A stretch of DNA of 64,000 nucleotides from Bathymodiolus brooksi (lineage: Eukaryota; Mollusca; Bivalvia; Mytilida; Modiolidae), in the NCBI GenBank assembly GCA_963680875.1, contig OY804590.1:24614640-24678639 (forward strand), written 5' to 3'. The notes beneath the pieces were generated by a model. The model worked only from the letters and a program-made list of their open reading frames with translations. It made no database searches and had not been told where the DNA came from. The first letter of the stretch is position 1. The number at the start of each line of letters is the position of its first letter. Of the stretch, positions 1-64,000 are shown piece after piece. The translations under genes were made by a program, and so were the position numbers.

Positions 1-67
1 CTTAAAATTAATTGTGCCGAGGCACATTGTTTTTAAGGAATTGAGAGATACGAGGACATTCTCCAAC

Positions 68-219
68 TTAAAATCCACCCATTGTTTTATTAATTTTTAA
101 TCTCGTAACAAAATAAAGTCTGAGTATAGTATCTAAAGTACAAAGAGAACAATAACTCTCCATTCCTCAAAAATAATGGAGAGTTTTGACAATAGATGTA
201 CATAACAGGTGGATTTTAA
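68..219. mobile_element. MITE-like repeat with TTAAAATCCACC inverted ends, copy 1
   Basis: The segment is bounded by TTAAAATCCACC (68-79) and its exact reverse complement (208-219). It contains an internal hairpin (CTCTCCATT...AATGGAGAG). A related copy lies inverted at 28969-29159. Similarity also continues outside the inverted ends: about 30-67 here matches the complement of about 29160-29200. The real element is therefore probably larger than the marked palindrome. No coding capacity is seen. Confidence 0.6.
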
Positions 220-1280
220 TTGTTGAAAACTTTCTTATTACTGAACAATTTATTCGCTTGTGAGTATGTTTGAAAAGTGTTCACTGGGACAGTTAAATTT
301 TATACCGAAAGGTTAATTGTAATACATGTATATAGGTAAATTATTGTTGTACTTGAATATATTATTACACTTGAATATAATAAATTGCTTTGTTTTAGAA
401 CCTATATAATTGTTGTCATAATAAACTTTTACCCTTTGGATAAAACCAGTGTATTAGACCAGCCATGGTACCAATGGTGTAAACAACTACCAAGTTATAT
501 AGATTGAGTTTGTTAACCAAAACTCACACACCGTACACTGAGCCCCCTAGGTTCAACAATATATCATATAATATGAACAATATATCATTGTCGTTTTGTT
601 CGATTCTGTATGACATTTTTAATTTATATACATGTAAGAAACGGAACGAAAAATGAGTTTTGAGATTGTTCAACTTCCTAAATAAAAAATCCTCGTAAAA
701 TTACTACATTTTAAAATTATAGAACCCCAGAGATTAATTTGAGGATTGCATTGGGGGTGGGGTTAGATTATGACATTGAGGACTGTTATTTTTTTAGCTC
801 TTTTTTACCAACCAAACCTTCAACTTAACATTGGTAAAAAATACCTAAAAACTGCAAAAATTACTGATGAATTATTGATACTTGGCATTGTTTTACCTAA
901 CTATTCTACTAAGCCAAGTTATATCTTTCAACTCAAGCGTGAGCTAAAAGTTGGAAATATATATTTAACCTATTCCACTTCGAAATGCTTATGCAAAACA
1001 GGAATCCGAAGTTTTTTTTTTGTGTCAAGTTGTTTTGTGTATTATTTATGTGTTATAATAATATAAGTTAAATAATTCATTTGGCCCCAGATAGTTTCAA
1101 CAGTTACAACTGTTCTGAAACATTAATGAATTGGCAGGCGCATGTTCCAAATATTTTCGGCATTTATTAGATTTTTACATTTTCTTCTCTGTCTATTATA
1201 CTTAATATGATTATACTTCAACCAGTGACGTCATCCGAGTCATCATCTACAACCTGTTTGCTCTATATTGAAACACGCCA
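220..1280. other. AT-rich non-coding stretch
   Basis: No recognisable gene, RNA or repeat was found. A 98-codon open frame at 770-1066 has AT-driven composition, no recognisable motif and no splice or repeat context, so it is not called as a gene. Confidence 0.5.
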
Positions 1281-1374
1281 TTTCATTGATTGATTGATTG
1301 GTGTTTAACACCCCATTTCCAAATAATTTCTTCTTATTCACTAATCTTTGAGAAAACATGATAACCTTTTTAGT

Positions 1375-2095
1375 TCACCTGGACCAAAGGTCCATGGGAA
1401 CTATTGCCATCACTTGGCGTCCGTCGTCTGTCGTCAGTAAACTTTTCACATTTTAAGCTTCTTCTCCGAAACCACAAGGCCAATTGGAACCAAACTTAGC
1501 AGGATGTCCTCTACAAAGTTCCTGTTTTTTGTTCCAGTCCGATATTCAACACGGCTGCCAGGGCCAATAGTATGCTCTGATTGGCTGAAATTTCAAAGAT
1601 TCTCTTCTGTGAAACTAATGAACTGACTGTACCCAAACTGTAAATGAATGACCATTGGAATGTCCTTTATCAAATTTATGTTTTTTATGTGGATCGGAAA
1701 TCCAAGATGGCCGCCACTGCAGGACATAGATTAACATTGGACCCTATGGGAAAATGTTCAAATTCCTTCTTCTCAGAAACTAAAAATATGATTAAAGCCA
1801 AACTGTACATGAATGTTCATTGGATGGTCCTCTACAAACTTTAGGTTTTTTGTTCCGATATGAAATTCAAAATGGCGTCTACGGCAGGACTTAGTTTAAC
1901 ATTTGGAAAAATGTTTCAAAACGTTTCTTCTCTGAAACCACTTGGACAATTGAAACCAAACTGCTCAGGAATGATCAATGGAGGGTCTTCTACAAAGTTT
2001 AGCCTTTTTTATGCCGATCGGAAATCCAAGATGGCCGTCACCGCAGGACATATATTAACATTGGACCCTATTTTAACTAAGAACTATATAAAAAT
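1375..2095. repeat. Bivalve dispersed repeat, about four ~160-bp tandem units
   Basis: A head 'cacttggcgtccgtcgtc' is followed by diverged tandem units containing 'tcctctacaaagttt', 'ggatcggaaatccaagatggc' and 'gcaggacat', spaced about 160 bp apart (anchors near 1704, 1869 and 2029). A related copy in the opposite orientation is at about 9165-9530. Short open frames inside it (1644-1844, 1860-2102) are products of the repeat, not genes. Confidence 0.7.
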
Positions 2096-2404
2096 AAATT
2101 AAAGAATTTGATTCGGACCAGTATATTCAATTTTTCCGTACGATGACTGTGATGGGTTGATGGGAAAGGGAACAAGTGGCAATTTATTGGAAGATTTTTG
2201 TAAAAGTATGGTAAGCGCCAACGATACTCTTCATTTTGTCACTGAATATTTTTTTATGATGTAAAGGAGGAATAACTGAAGTATGGTTGTGATTGGAGTT
2301 TTATTACAGTAAAATGGGGCAATATAGCGCTCCTTTACACACTGTTGATGTTTGGAGTAAACGCCAGTCTCCTATTCAACTTATTTTTATTCATGCTATT
2401 GTAA

Positions 2405-2712
2405 TTACTTACAAAGTTGTGCTAATGATTTGACCATTTTGAGGAAATGAGTTAAATTACTCATATTTTTGCTCAGGATTTTGCCATCCTGGGAAAATGA
2501 GTTAAATTACTCATATTTTGTGCTGATGATTTGGTCATCCTGGGAAAACAAGTAATTACTCACATTTTGTGTTGATGATTTGACTCTTCTGTGCAAGTGA
2601 GTTAAATTACTCAAATTTTGTGGCGATGATTTTACTATCCTGGGAAAACGAGTTATTACTCACATTTTCTACTGATAATGTGGTCATCATGGGAAAATGA
2701 GTAATTACTCAC
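2405..2712. repeat. ~58-bp minisatellite, about 5 diverged units
   Basis: The repeated core is 'gatgattt-g-catcctgggaaaatgagttaaattactcatattttg'. Each unit carries the small palindrome GAGT(TAA)ATTACTC. Units are diverged, so the array looks old. Confidence 0.75.
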
Positions 2713-3409
2713 CTTTCATGTACAAAGTTTTTGCTAAAAAAGATAACTTTTCTCATGCTGTTTCTATTTTTATACTGAAATATGTTTTGATAGTTTACTT
2801 CCAACTGACATTTATTTGTTTTTCTCTCAAATCGACCCGTCGGCGTTCAGTTCCAACATTTATGGTACATATTGCACAAAATGACACAATGTCATTGTAT
2901 GTAGTTTACGGGTGTCAGTAGGTCATTGTTTATGTCAACTGTGGTGTTCCATAGAATCATTTTTTGCAGATTCTATTTAGATATTATCATTTTGTAATTA
3001 ATTCATTAGAACAATCATTGAGGTTTTCTGGAGTTGCCTCCCCTTGGCAGCATAGCATCTTATTGACAGGTATATTATGAAGACTTTACAAGAAAATTAG
3101 TCGAAAACCAAAGATATTATTCATTATTTACTGGGATTAATACCATAATCAAATTTTTTATTTTATTTTTTGTTCTTGCAATGACTGATATGTAGGGCTT
3201 TTTATGACATCTCAACTATGTGTTATTCCTATTGTGTATTACCTTCTAACAAAAACGTTCACATTTGTTTTTGGCATTTTTGCATTCACCTTAAATCAAT
3301 GTAGAAAATCCTGTTATTATTATTATTTTATTTTTTGGCGTTTGTGAGTCATCACTAAAATCGGTACATTATAACTGTTGTAAGAAGTTTTTTTGTTGTT
3401 ATTTTTATG
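2713..3409. other. Non-coding stretch, nothing recognised
   Basis: AT-rich sequence with homopolymer T runs. No gene or known repeat was identified. Confidence 0.4.
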
Positions 3410-3418
3410 ATATTTGGT

Positions 3419-4026
3419 TAGCTGCAATAATGTAGCTCCTGTGACAAACTTGTGTCTCGGCAGAGCTACAACGCGGTCCCATTCGTCACAATAGTGCAAA
3501 AAAAAGTTGTAGTTGAAACAAAAAAACTCACTATTTACGCTTCAAACATTGCATTATAACTATTACTGATGATCCCAGTTCTTGTTAAATCGGTTTGGCT
3601 GAGAAATATATGCTTTTCAAAGGTAGCAACAACCTTGTTCAAATTTATCGATCGTTTGCCATAACCGGAAACTACGGAAGGCGGAGCTTTTCTAAATATG
3701 GTATTACTTACTACACGTAGTAAACGGCTGATGTAAACATTCACGCCTCAAATCGCCAAATATGGTATCGACATCCAAATAGTGAGGTCGGAAATGACGA
3801 AATTCAAAATGTTCAGAGAGAAAGTAAACATGGATTTTTATTTTGTGGGAATTACATTCTAAAATACTGGTAAAGGAAAGGTTATGTCTTATTATTGATA
3901 AATGCTGGCTTCAGAAACTCTGTAAGCGAGCGCAAAAAATCTCGGCGGCTGCTCCATTACGTGTAATAGCATCCCGTTATAACCCTTGCGAGTAAGCGAG
4001 CATTTAGGGTTTTATTATTAGAACTA
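3419..4026 (+). mobile_element. 608-bp non-autonomous TIR DNA transposon, copy A, with perfect 9-bp TSD
   Basis: The element starts TAGCTGCAATAAT and its other end, read inward, is TAGTTCTAATAAT: an imperfect 13-bp TIR with 10 matches. It is flanked on both sides by the exact 9-bp direct repeat ATATTTGGT (3410-3418 and 4027-4035). A second full copy is inverted at 22451-23060 with a different perfect 9-bp duplication, which fixes the ends independently. A subterminal hairpin (GTAGCTC...GAGCTAC) lies at one end, and two GTAAGCGAGC-type repeats at the other. There is no transposase, so it is non-autonomous. A 9-bp TSD is typical of Mutator-like or Rehavkus-like families; the assignment is inference. 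Confidence 0.88.
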
Positions 4027-4597
4027 ATATTTGGTGTGTTTGATGAGCAAATTTCTGTGATTAATTTTTAATTATGTTGATTTCTTGTAAACAGTTTAAT
4101 CTATTAACTATACATAAATATATGTATGTATATTTTAATAAACTTGTGTACACACAATTCATGCCAAAAAATATCTGTAAATGTCATGTGGCAAACAAAG
4201 AAAAAAGTTTTCATTTTGTGAACAACGCAAAATGGATTGGAATGTAATTTTATCAGCAGTAAATGATGTATTTTCTATCATAGGGAATCCCTCATTAATA
4301 TATATTAATATGTTACTGCCATGCTTTGATTTATTTGCTTTAAAAAAGGATCCCTCCTTAATGTGTTACTGCTCCATGTTGATGTAGTTGCTATGACAAG
4401 GGATCCTTCATTGATAAAGATAGTATGTTACTGCCCAACATTACACCACGTGTTGTTTTTAGACTTTATTTGTCTCATGTTTTTATTGTTTATTTACGTA
4501 TGAACTGTGTATACATATAAGTTGATTAGACATGTAGAATCTGATCAATACAGGAAGGTGGAATCAAAACTATTCAACCGCGAACTCAGGTACAATA

Positions 4598-4815
4598 AGG
4601 TCACAATGATTGATTTATTGTGAAAGTACATTTATTCGTTGGCCCCCAATTTTCGTGGTTTCTGCGAAATGCATTGATCCATGGCTTCTTGAATTCGTGG
4701 TTTCCAACACTACAGGAATCAATCAATGGGACAATTGTATTTCGTTGGATTTTAATTTCCGTGATTTAAGTGAACCACAAAATCCACGAAAATTAGAACC
4801 GCACGATTAATAATG
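4598..4815. repeat. Fold-back MITE-like repeat ('ttcgtgg' family)
   Basis: The left side 'aattttcgtggtttctgcg' and right side 'ccacgaaaatt' are inverted to each other, and similar 'ttcgtggatcc / atccacgaat' pairs recur at about 5485-5645. This resembles a palindromic repeat common in invertebrate genomes. The 66-codon frame inside it is not a gene. Confidence 0.45.
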
Positions 4816-5029
4816 ATGTCACAGTATAGTTTTTAAAAATAAATATGTCTGAATTCCTTCCACCCAATTTTAATAGAATATTTGTAGTTCAATCTGATAA
4901 TCTTACTATTTTTTTTAATGTGGAAAGAGAAAAGAAAAAAAAATATTCCAGCACTTTTTTATAGGTGCTCTATAAAACTGGTTTCATAGGGATAAGCATT
5001 AAAACAATCTTTTACCCTCCCTGTAGTTT

Positions 5030-5135
5030 TGTGACAGGTCGGTGGTTTTCTCTGGGTAGTCCGGTTTCCTCCACCATATAACTGACATTTTGTGGAAAGT
5101 GGCATTAAACACCATAAATCAACCAACCAACACTG
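5030..5135 (+). repeat. SINE body fragment
   Basis: Contains 'cggtggttttctctgggtagtccggtttcctccacca' followed by 'gtggaaagtggcattaaacacc'. This is the 3' body of the tRNA-derived SINE that is complete at 28415-28697. The tRNA head is missing here. Confidence 0.7.
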
Positions 5136-6030
5136 TAGTTTTGTCTTCTGAAAATTGTAAGATCTATATATCAGTTCATCGTGGCCTTTATATTTTACAT
5201 CTGTGTGGAATTTGCTAGTGATCCTATGGGATCTGCTTTATAGTACTGCCAATGATTAATAATGTAAAAATGAAAATTTTTAAAGGTTTCATCTGCCATA
5301 CATATGTAATTAATTTACTTACCAATTTTCAAATATCTATCAATTTTGTGGGGTTGATAATGAATGTAAAGACAATGAAATAAGATTGTGATTTCACAGA
5401 TATTTTGTGCTGCCACAGTATGAGCGAGTTACTCGTCATTTAACATAGAAATTTCTGTAGAAGTTGATATAAGGGATATTATTTGTCACAATTTTCGTGG
5501 ATCCAGACCACAAATTTTTAAGATTTTCAAAAAGTTTTTCAATTAACAGGAACAGCACCTATGAATAACACGGTATCTATATTTTGATATTTTTATTTTG
5601 GAAATTCGAAAATTAAGGAATCTAAGAATCCACGAATATATCTTTTACGAGCAATAGACTGCAAATTTGGATCTTTGAATTTGATTTCTTTCACCCTACC
5701 CTGCAAAACTCACAATGTCAGATGAGATGAAGATAGTGAGGTACTGTTATATAACACAGCTAATGTCATCTTTTTACTCAGTATACATGTATTGTATTAT
5801 TATTTTTAAAGGTTAGTGGATCAGTTTATACATGTAGTAAGAAAGACATGTTTGTTACATGTACGTGTCGTATTGATTCTGTCAACATTCCGTCAATAAC
5901 TCGACAAAAGGACGTTGTAGTGACCATTATCATTCAAAATTGAATGCACCTGCTTTGCAAGAAACAAGTGGGTTATTTCCCTTTTGTAATAATGTTAAGT
6001 CAAGCTAAGTCTTGACCTTTTATCCATAAT
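5136..6030. other. AT-rich non-coding stretch
   Basis: No gene was seen. A probable old fold-back repeat ('attttcgtggatcc ... gaatccacgaatat') occupies about 5485-5645. Confidence 0.4.
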
Positions 6031-6036
6031 TGATTC

Positions 6037-6215
6037 TGACAAGGGAGATAATTATTTTTACAAGAGAGATAATTATTTTTGTCAAGGGATATACTTATGT
6101 TTACAAGGGAGATAATTATTATTGTAAGGGAGATGATTATTTTTACATGGGAGATAATTATTATTGTAAGGGAGATAATGCAAAAAAAAAGTTTTAATGT
6201 AATTTAGTGAAGGGA
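6037..6215 (+). repeat. 'aagggagataattattt' minisatellite
   Basis: About seven imperfect ~24-bp units, each with (c)aagggagataattatt and a variable linker. The motif 'aagggagataa' is common in molluscan intergenic DNA. Confidence 0.7.
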
Positions 6216-6483
6216 GATAACTCATGGTTTTCACTATAACTTTCAATGTTTATTAACGCACAGTGTAGAATTTGACAGAATTGACTCGATTCGTACCAAG
6301 TGTCAGTTAATTAGAACATTGATTTTATTAATGCAATGAAACAACATCGGAGTTCTCGTAATAGAGATGTATTATGCAGGGACAGGTAACTTCTCATTTG
6401 ATCAGATGTATTTATGGCATTGACTGTCCCTTTTAATCATATACATTTGTCTTTACGTAAAGCATAGCGGTATAAATAAAATA

Positions 6484-6660
6484 CAGTCAAACCTGTCTAA
6501 ACCGAAACCCTTTGGGACTGAAGAATTTGTTCAGCTTAGACAGGTGCTTGGTTTACACAGGGTCAAATTAGATAGACATTTGGTAGATGGGACTGTAAAG
6601 TCTGTCTGGATTAGGCAGGTTTTCGATTTACTCAGCGTTTGATTTAGACAGGTTTCACTG
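6484..6660. mobile_element. MITE with CAGTcAAACCTGTCTAA inverted ends
   Basis: The left end CAGTCAAACCTGTCTAAA and right end TTTAGACAGGTTTCACTG are inverted repeats with one mismatch in the first 17 nt. The same type of end occurs at 61432. It resembles pogo/Tigger-type MITE termini. A TA duplication is visible only on the left here (TA at 6482-6483; GA on the right). Confidence 0.65.
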
Positions 6661-6706
6661 GACTTGGACATTTAGAGTTTGAAAGCAATGTATAATTCCA
6701 TTTCAT

Positions 6707-6736
6707 GGGGGGGGGGAGGGGGGGGGAGGAGGAGGG
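6707..6736 (+). other. G-rich run, possible G-quadruplex
   Basis: Runs of ten and nine Gs separated by single A residues, then ggaggaggg. Such tracts can fold as a G-quadruplex and are also prone to sequencing error. Confidence 0.5.
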
Positions 6737-7147
6737 TATATATTTTTGATTAAAGACACTGCATGGACATGGACTCCTAAGATAAATTGTCACATTAAGG
6801 GGTTAAGGGAGTATCAACAATGTATGTAGGGACAGTGCAGAAGAAACCTGGGTTAAAATTCATCAAATGAGGAATGTACCTTGATTATCATCGGAGAAGA
6901 ATGTCATCATTTACTTACCTGCTTTGACCAAGTTACTGTAATGAGTATTCAGTTGATATGAATATCATTATTTAGTACTTTTATTGTTAATGTTAACTTT
7001 TGTTGAACAGCTTAAAATGTTGTATTGATTTCAGATATATGTTAAATTTGTTCAAATACTGTCAATTCACAAATTAGTGCGATGTTTTTATTGATAGGAA
7101 AAATGCAACAGGACCGAGATCGTATTATTCAAACACACATCAGTGAC

Positions 7148-7262
7148 TTGCGGCAGGTTGGTGGTTTTCTCTGGGTACTCAGATTTCCTCTACCAATAAA
7201 ACTGACCGCCACTATATAACTGAAATATTGTTGAAAGTGGCGTTATACACCATAAAATCAAA
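7148..7262 (+). repeat. SINE body fragment
   Basis: Reads 'ggtggttttctctgggtactc...cctctaccaataaaactgaccgccac...gaaatattgttgaaagtggcgtta'. Same SINE family as 28415-28697, without its tRNA head. Confidence 0.75.
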
Positions 7263-8549
7263 CCAAACCTCGCATTTAGAAAAATATTTGTAAATCAAAA
7301 CAATAAAGAAGAATGAAAGTGTAATAAAATTACTTAGTATCTGCTAACAGTCAGACATCTAGAGTTCATTTTTTTTCAACAAGACAGTGGCCTTAGTTTA
7401 ATCTAACACAGTCTTCGCGCTAACCCACTTGCCCGAAGCCCGGTACAAGTAAAACTGGATTCGGACAAGTGAAAATTATGAAAGAATTTGTTTGAATAAA
7501 TAGAAAATTATTCTAAATTTGGATTTTGTGCAAGTAGATGAAAAAAAATAAGACAAATACTGCTGTCATTTTCACCACAGATCTAGGGTGCAGGTTTCAC
7601 ATTAATAAATGAATGCATTACTTTGTGAATTTAGAGTAGTTAGTTCGCAGTCTTAGAAACCTTGACATTATGGGATTTCTCTTTACACCAAGCAAATGTC
7701 AGTTCTTACATAATTGTATAAAATATATATAGAACTGACATTTCCATTTTCGTTTTGTATATAATTGACCCATGATCCATTCGGTTCTAAAACTAAGAAA
7801 TTTTTTAACATAGCCTTTTTTTGAGACTAGCCTATTGTTTGATTAGATGCACATTTTGTAATGTCTTTGAATATGTTGATGTTTTGGATGGGGGTCTATT
7901 TTACTCCATATATGACTTCTACTCTTTTTCTGCTTCTGCCAAAATATTATCGTCTTCATGATGTTGAAGATTATGTCAATGGTTGCCCATTGCAACTGAA
8001 CTCTCATGTGACAAAGCATACTATTTAAACTATATCTTCAGATTGTCACCACCCATGAATGGTGTAAGGAGGGGCGCGGGGGTGCTGTTTTGTAATGTTA
8101 AGTGCCCACCATATATGTGTTTGGATTCATTATTCTTTAAATACAGAATTCAATAAAAACTAGCTAATGATAAAAATATTGTTGGGAATTCTTGACCTTT
8201 GATCTCAGATGTTAATCAGGTCATGTCATTGTTTTTAAACTGAAATTAAATTTAATAAAAAAATGTATTCTTGAAATGAAAACTTATTGTTAACTTAGCA
8301 AAATTTAAAACACAACATTTTTTCTCTTAAAATATACAGGATGTTTTTTTTTCAAATTTAAGTCAAGCAAATTGTACATGTATTACATTTATATGGTCAA
8401 GAATATTCAATTACAAATACCTTAAACATTACATTGAAAACATAGAGGGAATGACAAACACTGTGTAACCTGTTTCAGAATGTAGTTATTTCTGAAATAT
8501 TGGATAAAATTATACATCATTTCATCATAAATTTCAGTAGTGGCTGTTT
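7263..8549. other. AT-rich non-coding stretch
   Basis: No gene, RNA or clear repeat was recognised on either strand. Confidence 0.4.
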
Positions 8550-8793
8550 GTTTCTTTCTCAGTTTATTTTTAAGTGAATGGGTTCTATTTTTGTAGGACC
8601 TTGGACATTCCCCATTCTTATTGCAAACTTGTTTCTTTCTCAGTTTATTTTTAAGTGAATGGGTTCTATTTTTGTAGGACCTTGGACATTCCCCATTCTT
8701 ATTGACAACTTGTTTCTTTCTCAGTTTATTTTTAGTGAATGGGTTCTATTTTTGTAGGACCTTGGAAATTCCCCATTCTTATTGACAACATGT
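8550..8793 (+). repeat. 81-bp tandem triplication
   Basis: Three nearly identical units start at 8550, 8631 and 8712. Each contains 'tttctttctcag' and 'ttctatttttgtagga', both of which look like 3' splice acceptors on the + strand. There is no coding frame downstream to support an exon, so it is called a repeat. Confidence 0.85.
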
Positions 8794-8929
8794 TGCTTGC
8801 TTGAGTTATAGTGTTATGTTAAGTTGATAGAGCAAATGTTTGTTTGATGTATGAGGATTATTTTGAAATAAATTGTCTGTTATGACTGTATTTTAACATT
8901 TTTGTTTTGTTTAGCCAATTACTCCGTCA

Positions 8930-9652
8930 ACCTCATCAGTGGTGTATTGGTTGGCGTACTCGCCTCGAGTGAGGTAAATCGTGGGTTCGAGCACCGATGG
9001 GGTCAAACTAAAGACTATAAAATTGGTATTTTTTTTGGCTTCACCCCTAAGCAACCAGCATTAAGGAGAAAGAGCAAAGATTGGTTGGCTCAGAATCAGG
9101 ATAATGTGTCCGAGTGGGGCGACGTGTCTATCCACGGACTGTTGTTTCAGTGAACTATAAACTAGTGGGTTGAGCCTGTGTCGCTCACCTTTCATTCTGT
9201 TTTGAGCAAACTTTATACAGAACCCTCTATAGGTGCTTTCTACCAAATGTCGGTTCATTTGGCTATTCGGTTTCAGAGGAGAACATTTGTTTTTAGAAAT
9301 CAACCAATCAGAAACAATAATTGGCTGTGGTGGCCATGTTTGTTATTGGATCTGGACAAAATGAGCAATCTTTACAGATGACCTTCCATAGATGCTTCCT
9401 ACCAAGTTTCAGTTCATTTAGCTAAGGTGTTTCAGAGGAGAAGATTTAACATATGAAAAGTTAACGGACGACGGACGCCAAGTGATGGCAAAAGCTAACA
9501 TTGCCTTTGCAAGGTGAACTAAAAATTCAACTCAGTATGTTGGTCTAGTACAAAGCAGACTTCATCATCATCTCATTGAAAATTAACTTGTTCTTGCCAT
9601 GCTATAGCTGAAAAATTGCCGAGTTGGCATTAATCAACAATCACTCACTTAC
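8930..9652 (+). mobile_element. tRNA-derived SINE split by a nested repeat
   Basis: The tRNA-like head (about 8935-8995) has an A-box-like 'tggttggcgtactc' and B box 'gggttcgag'. The body continues to about 9158. The remaining body resumes at about 9533 ('ctcagtatgttggtctagtacaaagc') and ends 'caatcactcact'. The uninterrupted relative at 19225-19555 shows that 9160-9530 is an insertion. Confidence 0.75.
9165..9530 (-). repeat. Bivalve dispersed repeat inserted in a SINE
   Basis: Contains 'ggacgacggacgccaagtgatggcaa', the reverse complement of the head at about 1395-1425, and repeated 'taccaaatgtcggttcattt' units. It interrupts the surrounding SINE. Open frames at 8902-9153 and 9178-9381 are products of these repeats. 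Confidence 0.7.
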
Positions 9653-10023
9653 TCACGTTTACTCAATGGAATTACATGGCGATTAGTAGAACCAAAACAT
9701 TCCAAGGAATAGTTTCAAAAATAGCCTCCACGTTTCATGTTCGTCCTATATTCAATTCAATATGGCCACCACATCAGAGTACATAATAATTTCTGATTAT
9801 TGAAAATTTGGAGAGAGAGAAAAAAACATACACATGTACTAAAAAATGAAAAACAAAAAATACCACACGGTGTCGGAACAGTTCCAAAATCCAATAGTAA
9901 AAATCGTAAAAGGAAGCACAATTATTGCGATATTTGGACCAAGACAACAGGATTCATCTATGAGTGGTTCTAATAGAAGATTCACAATTATGTTGCAATC
10001 TGATGTGACCATCAATTATTATT

Positions 10024-10140
10024 TCTGAAGAAAAGTTTGAAGATACCAAGGAGGAAATCAGAAGCTGTCAAATGAAAGACAATGAATTGGCCAAAAGAAA
10101 AAGGACAAAAGGACAAATAATGATCTACAAAACGGTGTAA
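10024..10140 (-). repeat. Penelope-like element 3'-tail fragment
   Basis: The sequence 'aagtttgaagataccaa...aaatcagaagc...gacaatgaatt...aaggacaaaagg...gatctacaaaa' matches the tail seen complete at 23700-24100. On the minus strand it reads as the 3' untranslated tail of a Penelope-like retroelement. Confidence 0.6.
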
Positions 10141-10554
10141 ACATCAACTAAAAATTGAACAACATGAAACCAACAAAAACCGTAAGGATGTAAACCAACT
10201 GCAGACCGAAAGGCTATATATAGCTAAGTGCCATTTAACACTCATTTTAGGGTATGAGTTATGATCATTATTGAAAACCCTACTATGACTGTGGAATGCA
10301 GAACGGCAATACAATGTTTGTAGCTTTTCTTTAATTTGCTTAAGTATTAAATTTGATGATTTATCATGTTCATTTACATCGATGTCCTTTCTTACTAATT
10401 CAATAATAGCACTCGGCAAATATAGTATTAAACCAATCTAGACAAATTCTGTATAGATAATTTGATTGTTGTTTAATTTCAATGGAGAAAGCAGTATTTC
10501 CGCTTTTTTGTGATGAGAACAAGTTAACATTGATTGATTATTGCCTTCTCTAAT

Positions 10555-10930
10555 ATGAAGAAGAGGTTAAATATGTCAAAGGGGTAATCAGAATTCGTAA
10601 ATCGAGGAAGGACAGAAAACACAATGGTTAAAAAAGGACAAAAACTATCTACAAAACATTATGCAGAAAATTAAAGATCGACCAACACGAACCCCACTAA
10701 AATCGGGGGTGAACTTATGTGTTCCGGAATGGTAAGCAGTTCCTACTCCAATGGTGACACCCGTCATTGGCGGTATAAACAAAGTCGTGATCAATTCCCG
10801 ATATAATTTACTTCTGACGTGTGTATTGTCGGACAAATATTGGACATCATTTCGAAGTAATTTCGGGGCCGTCGTGATCGTATGGTAGTTGGATTTACAA
10901 CTTTCTGTGCAATCAGTGCCCATAACCACT
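10555..10930 (-). repeat. Penelope-like element 3'-tail fragment with adjoining repeat-derived ORF
   Basis: Same tail as at 23.7 kb: 'aaaggggtaatcagaattcgtaaatcg', then 'accccactaaaatcgggggtgaac', then 'ggtaagcagttcctactcca'. The minus-strand frame 10645-10929 (94 codons) is this tail plus extra sequence. I do not regard it as a gene. Confidence 0.6.
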
Positions 10931-11073
10931 AAAGTCGAGAATTCGAACCCCGCTCATGGCGCTGTGTACTCGATACAACATTATGTAATAAAGTTTGTTA
11001 GTGACTTGCGACAGATCGTCACTTCCGGTAGCATGAACGCTTAAAATTTCTGAGGAAAAATTTGAATTTGTTT

Positions 11074-11363
11074 GGGACCAACAATTTAACTTGAAGGTAG
11101 GGGGGGGGGGGGTTATGTTTTTTGTTTCGTTCAGAAATTTTTTTCGGACAACACGAGAGTTAGAATATTTAATTTTTTTGTCGCGCAAAGCGCGAATTTT
11201 TTTTCCAGAATTTAACATTAGGTTATATGACAAAAACTCTGAATCAGAATTTTTTTCCTCCACCAAAATCAGTATATTTTTTTCAGCAACATTGGAAATC
11301 AGAATATTTTTTTAGAAAAAAAACCATAACCCCCCCTCCCCCTCAAGTTAAATGGTCGTTCCC
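11074..11363. mobile_element. Palindromic MITE with poly-G/poly-C arms
   Basis: The left arm 'gggaccaacaatttaacttg' plus a G run (to about 11118) and the right arm (C run, 'caagttaaatggtcgttccc', 11324-11363) are inverted repeats of about 40 bp around a T-rich centre. There is no coding content; frames at 10913-11266 (-) and 11091-11315 (+) are incidental. Confidence 0.7.
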
Positions 11364-11561
11364 TTATCGCTATAAATCGCCGAAATTTGTGACCATCAAA
11401 TCATAGTTCATGGCAAATGTGAAAAGTGGACTCTGATAATTATCTAGGATTATATTTTATCGCAGGAAAATGCAAATTTTTTTTTAAAATTGTATATTTT
11501 GTCTCGGGAAAATTCATCATTTGTTTAAAATTGTATCCAAACTACATACATTTTTAGTTAA

Positions 11562-12215
11562 ACAAAATTGTCGTTGAACAAAATCAATAAGGAATTCCAA
11601 AAGCTCTATAGACTGTATAAAAACACAGAACTATCCCGAGAGACTATAATATTCAGTGACAGTAAGGGTTTCTCCCTGAGAGATGTGCTGAACGATAGAC
11701 TTAATCAGAAAATTAGTGTGATTGCTAAAAGTGGAGCCAATATTTACAATGATTCTCATTATTATAAAGTGAAAAGTGCAGTGAAGAAGTCGAAGAGACC
11801 TATCGTCATAGTGTGGCTTGGAACCTGTGATATTACGGGGAAAAAAGGGAAGTATGTTAGTGTTAAGACCTATCCCTATCAAAAAATTGAATTTGCAATA
11901 AGCAAGAATAGAACTTTAAAGAGTAGACTCTCACAGGCTAACCCAGAGGCAACAGTTGTGTTCCTAGAGTGCCCATATTACTCTATTACTAGGTTCAACA
12001 AATTTAAGATAACTAATAGTAACAGTAAAACTGCAACAAATAAGCACTATCAGAGGAATGCCATAGCTGCATCTAGAGCTGACAACCAAGTTTGTTGTAT
12101 GGTTGATTATTTTAATGATCACCTCAGACTAATTAATAGGAACTGGTACACCTTGAATATCACAAGACATTATTGCGTCAAGCAAGGGAATCGGGGCGGA
12201 ACGCACAAGCTATAG
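11562..12215 (+). pseudogene. SGNH/GDSL-hydrolase-like ORF, probably retrotransposon-associated
   Basis: An open frame of about 217 codons has no in-frame ATG near its start; it opens just after a TAA at 11559-11561, so the true 5' end is missing or decayed. Motifs: 'IIFSDSKGFSLRD' (block-I-like, Ser in the GDS position), 'IVIVWLGTCDIT' about 65 residues later (resembling block III, GxND), and 'VVFLECPYY'. This is the layout of SGNH-fold esterases. Such domains occur in ORF1 of CR1-type LINEs and in some Ngaro elements. Directly downstream begins the 'caaggaagccttg' repeat zone and the CR1-like ORF1, so it is probably an accessory ORF of the same element. Catalytic Asp/His near the C terminus could not be placed with confidence ('DYFNDHLRL' is a candidate). 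Confidence 0.5.
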
Positions 12216-12454
12216 AAAGAACTGGAATGTATATTCTGATACTATACATCAAGTAAGAGCATTGGCTAGACTGTGGTTGTTTAGGGTAATAGAACTAACA
12301 ACATAAATAGCAGCAAAGACCGAATTGTGTGTGTAGTGGGACAGGGAAGCCTTGACCCCAATTAGTAAGTACAAAAAGCAAGGAAGCATTGCTCAGTAAC
12401 TTTATAACTTATGCTTGTATATTCGGCAAGGAAGCCTTGCCCCAGTAGGGAGTG

Positions 12455-12549
12455 GAAGTGGTCGAGTGGTCTAGGGCGCTGGACGTAATGTTAAGCGAAT
12501 GGTGCTGCAGTGTATCAATGGTGTGGGTTCAAATCCCGTCGAGGGAAGT
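12455..12549 (+). repeat. tRNA-like sequence (pol III A and B boxes)
   Basis: 'gtggtcgagtggtctagggcgc' resembles a class-II (Leu/Ser-type) tRNA D-arm and A box. 'gggttcaaatcccgtcgaggga' is a good B box/T-arm about 55 nt later. No convincing complete acceptor stem or anticodon arm could be drawn, so it is more likely a SINE head or tRNA relic than a working tRNA gene. It sits in the 5' zone of the CR1-like element. Confidence 0.5.
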
Positions 12550-12608
12550 ACAAAATGTTGACAGCTCTAAAATCTAATTCTAACACTGTTTGGTTTAATT
12601 TTCAGACG

Positions 12609-12615
<7 letters not shown>

Positions 12616-12649
<34 letters not shown>
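12616..12649. repeat. (TA)n microsatellite
   Basis: About 16 TA dinucleotides in a row, in the 5' zone of the LINE. Confidence 0.9.
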
Positions 12650-12651
<2 letters not shown>

Positions 12652-12779
12652 CTAAATAGAGTTCAGATAGGGAAGCCCTGTCAATAAATACACAAAGACC
12701 AGACTGCTGCCGTAGGTTTACTTAAAATTATAATACAAGGAACTCAACAGTAGAAACATATATTGATTAAAATAAGGAA

Positions 12780-13330
12780 GATTTGATTGCACAAAAGAAA
12801 AAATTCTAGCGCAGGTTATGCAAGGAAGGCTTGCACATAAGATATCATACAAGAACAAATACAAATACCAAAACATGGAAGCTTTGTCTTGCACTAAATA
12901 AAATTGTTTGCGCAGCTTATGCAAGGAAGCCTTGCACATAAGATATCATACAAGAACAAATAAAAAATACCAAAAACAAGGAAGCCTTGTTTTGCACAAA
13001 ATAAAAATTTCTAGCGCAGCTTTTGCAAGGAAGCCTTGCACATAAGATATCATACAAGAACAAATAAAAATACCAAAACAAGGAAGCCTTGATTTGCACA
13101 AAATTAAAATTTCTAGCTCAGCTTATGCAAGGAAGCCTTGCACATAAGATATCATACAGGAACAAATAAAAATACCAAAACAAGGAGGCCTTGCTTTGCA
13201 CATAATAAAAATTTCTAGCGCAACTTATGCAAGGAAGCCTTGCACATAAGATATAATACAAGAACAACAACTAAAAATATCATATTGACATACTATTAGG
13301 CAAGGAAGCCTTGCTGGGTTTGAACTAAGG
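12780..13330 (+). repeat. 102-bp tandem array with GCAAGGAAGCCTTGC hairpins
   Basis: Five units start at 12820, 12921, 13025, 13127 and 13229 (periods 101-104). Each has the hairpin GCAAGG-AAG-CCTTGC, 'acataagatatcatac', and most have a second hairpin 'caaggaagccttg' about 60 bp on. Single copies of the hairpin motif also occur before (12338, 12378, 12425, 12665) and after (13300, 13353). Minus-strand frames 12718-12939 and 12917-13099 are translations of this repeat. It directly precedes ORF1, the place of a LINE 5' UTR or promoter; that role is inference. Confidence 0.85.
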
Positions 13331-13379
13331 CATTATATTTCAAATTGTGCAATAGGGAAGCCCTATTGGAATTTGAACC

Positions 13380-14311
13380 ATGTCACGTACGGGTTCAGTA
13401 ACCTCAACCAAGGGGAATGCATCAATCACAGAGGGGCGAACATGTAAGGTTTGTTCGGTCAAATTCACAGAGGATAAAGCAGAGGTGCTAGAGTGTGAAT
13501 ATTGTGAAAAACATGTTTGCCGTTCCTGTGTCAAATTAAGCAGCACAGAGGATAAACTACTAAATAAGCGCTCTGACCTACATTGGTATTTCCCCCTTGT
13601 GAGGAAAAAGCAATGAAAAATCTCAAAATTGAGAAAGAAGTAGAGGAGAGATGCAACAAATACTTCAGTAAGTACGAAAAACGGCTAGATGAGATGGAGA
13701 GTAAACTAGACAAAAAGGCTGACCCAGATGAAGTTAAAGCCTTGATCGAGGAAAACAAAGAGAGTGCCGCCACAGGTGTAAACGACCAGGACGGGACACT
13801 GACAAGCCAGTTGGAAGAATTCAAAGAAAGTATGGCTCGAAAAAGTAATATTATTATATTTAGAGCGGAAGAGTCGAAGAAAACTGAACCAAAAGAGAGA
13901 AAAGTAGAAGATATAGCAATAGTAAATGAATTATGTAAAATAACTGGTACAAATAAACAGACGATAAAGAATGTAACCAGACTTGGCAAAAAGAATGTAG
14001 ATTCCGAAATTCCAAGACCAATGAGGGTCATTTTTGTGGATGAAAAGGCAAATGGGTCACTAATGACTAATATGAAGAATTTAGCAACCGCAGAAGATAA
14101 GTTTAAGCAGCTAAGTATAACTCATGACATGACAAAGAAGGAAAGATTACAAAATAGAGAAAAACTTGCAGAAGCTAAGAATGAAAAGGAGGTATTGGAG
14201 GAAAATAACCAGTCGGTAAAATACAAATACCTAGTAAAAGGACCCCCGGAGACAGGAGGGTGGGAAAGGTCAAGAAGAAGGAGTAAGACGCTCCAAAAAC
14301 ACTGTAAATAG
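13380..14311 (+). pseudogene. CR1-like ORF1: PHD-like finger, coiled coil, RRM-like region (frameshifted)
   Basis: Starts at ATG 13380. Residues about 20-75 hold a PHD-like zinc finger: CKVC, then CEYC, H-x-C-x-x-C, and a terminal W-x-F-P-P-C pair. A one-base deletion at the C run near 13590 shifts the frame exactly in the last Cys pair; the product continues in the frame that opens at 13583. Next come a Lys/Glu-rich coiled coil ('EVEERCNKYFSKYEKRLDEM') and an L1/CR1 ORF1-type RNA-binding region ('SNIIIFRAEES', then 'IPRPMRVIF'). The role in the family is an RNA-binding particle protein. The frame ends with a TAA at 14309-14311, about 30 nt before the first endonuclease copy. The long minus-strand frame 13531-14031 is a shadow. 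Confidence 0.75.
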
Positions 14312-14342
14312 TCAAGTTTTAACAGAAACCAATGTAAATAAG

Positions 14343-15108
14343 GTGATGGATTTTAATGGCATAGAGTGTTTTTATACAAATGCAGACAGTTTGCCAAACA
14401 ATCTGGGTGAATTGATGACAAGAATACAGGATGGAAAAAATAGTTATGAAGTGATTGGGATAACAGAAATTTATCCCGAAAATTGCAGATATTTGCCTGG
14501 GAAAGCAGAACTACAAATGGAAGGTTATGGACTATTCCTAAGTGAATCAACAAGCATTAGCAAACGAGGTGCAGCATTTTATATTAATAAGAAGCTGAAA
14601 TCAGAAGAAATACAATTCAATGTGAAATTTGAAAGAAAGTGTATGGGCACAAATTAGGCTAAACAACACTGATATGTTGTTACTGGGTTGCATATATAAA
14701 AGTCCAAGTAGTAGTCCAGAAAACCTAGATGAACATAACAAGCTATTAACTAAGGTATCAAAGGAAAAGAAGTTCTCACATATCACGATAATGGGGGATT
14801 TTAACTTCCCTAAAATTGATTGGAAAAACTGGTCAACCAAGGGTGACAAAAATAGTTAAAACTTCGTAGAAAGTATCAGAGATAGCTATTTGTTCCAACA
14901 TGTCATGGAAAACACTAGAATGAGAGAAAATTGTGAACCAATCACACTGGACCTAATACTGACAAATGATGAGAATATGATAGAAGAGTTAAATTACACT
15001 AGCCCACTTGGAAACAGCGATCATTGTAGCCTTGAATTTGTACTCAAATGCTATTGTGGAGACAAATCATGTAAAACGGAGAGATGGAATTACTTCAAAG
15101 AAGAAGAA
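14343..15108 (+). pseudogene. CR1-like endonuclease domain, first (extra) copy, broken
   Basis: Begins 'MDFNGIECFYTNADSLPNNL', a typical CR1-type endonuclease start, and continues with 'VIGITEIYPENC', 'CIYKSPSSSPENLDE', 'IMGDFNFPKIDW' and 'LDLILTNDE...NYTSPLGNSDHCSLEF'. The GDFN and SDH motifs belong to the exonuclease-endonuclease-phosphatase fold. It is broken by one extra A near 14633 (frameshift) and by TAA at 14857-14859, where the second copy has GAA. It runs directly into the second copy without a reverse transcriptase of its own, so it is the extra unit of a tandem duplication with an 826-bp offset. Confidence 0.75.
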
Positions 15109-15168
15109 GTAAGACGCTCCAAAAACACTGTAAATAGTCAAGTTTTAACAGAAACCAATGTAATTAAG

Positions 15169-18116
15169 GTGATGGATTTTAATGGCATACAGTGATTTTA
15201 TGCAAATGCAGACAGTTTGCCAAACAAACTGGGTGAATTGATGACAAGAATACAGGAAAGAAAAAATAGTTATGAAGTGATTGGGATAACAGACATTTAT
15301 CCCAAAAATTGCAGATATTTGCTTGGGAAAACAGAACAACAAATGGAAGGTTATGAACTATTCCTAAGTGAATCAACAAGCTTTAGCAAACGAGGTGCAG
15401 CATTATATATTAATAAGAAGCTGACATCAGAAGAAATAAAATTCAATGTGAAATTTGAAGAAAGTGTATGGGCACAAATTAGGCTAAACAACAATGATAT
15501 GTTGTTATTGGATTGCATATATAAAAGTCCAAGTAGTAGTCCAGAGAACCTAGATGAACTTAGCAAGCTACTAACTACGGTATCAAAGGAAAAGAAGTTC
15601 TCACATATCATGGTAATGGGAGATTTTAACTTCCCTAAAATTGATTGGAAAATCTGGTCAACCAAGGGTGACAAAAATAGTGAAAACTTCGTAGAAAGTA
15701 TCAGAGATAGCTATCTGTCCCAACATGTCATGGAACATACCAGAATGAGAGTAAATTGTGAACCAAGCACACTGGACCTAATATTGACAAATGATGAGAA
15801 TATGATAGAAGAGTTAAATTACGCTAGCCCACTTGGAAACAGCGATCGTTGTAGCCTTGAATTTGTACTCAAATGCTATTGTGAGGAAAAATCATGTAAA
15901 ACGGAGAGATGGAATTACTTCAAAGGGGATTACACTAATATGAATACCTTTCTTCAGTGTGACTGGAATGATATATTAAAAGGACCAAGTTCAATGAGGC
16001 AAAACAACAAATATATACCACATATGAATACAAAAGCCAGCAACAAAGCTAAGAAACACAACTATATTCCTCTGGATGCTAAAACCATACAGAAGATCAA
16101 AAAGAAACATAGATGTTGAACTAGATACAGAGAAACTGGGGACAAACAAACGTATCAGGAATACGCCAAAACAAGAAATCAAGTTAAAAGCACAATCAGG
16201 AAAGAAAAAGCTATTATGGAGAAAGAAATTGCAAAAATGTTAAGAGCAACCCAAGATTTTTTTTGGAAATATGCTAACTCCAAGAGAAAAACTAACACTA
16301 GTATATCAGAGCTAAAATTTAAGTCAGAAGAAGGGGAAGAAAGGAAAACGACAACAGATAAGGAAAAAGCGGAAGTCCTGGCTAGCTTCTTCAGTAGCGT
16401 ATTCACAATTGAACCAGTGGGCGATCTACCTTTGATGCATCCTATAGAGGTCAAACAGGAATGCATAGAGAAAACTTACAAAGAAAGTGAAATATTAAAA
16501 TTACTACAAAATCTGGATGTAAACAAATCATGTGGCCCAGATGGTCTTCACCCTAAAATGCTCAAGGAGCTTAGTGCAACAATATAACCTATAACAATTA
16601 TATTTAATTCGTCTATGTGCCAAGGTTTGGTTCCTCAACTGTGGAAAGAAGGGAACATCACTGCACTATTCAAAAAAGGAGACAAGGCAGAACCAGGAAA
16701 TTATAGACCAGTCAGTCTGACCAGCGTAGTCTGCAAAACCATGGAAAAACTAGTAAGGGAAATTATAGTAAACCACATGTCAGCTAATAAGCTTTTCAGC
16801 AATAAGCAGTTTGGCTTCATCTCTGGGAAATCAACAACCCTACAACTCCTAAAAGTTATGGATGAGTGGACCAAAATTCTTGACAAGGGTGGGAAAATTG
16901 ACTCAATATATATGGATTTTATGAAAGCTTTTGACAAAGTACCACATAGAAGACTTCTGCATAAGATGCATAGCTATAAAATAAGTGAGAAAGTAATTAA
17001 GTGGGTCGAAAGTTTTCTTAGCAACAGAATACAAAAATTAATTGTAAATGGCACTGAGTCCAAATGCCATCATGTCACAAGCGGGATACCACAAGGTAGT
17101 GTTCTTGGCCTTATGCTCTTCGTTATCTACATTAACGACATGCTAGAGATGGTAGAGTCATCTGCCTGCCTGTTTCCTGATGATACGACAATTTTCAAAG
17201 AAATCGGAGAGGAAAATGATGAGAAAATGCTTCAAGCAGATTTAGATAGTTTACAAATTTGGTCAGATACATGGCTATTAAAATTCCATCCTAACAAATG
17301 CAAAGTGATGTTAGTTGCCAATAAATGCGTGGACAAAGGAACAAAACACTATTATCTATATGACAACGACGGCAACAGAATTGATTTAGAGCAATCTGAC
17401 GGAGAACAAGACATAGGAGTACTTGTAGATGAAAATTTGTCCTTTAACAAACATATACAAAATCAGGTTAACAAAGCAAACAGCATCATGGGGCTAATCA
17501 GAAGAATTTATACACATTTAGATGAACAAAGCTTCACATATTTATTCCAAGCTTTGGGTAGACCTCATATTGAATACGCGGAAGCAGTCTGGTCTCCATT
17601 TAAAGTGGGGGATATTGAAAAAATAGAAAACGTACAAAGAAGAGACACCAAACAAGTACCTACTTTAAAAAACATGGAATATAACGAAAGACTGAAGAAA
17701 CTCAAGATGCTCACTCTGAAGTATAGACGAATGCCAGGAGATATGATTGAAGTATTTAAAATAATAAATGGTATGTATGATCCTCTAGTGGATATGTTTG
17801 AGCTAAACATAACTTCAAATACAAGGGGACATAGCAGGAAGATTAAGATAAAACAAGTAGACTGAATGTGAGAAAATATACCTTCGTCGTTAGAATTGTT
17901 GAAATATGGAATAGCCTCCTAGAATCAGTTATCCAGGCAAAAACAGTTAAACAGTTTGAAATCGGCCTAGATGAGCACTGGAAGCACCAAGAGTGCAAAT
18001 ATGACTGTACGGCAAACATAAACATAAGATCTAATTCAGGAAGTGACGTAAAGTCGCGCATCAATGATGTGGATTTAGAGTCGGGCATAGTGGCAACTAG
18101 CCAGCGTCCACTTTAG
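15169..18116 (+). pseudogene. CR1-like ORF2: endonuclease (second copy) and reverse transcriptase, with premature stops
   Basis: One frame runs from 15169 to 17865, interrupted only by TGA at 15193-15195, TGA at 16117-16119 and TAA at 16585-16587. It then shifts by one frame near 17865 into 17868-18116 ('VVRIVEIWNSLLESVIQAKT', the usual CR1 C-terminal motif). Endonuclease motifs: 'FYANADSLPNKL', 'VMGDFNFPKIDW', 'LDLILTNDE'; the SDH motif is SDR here, so a likely catalytic His is lost. Reverse transcriptase motifs: 'NYRPVSLTSVVCK', 'YMDFMKAFDKVPH' (motif A), 'GIPQGSVLGLMLF' (motif B) and 'FPDDTTIF' (motif C, usually FADD). The two catalytic Asp residues of motif C remain. Role: target-primed reverse transcription. 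Inactive here. Confidence 0.85.
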
Positions 18117-18185
18117 TTCCTATGGTATCCTATGGTAGATCGGTGGTTTTTTCCGGGTCCTCCGGTTTCCTCCACCAATACTATC

Positions 18186-18519
18186 TACGTAACTACTCGG
18201 TCATTCTCGCTACCCTACAAATAACCTCGTACTTAGATAGTAGAAATTCTTCTTAAATCGTTTGCCGGAAGTTAAGTTAAGTTAAGCCGCACACAAATAT
18301 AGTCCATGAAAATCCAATATGGAAGACATACTAAGTACATGCAAAACTAATTAAAACTTTAACTTTTATCCATGAAAATAATTGAAATATAGAAAATGGT
18401 TTAAAATATAACTTTATCAAACTTTCATGTAACTGACATGTGAAAAGTAGTGCGATGTATACGTCTATTGCATACAAGGTTATTTGTAGGGTAGCGAGAA
18501 TGGCCGAGTAGTTACGATT
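18186..18519. repeat. ~38-bp inverted repeat spanning the LINE 3' end
   Basis: 18189-18226 ('gtaactactcggtcattctc' onward) and 18478-18516 ('cgagaatggccgagtagtta' inside) are reverse complements with one mismatch visible, about 250 bp apart. The right copy includes 'atggccgagtagttac', resembling the A-box end of a Leu/Ser-type tRNA or SINE head. The left copy lies inside the LINE 3' tail. Confidence 0.7.
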
Positions 18520-19224
18520 GCCAAAACTGGTGTAATATTACCTTAAATGTATAAAAATTGTGGAAAAAAACCAACAGCACATAGTCAACATATTTTACAT
18601 GTGGATGCTTTGTATAACATTAAAAGAAAGAAATACAAAACGGTTTATGCAGAATTGGCATTCATCAAAGTCACCTTCGACAGAATGGTCATGATTTGTT
18701 TTATAGAACTTGTAATGATTTCTTTATTTGCTATATGCAGTTGGATTATTTCAATATTCAAAGAGTGTTTGATCAAAAGTAGGAACTCACTGTTTATATG
18801 CTCATAAGTTGTCTTTTAATGCCTGAAAATTTTTCAGAAGTAGAAAAAGTTGCACAATGTACGCCATATTCGCAATGTTTTTAAGTTCTGAGGTATATTT
18901 TCAACATTTTTAAATTAAATAACGCTATATATATGCCGCGAGTACCTAGTCTATTCCATTAACATCATGTTGTACTATTTATTTTTAAAATTTTGTTATT
19001 TAAAACAAAAGATCTGAATTCTATAAAAAATAATGTGGAATCATACAAAACCGGAAACTTTCTCTCCCATTATTAGAAGTGTATGATGTCTATGTGAAAA
19101 CATCATCTTATATAGATATCAAGTAACTCTTGTTGTTTTGGATTAATTTTTGTTTTCAAATAATATATTAAAGGACACTAAGAAATTTTGATAAGAAAAA
19201 AAAATTAATAAAATAAAAATTGGA
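18287..19224. other. Non-coding stretch
   Basis: An 86-codon open frame at 18547-18807 encodes a hydrophobic C-terminal half but has no recognisable domain, splice context or relative in the window. It is not called as a gene. Confidence 0.4.
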
Positions 19225-19555
19225 AACCGCATCGGTAGCGCTATGATTAGCGTGCTCGCCTCGAGTGCGATATATTGTGGGTTCGAGCCCCGGTCGGATA
19301 AAACCAAAGAATATACAATTTGAATTTGTTGCTTCTCTGCTAAGATCAGAATCGGAATAATGTGTCCGAGTGGAGCGAAATATTTACCCGCGGACTGTAG
19401 TTTCAGTGAGCTAGCACTATACAAATCCAACTGAGCGTGTTGGTCTAGAACAAAGCGGACGTCATCATCATCTCATTGAAAATTAACTTGATCTCACCAT
19501 GATATTGCTGAAAAATTGCTGAATTGGCGTTAAACAATTATCACTCACTCACTTA
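19225..19555 (+). mobile_element. tRNA-derived SINE, uninterrupted copy
   Basis: The head 'ggtagcgctatgattagcgtgctcgcc' and B box 'gggttcgagcccc' are followed by a body ending 'caattatcactcactcactt'. It aligns with both halves of the SINE at 8930-9652 and shows where that copy was interrupted. Confidence 0.78.
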
Positions 19556-21779
19556 GAGAATTGGCATATCGAGTGTACCCTTTCAGTTTGATTAGCGTTA
19601 TAATGAACCTTTAGTATGCAACTGTTTGTTTGTTCAGTATATATTACAAAAACCGGTCCAATACATGGCGAACGCACGCTGTTTAATATTTTGATTGTAC
19701 ATTTTGCTATGATATTCTAGTTTTGTTTTACTTGCATTTCAGGTAGAGTTGAATACTGGAAGCTTTTCGCCATTTGGTTGTTTCTACTGTCAAACGACAT
19801 TCTTGAATTTTATAATATAATATAAATGTACCAATCAAATTGTCTGAAGCTAATATTTACAAATAAAATTAGGGTAATCGCAAGATTGAAACATAAGATG
19901 TTTTAATAGAATTTCTTCGTCGTCCCGTTACTGTTTTTTTTTATCCTGCACCCTTCTATTTGAGCAGTTGCATTGACCGGATATTTTTTGTTAAATTTGG
20001 TTACTGACCAAGATACCTGATTCATGTTGAGCGACGATACGAAACAGTAACAGCATTTATGCTTATAAGATTATAAGCGCGGACTTCACCGAGGACACAA
20101 TCAAAAACGAAAAGAACGACGCTTGTTTCTGCTCTTTTTAGACAATTTGACAGTTGCTTTGGGGCTTTTGACATACCACGATAGATACAATATACGTATA
20201 TTGACGGAAAATATATAACTCATTTCCACTCGCTGTGAAACAGGTACGAAAAATTCGTCAAAACTCGTATATATAAATTTTATATTTTCGACAATGTATG
20301 GATATTGTCTATTTATTTTCTCCCTCGTTTCACTCCTCAGAATGTTTTTTTTTTTTTTTATTAATTAAAATAATGTAATACAAATAAGACTCGACACAGT
20401 GTAGGATTGTGCGTTCATTACAAGATCGCATAGCATTTATTATAAACGTATATCAACATAGCAAATTCATTCAGTCTGTTATTTCTACCCCTACAAAATG
20501 CAAAATATATACGAGTAGTTAAAATTCTTTTGGCATTAATCTGAGTGAATGGGCGGGGGACTATGACATCCAAATCACGAACTTTTGTCGTATTGCAACT
20601 TGTAGCGAACGTCACATTAATCGAGTACACCTTAACATTTTCTTTATATACATGTACTAACTGCCAAAATCGTTCGTGCGGAAAGGAATTCAATAATACA
20701 GCCTTTATTAATTTGCATATCTATAACGTTTATGTAAACTTTATACTGTGGAGAAATTTAAATATCAATGAGTATAAAATTCAAATATTGTATTATAAAA
20801 AGAATCTCCCACTACTCAATTGATACGCCTGGACAGCGACCGCAAGTGAATGTAGCGTATTGAGTGCCAGATGTGATGTCAGTTCCACAAAAAACATAAA
20901 AAAAATCAAGTGTTCGCGACGGTAGCAATTTAACATAGAAATAACGATTTTTTTTTATTGTACAAAGTAGCTGAAATTAGAAGCAATGGCGATTATTCAT
21001 ACTATGGATCAGGATTTATCACTTTTGAGGTATTTCCTAATCATAACTATTGTTAAATTGCAATATAATGATCAATAATAATACCATCAGTCGTATTTAC
21101 ATACTGACAAATCCGGTCCTTATAAATGGCACAACCGGTTTCACTACATGTTTACAATTTGACAAAGCCGGGTTTCAAAAACATCTGTTGACATCAAGTT
21201 TTAGGCTATGACTAGTTACTAATTGACTTTTCCCCAACAAAATAATCTCTCTAAGTAAAATAAATCATTCATTAATAATTTTTCTTTTTTGGCAACATTT
21301 CATTCATTCGTAAATGCGAGATATAGCGATATTTCAATTGATTGTAATGATTTTGATGCCGGATTCCTTATAACTTTTAGAAAAAATATAATTTTACACT
21401 GCAAAAAGCAATGATATTTGGACAAAAAATGACAATAATAATAATAACAATCATAAAGCATCATAATTCAAAACATTATATATACAGTATATTCATAAAA
21501 ACTGACGATAATCGTCTGTGTCTTCTTTAAAAATACCGCTTTATAATATCCCGGATGTTGTCGAAACATTTTCAATCGAAGCTCTTTGACGACAGTGGTC
21601 ATGCATGCAAACAATTAAATGTTCAGTTTGTTTCTTTACAGAAACAGATAAATGAACTTTCCCGATCAAGCACTGCACTCCGAACTTCATTAATGCTATG
21701 TCCTGATTTATTATGTTAGACAGTTGTGGTAATCCTTAGTTTACTTTTAACGTAGATGTTTTCTTTCCTCTATCACTGC
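19556..21779. other. Non-coding stretch, nothing recognised
   Basis: AT-rich, with a T run at about 20347-20360. Open frames at 20418-20693 (-) and 20545-20823 (+) overlap in opposite directions with no motif and are not supported. Confidence 0.4.
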
Positions 21780-22115
21780 CACGACTTTTACCGGACTTGA
21801 CTGTACATATGAGTAACACGGCGGGTATCTTATAAGAAGCAGGAACTGCCTACCCTTCGCAAGCACCTGAGTTCCTCCCCGGTTTTTTTTGTGGGGTCCG
21901 TGTTGCTCATCTTTTTAGTTTTTTGTGTTGTCCTATTATGTGTCTTTACGTTCCTGTTTTATTTACGTTATTTGTTTGTGCATTGTGGTGTCCAACACAT
22001 ATTGTGTTTTGTTTTTGTTTTGTTTTGTTTTTCTTCGTCTTGTGTACCCTATGTTGCCAGTTTCTCTGGATTTTCCATTTTTGATTGCCCCTTCGGTATT
22101 CTCTAACGTTTATTT
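21780..22115 (+). repeat. Penelope-like element 3'-tail repeat, + orientation
   Basis: Contains 'ggcgggtatcttataagaagcaggaactgcctacccttcgcaagcacctgagttcc' and 'gtgtccaacacatattgtgttttg', ending 'ttgccccttcggtattctctaac'. Related copies lie at 23070-23290, 53290-53598, 62185-62560 and 62690-62920. The frames at 21891-22106 and 21925-22149 are T-rich translations of it. Confidence 0.6.
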
Positions 22116-22450
22116 CAAGAGTGAAAGCTTAAAGATCATAAAATATTAGACCCTTGCATGTTGTAGACGTATTTAAAATTTCCAACCGTTGAATAATAAG
22201 TGCGAACATACACATTTAACGTTGACGAAAGACATCTATCTACCTGTGAGATTTGTCTGCCGGGTGATGGCTTTGTCGAACGTTTGCTACATGTAAATCG
22301 TTATGAATTCTTTTATGAATACGTCATCTACATAGTCATTGAATATCATATAAATAATATATGATTTCATTGACGAAAATAAATAAAAAACGAAAAAATA
22401 TAATGACTTGACTCTTTCGAAATGTGTTTTTCGTCAGTTATCTTTGACAG

Positions 22451-23060
22451 TAGTTCTAATAATAAAACCCTAAATGCTCGCTTACTCGCAAGGGTTATAA
22501 CGGGATGCCATTACACGTAATGGAGCAGCCGCCGAGATTTTTTGCGCTCGCTTACAGAGCTTCTGACGCCTGCATTTATCAATAATAAGACATAACCTTT
22601 CCTTTTATCCATTATTATAACAAGTTTGTATCACCTACCAGTATTTTAGAATGTAATTCCCACAAAATAAAAATCTTATCTCTGAACGTTTTGAATTTCG
22701 TCATTTCCGGACTCACTATTTGGATGTCGATACCATATGTGGCGATTTAGGCGTGAATGTATGTAGTAAGAAATACCATATTTATAAAAGCTCCGCCTTT
22801 CGTAGTTTCCGGTTATGGAAAACGATCGATAAATTTGAACAAGGTTGTTGCTACCTGTTGAAAAGCATATATTTCTCAGCCAAACCGATTTAACAAGGAC
22901 TGGGATCATCAGTAATAGTTATAATGAAATGTTTGAAGCGTAAATAGTGAGTTTTTATGTTTCAACTGCAACTTTTTTTTTGTTCCATTGTGACGAATGG
23001 GACCGCGTTGTAGCTCTGCCGAGACACAAGTTTGTCACAGGACCTATATTATTGCAGCTA
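22451..23060 (-). mobile_element. 610-bp non-autonomous TIR DNA transposon, copy B, with perfect 9-bp TSD
   Basis: Full-length relative of 3419-4026 in the opposite orientation: it begins TAGTTCTAATAAT and ends ATTATTGCAGCTA. It is flanked by the exact direct repeat CTTTGACAG (22442-22450 and 23061-23069). The main difference from copy A is an extra stretch of roughly 30 nt near 22605-22640. The minus-strand frame 22676-22909 lies inside it and is not a gene. Confidence 0.88.
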
Positions 23061-23069
23061 CTTTGACAG

Positions 23070-23290
23070 TAGCTCATCTTTTTAGTTTTTTTTGTGTTGT
23101 TTATGTGTCTTTACGTTCTGAGTTCCGTGTTGTGATGCCCGTTACAATTTCCGAATAATAACGATGTTCGGTTCGGCTTTACCTCCAGTTGTCTTATTTA
23201 TGTTATTTGTGTTTGATTGCATATAGTGGTGTCCAACACATGTTGTGTTGTGTTTTGTTTTGTTTTTCTTCATCTTGTGTACCCTTTGTG
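23070..23290 (+). repeat. Penelope-like tail repeat fragment
   Basis: Shares 'agctcatctttttagtttttt', 'tgtgtctttacgttc' and 'gtgtccaacacatgttgtgtt' with the 21.8-kb copy. Confidence 0.55.
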
Positions 23291-23699
23291 TACCACAGTA
23301 AGCAATATTCCCTTTTAACACTACCACGGCAATCATTAGGTCGCTTCTATTTGAAACGATTAGAAGTCCATCATGGACGACCTGGCATCTGATTAGCAGA
23401 AACATTTTAGACTCCCTCTCTAGAAATTCAGTCACCAGACTTGCCAGAAACGTTCGTCAAAGGTCCGCAATAAATGATGTTGCTTTTCAGAACGATTCGA
23501 CATCCGAAATAGCCACCCGATCTCTTATTTGACCATACAAACTGCATGTCAAGAGCCCAGACTTTACAGAAACGTTCCTATGGGAGATCCTATGTTTTCC
23601 ATTAAAGCTTATGCCAGCTGTATTGTCACGTGAGATGAACCATACATTAATGTACATCCATATCACTATCGGAATGGGTTTTTCTAAGAATTAATTTGA

Positions 23700-24470
23700 A
23701 CAAAGGAAGATAAGAAAAGTTTGACAATACCAAAGAGGTAGTCAGAAGCCGTAAATTGAAGGACAGACAACACAGTGGTATAAATTTGAATTCTTCATAA
23801 GAATTACACATGAACAAAGAGAGGTAACTCTATTATAAATTGTAGGCAAAAAAAGTTTGAAGATACCAAAGGGGTAATCAGAATTCGTTTATTGAAGAAC
23901 AGACAACACAATGGTCAAAAGAAAAAGTACAAAGGGACAAGCAACGATCTACAAAACATACACATAAAACTAAAGATCGAGTAACGCGAACACCACTAAA
24001 AACCGGGGGTGAACTCGGGTGCTCCGGAAGGGTAAGCAGTTCCTGCTCCACTAGTGGCACCCGTCGTGTTAATCTAGTTACAAACCAGGTGACAAGTCAC
24101 GAACAAAAAAGGGTCGGCAAGTGAATAAGACAAGTGGAACATATCCGTTGTCATTTGTGACACAGATATTCCGTAGAGGTTAACCAGCTCAGGTGGTGAC
24201 CGTACACTTTCGATGTGATGACTTCACCTTAACCAAGAGGTACCCTTGGTTCAGTAGCTTTCTTGATAGCAGCAACCCTCTATCAAAGAAATCCTGATAG
24301 GTGCTGCTGGAATGTTGTTACATATAAATGGGAAGTTCACAATTTGGAAATTGAAATCATCTCTTTGGTCGTAAAATTTCGAACCTCGATCAGGATTATA
24401 TGTATTTGGATTGAATTCACATGTTCAGGGAGCAAACAGCATGTAAACATAAGTAAGATTGCCAATTCAT
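23700..24470 (-). pseudogene. Penelope-like element: C-terminal RT remnant and 3' tail
   Basis: Read on the minus strand, about 24400-24340 encodes 'KFYDQRDDFNFQIVNFPFIC', a well-conserved stretch near the C terminus of Penelope-like reverse transcriptases. Further on comes a tail resembling 'LLNQGYLLVKVKSSHRK' and 'NICVTNDNGYVPLV' in shifted frames. Then follows the 3' tail ('gtgccactagtggagcagg...accgggggtgaactcgg' on the complement), ending near 23700. Stops and frameshifts break it and the 5' part is missing. A second copy follows in direct orientation at 24667-25300. Confidence 0.7.
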
Positions 24471-24666
24471 TCACATTAAATGTCCTATAACACCTTTATT
24501 TGTGAGCTTTGACGGAGATTTCATAGTAATAAATGCTTGTTCATATAAATAGAAATCGTCAGTTTATTGAATGACTACTACCGGTTAACAGTATGTTGAT
24601 GATAACTTAAGTAAGAGTTAAATCCAAGTGGTATGTTATTAATAATTAATAGCTGGTCTTTCAATT

Positions 24667-25300
24667 CATAATTATGTTGCTAAGAAGAGTTTGAAGATAT
24701 CAAAGGGGAAATAAAAATCCGTAAATCGAAGGACAGACAGCACAATGACCAAACGCAAAAGGATAAAAGGGCAAACAATGATCAACAAAAGACTACGCAG
24801 AAAACTAAAGATTGAGCAACATGAATCCTACTAAAAGCCAGGGGATAACGCAGGTGCCTCAGAAGACTAAACAGTTCCTGATCCACTAATGGCACCCATC
24901 GTGTTACTCTAGTTACAAAAAAGGACTGTGAAGGGATTAAGACAAGTGGAACATATCCGTTGTCATTTGTGACACAGATATTCCGTAAAGGTTAACCAGC
25001 TGAGATGGTGACCGTAAACGTCCGATGCGGTGACTTCAATTTGACCAATAGAAACTCTTGGTTCAGTAGCTTCCTCGTAAGCTGCAAGGAAATCCTGATC
25101 GGAACCACGAGCTCTGGAATGGAATATCGGATCATCAGAGAGATTTATACTCCATATGCAGGTGCTTCTGGAATCTTGCTACATATAAATGGAAAGTTCA
25201 CAATGGGAAAATTGAAATCATCTCTTTTGTCGTAGTTTTGATCTTAACCGGTCATTGCTGTCAATTTCGAGGTGTTTGTCAAGATATGAAGCATGCCTAG
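24667..25300 (-). pseudogene. Penelope-like element fragment, second direct copy
   Basis: Repeats the organisation of 23700-24470: the 3' tail at 24667-24930, then the RT C-terminal coding remnant at about 24935-25290. It shares 'gtggaacatatccgttgtca' and 'acatataaatggraagttcaca' with that copy. It also retains 'tccatatgcaggtgcttctggaatctt', which on the minus strand resembles the 'PEAPAYGV' motif. The 76-codon + strand frame 25005-25235 is a shadow. Confidence 0.7.
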
Positions 25301-25498
25301 CTGCATCTGTGGTATCATTTTATTCTTTTATTATTAACTTTTGATATATATTCCAGAAACGCGTCGTGCGCAGTAAATTTGATATCTACATGTTTGCTAT
25401 TGAAGTAGGGACAAACTTTCACTGATTTATGAAACTAGATGCATAATGTATGTTGTGCACACCACGGAATAAAATTGCCATAAAAACGTAGATATCAA

Positions 25499-26145
25499 AT
25501 AAGGGTAATAGCAAAATTACCGAACTCCGAACAATCTTACAAAGGGAAAGTCAAAACTCATAATTATATAAACAGACAAAATCAGTCAACAACCGGAAAA
25601 CTGTGAAAACCGTAATGACCCTGACTTGGTACAGGCATTTCTAAAGAAATGGTGGGTTGAATCAGATTTTAAGGCGCCAAACCTCCCGCTCTCATTACGG
25701 TTCAAAGGTTCCGGCTGCCACTATAACAGTATTTAAATACAGGAACAAAATAGGTAAAATAATTGTCAAAGCAGTACCATATTCGGTGACGTAAATGTCA
25801 AAAATATTTTTACGTCACACATTGACAAAAAAAATATCCTTGACATTTTTTGACTTCTTTATCTTTATACATTTTCACTATTTGAAAATGCATCGCTTAT
25901 AATTTTTTCTGCAGAGACGGAATATATTTCGACAAGATATTGGTATCGGAATATAAACTTTTTAAGAGATCGAATAAGGCGAATCTTTTAATAGTCCTGG
26001 TCCAGTAGCCTGTTTCTCAGATGAAGATGACGTTTCAGGAAATCAGAATAATTGCTACTGGCCCTTGCATAGCGAATCAATTGCGAGATGTAAACACCAT
26101 ATGCAGGAGAAGCTGGTATATTGCTGCACATGTTTTAGGGCGTAC
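25499..26145 (-). pseudogene. Penelope-like element of a second family: RT C-terminus plus 3' UTR
   Basis: Minus strand from about 26130: the stretch resembles 'ASPAYGVYISQLIRYAR', then 'SDFLKRHLHLRNRLL', then 'IRLIRSLKKFIFRYQYLVEI', typical of Penelope-like RT C-termini. It ends before 25872. The remainder (25499-25872) is its 3' UTR, of which a 5'-truncated copy is found alone at 61483-61856. The + strand frame 26021-26305 is a shadow. Confidence 0.65.
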
Positions 26146-26690
26146 GGCGTTAGTGATAAGTTCTGTGAGCGGCGCAATGATTTTCCCGGAGGCTATAAAT
26201 ACAGCATCGATTGAACGCTTTGGAATATTGTATCTGACTGTTGTCCATTATATATCAATCCGAGCTAAATTGACCAGGTACAAGATACATATAACAATTA
26301 TCTGAGACAATTATATCAACTTCATTATTTCAACAACAATTTTGGAATAAGATAATTGAGTCAAAGTCGATATCAGGGAACTGGGATTCTTATAAATACT
26401 TGTCGTTCTACTAGCAAGAGGTCGCAATGTGTTATCTAGGCACAGGGACTTGCTCCCGGCCACTAATTTTGCCTCACTGACTTTTTTTACTGTCAATGTA
26501 TTACCCACTTAAAAATCACAAGGAAGGACGCCATTACTAACCTTTCCTCGCTTCAACTCCTTCTATTTTCATTTCTCTTCAAATTCTCACCCTATCGCTT
26601 GTACGGATCTTTTTGTTAATCAATTTTGCATTGATTTGTCACATAATTTATCCTTAGGGCACCTTAATACACATCCAATTATCGATCTAA

Positions 26691-26855
26691 GCATCGAAAA
26701 GTTCAAATCCTACATTTCCTGGGATACAAAGCGAGAGTTGAAATCATGCAGTTTTATCAGACGTTCGGAAATTTTCGGATCCTTTCATACAATGATAAGA
26801 TAACGTCAACGTTTTGCATCCCAAGAAATGTAGGATTTGAACATTTCGATGTTTT
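26691..26855. repeat. Inverted repeat, ~34-bp arms
   Basis: 'catcgaaaagttcaaatcct' (starting 26692) and 'aggatttgaacatttcgatg' (ending about 26853) form arms of about 34 nt with few mismatches around a loop of roughly 90 nt. It may be a small fold-back element. Confidence 0.65.
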
Positions 26856-26869
26856 TTGTTTTTGTTTTT

Positions 26870-26970
26870 TTGTTTTTTTGTTTTTTTTTCGCCATTGAGT
26901 TGTCTCTCCTTCGTTTTACGGATTCTGATTACCTGTTTGGTATCTTCAAACTCTTCTTCTATTTAGCTAT
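26870..26970 (+). repeat. Penelope-like tail fragment
   Basis: 'gccattgagttgtctctcct', 'gattctgattacctgtttgg' and 'tatcttcaaactcttcttct' match the 3' end of the Penelope-like tail in + orientation. Confidence 0.6.
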
Positions 26971-27091
26971 GTGACGAAGGCCTATGGTTTTGTATAGAAA
27001 GTATTTAACTAAGTGTTTTGTTTTTGTATAAATTGATATTGTCTATGTTGTCATGACACAGGGCTGACATGAAATAGTAAATACAAGGTGA

Positions 27092-27097
27092 TTTATT
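27092..27097 (-). terminator. AATAAA polyadenylation signal of the seven-exon gene
   Basis: The minus strand reads TTCAATAAATCACC, 66 nt after the stop codon at 27163-27165. This gives a short 3' UTR of roughly 90 nt. Confidence 0.6.
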
Positions 27098-27162
27098 GAA
27101 AAATGAATTTTTTTACCAGTTATTGTCTATTTTCTGTTGAAGATGTACAAACGCAGTTAACT

Positions 27163-27201
27163 TCAGCCTGTACCTGCTGGACAAAAGCATGTGGATGCAC
27201 C
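27163..27201 (-). CDS. Exon 7 (last coding exon) of the secreted-protein gene
   Basis: After acceptor 'tcattatag' the exon reads GASTCFCPAGTG and TGA (27163-27165), 39 nt, entering in phase 0 as exon 6 requires. Two cysteines in a C-x-C pair end the protein. Confidence 0.75.
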   Translation of the reverse strand, partial: GASTCFCPAGTG

Positions 27202-30200
27202 CTATAATGAAAGGTATATTCAATATAAAACTGGGTTATTACACTTGTAAAAGAAAAGTTGTGATTATTACTTATATTATATGAGTTTATTGTTGTGGAT
27301 TTGAAGGTTCTCTGATACCATGATCTTATGTTAGTATGATTTATATAGCTGTGCAATCAGTCCTTATCACTACTCTAAAGTTATGACTCCCAACATCCGC
27401 GCATGTCGGTGGTTTACATCGGGTACATCCTGTTTCTTCCACCATTAAATAAAGCGGACCGCCACGATATTACTGAAATATTCGTGAAAGTTGCGCTTCT
27501 CTCATGATATATTATATCGAGCTTGTTGTCGTTTGAACCACCACGATATAACTGAAATATTGTTGAAAGTGATGTTAAACACCATAAGCCTAGCCTGCTG
27601 TTGCATGGTATCTAATTCGTCCTTTTGATTGATACTCTGGTCTGGTTTAGGTACTCTACGTTTGTTCCTTATTTTCACTCAGCAATCAGAAATGAAGCGG
27701 CCATGCAAGTGCTTTCTACGTGTGAAAGTAGAATGCAAATTCTCAATTATAACTGGGTTAGCAATTTTGTTGAAAAAATCTTAAAAATCATAATCTTGAA
27801 CTTTATACATAATATATTTAAGAAAAAAAAGAAAAAAGGAGATATCAAATTTAGTGCACACGAAGCGTATTTGGAATAACCTTCATCAAGTACGATCAAA
27901 GTCGACAAGGTTGGAAAACCAAATAACTTAAAAGTTTTGGGAGTAAGTAAAACAAAGGGCTTAAACAGTATCACCAAAATAGACCAAGGTCACCTATGTC
28001 TGAGGGAGGAGAACCTAAATAGTATCACCAAAATAGACCAAGGTCACCTATGTCTGAGGGAGGAGAACCTTAACAGTATCACTAAAATAGACCAAGGTCA
28101 TCTATGTCTGAGGGAGGAGAACCTTAGTTTTAATAATAAAATCAATCAAATATTTTGTGATACTTACAAGACTAATTTCACAAACTATACCATTTTGTGG
28201 TGCGTTACAAATTGGACTCGATGGACCAGCCCCTCCTGCTGCTGTTATTGCACCACACTTAACACCTGTAAGGACTGAAAAAAATAATAAACTTCATGTA
28301 AATAAATAATTAGGGACTTCGAGTAAGTGATTAACGCGAAGTTAGAAATGTCTTATTATCATACAGTGTATAGCGTGACAGACAGAGAACAGAGAAGTTA
28401 CTTTATGACGATTTGATTTGATTGATTTTTGGTGTTTTAAATAACGCCACTTTCAGCAATATTTCAGCTATATCATGTCGACCAGTTTTAGTGGTGGAAG
28501 ATACCGGAGTGCCCGGAGAGAACCACCGACCATGGGCAAGCAACTGGTAAACTTTATCACTTGAGGCTGCGAGTCGATTGCAACCTTTTTAGCAATTTGC
28601 ACATCCGGGCTTGAACCCACGGCGTATTGGTGATAGGGTTGTATGAGTTGTTAGGTAATCCAACTACCTAACTCATTGAGCCACTCGGGCCCTTCTTTAT
28701 GACGAGATGACAATGACGTCTGCTTAGTAACAGAACAACACGTCGAGCTAGATTTGTCAAGTGCTAACTCATGGAAACGCAAATGCAAAATGAACTTCTA
28801 TTGCTTTACCCAAGCGAAGATCGACATAATATTTTCCGAAATCGTGTAGAACTAACCAACCCTTATCTTCGAAGTACACATATTTTTAACCATTAGCAGA
28901 TTGTGAATTGTGATTCTAAACATTGTCAAGATTTAACAAGTTTGAACTTCAACAGATAATAAGTAATGTTAAAATCCACCTGTGATGTAAATCTATTGTC
29001 TAAACTCTCCATTATTTTTAAGGAATGGAGAGTTATGAACAATGTGGACAGGGGCGGAGTTATTGTTCTCTTTATACTTTAGATAATATACACAGACTTT
29101 TGTCTGTTACAAGATTAATAATTAATAAAAATTAATAAAGTACAATGGGTGGATTTTAAGTTGGAGAATGTCCTCGTATCTCTCCATTCCTTAAAAACAA
29201 TGGACAGGTTTACCGAAGTAAGTTAAGTAAGGATACAGAGTCACGGCTTGATTTACAGAAGTAAGTTAAGTAATGACACAGAGTAACGTCTTGATTTACA
29301 GAAGTAAGTTAAGTAATGACACAGAGTCACGGCTTGCTTTACAGAAGTAAGTTAAGTAATGACACAGAGTCACGGCTTGATTTACAGAAGTAAGTTAAGT
29401 AATGACACAGAGTAACGGCTTGATTTACAGAAGTAAGTTAAGTAATGATACAGAGTCACGACTTGATTTACAGAAGTAAGTTAAGTAATGATACAGAGTA
29501 ACGGCTTGATTTACAGAAGTAAGTTAAGTAATGACACAGAGTCACGGCTTGCTTTACCAAAATAAGTTAAGTAATGATACAGAGTCACGGATATGTTTAC
29601 CGAAGTAAATTAAGTAATGATACAGAGTCACGGCTTGATTTACAGAAGTAAGTTAAGTAATGACACAGAGTCAAGGCTTGACTTACCAAAGTAAGTTGAG
29701 TAATGATGCAAAGTCACGGCTTGGCCTACCGAAGTAAGTTGAGTAATAACACAGCGTCAATGCTTGACTAACCGAAGTAAGTTAAGCAATGATACAGAGT
29801 CACGGCTTGATATACCGATGTACATTGTAAGTTAAGTAATTATACAGAGTCACGACTTGATTTACAGAAGTTAAATGTACGAGTATAATGTCATTGACTT
29901 TGGTGATGTTTTATATTTTTTTCAAGGAGTACATTAAAAACATAAATTAACACTAATTATCGAGTTTTAAAGTAAAAAGTCCATCCATTTAGTCTTATTT
30001 TCATGAAAGCACATCTCGAACACCCTAAGGTGACATTTTACTATGCATGCGCAAAGCCTGTTGTTGCTGAAAAACAATGTCTGTCGACGCCGTCATACGA
30101 TAATCTTAACTGCATGATTCTGCCAGAAAAAGAAACAGGAAAGAAGTTTTGGCGAATGATAATAAAACAAGAATTACCATAGGTCACCAACATGGCCGTT

Positions 30201-33200
30201 GGATAGAATTGAAGGAACCGTTGAGAGTTTAAGCTCATGCTGTAGTGCCATTGCGCATGTAGTTCGGAAATTGGGACATGCATAATTAATGATGCTGCTG
30301 CACACACAAAAAACAACGAAACTACACGTTTTCTGGTCGAATCTCACCAAACGACGTTTTATACTCATGTTTTGAAAGTATATATTAACGACATTATACC
30401 TTTAAGCAATGATACAGAGTCACGGCACTAGACTTACCAAAGTAATTTAAGTCAAGATACAGTCATTGTAATATTCATTAAAGAACATCAAGTAATGACA
30501 AAGACCGTCAAAGAGTCAAGACTAGAGTCACAAAGTAAATTAAGTAATAACATATTGTCACAAGAAGACTTACAAAAATGAATTTAAGTAAAGATACAAT
30601 CATTGCAATATTTATTAAAGAACATCAAGTCATGATAAAGAGTCGCAACAAGACTTACTAAACATAATAAAGGCCATCGCTATGTGCATCTTGAAACGAC
30701 CGCAGCAATTTGACAAGCTCTTCCTCCTAAACGAGTTTTACTGCAATCAATCAAGTTTTACTCACAAACCATGTGTGATAGATGAAACCCTTGTTCCAAT
30801 CAATTCAAAGTAAAGAAAAACACATAAAAAACAGATGACAAGTAAAGAGAATGGTATATATCCTCCTGATATGAACATTTCTTTATTTGGGCCTCTTTTA
30901 GCCCCTTTTCCATATTGATTAGCTCATTTTCTGGATAACTTTTTAATAATGGACCAACATTTTTTTAATTAATTCTCAGAGTTCGTATAAATCATATATT
31001 AATATACATTTAGAAAACAAATGTTGATTTGAAAACTGGATTTCTAAGAATTTTTTTCTGAAGATTTATAGACAATAGACAATAGACAATACACAATATT
31101 TTATTGGCACACACGCAATTACAATAATTGGTAAAGGCCCATTGTGATACAATAGCAATAAGGATGTGTATATATGCAATACATACTAAATTAACAACAT
31201 AAATAACAATGTTATGACATAACTATATTAAGATATACTATCTTTTCTAATTTTTAACAAATTTGATTTAAAGTATGTGCATAATTAGTTAATTCGCACC
31301 GATTTACTGTTAAGTAATAATTTTTTTTTATAATATAAAGATACTTTTTTTAATAGTATTTCTCTTTCTTTCCTATGTTTTTCGAACTGCCAAAGGAAAT
31401 GGGTTTCATCTTCAATTTCTAAATCATTGCATATTTTACAAAATCTTTCAGTTCTATTTATTTGAAAATAGCGGCCCTTATCAATTTCGAGGTTATGGGC
31501 ACAAATTCTAGAAGTCGAACGGAAATAGAGTATATTAATTTGATTACTAATATATGAGGGAGAAACCAATAACGGTTGGGAATAACATTTCCAGAAAATA
31601 CATGATATAATAAAATTGTCGTTTCGAGGATTATCAGATTCGCATACTTACCTCCGGCAGGAAATGTAACACCAACTGCCGCCATTCCACTGTTCATGCC
31701 TAATATGGTACCGGCGACACCAAATGCATCTGTATGCCCAGTAAAAAAGTCTCCTGCATTGCCTGCAATAATAGATATTTATTTTTGTAAATAAAAATGG
31801 GCATTTTCGTTTCTATCGCTCTTCTAGATACATTAGAAAAACAATTCGAATAATAAAACGCAAAGCTAAATCTACAAGATCGCCAGGGCAGTTTCAAAAT
31901 CTAATCTTAAAATCGCAAGAAACCGGGAAAATCGATACCCTTAACATATGCATGATCGATCATTCCCCTGGATTAGTACAGGTTCGTCACTAAAAAGTAG
32001 CGCGTTAAACGGCTTTTATCGGCCCTAACTTTACCTCTTAGTCAAATAGGTTTCTTTTATCGGCTCTAACCTTACCTCTCAGTCAAATAGGTTTCTTTTA
32101 TCGGCCCTAACCTTACCTCTTAGTCAAATAGGTTTCTTTTATCGGCCCTAACCTTACCTCTTAGTCAAATATGTTTCTTTTATCGGCCCTAGCCTTACCT
32201 CGTAGTCAAATAGTTTCATTTTATCGGCCCTAACCTTACCTCTTAGTCAAATATGTTTCTATTATCGGCCATAACCTTACCTCTTAGTCAAATAGGTTAC
32301 TTTTATCAGCCCTAACCTTGCCTCTTAGTCAAATAGGTTTTTTTATCGGCCCTAACCTTACCTCTTAGTCAAATAGGTTTCATTTATCGGTCCTAACCTC
32401 ACCTCTTAGTCAAATATGCTTCTTTTATCGGACCTAACCTTACCTCTTAGTCAAATAGGTTTCCTTTATCGGCCCTAACCTTACCTCTTAGTCAAATAGG
32501 TTTCTTTTATCGGCCCTAACCTTACCTCTTAATCAAACAGGTTTCTTTTATCGGCCCTAACCTTACCTCTTAGTCAAATGGGCTTCTTTTATCCGCCCTA
32601 ACGTTACCTCTTAATCAAATAGGTTTCTTTTATCGGCCCTAACCGTACCTCTTAGTCAAATATGTTTATTTTATCGGCCCTCACCTTATCTCTTAGTCAA
32701 ATGGGTTTCTTTAATTGGCCCTTACCTTACCTCTTAATCAAATAAGATTCTTTTATCGGCCATAACCTTACTTCTTAGTCAAATAGATTTCTGTTATCGG
32801 AGCTAACCTTACCTCTTAGTCAAATAGATTTCTTTTAACCGCCCTAACCATACCTCTTAGTCAAATAGATCTCTTTTATCGGCACTAAACCTTACCTATT
32901 AGTCAAATATGTTTCTATTATCGGCCGCAACCTTACCTCTTAGTCAAATAGGTTTCTTTTATCAGCCCTAACCTTGCCTCTTAGTCAAACAGGTTTCTTT
33001 TATCGGCTCTAACCTTACCTCTTAGTCAAATAGGTTTTCTTATCGGCCATATCCTTACCTCTTAGTCAAATATGCTCCTTTTATCGACCCTAGCATTACC
33101 TCTTAGTCAAATAGGTTTCTTTTATCGGCACTAACCGTACCTCTTAGTCAAATAGGTTTCTTTTATCGGCCCTAACCTTACCTCTTAGTCAAATAGGTTG

Positions 33201-36200
33201 CTTGTATCGGCCCTAACCTTACTTCTTAGTCAAATAGGTTTCTTTTATCGGCCCTAACCTTACCTCTTAGTCAAAAATGTTTATTTTATCGGCCCTAGCC
33301 TTACCTCTTAGTCAAATAGGTGTCTTTGAACGGCCCTAACCTCACCTCTTAGTCAAATATGTTTCTATTTTCGGCCCTAGACTTAGTCAAATAGTTTCAT
33401 TTTATCGCCCCTAACCTTACCTTCTAGTCAAATATGTTTCTATTATCGGCCATAACCTTACCTTTTAGTCAAATAGGTTACTTTTATCAGCCCTTACCTT
33501 GCCTCTTAGTCAAATAGGTTTCTTTTATCGGCCCTAACCTTACCTCTTAGTCAAATAGGTTTCTTTTATCGGTCCTAACCTTACCTCTTAGTCAAATATG
33601 CTTCTTTTATCGGCCCTAACCTTACCTCTTAGTCAAATAGGTTTCTTTTATCGGCCCTAACCTTACCTCTTAGTCAAATAGGTTTTTTTTATCGACCCTA
33701 ACCTTACCTCTTAATCAAACAGGTTTCTTTTATCGGCCCTAACCTTACCTCTTAGTCAAATGGGCTTCTTTTATCGGCGCTAACCTTACCTCTTAGTCAA
33801 ATAGGTTTCTTGTATCGACCCTAACCGTACCTCTTAGTCAAATATGTTTCTTTTATCGGCCCTAACCTTATCTCTGAGTCAAAAATGTTTCTTTGATCAG
33901 CCCTAACCTTACCTCTTAGTCAAATATGTTTCTATTATCGGCCATAACCTTACCTCTTAGTCAAATAGGTTTCTTTTATCAGCTCTAACCTTGCCTCTTA
34001 GTCAAATACGTTTCTGTTATCGGCGCTAACCTTATCTCTTAGTCAAATAGGTTTCTTTTATCGGCCCTAGTCATACCTCTTAGTCAAATAGGTCTCTTTT
34101 ATCGGCCTTAACCTTACCTATGGGTCAACTATGTTTCTATTATCGGCCCTAACCTTACCTCTTAGTCAAATAGGTTTCTTTTCTCAGCCCTAACATTGCC
34201 ACTTTGACAAATAGGTTTCTTTTATCGGCCCTAACCTTACCTCTTTGTCAAATAGGTTTCTTTTATCGGCCTTAACCTTACCTCTTAGTCAAATATGCTT
34301 CTTTTATCGACCCTAGCCATACCTCTTAGTCAAATAGGTTTCCTTTATCGGCACTAACTGTACGTCTTAGTCAAATAGGTTTCTTTTATCGGCCCTAACC
34401 TTATCTCTTAGTCAAATAGGTTTCTTTTAACGACCCTAACCTTATCTCTTAGTCAAATAGATTTCTTTTATCGGCCCTAACCTTACCTCTTAGTCAAAAC
34501 TGTTTATTTTATCGGCCCTAGCCTTACCTCTTAGTCAAATAGGTTTCTTTAATCGGCCCTAACCTTACCTCTTAGTCAAATAGGTTACTTTTATCAGCCC
34601 TTACCTTGCCTCTTGGTCAAATAGGGTTCTTTTATTTGCCCTAACCTTACCTCTTAGTCAAATAGTTTTCTTTTATCGGCCCTAACCTTACCTCTTAATC
34701 AAACAGGTTTCTTTTATCGGCCCTAACCTTACCTCTTAGTCAAATGGGCTTCTTTTATCGGCCCTAACGTTACCTCTTAATCAAATAGGTTTCTTTTATC
34801 GGTCCTAACCTTACCTCTTAGTCAAATATGCTTCTTTTATCGGACCTAACCTTACCTCTTAGTCAAATAGGTTTCCTTTATCGCCCCTAACCTTACCTCT
34901 TAGTCAAATAGGTTTCTTTTATCGGCCCTAACCTTACCTCTTAGTCAAATGGGCTTCTTTTATCCGCCCTAACCTTACCTCTTAATCAAATAGGTTTCTT
35001 TTATCGGCCCTAACCGTACCTCTTAGTCAAATATGTTTATTTTATCGGCCCTCACCTTATCTCTTAGTCAAATGGGTTTCTTTAATTGGCCCTTACCTTA
35101 CCTCTTAATCAAATCAGATTCTTTTATCGGCCATAACCTTACCTCTTAGTCAAATAGATTTCTGTTATCGGAGCTAACCTTACCTCTTAGTCAAATAGAT
35201 TTCTTTTAACCGCCCTAACCATACCTCTTAGTCAAATAGATCTCTTTTATCGGCACTAAACCTTACCTATTAGTCAAATATGTTTCTATTATCGGCCGCA
35301 ACCTTACCTCTTAGTCAAATAGGTTTCTTTTATCAGCCCTAACCTTGCCTCTTAGTCAAATAGGTTTCTTTTATCGGCTCTAACCTTACCTCTTAGTCAA
35401 ATAGGTTTTCTTATCGGCCATAACCTTACCTCTTAGTCAAATATGCTCCTTTTATCGACCCTAGCATTACCTCTTAGTCAAATAGGTTTCTTTTATCGGC
35501 ACTAACCGTACCTCTTAGTCAAATGGGTTTCTTTTATCGGCCCTAACCTTACCTCTTAGTCAAATAGGTTGCTTTTATCGGCCCTAACCTTACTTCTTAG
35601 TCAAATAGGTTTCTTTTATCGGCCCTAACCTTACCTCTTAGTCAAAAATGTTTATTTTATCGGCCCTAGCCTTACCTCTTAGTCAAATAGGTGTCTTTGA
35701 ACGGCCCTAACCTTACCTCTTAGTCAAATATGTTTCTATTTTCGGCCCTAGACTTAGTCAAATAGTTTCATTTTATCGCCCCTAACCTTACCTTCTAGTC
35801 AAATATGTTTCTATTATCGGCCATAACCTTACCTTTTAGTCAAATAGGTTACTTTTATCAGCCCTTACCTTGCCTCTTAGTCAAATAGGTTTCTTTTATC
35901 GGCCCTAACCTTACCTCTTAGTCAAATAGGTTTCTTTTATCGGTCCTAACCTTTCCTCTTAGTCAAATATGCTTCTTTTATCGGCCCTAACCTTACCTCT
36001 TAGTCAAATAGGTTTCTTTTATCGGCCCTAACCTTACCTCTTAGTCAAATAGGTTTTTTTTATCGACCCTAACCTTACCTCTTAATCAAACAGGTTTCTT
36101 TTATCGGCCCTAACCTTACCTCTTAGTCAAATGGGCTTCTTTTATCGGCGCTAACCTTACCTCTTAGTCAAATAGGTTTCTTGTATCGACCCTAACCGTA

Positions 36201-39200
36201 CCTCTTAGTCAAATATGTTTCTTTTATCGGCCCTAACCTTACCTCTTAGTCAAATATGTTTCTATTATCGGCCATAACCTTACCTCTTAGTCAAATAGGT
36301 TTCTTTTATCAGCTCTAACCTTGCCTCTTAGTCAAATACGTTTCTGTTATCGGCGCTAACCTTATCTCTTAGTCAAATAGGTTTCTTTTATCGGCCCTAA
36401 TCATACCTCTTAGTCAAATAGGTCTCTTTTATCGGCCATAACCTTACCTATTGGTCAACTATGTTTCTATTATCGGCCTTAACCTTACCTCTTAGTCAAA
36501 TAGGTTTCTTTTCTCAGCCCTAACATTGCCTCTTTGACAAATAGGTTTCTTTTATCGGCCCTATCCTTACCTCTTAGTCAAATAGGTTTCTTTTATCGGC
36601 CTTAACCTTACCTCTTAGTCAAATATGCTTCTTTTATCGACCCTAGCCATACCTCTTAGTCAAATAGGTTTCCTTTATCGGCACTAACTGTACGTCTTAG
36701 TCAAATAGGTTTTTTTTATCGGCCCTAACCTTATCTCTTAGTCAAATAGGTTTCTTTTAACGACCCTAACCTTATCTCTTAGTCAAATAGATTTCTTTTA
36801 TCGGCCCTAACCTTACCTCTTAGTCAAAACTGTTTATTTTATCGGCCTTAGCCTTACCTCTTAGTCAAATAGGTTTCTTTAATCGGCCCTAACCTTACCT
36901 CTTAGTCAAATATGTTTCTATTATCGGCCATAACCTTACCTCTTAGTAAAATAGGTTACTTTTATCAGCCCTTACCTTGCCTCTTGGTCAAATAGGGTTC
37001 TTTTATTTGCCCTAACCTTACCTCTTAGTCAAATTGGTTTCTTTTATCGGCCCTAACCTTACCTCTTAATCAAATAGGTTTCTTTTATCGGCCCTAAACT
37101 TACCTCTTAGTCAAATATGCTTCTTTTTCGACCCTAGCCTTACCTCTTAGTCAAATAGGTTTCTTTTATCGGCCCTAACCTTATCTCTTAGTCAAATAGG
37201 TTTCTTTTATCGACCCTAACCTTTTCTCTTAGTCAAATATATTTCTTTTATCGGCCCTAACCTTACCTCTTCGTCAAAAATGTTTATTTTATCGGCCCTA
37301 CCCTTACCTCTTAGTCAAATATGTTTCTTTTATCGGCCCTAGCCTTACCTCGTAGTCAAATAGTTTCATTTTATCGGCCCTAACCTTACCTCTTAGTCAA
37401 ATATGTTTCTATTATCGGCCATAACCTTACCTCTTAGTCAAATAGGTTACTTTTATCAGCCCTAACCTTGCCTCTTAGTCAAATAGGTTTTTTTATCGGC
37501 CCTAACCTTACCTCTTAGTCAAATAGGTTTCATTTATCGGTCCTAACCTCACCTCTTAGTCAAATATGCTTTTTTATCGGACCTAACCTTACCTCTTAGT
37601 CAAATAGGTTTCCTTTATCGGCCCTAACCTTACCTCTTAGTCAAATAGGTTTCTTTTATCGGCCCTAACCTTACCTCTTAATCAAACAGGTTTCTTTTAT
37701 CGGCCCTAACCTTACCTCTTAGTCAAATGGGCTTCTTTTATCGGCCCTAACGTTACCTCTAAATCAAATAGGTTTCTTTTATCGGTCCTAACCTTACCTC
37801 TTAGTCAAATATGCTTCTTTTATCGGACCTAACCTTACCTCTTAGTCAAATAGGTTTCCCTTATCGGCCCTAACCTTACCTCTTAGTCAAATAGGTTTCT
37901 TTTATCGCCCTAATCATACCTCTTAGTCAAATAGGTCTCTTTTATCGGCCTTAACCTTACCTATTGGTCAACTATGTTTCTATTATCGGCCCTAACCTTA
38001 CCTCTTAGTCAAATAGGTTTCTTTTCTCAGCCCTAACATTGCCTCTTTGACAAATAGGTTTCTTTTATCGGCCCTATCCTTACCTCTTAGTCAAATAGGT
38101 TTCTTTTATCGGCCTTAACCTTACCTCTTAGTCAAATATGCTTCTTTTATCGACCCTAGCCATACCTCTTAGTCAAATAGGTTTCCTTTATCGGCACTAA
38201 CTGTACGTCTTAGTCAAATAGGTTTCTTTTATCGGCCCTAACCTTATCTCTTAGTCAAATAGGTTTCTTTTAACGACCCTAACCTTATCTCTTAGTCAAA
38301 TAGATTTCTTTTATCGGCCCTAACCTTACCTCTTAGTCAAAACTGTTTATTTTATCGGCCCTAGCCTTACCTCTTAGTCAAATAGGTTTCTTTAATCGGC
38401 CCTAACCTTACCTCTTAGTCAAATATGTTTCTATTATCGGCCATAACCTTACCTCTTAGTAAAATAGGTTACTTTTATCAGCCCTTACCTTGCCTCTTGT
38501 TCAAATAGGGTTCTTTTATTTGACCTAACCTTACCTCTTAGTCAAATAGGTTTCTTTTATCGGCCCTAACCTTACCTCTTAGTCAAATAGGTTTCTTTTA
38601 TCGGCCCTAAACTTACCTCTTAGTCAAATATGCTTCTTTTTCGACCCTAGCCTTACCTCTTAGTCAAATAGGTTTCTTTTATCGGCCCTAACCTTATCTC
38701 TTAGTCAAATAGGTTTCTTTTATCGACCCTAACCTTTTCTCTTAGTCAAATATATTTCTTTTATCGGCCCTAACCTTACCTCTTCGTCAAAAATGTTTAT
38801 TTTATCGGCCCTACCCTTACCTCTTAGTCAAATATGTTTCTTTTATCGGCCCTAGCCTTACCTCGTAGTCAAATAGTTTCATTTTATCGGCCCTAACCTT
38901 ACCTCTTAGTCAAATATGTTTCTATTATCGGCCATAACCTTACCTCTTAGTCAAATAGGTTACTTTTATCAGCCCTAACCTTGCCTCTTAGTCAAATAGG
39001 TTTTTTTATCGGCCCTAACCTTACCTCTTAGTCAAATAGGTTTCATTTATCGGTCCTAACCTCACCTCTTAGTCAAATATGCTTCTTTTATCGGACCTAA
39101 CCTTACCTCTTAGTCAAATAGGTTTCCTTTATCGGCCCTAACCTTACCTCTTAGTCAAATAGGTTTCTTTTATCGGCCCTAACCTTACCTCTTAATCAAA

Positions 39201-42200
39201 CAGGTTTCTTTTATCGGCCCTAACCTTACCTCTTAGTCAAATGGGCTTCTTTTATCGGCCCTAACGTTACCTCTTAATCAAATAGGTTTCTTTTATCGGT
39301 CCTAACCTTACCTCTTAGTCAAATATGCTTCTTTTATCGGACCTAACCTTACCTCTTAGTCAAATAGGTTTCCTTTATCGGCCCTAACCTTACCTCTTAG
39401 TCAAATAGGTTTCTTTTATCGACCCTAACCTTACCTCTTAATCAAACAGGTTTCTTTTATCGGCCCTAACCTTACCTCTTAGTCAAATGGGCTTCTTTTA
39501 TCCGCCCTAACGTTACCTCTTAATCAAATAGGTTTCTTTTATCGGCCCTAACCGTACCTCTTAGTCAAATATGTTTATTTTATCGGCCCTCACCTTATCT
39601 CTTAGTCAAATGGGTTTCTTTAATTGGCCCTTACCTTACCTCTTAATCAAATAAGATTCTTTTATCGGCCATAACCTTACTTCTTAGTCAAATAGATTTC
39701 TGTTATCGGAGCTAACCTTACCTCTTAGTCAGATAGATTTCTTTTAACCGCCCTAACCATACCTCTTAGTCAAATAGATCTCTTTTATCGGCACTAAACC
39801 TTACCTATTAGTCAAATATGTTTCTATTATCGGCCGCAACCTTACCTCTTAGTCAAATAGGTTTCTTTTATCAGCCCTAACCTTGCCTCTTAGTCAAATA
39901 GGTTTCTTTTATCGGCTCTAACCTTACCTCTTAGTCAAATAGGTTTTCTTATCGGCCATATCCTTACCTCTTAGTCAAATATGCTCCTTTTATCGACCCT
40001 AGCATTACCTCTTAGTCAAATAGGTTTCTTTTATCGGCACTAACCGTACCTCTTAGTCAAATAGGTTTCTTTTATCGGCCCTAACCTTACCTCTTAATCA
40101 AATAGGTTGCTTTTATCGGCCCTAACCTTACTTCTTAGTCAAATAGGTTTCTTTTATCGGCCCTAACCTTACCTCTTAGTCAAAAATGTTTATTTTATCG
40201 GCCCTAGCCTTACTTCTTAGTCAAATAGGTGTCTTTGAACGGCCCTAACCTTACCTCTTAGTCAAATATGTTTCTATTTTCGGCCCTAGACTTAGTCAAA
40301 TAGTTTCATTTTATCGCCCCTAACCTTACCTTCTAGTCAAATATGTTTCTATTATCGGCCATAACCTTACCTTTTAGTCAAATAGGTTACTTTTATCAGC
40401 CCTTACCTTGCCTCTTAGTCAAATAGGTTTCTTTTATCGGCCCTAACCTTACCTCTTAGTCAAATAGGTTTCTTTTATCGGTCCTAACCTTACCTCTTAG
40501 TCAAATATGCTTCCTTTATCGGCCCTAACCTTACCTCTTAGTCAAATAGGTTTCTTTTATCGGCCCTAACCTTACCTCTTAGTCAAATAGGTTTTTTTTA
40601 TCGACCCTAACCTTACCTCTTAATCAAACAGGTTTCTTTTATCGGCCCTAACCTTACCTCTTAGTCAAATGGGCTTCTTTTATCGGCGCTAACCTTACCT
40701 CTTAGTCAAATAGGTTTCTTGTATCGACCCTAACCGTACCTCTTAGTCAAATAGGTTTCTTTTATCGGCCCTAACCTTATCTCTGAGTCAAAAATGTTTC
40801 TTTGATCAGCCCTAACCTTACCTCTTAGTCAAATATGTTTCTATTATCGGCCATAACCTTACCTCTTAGTCAAATAGGTTTCTTTTATCAGCTCTAACCT
40901 TGCCTCTTAGACAAATACGTTTCTGTTATCGGCGCTAACCTTATCTCTTAGTCAAATAGGTTTCTTTTATCGGCCCTAGTCATACCTCTTAGTCAAATAG
41001 GTCTCTTTTATCGGCCTTAACCTTACCTATGGGTCAACTATGTTTCTATTATCGGCCCTAACCTTACCTCTTAGTCAAATATGTTTCTTTTCTCAGCCCT
41101 AACATTGCCACTTTGACAAATAGGTTTCTTTTATCGGCCCTAACCTTACCTCTTTGTCAAATAGGTTTCTTTTATCGGCCTTAACCTTACCTCTTAGTCA
41201 AATATGCTTCTTTTATCGACCCTAGCCATACCTCTTAGTCAAATAGGTTTCCTTTATCGGCACTAACTGTACGTCTTAGTCAAATAGGTTTCTTTTATCG
41301 GCCCTAACCTTATCTCTTAGTCAAATAGATTTCTTTTAACGACCCTAACCTTATCTCTTAGTCAAATAGATTTCTTTTATCGGCCCTAACCTTACCTCTT
41401 AGTCAAAACTGTTTATTTTATCGGCCCTAGCCTTACCTCTTAGTCAAATAGGTTTCTTTAATCGGCCCTAACCTTACCTCTTAGTCAAATATGTTTCTAT
41501 TATCGGCCATAACCTTACCTCTTAGTCAAATAGGTTACTTTTATCAGCCCTTACCTTGCCTCTTGGTCAAATAGGGTTCTTTTATTTGCCCTAACCTTAC
41601 CTCTTAGTCAAATAGTTTTCTTTTATCGGCCCTAACCTTACATCTTAATCAAACAGGTTTCTTTTATCGGCCCTAACCTTACCTCTTAGTCAAATGGGCT
41701 TCTTTTATCGGCCCTAACGTTACCTCTTAATCAAATAGGTTTCTTTTATCGGTCCTAACCTTACCTCTTAGTCAAATATGCTTCTTTTATCGGACCTAAC
41801 CTTACCTCTTAGTCAAATAGGTTTCCTTTATCGCCCCTAACCTTACCTCTTAGTCAAATAGGTTTCTTTTATCGGCCCTAACCTTACCTCTTAGTCAAAT
41901 GGGCTTCTTTTATCCGCCCTAACGTTACCTCTTAATCAAATAGGTTTCTTTTATCGGCCCTAACCGTACCTCTTAGTCAAATATGTTTATTTTATCGGCC
42001 CTCACCTTATCTCTTAGTCAAATGGGTTTCTTTAATTGGCCCTTACCTTACCTCTTAATCAAATAAGATTCTTTTATCGGCCATAACCTTACCTCTTAGT
42101 CAAATAGATTTCTGTTATCGGAGCTAACCTTACCTCTTAGTCAAATAGATTTCTTTTAACCGCCCTAACCATACCTCTTAGTCAAATAGATCTCTTTTAT

Positions 42201-45200
42201 CGGCACTAAACCTTACCTATTAGTCAAATATGTTTCTATTATCGGCCGCAACCTTACCTCTTAGTCAAATAGGTTTCTTTTATCAGCCCTAACCTTGCCT
42301 CTTAGTCAAATAGGTTTCTTTTATCGGCTCTAACCTTACCTCTTAGTCAAATAGGTTTTCTTATCGGTCATAACCTTACCTCTTAGTCAAATATGCTCCT
42401 TTTATCGACCCTAGCATTACCTCTTCGTCAAATGGGTTTCTTTTATCGGCCCTAACCTTACCTCTTAGTCAAATAGGTTGCTTTTATCGGCCCTAACCTT
42501 ACTTCTTAGTCAAATAGGTTTCTTTTATCGGCCCTAACCTTACCTCTTAGTCAAAAATGTTTATTTTATCGGCCCTAGCCTTACCTCTTTGTCAAATAGG
42601 TGTCTTTGAACGGCCCTAACCTTACCTCTTAGTCAAATATGTTTCTATTTTCGGCCCTAGACTTAGTCAAATAGTTTCATTTTATCGCCCCTAACCTTAC
42701 CTTCTAGTCAAATATGTTTCTATTATCGGCCATAACCTTACCTTTTAGTCAAATAGGTTACTTTTATCAGCCCTTACCTTGCCTCTTAGTCAAATAGGTT
42801 TCTTTTATCGGCCCTAACCTTACCTCTTAGTCAAATAGGTTTCTTTTATCGGTCCTAACCTTTCCTCTTAGTCAAATATGCTTCTTTTATCATCCCTAAC
42901 CTTACCTCTTAGTCAAATAGGTTTCTTTTATCGGCCCTAACATTACCTCTTAGTCAAATAGGTTTTTTTTATCGACCCTAACCTTACCTCTTAATCAAAC
43001 AGGTTTCTTTTATCGGCCCTAACCTTACCTCTTAGTCAAATGGGCTTCTTTTATCGGCGCTAACCTTACCTCTTAGTCAAATAGGTTTCTTGTATCGACC
43101 CTAACCGTACCTCTTAGTCAAATATGTTTCTTTTATCGGCCCTAACCTTATCTCTGAGTCAAAAATGTTTCTTTGATCGGCCCTAACCTTACCTCTTAGT
43201 CAAATATGTTTCTATTATCGGCCATAACCTTACCTCTTAGTCAAATAGGTTTCTTTTATCAGCTCTAACCTTGCCTCTTAGTCAAATAGGTTTCTTTTAT
43301 CGGCCCTAATCATACCTCTTAGTCAAATAGGTCTCTTTTATCGGCCTTAACCTTACCTATTGGTCAACTATGTTTCTATTATCGGCCCTAACCTTACCTC
43401 TTAGTCAAATAGGTTTCTTTTCTCAGCCCTAACATTGCCTCTTTGACAAATAGGTTTCTTTTATCGGCCCTATCCTTACCTCTTAGTCAAATAGGTTTCT
43501 TTTATCGGCCTTAACCTTACCTCTTAGTCAAATATGCTTCTTTTATCGACCCTAGCCATACCTCTTAATCAAATAGGTTTCCTTTATCGGCACTAACTGT
43601 ACGTCTTAGTCAAATAGGTTTCTTTTATCGGCCCTAACCTTATCTCTTAGTCAAATAGGTTTCTTTTAACGACCCTAACCTTATCTCTTAGTCAAATAAA
43701 TTTCTTTTATCGGCCCTAACCTTACCTCTTAGTCAAAACTGTTTATTTTATCGGCCCTAGCCTTACCTCTTAGTCAAATAGGTTTCTTTAATCGGCCCTA
43801 ACCTTACCTCTTAGTCAAATATTTTTCTATTATCGGCCATAACCTTACCTCTTAGTAAAATAGGTTACTTTTATCAGCCCTTACCTTGCCTCTTGGTCAA
43901 ATAGGGTTCCTATATTTGCCCTAACCTTACCTCTTAGTCAAATAGGTTTCTTTTATCGGCCCTAACCTTACCTCTTAGTCAAATAGGTTTCTTTTATCGG
44001 CCCTAAACTTACCTCTTAGTCAAATATGCTTCTTTTTCGACCCTAGCCTTACCTCTTAGTCAAATAGGTTTCTTTTATCGGCCCTAACCTTATCTCTTAG
44101 TCAAATAGGTTTCTTTTATCGACCCTAACCTTTTCTCTTAGTCAAATATATTTCTTTTATCGGCCCTAACCTTACCTCTTCGTCAAAAATGTTTATTTTA
44201 TCGGCCCTACCCTTACCTCTTAGTCAAATAGGTTTCTTTGATCGGCCCTTACCTTACCTCTTAGTCAAATATGTTTATATAATCGGCCATAACCTTACCT
44301 CTTGGTCAAATATATTTCTTTTATCGGCCCTAACCTTACCTCTTCGTCAAAAATGTTTATTTTATCGGCCCTACCCTTACCTCTTAGTCAAATAGGTTTC
44401 TTTTATCGGTCCTAACCTTACTTCTTTGTCAAAAAGATCTCTTTTATCGGCCCTAACCTTACCTCTTAGTCAAATAGGTTTCTTTTATCGGCCCTAACCT
44501 TACCTCTTAATCAAACAGGTTTCTTTTATCGCCCCTAACCTTACCACTTAGTCAAATGGGCTTCTTTTATCGACCCTAACGTTACCTCTTAATCAAATTG
44601 GTTTCTTTTATCGGCGTTAACCTTACCTCTTAGTCAAATAGGTTTCTTTTATCGGCCCCAACAGTACCTCTTAGTCAAATATGTTTCTTTTATCGGCCCT
44701 AACCTTATCTCTTAATCAAATGGGTTTCTTTAATTGGGCCTAACCTTACCTCTTAATCAAATAAGTTTCTTTTATCGGTCCTTACCTTACCTCTTAGTCA
44801 AATAGGTTTCTTTTATCGGCCCCAACAGTACCTCTTAGTCAAATATGTTTCTTTTATCGGCCCTAACCTTATCTCTTAATCAAATGGGTTTCTTTAATTG
44901 GGCCTAACCTTACCTTTTAATCAAATAAGTTTCTTTTATCGGCCCTAACCTTACCTCTTAGTCAAATAGGTCTCTGTTATCGGAGCTAACCTTACCTCTT
45001 AGTCAAATATGTTACTATTATCGGCCATAACCTTACCTCTTAGTCAAATAGGTTTCTTTTATCAGCCCTAACCTTGCCTCTTAGTCAAATAGGTTTCTTT
45101 TATCGGCCCTAACCTTACCTCTTAGTCAAATAGGTTTCTTTTATCGGTCCTAACCATACCTCTTGGTCAAATATGCTTCTTTTATCGGCCCTAACTTTAC

Positions 45201-48200
45201 CTCTTAGTCAAATAGGTTTCTTTTATCGGCCCTAACCTTACCTCTTAATCAAACAGGTTTCTTTTATCGGCCCTAACCTTACCTCTTAGTCAAATGGGCT
45301 TCTTTTATCGGCCCTAACGTTACCTCTTAATCAAATTGGTTTCTTTTATCGGCCCTAACCTTACCTCTCATTCAAATAGGTTTCTTTTATCGGCCCTAAC
45401 CGTACCTCTTAGTCAAATATGTTTCTTTTATCGGCCCTAACCTTACCTCTTAGTCAAATAGGTTTCTGTTATCGGCGCCAACCTTATCTCTTAGTCAAAT
45501 AGGTTTCTTTTATCGGCCCTAACCATACCTCTTAGTCAAATATGTCTCTTTTATCGGCCCTAACCTTATCTATTAGTCAACTATGTTTCTATTATCGGCC
45601 CTAACGTTACCTCTTAGTCAAATAGGTTTCTTTTATCAGCCCTAACCTTACCTCTTAGTCAAATAGGTTTCTTTTATCGGCCCTAACCTTACCTCTTAGT
45701 CAAATATGCTTCTTTTATCGACCCTAGCCTTACCTCTTAGTCAAATAGGTTTCCTTTATCGGCACTAACTGGACCTCTTAGTTAAATATGTTTCTTTTAT
45801 CGGCCCTAACCTTATCTCTTAGTCAAATGGGTTTCTTTAATTGGTCCTAACCTTACCTCTTAATCAAATAAGTTTCTTTTATCGGCCCTAACCTTACCTT
45901 TTAGTCAAATAGGTTTCTGTTATCGGCGCTAACCTTACCTCTTAGTCAAATAGGTTTCTTTTATCGGCCCTAACCATACATCTTAGTCAAATAGGTCTCT
46001 TTTATCGGCCCTAACCTTACCTATTAGTCAAATATGTTTCTATTATCAGCCCTAACCTTACCTGTTAGTCAAATAGGTTTCTTTTATCAGCCCTAACCTT
46101 GCCTCTTAATCAAATAGTTTTTTTTTATCGGCCCTAGCCTTACCTCTTTGTCAAATAGGTTTCCTTTATCGGCACTAACCGTAACTCTTAGTCAAATAGG
46201 TTTCTTTTCTCAGCCCTAACATTGCCTCTTTGACAAATAGGTTTCTTTTATCGGCCATAACCTTACCTCTTAGTCAAATATGCTCCTTTTATCGACCCTA
46301 GCATTACCTCTTCGTCAAATAGGTTTCTTTTATCGGCACTAACCGTACCTCTTAGTCAAATGGGTTTCTTTTATCGGCCCTAACCTTACCTCTTAGTCAA
46401 ATAGGTTGCTTTTATCGGCCCTAACCTTACTTCTTAGTCAAATAGGTTTCTTTTATCGGCCCTAACCTTACCTCTTAGTCAAAAATGTTTATTTTATCGG
46501 CCCTAGCCTTACCTCTTTGTCAAATAGGTGTCTTTGAACGGCCCTAACCTTACCTCTTAGTCAAATATGTTTCTATTTTCGGCCCTAGACTTAGTCAAAT
46601 AGTTTCATTTTATCGCCCCTAACCTTACCTTCTAGTCAAATATGTTTCTATTATCGGCCATAACCTTACCTTTTAGTCAAATAGGTTACTTTTATCAGCC
46701 CTTACCTTGCCTCTTAGTCAAATAGGTTTCTTTTATCGGCCCTAACATTACCTCTTAGTCAAATAGGTTTTTTTTATCGACCCTAACCTTACCTCTTAAT
46801 CAAACAGGTTTCTTTTATCGGCCCTAACCTTACCTCTTAGTCAAATGGGCTTCTTTTATCGGCGCTAACCTTACCTCTTAGTCAAATAGGTTTCTTGTAT
46901 CGACCCTAACCGTACCTCTTAGTCAAATATGTTTCTTTTATCGGCCCTAACCTTATCTCTGAGTCAAAAATGTTTCTTTGATCGGCCCTAACCTTACCTC
47001 TTAGTCAAATATGTTTCTATTATCGGCCATAACCTTACCTCTTAGTCAAATAGGTTTCTTTTATCAGCTCTAACCTTGCCTCTTAGTCAAATAGGTTTCT
47101 TTTATCGGCCCTAATCATACCTCTTAGTCAAATAGGTCTCTTTTATCGGCCTTAACCTTACCTATTGGTCAACTATGTTTCTATTATCGGCCCTAACCTT
47201 ACCTCTTAGTCAAATAGGTTTCTTTTCTCAGCCCTAACATTGCCTCTTTGACAAATAGGTTTCTTTTATCGGCCCTATCCTTACCTCTTAGTCAAATAGG
47301 TTTCTTTTATCGGCCTTAACCTTACCTCTTAGTCAAATATGCTTCTTTTATCGACCCTAGCCATACCTCTTAATCAAATAGGTTTCCTTTATCGGCACTA
47401 ACTGTACGTCTTAGTCAAATAGGTTTCTTTTATCGGCCCTAACCTTATCTCTTAGTCAAATAGGTTTCTTTTAACGACCCTAACCTTATCTCTTAGTCAA
47501 ATAAATTTCTTTTATCGGCCCTAACCTTACCTCTTAGTCAAAACTGTTTATTTTATCGGCCCTAGCCTTACCTCTTAGTCAAATAGGTTTCTTTAATCGG
47601 CCCTAACCTTACCTCTTAGTCAAATATTTTTCTATTATCGGCCATAACCTTACCTCTTAGTAAAATAGGTTACTTTTATCAGCCCTTACCTTGCCTCTTG
47701 GTCAAATAGGGTTCCTATATTTGCCCTAACCTTACCTCTTAGTCAAATAGGTTTCTTTTATCGGCCCTAACCTTACCTCTTAGTCAAATAGGTTTCTTTT
47801 ATCGGCCCTAAACTTACCTCTTAGTCAAATATGCTTCTTTTTCGACCCTAGCCTTACCTCTTAGTCAAATAGGTTTCTTTTATCGGCCCTAACCTTATCT
47901 CTTAGTCAAATAGGTTTCTTTTATCGACCCTAACCTTTTCTCTTAGTCAAATATATTTCTTTTATCGGCCCTAACCTTACCTCTTCGTCAAAAATGTTTA
48001 TTTTATCGGCCCTACCCTTACCTCTTAGTCAAATAGGTTTCTTTGATCGGCCCTTACCTTACCTCTTAGTCAAATATGTTTATATAATCGGCCATAACCT
48101 TACCTCTTAGTCAAATATATTTCTTTTATCGGCCCTAACCTTACCTCTTCGTCAAAAATGTTTATTTTATCGGCCCTACCCTTACCTCTTAGTCAAATAG

Positions 48201-51200
48201 GTTTCTTTTATCGGTCCTAACCTTACTTCTTTGTCAAAAAGATCTCTTTTATCGGCCCTAACCTTACCTCTTAGTCAAATAGGTTTCTTTTATCGGCCCT
48301 AACATTACCTCTTAATCAAACAGGTTTCTTTTATCGCCCCTAACCTTACCACTTAGTCAAATGGGCTTCTTTTATCGACCCTAACGTTACCTCTTAATCA
48401 AATTGGTTTCTTTTATCGGCGTTAACCTTACCTCTTAGTCAAATAGGTTTCTTTTATCGGCCCCAACAGTACCTCTTAGTCAAATATGTTTCTTTTATCG
48501 GCCCTAACCTTATCTCTTAATCAAATGGGTTTCTTTAATTGGGCCTAACCTTACCTCTTAATCAAATAAGTTTCTTTTATCGGTCCTAACCTTACCTCTT
48601 AGTCAAATAGGTTTCTTTTATCGGCCCCAACAGTACCTCTTAGTCAAATATGTTTCTTTTATCGGCCCTAACCTTATCTCTTAATCAAATGGGTTTCTTT
48701 AATTGGGCCTAACCTTACCTTTTAATCAAATAAGTTTCTTTTATCGGCCCTAACCTTACCTCTTAGTCAAATAGGTCTCTGTTATCGGAGCTAACCTTAC
48801 CTCTTAGTCAAATATGTTACTATTATCGGCCATAACCTTACCTCTTGGTCAAATAGGTTTCTTTTATCAGCCCTAACCTTGCCTCTTAGTCAAATAGGTT
48901 TCTTTTATCGGCCCTAACCTTACCTCTTAGTCAAATAGGTTTCTTTTATCGGTCCTAACCATACCTCTTGGTCAAATATGCTTCTTTTATCGGCCCTAAC
49001 TTTACCTCTTAGTCAAATAGGTTTCTTTTATCGGCCCTAACCTTACCTCTTAATCAAACAGGTTTCTTTTATCGGCCCTAACCTTACCTCTTAGTCAAAT
49101 GGGCTTCTTTTATCGGCCCTAACGTTACCTCTTAATCAAATTGGTTTCTTTTATCGGCCCTAACCTTACCTCTCATTCAAATAGGTTTCTTTTATCGGCC
49201 CTAACCGTACCTCTTAGTCAAATATGTTTCTTTTATCGGCCCTAACCTTACCTCTTAGTCAAATAGGTTTCTGTTATCGGCGCCAACCTTATCTCTTAGT
49301 CAAATAGGTTTCTTTTATCGGCCCTAACCATACCTCTTAGTCAAATATGTCTCTTTTATCGGCCCTAACCTTATCTATTAGTCAACTATGTTTCTATTAT
49401 CGGCCCTAACGTTACCTCTTAGTCAAATAGGTTTCTTTTATCAGCCCTAACCTTACCTCTTAGTCAAATAGGTTTCTTTTATCGGCCCTAACCTTACCTC
49501 TTAGTCAAATATGCTTCTTTTATCGACCCTAGCCTTACCTCTTAGTCAAATAGGTTTCCTTTATCGGCACTAACTGGACCTCTTAGTTAAATATGTTTCT
49601 TTTATCGGCCCTAACCTTATCTCTTAGTCAAATGGGTTTCTTTAATTGGTCCTAACCTTACCTCTTAATCAAATAAGTTTCTTTTATCGGCCCTAACCTT
49701 ACCTTTTAGTCAAATAGGTTTCTGTTATCGGCGCTAACCTTACCTCTTAGTCAAATAGGTTTCTTTTATCGGCCCTAACCATACATCTTAGTCAAATAGG
49801 TCTCTTTTATCGGCCCTAACCTTACCTATTAGTCAAATATGTTTCTATTATCAGCCCTAACCTTACCTGTTAGTCAAATAGGTTTCTTTTATCAGCCCTA
49901 ACCTTGCCTCTTAATCAAATAGTTTTTTTTTATCGGCCCTAGCCTTACCTCTTTGTCAAATAGGTTTCCTTTATCGGCACTAACCGTAACTCTTAGTCAA
50001 ATAGGTTTCTTTTATCGACCCTAACCTTACCTCTTAGTCAAAAATGTTTATTTTATCGGCCCTAGCCTTACCTCTTAGTCAAATAGGTTTCTTTTATCGG
50101 CCCTAACCTTACCTCTTAGTCAGATATGTTTCTTTTATCGGCCCTAACCTTACCTCTTAGTCAGATATGTTTCTTTTATCGGCCCTAACCTTACCTCTTA
50201 GTAAAATATGTTTCTTTTATCGACCCTAACCTTACCTCTTAGTAAAATATGTTTCTTTTCTTAATACTTAGAGAAAAGGTACTTTATACATGACATAAAC
50301 CAGAATAACGTTGTGTCCAGAAGTCCATTTTGGGGAATACACGAACGTGTTATAGACATAAATGACAGGTTTATTTCAGTAATGAACGACAAAGAAGGAG
50401 ATGTATTTTGTGTATTTACATGTGCCTTACCAGCTAATCGCGCCTGGACAGCGCCAAATTCTCCAGGTGTGTTGAACTCCGCAGGTGCACCATTGTTTGC
50501 AGCACATTGTTGCTACAATATAAAACGTTAATATTCAAATACAAATAATATTAGTATTAACGTATTTTATTAATTAATTCAATATTACACATTATGATAA
50601 TACACATATAAATTATATAGACATTTAAATTAATCAATAGGATTCGGAAACAAGTGGTCATACTTATATTAATCCGTATCCCTGATATTATCTGGTGTTC
50701 AAGGTTTAATTAGTATCGAAAGGTAGAAGTGTATTGAAAATTAATCAAGTGTTAATCAGTCGTTGTCAATGTTATTTGGTGTGCTTTAGTAAGAAAAAAA
50801 AATAAAAAGAAACAAACAAATGAAGTGGAAAGGTGCAAGTGGTTTTTTTTTAACATGTTTAAATTGTATGAATATTGTTAAGAGGTGAATCGTTTACTAC
50901 TTATGATGAACTTCTGCACGTTTAAGAATATATCTGTATTTAGGGTATTCGTTAAGTCTGTAGAGCCAAACAATAATAAATCCGTATTTAAGTTAATTGG
51001 TAAATTAATGGTGTGAATAAATCTCAGTCTTGTTGCATTGTGACGGGGACAATGTAGCAGAAAATGGGCCGTGGTTTCTGTTGCCCCACATTGACAGAAT
51101 GGGACATTTACAATGTTTTTACGAAATAAGTGATGATTGAGAGAGCTGCATGGCATACGCAACCTAGCGTGTAAAATGTGTCCCAGTCGAGTACCAATAT

Positions 51201-54200
51201 AATAATAAATGGGTATAGTATTGTTTTGGGGTTGAATATTTGATTTAATTATCTGAACAGACCTGCTTGATTTAATATTTTCTGGCTGTTGGTTCCATAG
51301 TTGTATACTGGAGGGTATAAAATAGCTTGCGTAGAACGATGCTCGAGTGCGTACTGGAGGAATACGTGAGGTATGACGAGTATTGTGGTCATGGATCATG
51401 CCGAAATTTTGCGGAATTAAGTTACTAAGATATTGAGGAGTTAGATTATTTGACATCTTATAAAATTGAATCGCTCTATGCCTTTCCCTTCTATCTTTCA
51501 ATTTTTCCCACCCGGTTTCAATATATAGATTACTTAAGGATACAAATCTGGTATCCCCAGTCACGATTCTAGCAGCCTCAACCTGAACATTTTCTAGTTT
51601 GTTGATTAGTATTTGAGTCTTGGTATCCCAAACAACATCGCATATTCTAGTAATGGTCTTATAAAAGTAATATAAATTGTTTCTAGAGTTTTTCCGATCC
51701 AGTATAAATTTGAATTTCCCGTGGAATAGCTTACCAGAACACTTCAGGACTGAAAATAGTTTCGCACATTTTAAGAGCCTTGTTCAGTCCTGGACTGGTT
51801 CTGATTGCCGTTGCTCTGCTTGCAAATAAAAAGCCTAATTTATTTGTCTTGCCTCAATTTTATAAGTGTTTCTACTGACAGCCTTTGTTTGAATTAGTAC
51901 TTGTTTCGAAAGAATTTGCTTCCGATTCACGATCGATGTTTTTTTTGTTTTTTTATAAATATTTTAGATCTCTTAATTATTAGTAATGCTGTCTTTCTTT
52001 TTATTTTTTTATGAAAATTTAAAAAATTTTAAGATGTTCAAATTTTTATTCTTTAAATGGTTTTAAATAATTTCTATGGAAATTACTAAATGTATAAATT
52101 TCTGTATTTTAGTTGCTTTTTGCTTGTTTTTAGTTTCATGCTTGGCTTGTTTTGTACTGCGTTTGTGTTGAAATGGAGTGAGTGTATGGTAGTCCTGAAC
52201 AAGGTGACAGCGAGGCACTTGCCACATGGACCTCTGTTCGGGTTTCTTTTACAGCCCCCTTTCTGCTTTTTGCCTGCATGATATGTTTTAATTTTGTAAT
52301 TGCATGCTGATTGTATTGTTTTAATGTTGATGTATTTGTATTCGGTAAAAGGCTCTTGAGAGCTTATGTGATTTGTTTATATTACATGTCGAATTGAAAT
52401 AAAGTTTTACTTACTTACTTACTTAAAACGTTAACACGTGAGAATGCTTTTTTAAGTTATCATGTCAATATGTTTATTCCAATTACCAAGGTGTTTATGT
52501 TCAGTAACAGTACTAATGATAGTATTATTCATAATAAGGTTAGGTTGATGGGATTTATTTAATTTTCAAGAGATAGTCATGGTTTCAGTTTTCTGTGGAT
52601 TAAAATTTACCACCCATTTTGTAGACCATGCATGTAATTTCACTAGGTCATCATCGAGTATTTGTGCTGCTTCTTGTGGGTCGTCTACAATTAAGTACAG
52701 ACTAGTGTCATCGGCAAATAATTTTATAGTCGAATTAATATCGGTCAGTATGTCATTTATGAAAACAATGAACAAAAGAGGGCCTAAAATCGATCCCTGG
52801 GGTACACCAGCATTTATGTTACGCCAACTAGAAGTTGAATTATCAATTACGACACGTTGTTTTCTTTCAGACAAGTAGTTTTTCACCCAAGATAATAATG
52901 ATCCTCTAATCCCTATTGATTCAAGCTTACGAAGTAATCCCTTATGCCAAACTCGGTCAATTGCTTTACTTATATCGCAAAAGACAACTCTCACTTCCTT
53001 ACCTTCATCCAACGCTCTACCAAATTCATTTGTGATGTACAGGAGTTGATTAACGGCAGAATCTCCAGGAGTAAAACCAGATTGTTGGGATGTAATTAAG
53101 TTATTGTCAATCAAATAGTTATAAATATGTTTATAGATTAATCGCTCCATTACCTTGGCAAGTATACTAATGAGGGAAATTGGTCTGTAGTTTTTCAAAT
53201 TACTGGGACAATCTTTTTTTTAGAAAGGGGGGTCACAAATAACATTAAGATGCTTACTGAGTTCGTTTTTAAACGTGAAACGGTACATGTCCTGAGTATA
53301 TGAGTGAAATTGGCGGGTATTTGATAAGAAGCAGAAACTGCTTACCATTCCAGAACACCTGAATTTATCCCTGGGTTTTTGGGGTGTTTTTTTTGCGGGG
53401 GGGTGGGGGGTTTGTGGGTTATTTTTGGTGAGGTCCGTGTTCCTCATCTTTTTCGCATTCGGTGTTGTATTGTGCTGTTTCGCTTGTCTTCAACTTGTGC
53501 CTGGTGTGCTCAATGTTACCAGTGTTTCTGGATTGTCCATTCTTGATTACCCCTTCTCTTTTCTAACAGGAGAGTTTGAAGACACCAAAGGGGTAATCAG
53601 TCTACAACAAGTACATATACTTACTGATGCGTCAACAGTCTACAACAAGTACATATACTTACTGATGCGTCAACACAGTCTACAACAAGTACATATACTT
53701 ACTGATGCGTCAACACAGTCTACAACAAGTACATATACTTACTGATGCGTCAACACAGTCTACAACAAGTACATATACTTACTGATGCGTCAACACAGTC
53801 TACAACAAGTACATATACTGACTGATGCGTCAACAGTCTACAACAAGTACATATACTTACTGATGCGTCAACAGTCTACAACAAGTACATATTCTTACTG
53901 ATGCGTCAACAGTCTACAACAAGTACATATACTTACTGATGCGTCAACAGTCTACAACAAGTACATATACTTACTGATGCGTCAACAGTCTACAACAAGT
54001 ATATATACTTACTGATGCGTCAACACAGTCTACAACAAGTACATATACTTACTGATGCGTCAACAGTCTACAACAAGTACATATACTTACTGATGCGTCA
54101 ACACAGTCTACAACAAGTACATATACTTACTGATGCGTCAACAGTCTACAACAAGTACATATACTTACTGATGGGTCAACAGCCTACAACAAGTACATAT

Positions 54201-57200
54201 ACTTACTGATGCGTCAACACAGTCTACAACAAGTACATATACTTACTGATGCGTCAACAGTCTACAACAAGTACATATACTTACTGATGCGTCAACACAG
54301 TCTACAACAAGTACATATACTGACTGATGCGTCAACAGCCTACAACAAGTACATATACTTACTGATGGGTCAACACAGTCTACAACAAGTACATATACTG
54401 ACTGAGGCGTCAACAGCCTACAACAAGTACATATACTTACTTATGTGTCAACAGTCTACAACAAGTACATATACTTACTGATGCGTCAACACAGTCTACA
54501 ACAAGTACATATACTGACTGATGCGTCAACAGCCTACAACAAGTACATATACTTACTGATGCGTCAACAGTCTACAACAAGTACATATACTTACTGATGC
54601 GTCAACACAATCTACAACAAGTACATATACTGACTGATGCGTCAACAGCCTACAACAAGTACATATACTCACTGATGGGTCAACACAGTCTACAACAAGT
54701 ACATATACTGACTGATGCGTCAACAGCCTACAACAAGTACATATACTTACTGATGCGTCAACATAGTCTACATCAAGTACATATATTTACTGATGCGTCA
54801 ACACAGCCTACAACAAGTACATATATTTACTGATGTGTCAACATAGTCTACAACAAGTACATATACTTACTGATGCGTCAACATAGTCTACAACAAGTAC
54901 ATATACTTACTGATGGGTCAACACAGTCTACAACCAGTACATATACTTACTGATGCGTCAACATAGTCTACATCAAGTACATATATTTACTGATGCGTCA
55001 ACATAGTCTACATCAAGTACATATTTTTACTGATGCGTCAACACAGTCTACATCAAGTACATATATTTACTGATGTGTCAACATAGTCTACATCAAGTAC
55101 ATATATTTACTGATGCGTCAACATAATTTACAGCAAGTACATATACTTACTGCTCCGGCAGCATAAGTTAGAGCGCCTGGTATTACTCTGTAACAGCTCT
55201 GTAATATAGTACCAGCACCTGCAACACCCGCTGGAATCCCTAATCTCTCGTAATTCGCTGGACAAGCTGGCATTGGAGTACATGCTACAATAAAGCAAAA
55301 AAAACATAGCATAACAACATAAATTCAAAAAATGAATATAGCATAACAACATAAATGCAAAAAAATAAACATAGCATAACAACATAAATGCAAAATAATA
55401 AACATAGCATAACAACATAAATGCAAAAAATAAACATAGCATGACAACATAAATGCAAGCATAAACATAGCATGACAACATAAATGTAAAATAATAAACA
55501 TAGCATAACAACATAAATGTAAAAAGTAAACATAACACAACAACATAAATGTTGGTTAAAAGCTCATTATAGCTTATGTTATTGTTTATATATATGCCCG
55601 ACTTAAAATACAACTTTTTGTATTTGTATTTGTTGCGTGTTGCAATTACAAAAAATGCAAATCAAAAGTACACATCAAACCGCATGACAATTGATGAAGG
55701 TTATTCCAGAAACGCGTCGTGCACACTTAATTCGTGATCTACGTTTTTACTGCTACCCTGGGTCGATACCTCTTCTAGTCCCCATGGGTATCATCCGCCC
55801 AGTTGTCAATGTTTCGGCTTCGGTCTGGTTTATTATATATATTTATTATTGGAATTTACAATAAATATTTGGATTTAAATCTATAATTAAATTTACTTGC
55901 GGGTATCATTATATCACTGTGTACATACTGACCCGGCAAAAAATGTTTGGACTCGTGCATATCTAATTCCGGAACGGAACTGGACTGTAAGAAGGCAAGA
56001 AGAAGGTAAGAATTCTGTTTATTTATTTGTTTTTTGCATGAACTTGGGGGAAATAAATGCTTTATTAACCATTTCCTGCTGTCAGATGAAACATTTTGGC
56101 TATGTCATCGTATATTAATTGAGAAATAAGCGATAATGTGCCGTAAAATGACGATCAGCTTAACACCAACCCCGAATTTCGATCAGTTTCTCTTTGAATT
56201 GCTCGCATTGAATGGAACGAAATGTATTGAAGGAACGATTGATGAATAAAGATGACAAGAATCGTCACTTTGCACTTTTAATTATTGATATAAGTAAACA
56301 CGGGGCGAAAGGAATGGGACATGTCACAATGGCAGGTCCCAGATTCGTGAATGATGCTACAGCATGATGACCCGTTTTGTTCCAAAAAAAATTACGAACA
56401 AACAGGAACAAAAGCAACAGAAATTCACAGCCACCATTATTTATACTGTGATACAACATTTCCACAATTCGATCACTTAATAAAACATTTTAGAGAAAAT
56501 CATCCGTACCATTGTTATTACTGCAAAATAAAATTCGTCCTATTTGAAGAAGTAATAAAACACTCGACGGAAAACCACGGCTCACTAATGTTGAAAGTTA
56601 AATACCTTGAACTGAATCCATTTAGTTGACATTATGGTTACAAAGGCCATAATTGCAATGTTATTCCAGAGAAAATAAAGGCTTTGGTTCCTGTTTGTAA
56701 AGCATTTATTTCCCCCAAGTTTATGCAAAACACAAATAAATAAACATAATTCTTACCTTCTTCTTGCCTTCTTACAGTCCGGTTCCGTTCCGGAATTAGA
56801 TATGCACGAGTCCAAGCATGTTTTGCCGGGTCATTTTGTACACTGTATATTATTGATATATTTGTTTAGTATATTATTATGTGTGGTATTTAGTGATATC
56901 ATAAGTAAGGTTAAAATCGAGTTTCGACGTCACTTCCTTTATTAACAGAAAATTCCAGATAAGAAATCAGTGAAATTTCTGCCACAAAATAATCGTTCGA
57001 GTGTAACTCATCCACTACTTACATATTTGTTTGTTTATTGTATGTTGGTAATGCTTCTTGTTTGTCCATATTCTCCGGATGGGAGTTAATTTGTGTCGGT
57101 CATAACAGTTAGATATGGCTGACGTCGCTGCGCACAACGAACATTAAGGGTTGAACTTGTAGGACAACATTAGCCTATGTTTTCCAGGGTTATTAGATCA

Positions 57201-60200
57201 GCAGTAACTTTCTATCTCATCAATAGGTGTCTATTATGTCAATCGGTAGATGTACTCAAGTTATCTACAAACATGGAAGACCTCAGTGACACCGGTATAT
57301 GTACTGAAGTTATGCTTATCTACAAACATGAAAGAATTCAGTGACAGCGGTAAATGTACTTGGGTTATATACTAATCTACAAACATGGAAGACCTCAGTG
57401 ACACCGGTTAATGTACTGCAGTTATACTTATCTACAAACATGGAAGACCTCAGTGACACCGGTTGATGTACTCAAGTTATACCTATCTACAAACATGGAA
57501 GACCTCAGTGACACCGGTAGATGTAATGAAGCTATGCTTATCTACAAACATGGAAGACCCTAGTGACACCGGTATATGCACTGGAGTTTTATACTAATCT
57601 ACAAACATGGAAGACCTCAGTGACACCAGTAGATGTACTGAAGTTATACTTATTTACAAACATGGAAGACCTCAGTGACCCCGGTAGATGTACTGAAGTT
57701 ATGTTTATCTACAAACTTGGAAGACTTCGGTGACAACGGTAGATATACTGAAGTTATGCTTATCTACAAACATGGAAGACCTCAATGGCACCGTTGGATG
57801 TACTGAAGTTATACTTATCTACAAACATGGAAGACCTAAGTGACACCGGTAGATGTACTGAAGATATACTTATCTACAGACATGCAAGACCTCAGTGACA
57901 CCGGTAGATGTACTGAAGTTATAATTATCTACAAACATGGAAGACCTCAGTGACACCGGTAGATGTACTGAAGTTATACTTATCTACAAACATGGAAAAC
58001 CCCAGTGACACCGGTATGTGTACTGGAGTCACATACTAATCTTCAAAAATGGAAGATCTCAGTGACACCAGTAGATGTACTGAAGTTATGCTAATCTACA
58101 AACATGGAAGATCTCAGTGAAACCGATAGATGTACTGATGCTATTCTTATCTACAAACATGGAAGACCTCAGTGACACCGGTAGATGTACTGAAATTATG
58201 ATTATCTACAAACCTGGAAGATCTCCGTGACACCAGTAGATGTACTGAAGCTATGCTTATTTACAAACATGGAAGACCTCAGTGACACTGGTAGATGTAC
58301 TGAAATCATGATTATCTACAAACATGGAAGACCTCAGTGACACCGGTAGATGTACTGAAGTTATTCTTATCTACAAACATGGAAAATCCCAATGACACCG
58401 GTATATGTACTGGAGTTATATACTAATCTACAAACATAGAAGATCTCAGTGACACCAGTAGATGTACTGAAGTTATACCTATTTATAAAGATGGAAGACC
58501 TCAGTGATACCGATATATGGACTGACGTTATAGTTATTTACAAACAAGGAAGACCTCAGTGACACCAGTATAAGTACTAAAGTTATACTTATTTACAAAC
58601 ATGGAAGACCTCAGTGACACCGGTATATGTATTGAAGTTATACTTATCTACAAACATGGAAGACCTCAGTGACACCGGTATATGTATTGAAGTTATACTT
58701 ATCTACAAACATGGAAGACCTCAGTGGCACCGGTATATTAATTTGCAACAGGAATTATTGTAGTAGTAGAGGTTGATTACAAAAAATTACTGGACATCAT
58801 AGAAAAGAACAACTTTGAAAGGAACACAAGAAATGATGCATACGTCAGTTCAATTCACTCTTTAGTTATTGTCTTTGTTTTGAAAACGTAAATTTAGGAA
58901 AGCCTAGAATAATGCATACGTGTTAGTGTTGGAAACACTGGTGCTGTCATCGTCGGACATATTGGACAAACTCTCGGTGTGGGTACTTGTCTCAAAATCG
59001 TAGTTGATCCAGGTACGACTGTAGCCCCGGTATTAGTACTGCCAGCTATAGCAGCGAGAACTGCCAGTCCAATCAACGGAGCAGCTGAAAACGATAATCA
59101 TATATGTATGACAATTATTATCATAACATTTAACAAAAATGTTTGTTTATAATCTATATTATATTTTTCTGAAAATTGCATATTTGTACAGTTGAATCTC
59201 TGTATCTCGAAGTTGATGGGACCGTTGCAAAATTTCGACTTATCCGAAATTCAACTTATTAGATTGTTTAAGTCAAAACAGAAATGCTTTGATAAATAAA
59301 TTTCAAGAAACAAAACGTTTAAACAAAGATACAATATTATAAGACAGATACAGGTGTTCGATGATGTTGTCTTGTAAAGAGACGATGTGAAAAGAAAACA
59401 GCAAGACACACAACAGACGTTATGCGCGCTATTGGTGATACTTTGACTAAATAGAACATGAAATAAGTAAAACGAATGCAGATTTTTTTTTTAATTGATG
59501 GATTTTGATTTCCGATACATGCTTGTATAGATAATTATACGAAAAATTGTTTTATTATATTAGATATGGTTTATTTTTGCTTTTGAAAACGAAATTATTG
59601 GAAGAAAGCGCACATTGTTCTCATGTAACGCGTTACAAACTATCCGTATGTTTTTTTTTACATTTTTTCATTAACGATTTCTGATTAAAGGAATGCTTGA
59701 AGGAAAAAATCGGTAAGTTCATGGAACGAAAAGAATGTAACGCTGAAAGAAAAGGATCTGCATGCCAATAAAAAACAAACTATATTTCAGCTTTTTTATT
59801 ACTAAATTTTCACAAAAAAAATATACTTATCAAATGTGATTATCTTAATAAACGAAAAAATCTTTTCAAAAATGATTTTTTTTTAGAAAGCTAAAAAATA
59901 TTGTTAAAGGTCAACAAAAATGTCCAGTTGCAACTTGACGTAAAAAATCACGAACTATAAAACTTTACACATTTGGAACTATATTTTTCACTCATAATTT
60001 TCGTGCTAAATCCAAATAGCAAAAATGTGCGTTTTCCGTGGAAGAGAATGAACTTAACAAACTTGATTTTGGATAAAAAATTACGATTTCTACGTAAAAT
60101 TGTAGAAGTTCAACCAATTTTTCCAGTAAACGTTTCTCCTTATCGACGACAAAATAAAGTCGCGCTCCATAAAGTCTTGCTATTTTTTTCAGAGGGAAGT

Positions 60201-62172
60201 TTTCTATTAAAATGAAAACAAATATATAAAAAAACAACAACAATAAAGCGAAACCAAAAAACGAGCAAACGATATCAAAACTTGAAAAAAAAGGGGGGGG
60301 TAAAGCGAAAAAACAAATAAAAAAATATACCAAACCTGAAAAAATAATGTGTTTCCGCTTACCCGAGCGATCCTAATTAAAAATGACTTTATGACCTTAA
60401 TTTTTTTTGGTGTCATTTTTGAACAAGCACTGCAAAAAAGAATGTGTGCATTGTAGAAACTATTATTATATAATAGTAAAAACAAATCGAGAAATTTAAT
60501 TTTCAACCTAAAATGTACCTGCCGATCCAAATTTATTTAAGCATATTAGCGGAAGCATAGAAGCTTTTTTGCATATGAAAAGAGTGTAGGTCTAATCTTA
60601 AGGGGTGTTGTTTACATATGTCGAGATGCAATTTACATTTATTCACTGAACAAAGAATAATAAAATACTCTACTCCCATCCCACCCCAACCAAACCCAAG
60701 TTATGCAAAAACAAATAATGAAATAAAAAGATGAAAAAGAAGACGAGAAACATTCTTATCAACGTTAATTACGTGTAACGTCAAGTGTCGCCAACATCGC
60801 GCGTAACGTCAACACCACAAAATTGAAAAATAAGAGCAAAACCTCAGAAAATACCAACTTGAAAAACGATGTTCAATTCGTCTTTACCTCCAGTTGTTTG
60901 TAAGAGGGCTCATGTTTTGTTTACGTTATTTGTGTTTGTTTCCGTAATAAGTGTTGGTAAATTGTTTATGTTTTCTACCTGTTTGTTCTGTTTTCTTCCT
61001 TCTATTGACTAGAGTAGATTGTTGTTAGCCACACAAGTAATATTAGTTTGTGTATAAAAACATCATATTACATTTTATGTTGTAGGAGATAGGGTATAGC
61101 TTTCTTTATTACTGTTCTTTTTTTGGGGTCCTATTTAGTCAGTCATATGTACTGCTGGTGCCCATTATGGGTGCCTGACAGGATAGAAATGAGGACATTC
61201 CATTGATAATTCCGGCTTACATTGTATCAGAATTTCAGGCATTGAAGTTACAAAATGATATACACAACATCCATAGTTATCCATCGCGTATATGTGTCAA
61301 TTGGGGGAGGGGGTCCCAAGAATGGAAAATTTCCATAAATTGCAAGCTTCAATGGAGTGGTTTGAAGTTAACAATAAGAATATTTCAAAGTTGTATTGAT
61401 ATATGATTTTGGTTTTAAGCAAAATGCAGTACAGTCAAACCTGTCTAACCTGTCTAGGTGGTCACCTCTATTAAGCAATCACTAAGATAAAGAAGTCAAG
61501 GAAAATGTCAAAAATATTTTTTTTATCAATGTGTGACGTAAAAGTGTTTTTGACATTTACATTCACTGAATATGGTACCGTTTTGACAACTATTTTATCT
61601 ATTTTTTCCTGTATTTAAATACTGTTATAGTGACAGCCGGAGACTTTGAACCGTAATGAGAGCGGGAGGTTTGGAGCTTTAAAATATGATTCAACCCACC
61701 ATTTCTTTAGAAATGCTTCTACCAAGTCAGGGTCATTACGTTTTCACAGTTTTCCGGTTGTTGACTGAGTTTGTCTGTTTATATAATTATGAGTTTTGAC
61801 TTTCCCTTTGTAAGATTGTTCGGAGTTCGGTAATTTTGTTATTTCCCTTATTGTATTAAAAGGTCACCTTTTTCTTGTCCTATCATAGAAAATTTCATAT
61901 GAATTTAACCTCTTTAAAGAGGTCACCTGTCTTATAAGACCACTTAATCTTTGTCTCAACGGTGATCCCTTTATACAGCTTTGACTGTATTTGAATATAT
62001 GGCAATAATATGTTGACTCACCTATAAAGCCTAGTCCCAAACCGCCATCACCACCACCACCAATTCCGCCAGCGTCAACTAGCCTGGCATTGAAGGCTCC
62101 ATCTGTGTCCAGTGTTATGGCTGTCGTTAGTGACACGACAACAAGAAGCAGAAATACCACAGGAATGACCAT
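27163..62172 (-). CDS. Seven-exon gene for a secreted Gly/Ala-rich, Cys-containing protein (259 aa)
   Basis: Joined coding exons (minus strand): 62172-62022, 59084-58920, 55284-55151, 50512-50431, 31762-31652, 28265-28168, 27201-27163; 780 nt including TGA. All six introns are GT-AG, donors are GTGAGT, GTATGC, GTAAGT, GTAAGG, GTAAGT and GTAAGT, and phases agree at every join (1,1,0,1,1,0). The start ATG has A at -3 and G at +4. Residues 1-18 ('MVIPVVFLLLVVVSLTTA') form a signal peptide. Then come a Gly-rich run ('GGIGGGGDGGLGLGF'), a hydrophobic Ala-rich stretch ('GLAVLAAIAG'), a Pro/Cys segment ('CPICP', 'CTPMPACP'), 'GVAGAGTIL' in exon 3 and 'GVAGTIL' in exon 5, and a Cys-x-Cys end ('STCFCPAGTG'). 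There are 11 Cys in total. It is probably secreted or deposited extracellularly (shell-matrix or byssus-like composition), but I do not recognise the family. Exon 2's donor and the lack of further exons are the least certain parts. Confidence 0.82.
27401..27595 (+). repeat. SINE body fragments in intron 6
   Basis: 'gtcggtggtttacatcgggtac...ttccaccattaaataaagcggaccgccacgat' and a second piece 'ccacgatataactgaaatattgttgaaagtgatgttaaacacc' match the SINE body of 28415-28697. Confidence 0.7.
27967..28130. repeat. 54-bp tandem triplication in intron 6
   Basis: Units start at 27967, 28021 and 28075 ('agtatcaccaaaatagacca'). The array ends about 35 nt from the exon 6 donor. Read as sense RNA, each unit contains TATTTTGGTGATACT, which is complementary to the donor region AGTATCACAAAATA apart from one bulged G. 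Confidence 0.85.
28168..28265 (-). CDS. Exon 6 of the secreted-protein gene
   Basis: Acceptor 'cttacag' then 98 nt: completes a Gly codon, then 'VKCGAITAAGGAGPSSPICN' and 'APQNGIVCEISL', then donor GTAAGTATC. Contains three Cys. An alternative acceptor 'tttttcag' lies 9 nt upstream and would keep the frame, adding three residues. Confidence 0.8.
28415..28697 (-). mobile_element. Complete tRNA-derived SINE in intron 5
   Basis: On the minus strand the head reads 'ggcccgagtggctcaatgagttagg' (A box) and 'ccgtgggttcaagcccgg' (B box). It is followed by the body 'cggtggttctctccgggcac', 'ccactaaaactggtcg' and 'gaaatattgctgaaagtggcg', ending in 'aaaatcaatcaaatcaaat'. It is the fullest copy of the family in the window. 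Confidence 0.85.
28969..29159. mobile_element. MITE-like repeat with TTAAAATCCACC ends, copy 2 (intron 5)
   Basis: Bounded by TTAAAATCCACC (28969-28980) and its complement (29148-29159), with the same internal CTCTCCATT hairpin as 68-219. Homology continues to about 29205, where the 43-bp array begins. Confidence 0.65.
29208..30665. repeat. 43-bp tandem array in intron 5 (interrupted)
   Basis: Unit 'gaagtaagttaagtaatgac' plus 'acagagtcacggcttgatttaca', exact period 43 at 29301/29344. About 15 units run to 29870. It resumes in degenerate form from 30402 to about 30665 after a 527-bp insertion. The + strand carries GAAGTAAGTT, so the gene's sense strand carries AACTTACTTC. Confidence 0.88.
29875..30401. 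mobile_element. 527-bp TTAA-flanked MITE inserted in the 43-bp array
   Basis: TTAA at 29871-29874 and 30402-30405 flanks the insert, and the array unit is continuous across it. Near each end 'GTATAATGTCrTT' occurs in inverted orientation (about 29884 and 30400). The TTAA target points to a piggyBac- or Kolobok-like origin (inference). Minus-strand frames 30041-30316 and 30174-30368 lie within it and are not genes. Confidence 0.75.
31066..31620 (-). pseudogene. 5'-truncated LINE 3' end in intron 5
   Basis: The minus-strand frame 31569-31285 includes 'STSRICAHNLEIDKGRYFQI', then 'RFCKICNDLEIEDETHFLW', the C-x2-C...H zinc-knuckle-like C-terminus found in LINE ORF2 proteins. It is followed by a 3' UTR with AATAAA and the terminal repeat (TATTGTC)n at about 31070-31100. 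Its 5' truncation point lies within about 30-80 nt of the exon 5 donor. Confidence 0.75.
31652..31762 (-). CDS. Exon 5 of the secreted-protein gene
   Basis: Acceptor 'ttattgcag', 111 nt, donor GAG|GTAAGTATG. It reads 'NAGDFFTGHTDAFGVAGTIL' and 'GMNSGMAAVGVTFPAG' after completing a Gly codon. 'GVAGTIL' echoes 'GVAGAGTIL' of exon 3. The exon has no Cys and is symmetrical (phase 1-1). Confidence 0.82.
32013..50259. repeat. 18.2-kb satellite of 41-bp monomers filling intron 4
   Basis: The consensus monomer reads 'ggtttcttttatcggcccta' + 'accttacctcttagtcaaat' + 'a', 41 bp, about 445 copies. Variants recur in long blocks. The truncated unit 'tcggccctagacttagtc' is at 33371, 35742, 40280, 42651 and 46579, so a spacing of 2371 occurs twice. 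About 42.4-46.2 kb and 46.25-50.0 kb are near-identical duplicates with an offset of 3805-3928. There is no coding frame: 41 is not a multiple of 3, and the 44189-44395 frame is incidental. The array ends about 170 nt from exon 4 and 250 nt from exon 5. Confidence 0.97.
50431..50512 (-). CDS. Exon 4 of the secreted-protein gene
   Basis: Acceptor 'tatattgtag', 82 nt, donor GCTG|GTAAGG. Reads 'QQCAANNGAPAEFNTPGEFG' then 'AVQARLA', one Cys, entering in phase 0 and leaving in phase 1. 'GAVQARLAG' resembles 'GAFNARLVDAG' of exon 1. Confidence 0.8.
50878..53215 (-). pseudogene. LINE ORF2 (reverse transcriptase to C-terminus) in intron 3, interrupted by another element
   Basis: Minus strand: 53198-52566 encodes RT motifs 'NYRPISLISILAKVMERLI', 'VVFCDISKAIDRVWH' (motif A), 'AGVPQGSILGPLLF' (motif B) and 'LFADDTSLY' (motif C). 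Coding resemblance continues with shifts to about 52425. It resumes at about 51722 with 'KFKFILDRK' and 'DVVWDTKTQILINKLENVQV', and the frame 51564-50878 gives the C-terminal region with 'CQCGATETTAHFLLHCP'. The 5' part (endonuclease, ORF1) is missing. It belongs to the Jockey/CR1-like group; the exact clade is uncertain. Confidence 0.82.
51722..52424 (+). mobile_element. Retroelement 3' end inserted in the LINE, + orientation
   Basis: The segment separating the two halves of the minus-strand LINE ends with AATAAAG and (TTAC)n at about 52398-52424, the 3' signature of a LINE or its 3' UTR on the + strand. A short piece near 51760-51860 may encode a C-terminal remnant ('KIVSHILRAL'). The frame 52090-52281 is not supported as a gene. 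Confidence 0.65.
53220..53598 (+). repeat. Penelope-like tail repeat with G-rich run
   Basis: Contains 'ggcgggtatttgataagaagcagaaactgcttaccattccagaacacctgaattt' and 'agtttgaagacaccaaaggggtaatcag', then joins the 38/40-bp array directly at 53599. The run gcgggggggtggggggtt near 53395 could form a G-quadruplex. Confidence 0.6.
53599..55150. repeat. 38/40-bp tandem array starting exactly at the exon 3 splice donor
   Basis: About 39 units of 'tctacaacaagtacatatac' + 'ttactgatgcgtcaaca(ca)g', periods 38 and 40. In the sense direction the unit is GTAAGTATATGTACTTG + TTGTAGACTGTG + TTGACGCATCA. The first unit is the beginning of intron 3 itself (GTAAGTATATGTACTTGCTG). Open frames on the + strand (53425-53745, 54015-54833) are translations of the repeat. 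Confidence 0.95.
55151..55284 (-). CDS. Exon 3 of the secreted-protein gene
   Basis: Acceptor 'tttattgtag', 134 nt, donor GCA|GTAAGT. Reads 'CTPMPACPANYERLGIPAGV', 'AGAGTILQSC' and 'YRVIPGALTYAAGA' after completing a Pro codon. Contains three Cys. Phase 1 in, phase 0 out. Confidence 0.82.
55300..55550. repeat. 31-34-bp tandem array next to the exon 3 acceptor
   Basis: About seven units of 'gcataacaacataaatgcaaaaaataaacata', ending within about 20 nt of the splice acceptor at 55285. In the sense direction it is T-rich (TTTATTTTTTGCATTTATG), so it extends the pyrimidine-rich tract. Minus-strand frames 55128-55613, 55285-55533 and 55325-55546 are translations of it. Confidence 0.85.
55916..56848. 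mobile_element. DNA-transposon-like element with ~150-bp inverted repeats
   Basis: The left arm 55916-56065 and right arm 56698-56848 are inverted repeats of about 150 bp with high similarity, e.g. 'gacccggcaaaa', 'gcatatctaattccggaacg', 'aagaaggtaagaatt', 'gggggaaataaatgcttta' and their complements. They enclose about 630 bp with a zinc-finger ORF. The outer ends read ACTGTGTAC and ACAGTGTAC. No clear target duplication was found. Confidence 0.75.
56351..56629 (+). CDS. Short C2H2 zinc-finger ORF inside an inverted-repeat element
   Basis: 92 codons. 'CYYCKIKFVLFEEVIKHSTE' followed by NH gives C-x2-C-x12-H-x4-H, a complete C2H2 finger. Just before it, 'YLYCDTTFPQFDHLIKHFRE' followed by NH has the same spacing, but Tyr replaces the first Cys. 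The two fingers look like a tandem duplication with one decayed. The ORF lies between 150-bp inverted repeats, so it is probably element-encoded and possibly non-functional. Its role is unknown; DNA or RNA binding is inferred from the finger only. Confidence 0.5.
   Translation: MMLQHDDPFCSKKNYEQTGTKATEIHSHHYLYCDTTFPQFDHLIKHFRENHPYHCYYCKIKFVLFEEVIKHSTENHGSLMLKVKYLELNPFS
56849..57224. other. Non-coding stretch in intron 2
   Basis: No gene or repeat was recognised. Confidence 0.4.
57225..58740. repeat. 55-bp tandem array in intron 2
   Basis: About 27 units of 'tctacaaacatggaagacct' + 'cagtgacaccggtagatgta' + 'ctgaagttatactta', period 55 (57433, 57488, 57543). It contains the ACCGGT palindrome in most units. 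It ends about 180 nt from exon 2. Confidence 0.93.
58920..59084 (-). CDS. Exon 2 of the secreted-protein gene
   Basis: Acceptor 'tatcgttttcag', 165 nt, proposed donor ACAC|GTATGC. Reads 'APLIGLAVLAAIAGSTNTGA', 'TVVPGSTTILRQVPTP' and 'RVCPICPTMTAPVFPTLT' after completing an Ala codon. Without the donor the frame would read 8 further codons ('RMHYSRLS') to a stop, so a short alternative product is possible. The agreeing phase with exon 3 favours splicing. Confidence 0.75.
59187..59275 (+). repeat. pogo/Tigger-type MITE end (fragment)
   Basis: 'acagttgaatctctgtatctcgaagttgatgggacc' followed by 'tttcgacttatccgaaattcaactt' resembles the terminal part of pogo/Tigger MITEs. The other end was not found. 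Confidence 0.45.
59276..61429. other. Intron 1 non-coding DNA
   Basis: AT-rich with poly-A and poly-T runs. A weak copy of the Penelope-like tail ('cgtctttacctccagttgtttg') lies near 60880. Frames at 59973-60215 (+), 59992-60333 (-) and 60207-60530 (-) overlap each other and show no motif. No gene seen. Confidence 0.45.
61432..61987. mobile_element. TA-flanked MITE (CAGTCAAA ends) with a nested Penelope 3' UTR
   Basis: Ends CAGTCAAACCTGTCT and its inverted counterpart CAGTCAAAGCTGTAT are flanked by TA on both sides (61430-61431, 61988-61989). This fits a pogo/Tigger-like MITE of the same type as 6484-6660. Inside, 61483-61856 is the reverse complement of the 3' UTR at 25499-25872, a nested insertion. 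Confidence 0.7.
62022..62172 (-). CDS. Exon 1 (first coding exon, signal peptide) of the secreted-protein gene
   Basis: ATG at 62172-62170 in context GAACATGG, 151 nt, donor ATAG|GTGAGT. Encodes 'MVIPVVFLLLVVVSLTTA', a hydrophobic signal peptide, then 'ITLDTDGAFNARLVDAGGIG' and 'GGGDGGLGLGFI'. Just upstream of the ATG the minus strand reads 'ttcacttctctttatgtcag', a good 3' splice site, so the 5' UTR is probably split. Confidence 0.82.
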
Positions 62173-62184
62173 GTTCCTGACATA

Positions 62185-62560
62185 AAGAGAAGTGAATTAC
62201 TACTATTTGTCAAAGACAAATCATGTGAATAAGCGTTAGAGAATACCGAAGGGCCAAGCAAACTGGACAATCCAGAGAAACTGGCAACATAGGGTACACA
62301 AGACGAAGACAAACAAACCAACAGCACAACGCAATATGTGTTGGACACCACTATTCGCAAACAAACACAAATAACGTAAATAAGACATAAGCCATCCTAC
62401 ACACAACTGGAGGTAAACACGAAGCGAGCATAGTTTTCATGGCGAAATCGTAACAGACATCACAGCATTGAACTCAGAACGTAAAGACACATAATATGAC
62501 AACACAAAAAACTGAAACGATGTTCAAAGGCTTAGATCGGTTATAATACAATCCATCGAA
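62185..62560 (-). repeat. Penelope-like tail repeat
   Basis: The complement carries 'ttgcccttcggtattctctaac', 'gtgtaccctatgttgccag', 'gtgtccaacacatattgcg' and 'acctccagttg', as in the copy at 21780-22115. The minus-strand frame 62127-62360 is a translation of it. Confidence 0.6.
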
Positions 62561-62689
62561 ACCATTGGCAAGAGCTTGCAGTGTAAAATATATCTTTAAA
62601 CTGAGATTTGAGAAGAAAAAACTACAAAAACGTCACAGATTGAGACATAACAGAACAATAGACATTTTCTCTCCTCTATTAAAAACAAG

Positions 62690-62920
62690 ACATTTACCGG
62701 ACTTGACTATGAGGAAAGCGGCCGTTGTCTTATAAGAAGAATAAACTATTTACCCTTCGAGAGCACCGGTTTTTTGGTAGACCTAGTGTTGCTCATTCGT
62801 TTTAGTTGTGTTGTGTTATTTTGTTTTATTTGTCTTCGATCTGGGTCCTGTGCCCAATGTTACCGGTGCCTCTGGATTGTCAATTCTTGGTTGCTCCTTC
62901 GGTGTTCTAATTTTTATGGA
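62690..62920 (+). repeat. Penelope-like tail repeat
   Basis: 'ttaccggacttgactatga', 'cttataagaagaataaactatttacccttcg' and 'gattgtcaattcttggttgctccttcggtgttc' match the 21.8-kb copy in + orientation. Confidence 0.55.
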
Positions 62921-63658
62921 AATTTTAAATCTCGTAAATACGGAAAAACTTTCTCATTAATAAGGCTATTGTTTCCATAAACGTTTCTGACGATCGTATT
63001 CAAGCGTAATTTTTTAAAGAGACACATTTATGACTGTTGCTTCTACATGTGTGTTGTTTCAAAAGCGTATACTATAAAAGTAACATTGTTCACTGGTTAC
63101 AATTTTCGCGGTTTCTGGTTTACATGCGTATTCGCGGATATTGTTTTTAGCGTTTTTTATTATGCAATAAAAATCGGTTTTGTACTGACACATATTGACA
63201 TGTTACATCACATTCCCAAACGATGTCGACATGTAACACATTAAATTCTGACCGGTACTTAGCTGTGGAAGCATATCTCTCATGCATTTACTTTTAGGTG
63301 TTTATGGTCACCAACAAAAAAGAGCAAACGACCTGTGGTTCCGCAGCTAAAACATACGTTGCTACAATTAAAGACACTTCGATTGCTGAACTAAAAGTAC
63401 AAAAAAGTAAAAAAGAATTGATTAGAATAACGAAAAATCCAAATATCTTTTAAACTATAGATTTTTGAACAGCAAACTAAACGAGAGTTTTATTTAGAAT
63501 TAGGAGTGCTAACTAAAATGTTACAGTAATGCTTCTTATTGTTTTGGCTGAGGCTGCACTCAGATGAAATTTTGTATTTTGATCCTATTTTGTTGTCATT
63601 TTTCGGGTGGTAGTAGATGTACTTTATAGAAGAGCCATCCGTAAGTCAGGTATCTTAC

Positions 63659-63720
63659 CTGTAAAATCTTTCTCTCAGCAACGTGTACTTTAGACGAACC
63701 TGACAAGCATTTCTCTCATA
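63659..63720 (-). other. Possible 5' non-coding exon of the secreted-protein gene
   Basis: The minus strand reads 'gatttTACAG|GTAAGATACC', a strong donor at 63659/63658. It is preceded by sequence free of known repeats and by an AT-rich CATAAAATG box about 50-80 nt upstream. It would pair with the acceptor just before the start codon at 62172. This is inference only; no transcript evidence is available. Confidence 0.28.
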
Positions 63721-63751
63721 AATTATTGTTACATTTTGCATTTTATGTAAA

Positions 63752-64000
63752 ATGGGTAAAAAGTCAGACTTATCTCCGGAATACCAAAAGTTTGTAAAAA
63801 GTTGTTTGCCCTTTTTAGTAAGGAAAAGGCAACGAAGAAGCCAATTGTCTCATTTGATAGGGTATATCAAATGATATCTAAAGCTTTGGGTGTGTCTTAC
63901 ACTTCAGTGCACCGTATTATGAATGGTAAGAGGCCTTGCAAGTCAAATAGACCCAAAGAAAGAGCTAATATTTTGGACGACTTTGATCATTGTGTTATTA
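63752..64000 (+). pseudogene. Transposase-like N-terminal fragment (runs off the window)
   Basis: ATG at 63752 opens 'MGKKSDLSPEYQKFV'. After a one-base frame change near 63797 the reading continues 'KEKATKKPIVSFDRVYQMIS', 'KALGVSYTSVHRIMNGK', 'ERANILDDFDHCVI' to the window end. The middle part has the look of a helix-turn-helix as in Tc1/IS630-like transposases (sensing 'ALGVSYTSVHRI'), and 'LDDFDxCVI' is a stretch I associate with invertebrate DDE transposases. The catalytic domain lies outside the window. Confidence 0.45.

Follow-up and report, generated by a model that had tools for sequence, protein, structure and literature searches.

A splice-donor-bearing minisatellite in a Bathymodiolus brooksi gene family that appears to derive from an exon-intron junction

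Spliceosome choice among similar splice donors has mostly been studied with few competing sites. A minisatellite that supplies such sites reportedly exists in the human gene IFI6 (6-16, G1P3), where Turri, Cuin and Porter are said to have described in 1995 (Nucleic Acids Res 23:1854) that the repeat provides several splice donors; its unit reportedly measures 12 nt and is located at the end of exon 2. In the part of PMC4526556 that deals with this gene, two downstream repeat units act as donors, giving three mRNAs. The polyubiquitin gene UBC carries coding units 228 nt apart, in which, according to the relevant section of PMC10809524, AGGT serves as donor or acceptor and the frame stays unchanged. 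Lastly, the part of PMC4974935 on intron gain by tandem duplication describes how a duplication crossing a boundary made a new intron.

Here we describe an array of donor-like sites in a predicted gene of the mussel Bathymodiolus brooksi, found in a window of 64,000 nucleotides (the whole stretch analysed; assembly GCA_963680875.1, contig OY804590.1, positions 24,614,640 to 24,678,639). Its closest precedent is the IFI6 minisatellite, and the array is a new variant of that kind. As in IFI6, the tandem repeat starts at the end of an exon and in the register of the donor, which holds for 13 of 13 gene copies (copy H with a shorter unit), and the units resemble the donor consensus, with GT kept in 766 of the 826 later donors. 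It differs from IFI6, for which a 12-nt unit is reported, in having a unit of 40 or 38 nt with 23 exonic nt, up to 193 units and a presence in 13 gene copies; moreover, a stop-free frame is kept by none of its later donors. Each tandem unit contains a splice site, as in the UBC array as outlined in that section; in contrast to UBC, the units are intronic, the boundary is CATCA/GTAAGT, that is CA/GT rather than an AGGT at each unit boundary, and a step of 40 or 38 nt shifts the frame. As in that account of intron gain, an exon-intron boundary appears to have been crossed and splice signals copied, whereas here the intron would have been retained, with 22 to 193 copies of the duplicated junction in it. 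In the open-access literature, we found no junction-derived splice-donor array in a mollusc.

The predicted gene model and the parts of the array in the window copy are as follows.

62022..62172, minus strand: predicted exon 1, coding part (frame join)
58920..59084, minus strand: predicted exon 2 (frame join)
55151..55284, minus strand: predicted exon 3, 134 nt, acceptor TATTGTAG, donor GTAAGT, ending in phase 0 (13 assembly copies; frame joins exon 4)
55151..55173, minus strand: exonic part of the unit, the final 23 nt of exon 3 (17/23 identity to the first later unit; break at -24)
55134..55150, minus strand: intronic part of the unit, comprising the real donor and intron 3 positions 1 to 17
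53598..55133, minus strand: array, 39 later donor-bearing junction copies (Tandem Repeats Finder and alignment)
50513..55150, minus strand: predicted intron 3, which holds the array
50431..50512, minus strand: predicted exon 4, 82 nt, acceptor TATTGTAG, donor GTAAGG
31652..31762, minus strand: predicted exon 5 (13 matches in the assembly)
28168..28274, minus strand: predicted exon 6, followed by GTAAGT

Joined through the first donor, predicted exons 1 to 6 form one open frame of 250 codons, which begins with a hydrophobic stretch that by eye resembles a signal peptide; further exons are likely to follow predicted exon 6. No Pfam or NCBIfam match was obtained for the six joined exons, and no Pfam match for the first three. 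In 12 of 12 copies examined (copy C left out), exon 4 measures 82 nt and contains no stop. The array sits within a single predicted intron, the one separating exons 3 and 4. The predicted intron 3 of the window copy also contains a reverse transcriptase fragment. Other introns of the gene hold arrays as well, with different units. One of these, an array with a 41-nt unit in intron 4, begins about 170 nt after the exon 4 donor and is an improbable candidate for a second junction copy; its unit shares AGGTAAGG with that donor, but nothing more matches by eye. The 2.0-Gb assembly holds 13 copies of the gene, that of the window included, with 22 to 193 later units each; some are close to one another (A and B, 95%; D and E, 99.8%; K and L, 92%).

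Tandem Repeats Finder placed the array at positions 53598-55152, with a period of 40, 39.7 copies and 92% matches, or alternatively, for the same interval, with a period of 78, 19.9 copies and 93% matches. In a wrap-around alignment, the real donor of the window copy is followed by 39 later donor positions, spaced 22 times at 40 nt and 17 times at 38 nt. On the minus strand, exon 3 ends in GGAGCA and the intron then opens with GTAAGTATATGTACTTGCTG, its first base being position 55150. The unit junction reads CATCA/GTAAGT, and an A precedes GT in 97% of counted units (the conservation table of units leaves out copies A, E, L and H). These results bear out a first-pass annotation that had described about 39 repeats in an intron starting at the exon 3 border, an array phase set at the exon-intron boundary and dozens of donor-like sites directly behind the real one: the register coincides with the donor, and all 39 sites lie in it. 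A comparison of related introns, also proposed there, was made among the 13 copies of the same assembly, and the array was at this place in all of them. The annotation's account of the origin stood in part. The array does appear to be derived from the junction; however, an amplification of the first 40 nt or so of the intron is not supported, as the unit has only 17 nt in common with the intron start and its remaining 23 nt resemble the exon 3 end.

The exonic share of the unit can be followed through the tail of exon 3, which encodes a VNFLDAS-like peptide and after whose 23 nt the intron starts with GTAAGTATATGTACTTG. In the window copy, the tail and the first later unit agree at 17 of 23 positions, a match reached by 2 of 265,882 background 23-mers (a set from which copies A, E and L were dropped). 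Across the 13 copies, with the exact sequence of copies A, B, D, E and F as a first-unit reference that was picked as the best, identity is 20 of 23 in copy G and 14 to 18 of 23 in the other 12, and the match is equalled by 0 to 2 of the 265,882 background 23-mers for 11 copies and by 82 in the case of F and M. The window tail is less similar to the consensus of all units (13/23; 11/20 without its last three bases, equalled by 5 of 928 upstream windows); tails of the different copies reach 12 to 18 of 23 against this consensus, with the match equalled by 22/928 upstream windows in F, 63/1,095 in H and 20/928 in M. The likeness ends at exon position -24, and just upstream of -23, 3 to 6 of 17 positions are identical. 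In copy H, the unit is shorter (about 32 nt), alignment to the 40-nt consensus begins only at +7, and, owing to that shift, the tail agrees with the 23 nt that follow it at 3 of 23 positions. As the likeness reaches about 23 nt back into the exon, the unit consists of 23 nt of exon 3 and 17 nt of intron 3, and hence it is the exon-intron junction itself, matched on both sides, that would have been duplicated and amplified.

On these sequence comparisons, the array probably arose when the exon 3/intron 3 junction (23 + 17 nt) was amplified in tandem, and only the original junction is predicted to act as a working donor. We infer an initial duplication between a pair of CTGTAAA stretches, located at -23 and after intron position 17, which would stand exactly 40 nt apart. 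CTGTAAA is found immediately after intron position 17 in 8 of 13 copies, and at -23, the start of the exonic part, it is exact today only in copy G. After the last unit, CTGTAAAG is present in 7 of 10 aligned copies, the window copy being without that edge; alternatively, this distal CTGTAAAG could be a truncated unit. Unequal exchange then likely enlarged the array, both before the gene family spread and while it was spreading, to between 22 and 193 later units.

The opposite polarity, in which the array was born within the intron and exon 3 later took over the first unit as its end, making tail and donor an exonised array unit, seems unlikely, even though the exon tail is the fastest-changing part of exon 3 (last 8 codons, pN 0.368 and pS 0.121; rest of the exon, pN 0.079 and pS 0.084; 10 copies, with A, E and M dropped, M having a broken exon 3). 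It is also consistent with the state of copy H, the C4 copy, whose tail GGATCA recurs in 32 of its own 136 units and whose intron stretch ATGATGTAGAC recurs in 24 of them, each being found in 0 of 690 units of the other copies; the real junction and the array have these private variants in common, which implies an exchange between them. However, the tail hexamer is absent from the copy's own array in 8 copies and rare in F (2/42) and M (2/61), so that for 10 of the 13 the tail was not recently copied from the array, and the frame of exon 3 is kept (132 or 138 nt from the first full codon) in 12 of 13. Searches with exons 3, 5 and 1 detected no array-free copy of the gene in its own assembly. 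A candidate array-free ancestor, the orphan at C19:24781274, was discarded, since the 8.5 kb there match only exon 1 and part of intron 1 and contain no array word. No relatives were detected by tblastn in the viral_contigs and genome_contigs sets. A search of the protein database gave 33 relatives, by eye all exon-wise open frames and none spliced, of which at least one (P0006) resembles copy C of this assembly; the 33 are therefore not independent evidence from other species. With no array-free relative found, the direction of the duplication is one that we infer. A more tentative and rather doubtful reading is that exon end, donor and satellite form a self-renewing junction: the array would serve as a store of junction copies that occasionally overwrite the coding end of exon 3 and its donor, speeding the evolution of this protein segment, while selection weakens the nearest copies so that the first donor keeps winning.

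In the 13 copies, 535 of 826 later donors are GTAAGT or GTGAGT, and by U1 pairing, 26 of 39 in the window copy are equal to or better than the real donor, against 4 of 27 as good in copy G (the U1 values for copy H start with unit 2 instead of the real donor). Such strength, together with the two downstream units used in IFI6 as set out in the part of PMC4526556 cited above, might suggest a working set of alternative donors giving a ladder of isoforms. We regard this as very improbable, as the frame is kept by 257 of the 826 and none of these is stop-free, leaving no later unit that would give an in-frame isoform. Most often, a later donor would yield a shorter protein with VSICTCCKLC or something similar at its end. 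In 12 of 13 copies, the lack of productive later donors follows from one early in-frame stop, beyond which five database proteins read. That exactly VSICTCCKLC and a stop occur in six copies, with a close variant in five, might also mean that exon 3 is the last coding exon and that the protein ends in the first unit with no donor involved; this is extremely unlikely, given that exons 4 to 6 are predicted downstream with splice sites and continuous phase and that the peptide is VSMM in copy H while the frame stays open in copy C, so that GTAAGT and not the peptide is the constant element. A dispersed satellite or mobile element that landed by chance at the junction, to which the arrays in the gene's other introns might point, is scarcely credible, because the unit matches both sides of the junction and all 233 occurrences of the 26-nt junction word in the 2.0 Gb lie in the 13 loci, always in gene sense and none at unrelated places (this tally covers exact copies, and diverged ones may exist; a less strict search yielded 363 matches, of which some were listed).

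Strong donors are scarcest next to the exon, with 16/40 in units 2 to 5, 401/623 in the middle and 35/40 in the last four units (copies A, E and L left out), or 20/52, 470/722 and 45/52, respectively, in all 13 copies. A proximal weakness this low arose in 2 of 20,000 within-copy shuffles, a statistic for which the copies are not independent, and it suggests that the weak donors nearest the exon are a trace of selection. Positions -23 and -14 share the bias of the proximal donors in a per-position test (run without copies A, E, L and H, and on all but the last four units), and the weak donors may be one of several old variants. The second donor is strong in five copies (D, E, F, H and M), and in D and E three strong donors follow directly.

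Under the proposed amplification of the junction, transcription would carry every junction copy into the pre-mRNA, and the spliceosome would be faced with dozens of similar donors, each preceded by a similar stretch of 23 nt. Exon definition is a basis for preferring the donor that closes the shortest exon, and the first donor, which does so behind the upstream acceptor, is likely chosen for that reason. Choosing any later donor would shift the frame or run into a stop; with the first donor favoured and later choices unproductive, the later copies are predicted to be silent decoys, tolerated because they would be removed along with the intron; those nearest the exon are likely under some pressure to become weaker.

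In this gene family, 13 natural copies each line up between 22 and 193 later junctions, many of which have an equally strong donor within a related 23-nt exonic context. With a natural series of 13 copies that have many similar donors, the role of position and exon definition becomes directly testable. Furthermore, the array illustrates how a minisatellite may be born from a splice junction, and it possibly feeds changes back into the coding end of the gene.

The tandem array in intron 3 directly adjoins exon 3 of a gene predicted on the minus strand (53598-55152, 39.7 copies according to Tandem Repeats Finder). Wrap-around alignment of the window copy placed 39 later donor positions behind the first, real one, in keeping with the ~39 repeats that the first-pass annotation had noted directly behind the exon 3 donor. 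Joining the six predicted exons listed below, whose borders were picked by eye, gives a 250-codon open frame with AG before and GT behind every inner border; searches of Pfam and NCBIfam returned no family match for the six-exon product.

Predicted exons of the gene in the window (C19:24614640-24678639 of the 2.0 Gb assembly)
62172-62022, minus strand, predicted exon 1
59084-58920, minus strand, predicted exon 2
55284-55151, minus strand, predicted exon 3
50512-50431, minus strand, predicted exon 4
31762-31652, minus strand, predicted exon 5
28274-28168, minus strand, predicted exon 6

An assembly search revealed exon 3 at 13 loci including the window (gene copies A to M), 12 on C19 (24.4-25.8 Mb) and one, copy H, on C4; the fourteenth row of this search is a fragment of one of these loci. 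The array lies at the same junction in all 13 copies, with 22 to 193 later units, and its register with the exon-intron boundary, proposed for the window, extends to the related introns of the same assembly. The first unit of copy H is shorter (~32 nt). Copy M has a frame-broken exon 3, but its array persists. Some copies may represent recent duplications or alleles left unmerged, since A and B are 95% and D and E 99.8% alike over 9-10 kb. The exact word GACGCATCAGTAAGTATATGTACTTG, which diverged copies could escape, has 233 matches in the assembly, with places known for the listed part of them, and the 13 fetched loci also contain 233, all oriented like the gene; its reversed control word has 0 occurrences. 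A looser search gave 363 matches, and those that were listed fall in the 13 loci. L043, a truncated family copy reduced to exon 1 and a portion of intron 1, is array-free.

The amplified segment had been taken to be the first ~40 nt of the intron, splice donor included. However, only 17 nt of the unit are intronic and equal the intron start (GTAAGTATATGTACTTG), whereas the other 23 nt match the end of exon 3. This exonic part, which reads CTGTAAATTATGTTGACGCATCA in the exon-proximal unit of copies A, B, D, E, and F, resembles the exon 3 tail (last 23 nt), with 20 of 23 positions identical in G, 18 in C, 17 in A, B, I, and K, 16 in D, E, H, J, and L, and 14 in F and M. Of the 265,882 23-mers taken as background from these loci, 0 were equally good for G, 1 for C, 2 for the next nine copies, and 82 for F and M, and the best of these may be array remnants. 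The consensus of all units has drifted and is identical to the tail at 12 to 18 of 23 positions. When its last three bases were left out, 0 or 1 of ~930 upstream windows equaled the tail in C, D, E, G, I, J, K, and L, 5 or 6 in A and B, and 20 to 22 in F and M, with 63 of 1,095 in H; for F, H, and M, this comparison is weaker than that with the first unit. Directly upstream of the tail (-40 to -24), only 3 to 6 of 17 exon positions are identical to the corresponding part of the unit. Because the match breaks upstream of -23 and 23 plus 17 nt give the main unit length of 40 nt (in the 38-nt form, the exonic part is 2 nt shorter), it is probable that the exon/intron junction, rather than the first 40 nt of the intron, was amplified.

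In 8 of 13 copies, CTGTAAA comes directly after intron position 17; copy G also has the exact CTGTAAA at the start of its tail, where the other copies have near-variants. A duplication between two such stretches would yield a unit of exactly 40 nt. Behind the last unit, CTGTAAAG is found in 7 of the 10 copies with an aligned distal flank, although a last unit that was cut short would give much the same picture. The distal edge of the array in the window copy joins sequence located ~400-450 nt farther away in the other copies, which resembles the outcome of a later deletion. The exon model, the donor choice, and the direction of duplication are predictions.

Only the first donor is predicted to be productive, since none of the later donors that keep the frame (257 of 826) is stop-free; for copy C, this covers the inserted stretch, exon 4 not having been fetched, and copy M has a broken exon 3 in any case. 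In 12 of 13 copies (M by its nominal frame), a stop lies ahead of the second donor and by itself makes the later donors unproductive. This stop is not fixed, because five database proteins of the same family (P0002, P0006, P0013, P0028, and P0033) read beyond its position; even without it, each 38- or 40-nt step shifts the frame. Local strength does not set the first donor of the window copy apart; there, U1 pairing is equal or better at 26 of 39 later donors (4 of 27 in copy G). By the general principles of splicing, the first donor is likely used because of its position, which makes exon 3 shortest.

GTAAGT or GTGAGT donors, in counts that pool related gene copies (10, without A, E, and L), are present in 16 of 40 units at positions 2-5, 401 of 623 middle units, and 35 of 40 among the last four. 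Values as low as the proximal one arose in 2 of 20,000 within-copy shuffles, and divergence outside the donor is 9.1% proximally (units 3-6 in H, 2-5 in the others), 8.9% in the middle, and 16.8% in the last four units. These weaker proximal donors suggest selection. Against this reading count the pooling, the fact that +5 is only one of three proximally biased positions, with -23 and -14, and a full-strength second donor in D, E, F, H, and M.

At the real junction of copy H, the donor hexamer is preceded by GGATCA and followed by ATGATGTAGAC; 32 and 24 of the 136 units in this copy, respectively, share these sequences, against 0 of 690 units in the other copies. As uncorrected proportions, pN and pS are 0.368 and 0.121 in the last 8 codons of exon 3, 0.079 and 0.084 in its remainder (10 copies, without A, E, and M), and 0.172 and 0.147 in exon 4 (9 copies), a pattern that fits a tail that is now and then overwritten or that diverges fast. 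Exchange between the exon end and the array is not general, because the tail hexamer is missing from the copy's own array in 8 of 13 copies. The database protein P0027 reads through a junction into apparently inverted units (judged by eye) and then sense units again, which suggests an inversion directly behind the donor in another individual.

Other repeats lie in the same gene. Intron 4 holds a 41-nt array (32013-50259, 446 copies by Tandem Repeats Finder) with 293 GGTRAG donor cores on the sense strand and none antisense, apparently a second donor-like array with a different unit. In intron 2, a 33-nt T-rich array (55297-55551; 13 of 13 copies) ends near the exon 3 acceptor, and exon 3 is therefore flanked by two minisatellites; a 55-nt array (57261-58742, ~27 copies) lies ~180 nt downstream of the exon 2 donor. 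A 43-nt array in predicted intron 5 (29209-29871) has a GTAAGT-like site on the antisense strand of the gene. A reverse transcriptase fragment (Pfam RVT_1, E 2e-34; 52566-53219) in intron 3 of the window copy is absent from ten aligned ~1 kb spacers.

A splice-donor minisatellite in human IFI6 was reportedly described by Turri, Cuin and Porter in 1995. Two downstream IFI6 repeat units act as donors, giving three mRNAs (PMC4526556). UBC has a tandem array of dual-specific splice sites (PMC10809524), and in potato, a duplication across an intron-exon boundary created a new intron (PMC4974935). IFI6 is nearest in architecture to the exon 3/intron 3 array, which differs from it in its unit, its size, its occurrence across a gene family, and its frame logic.
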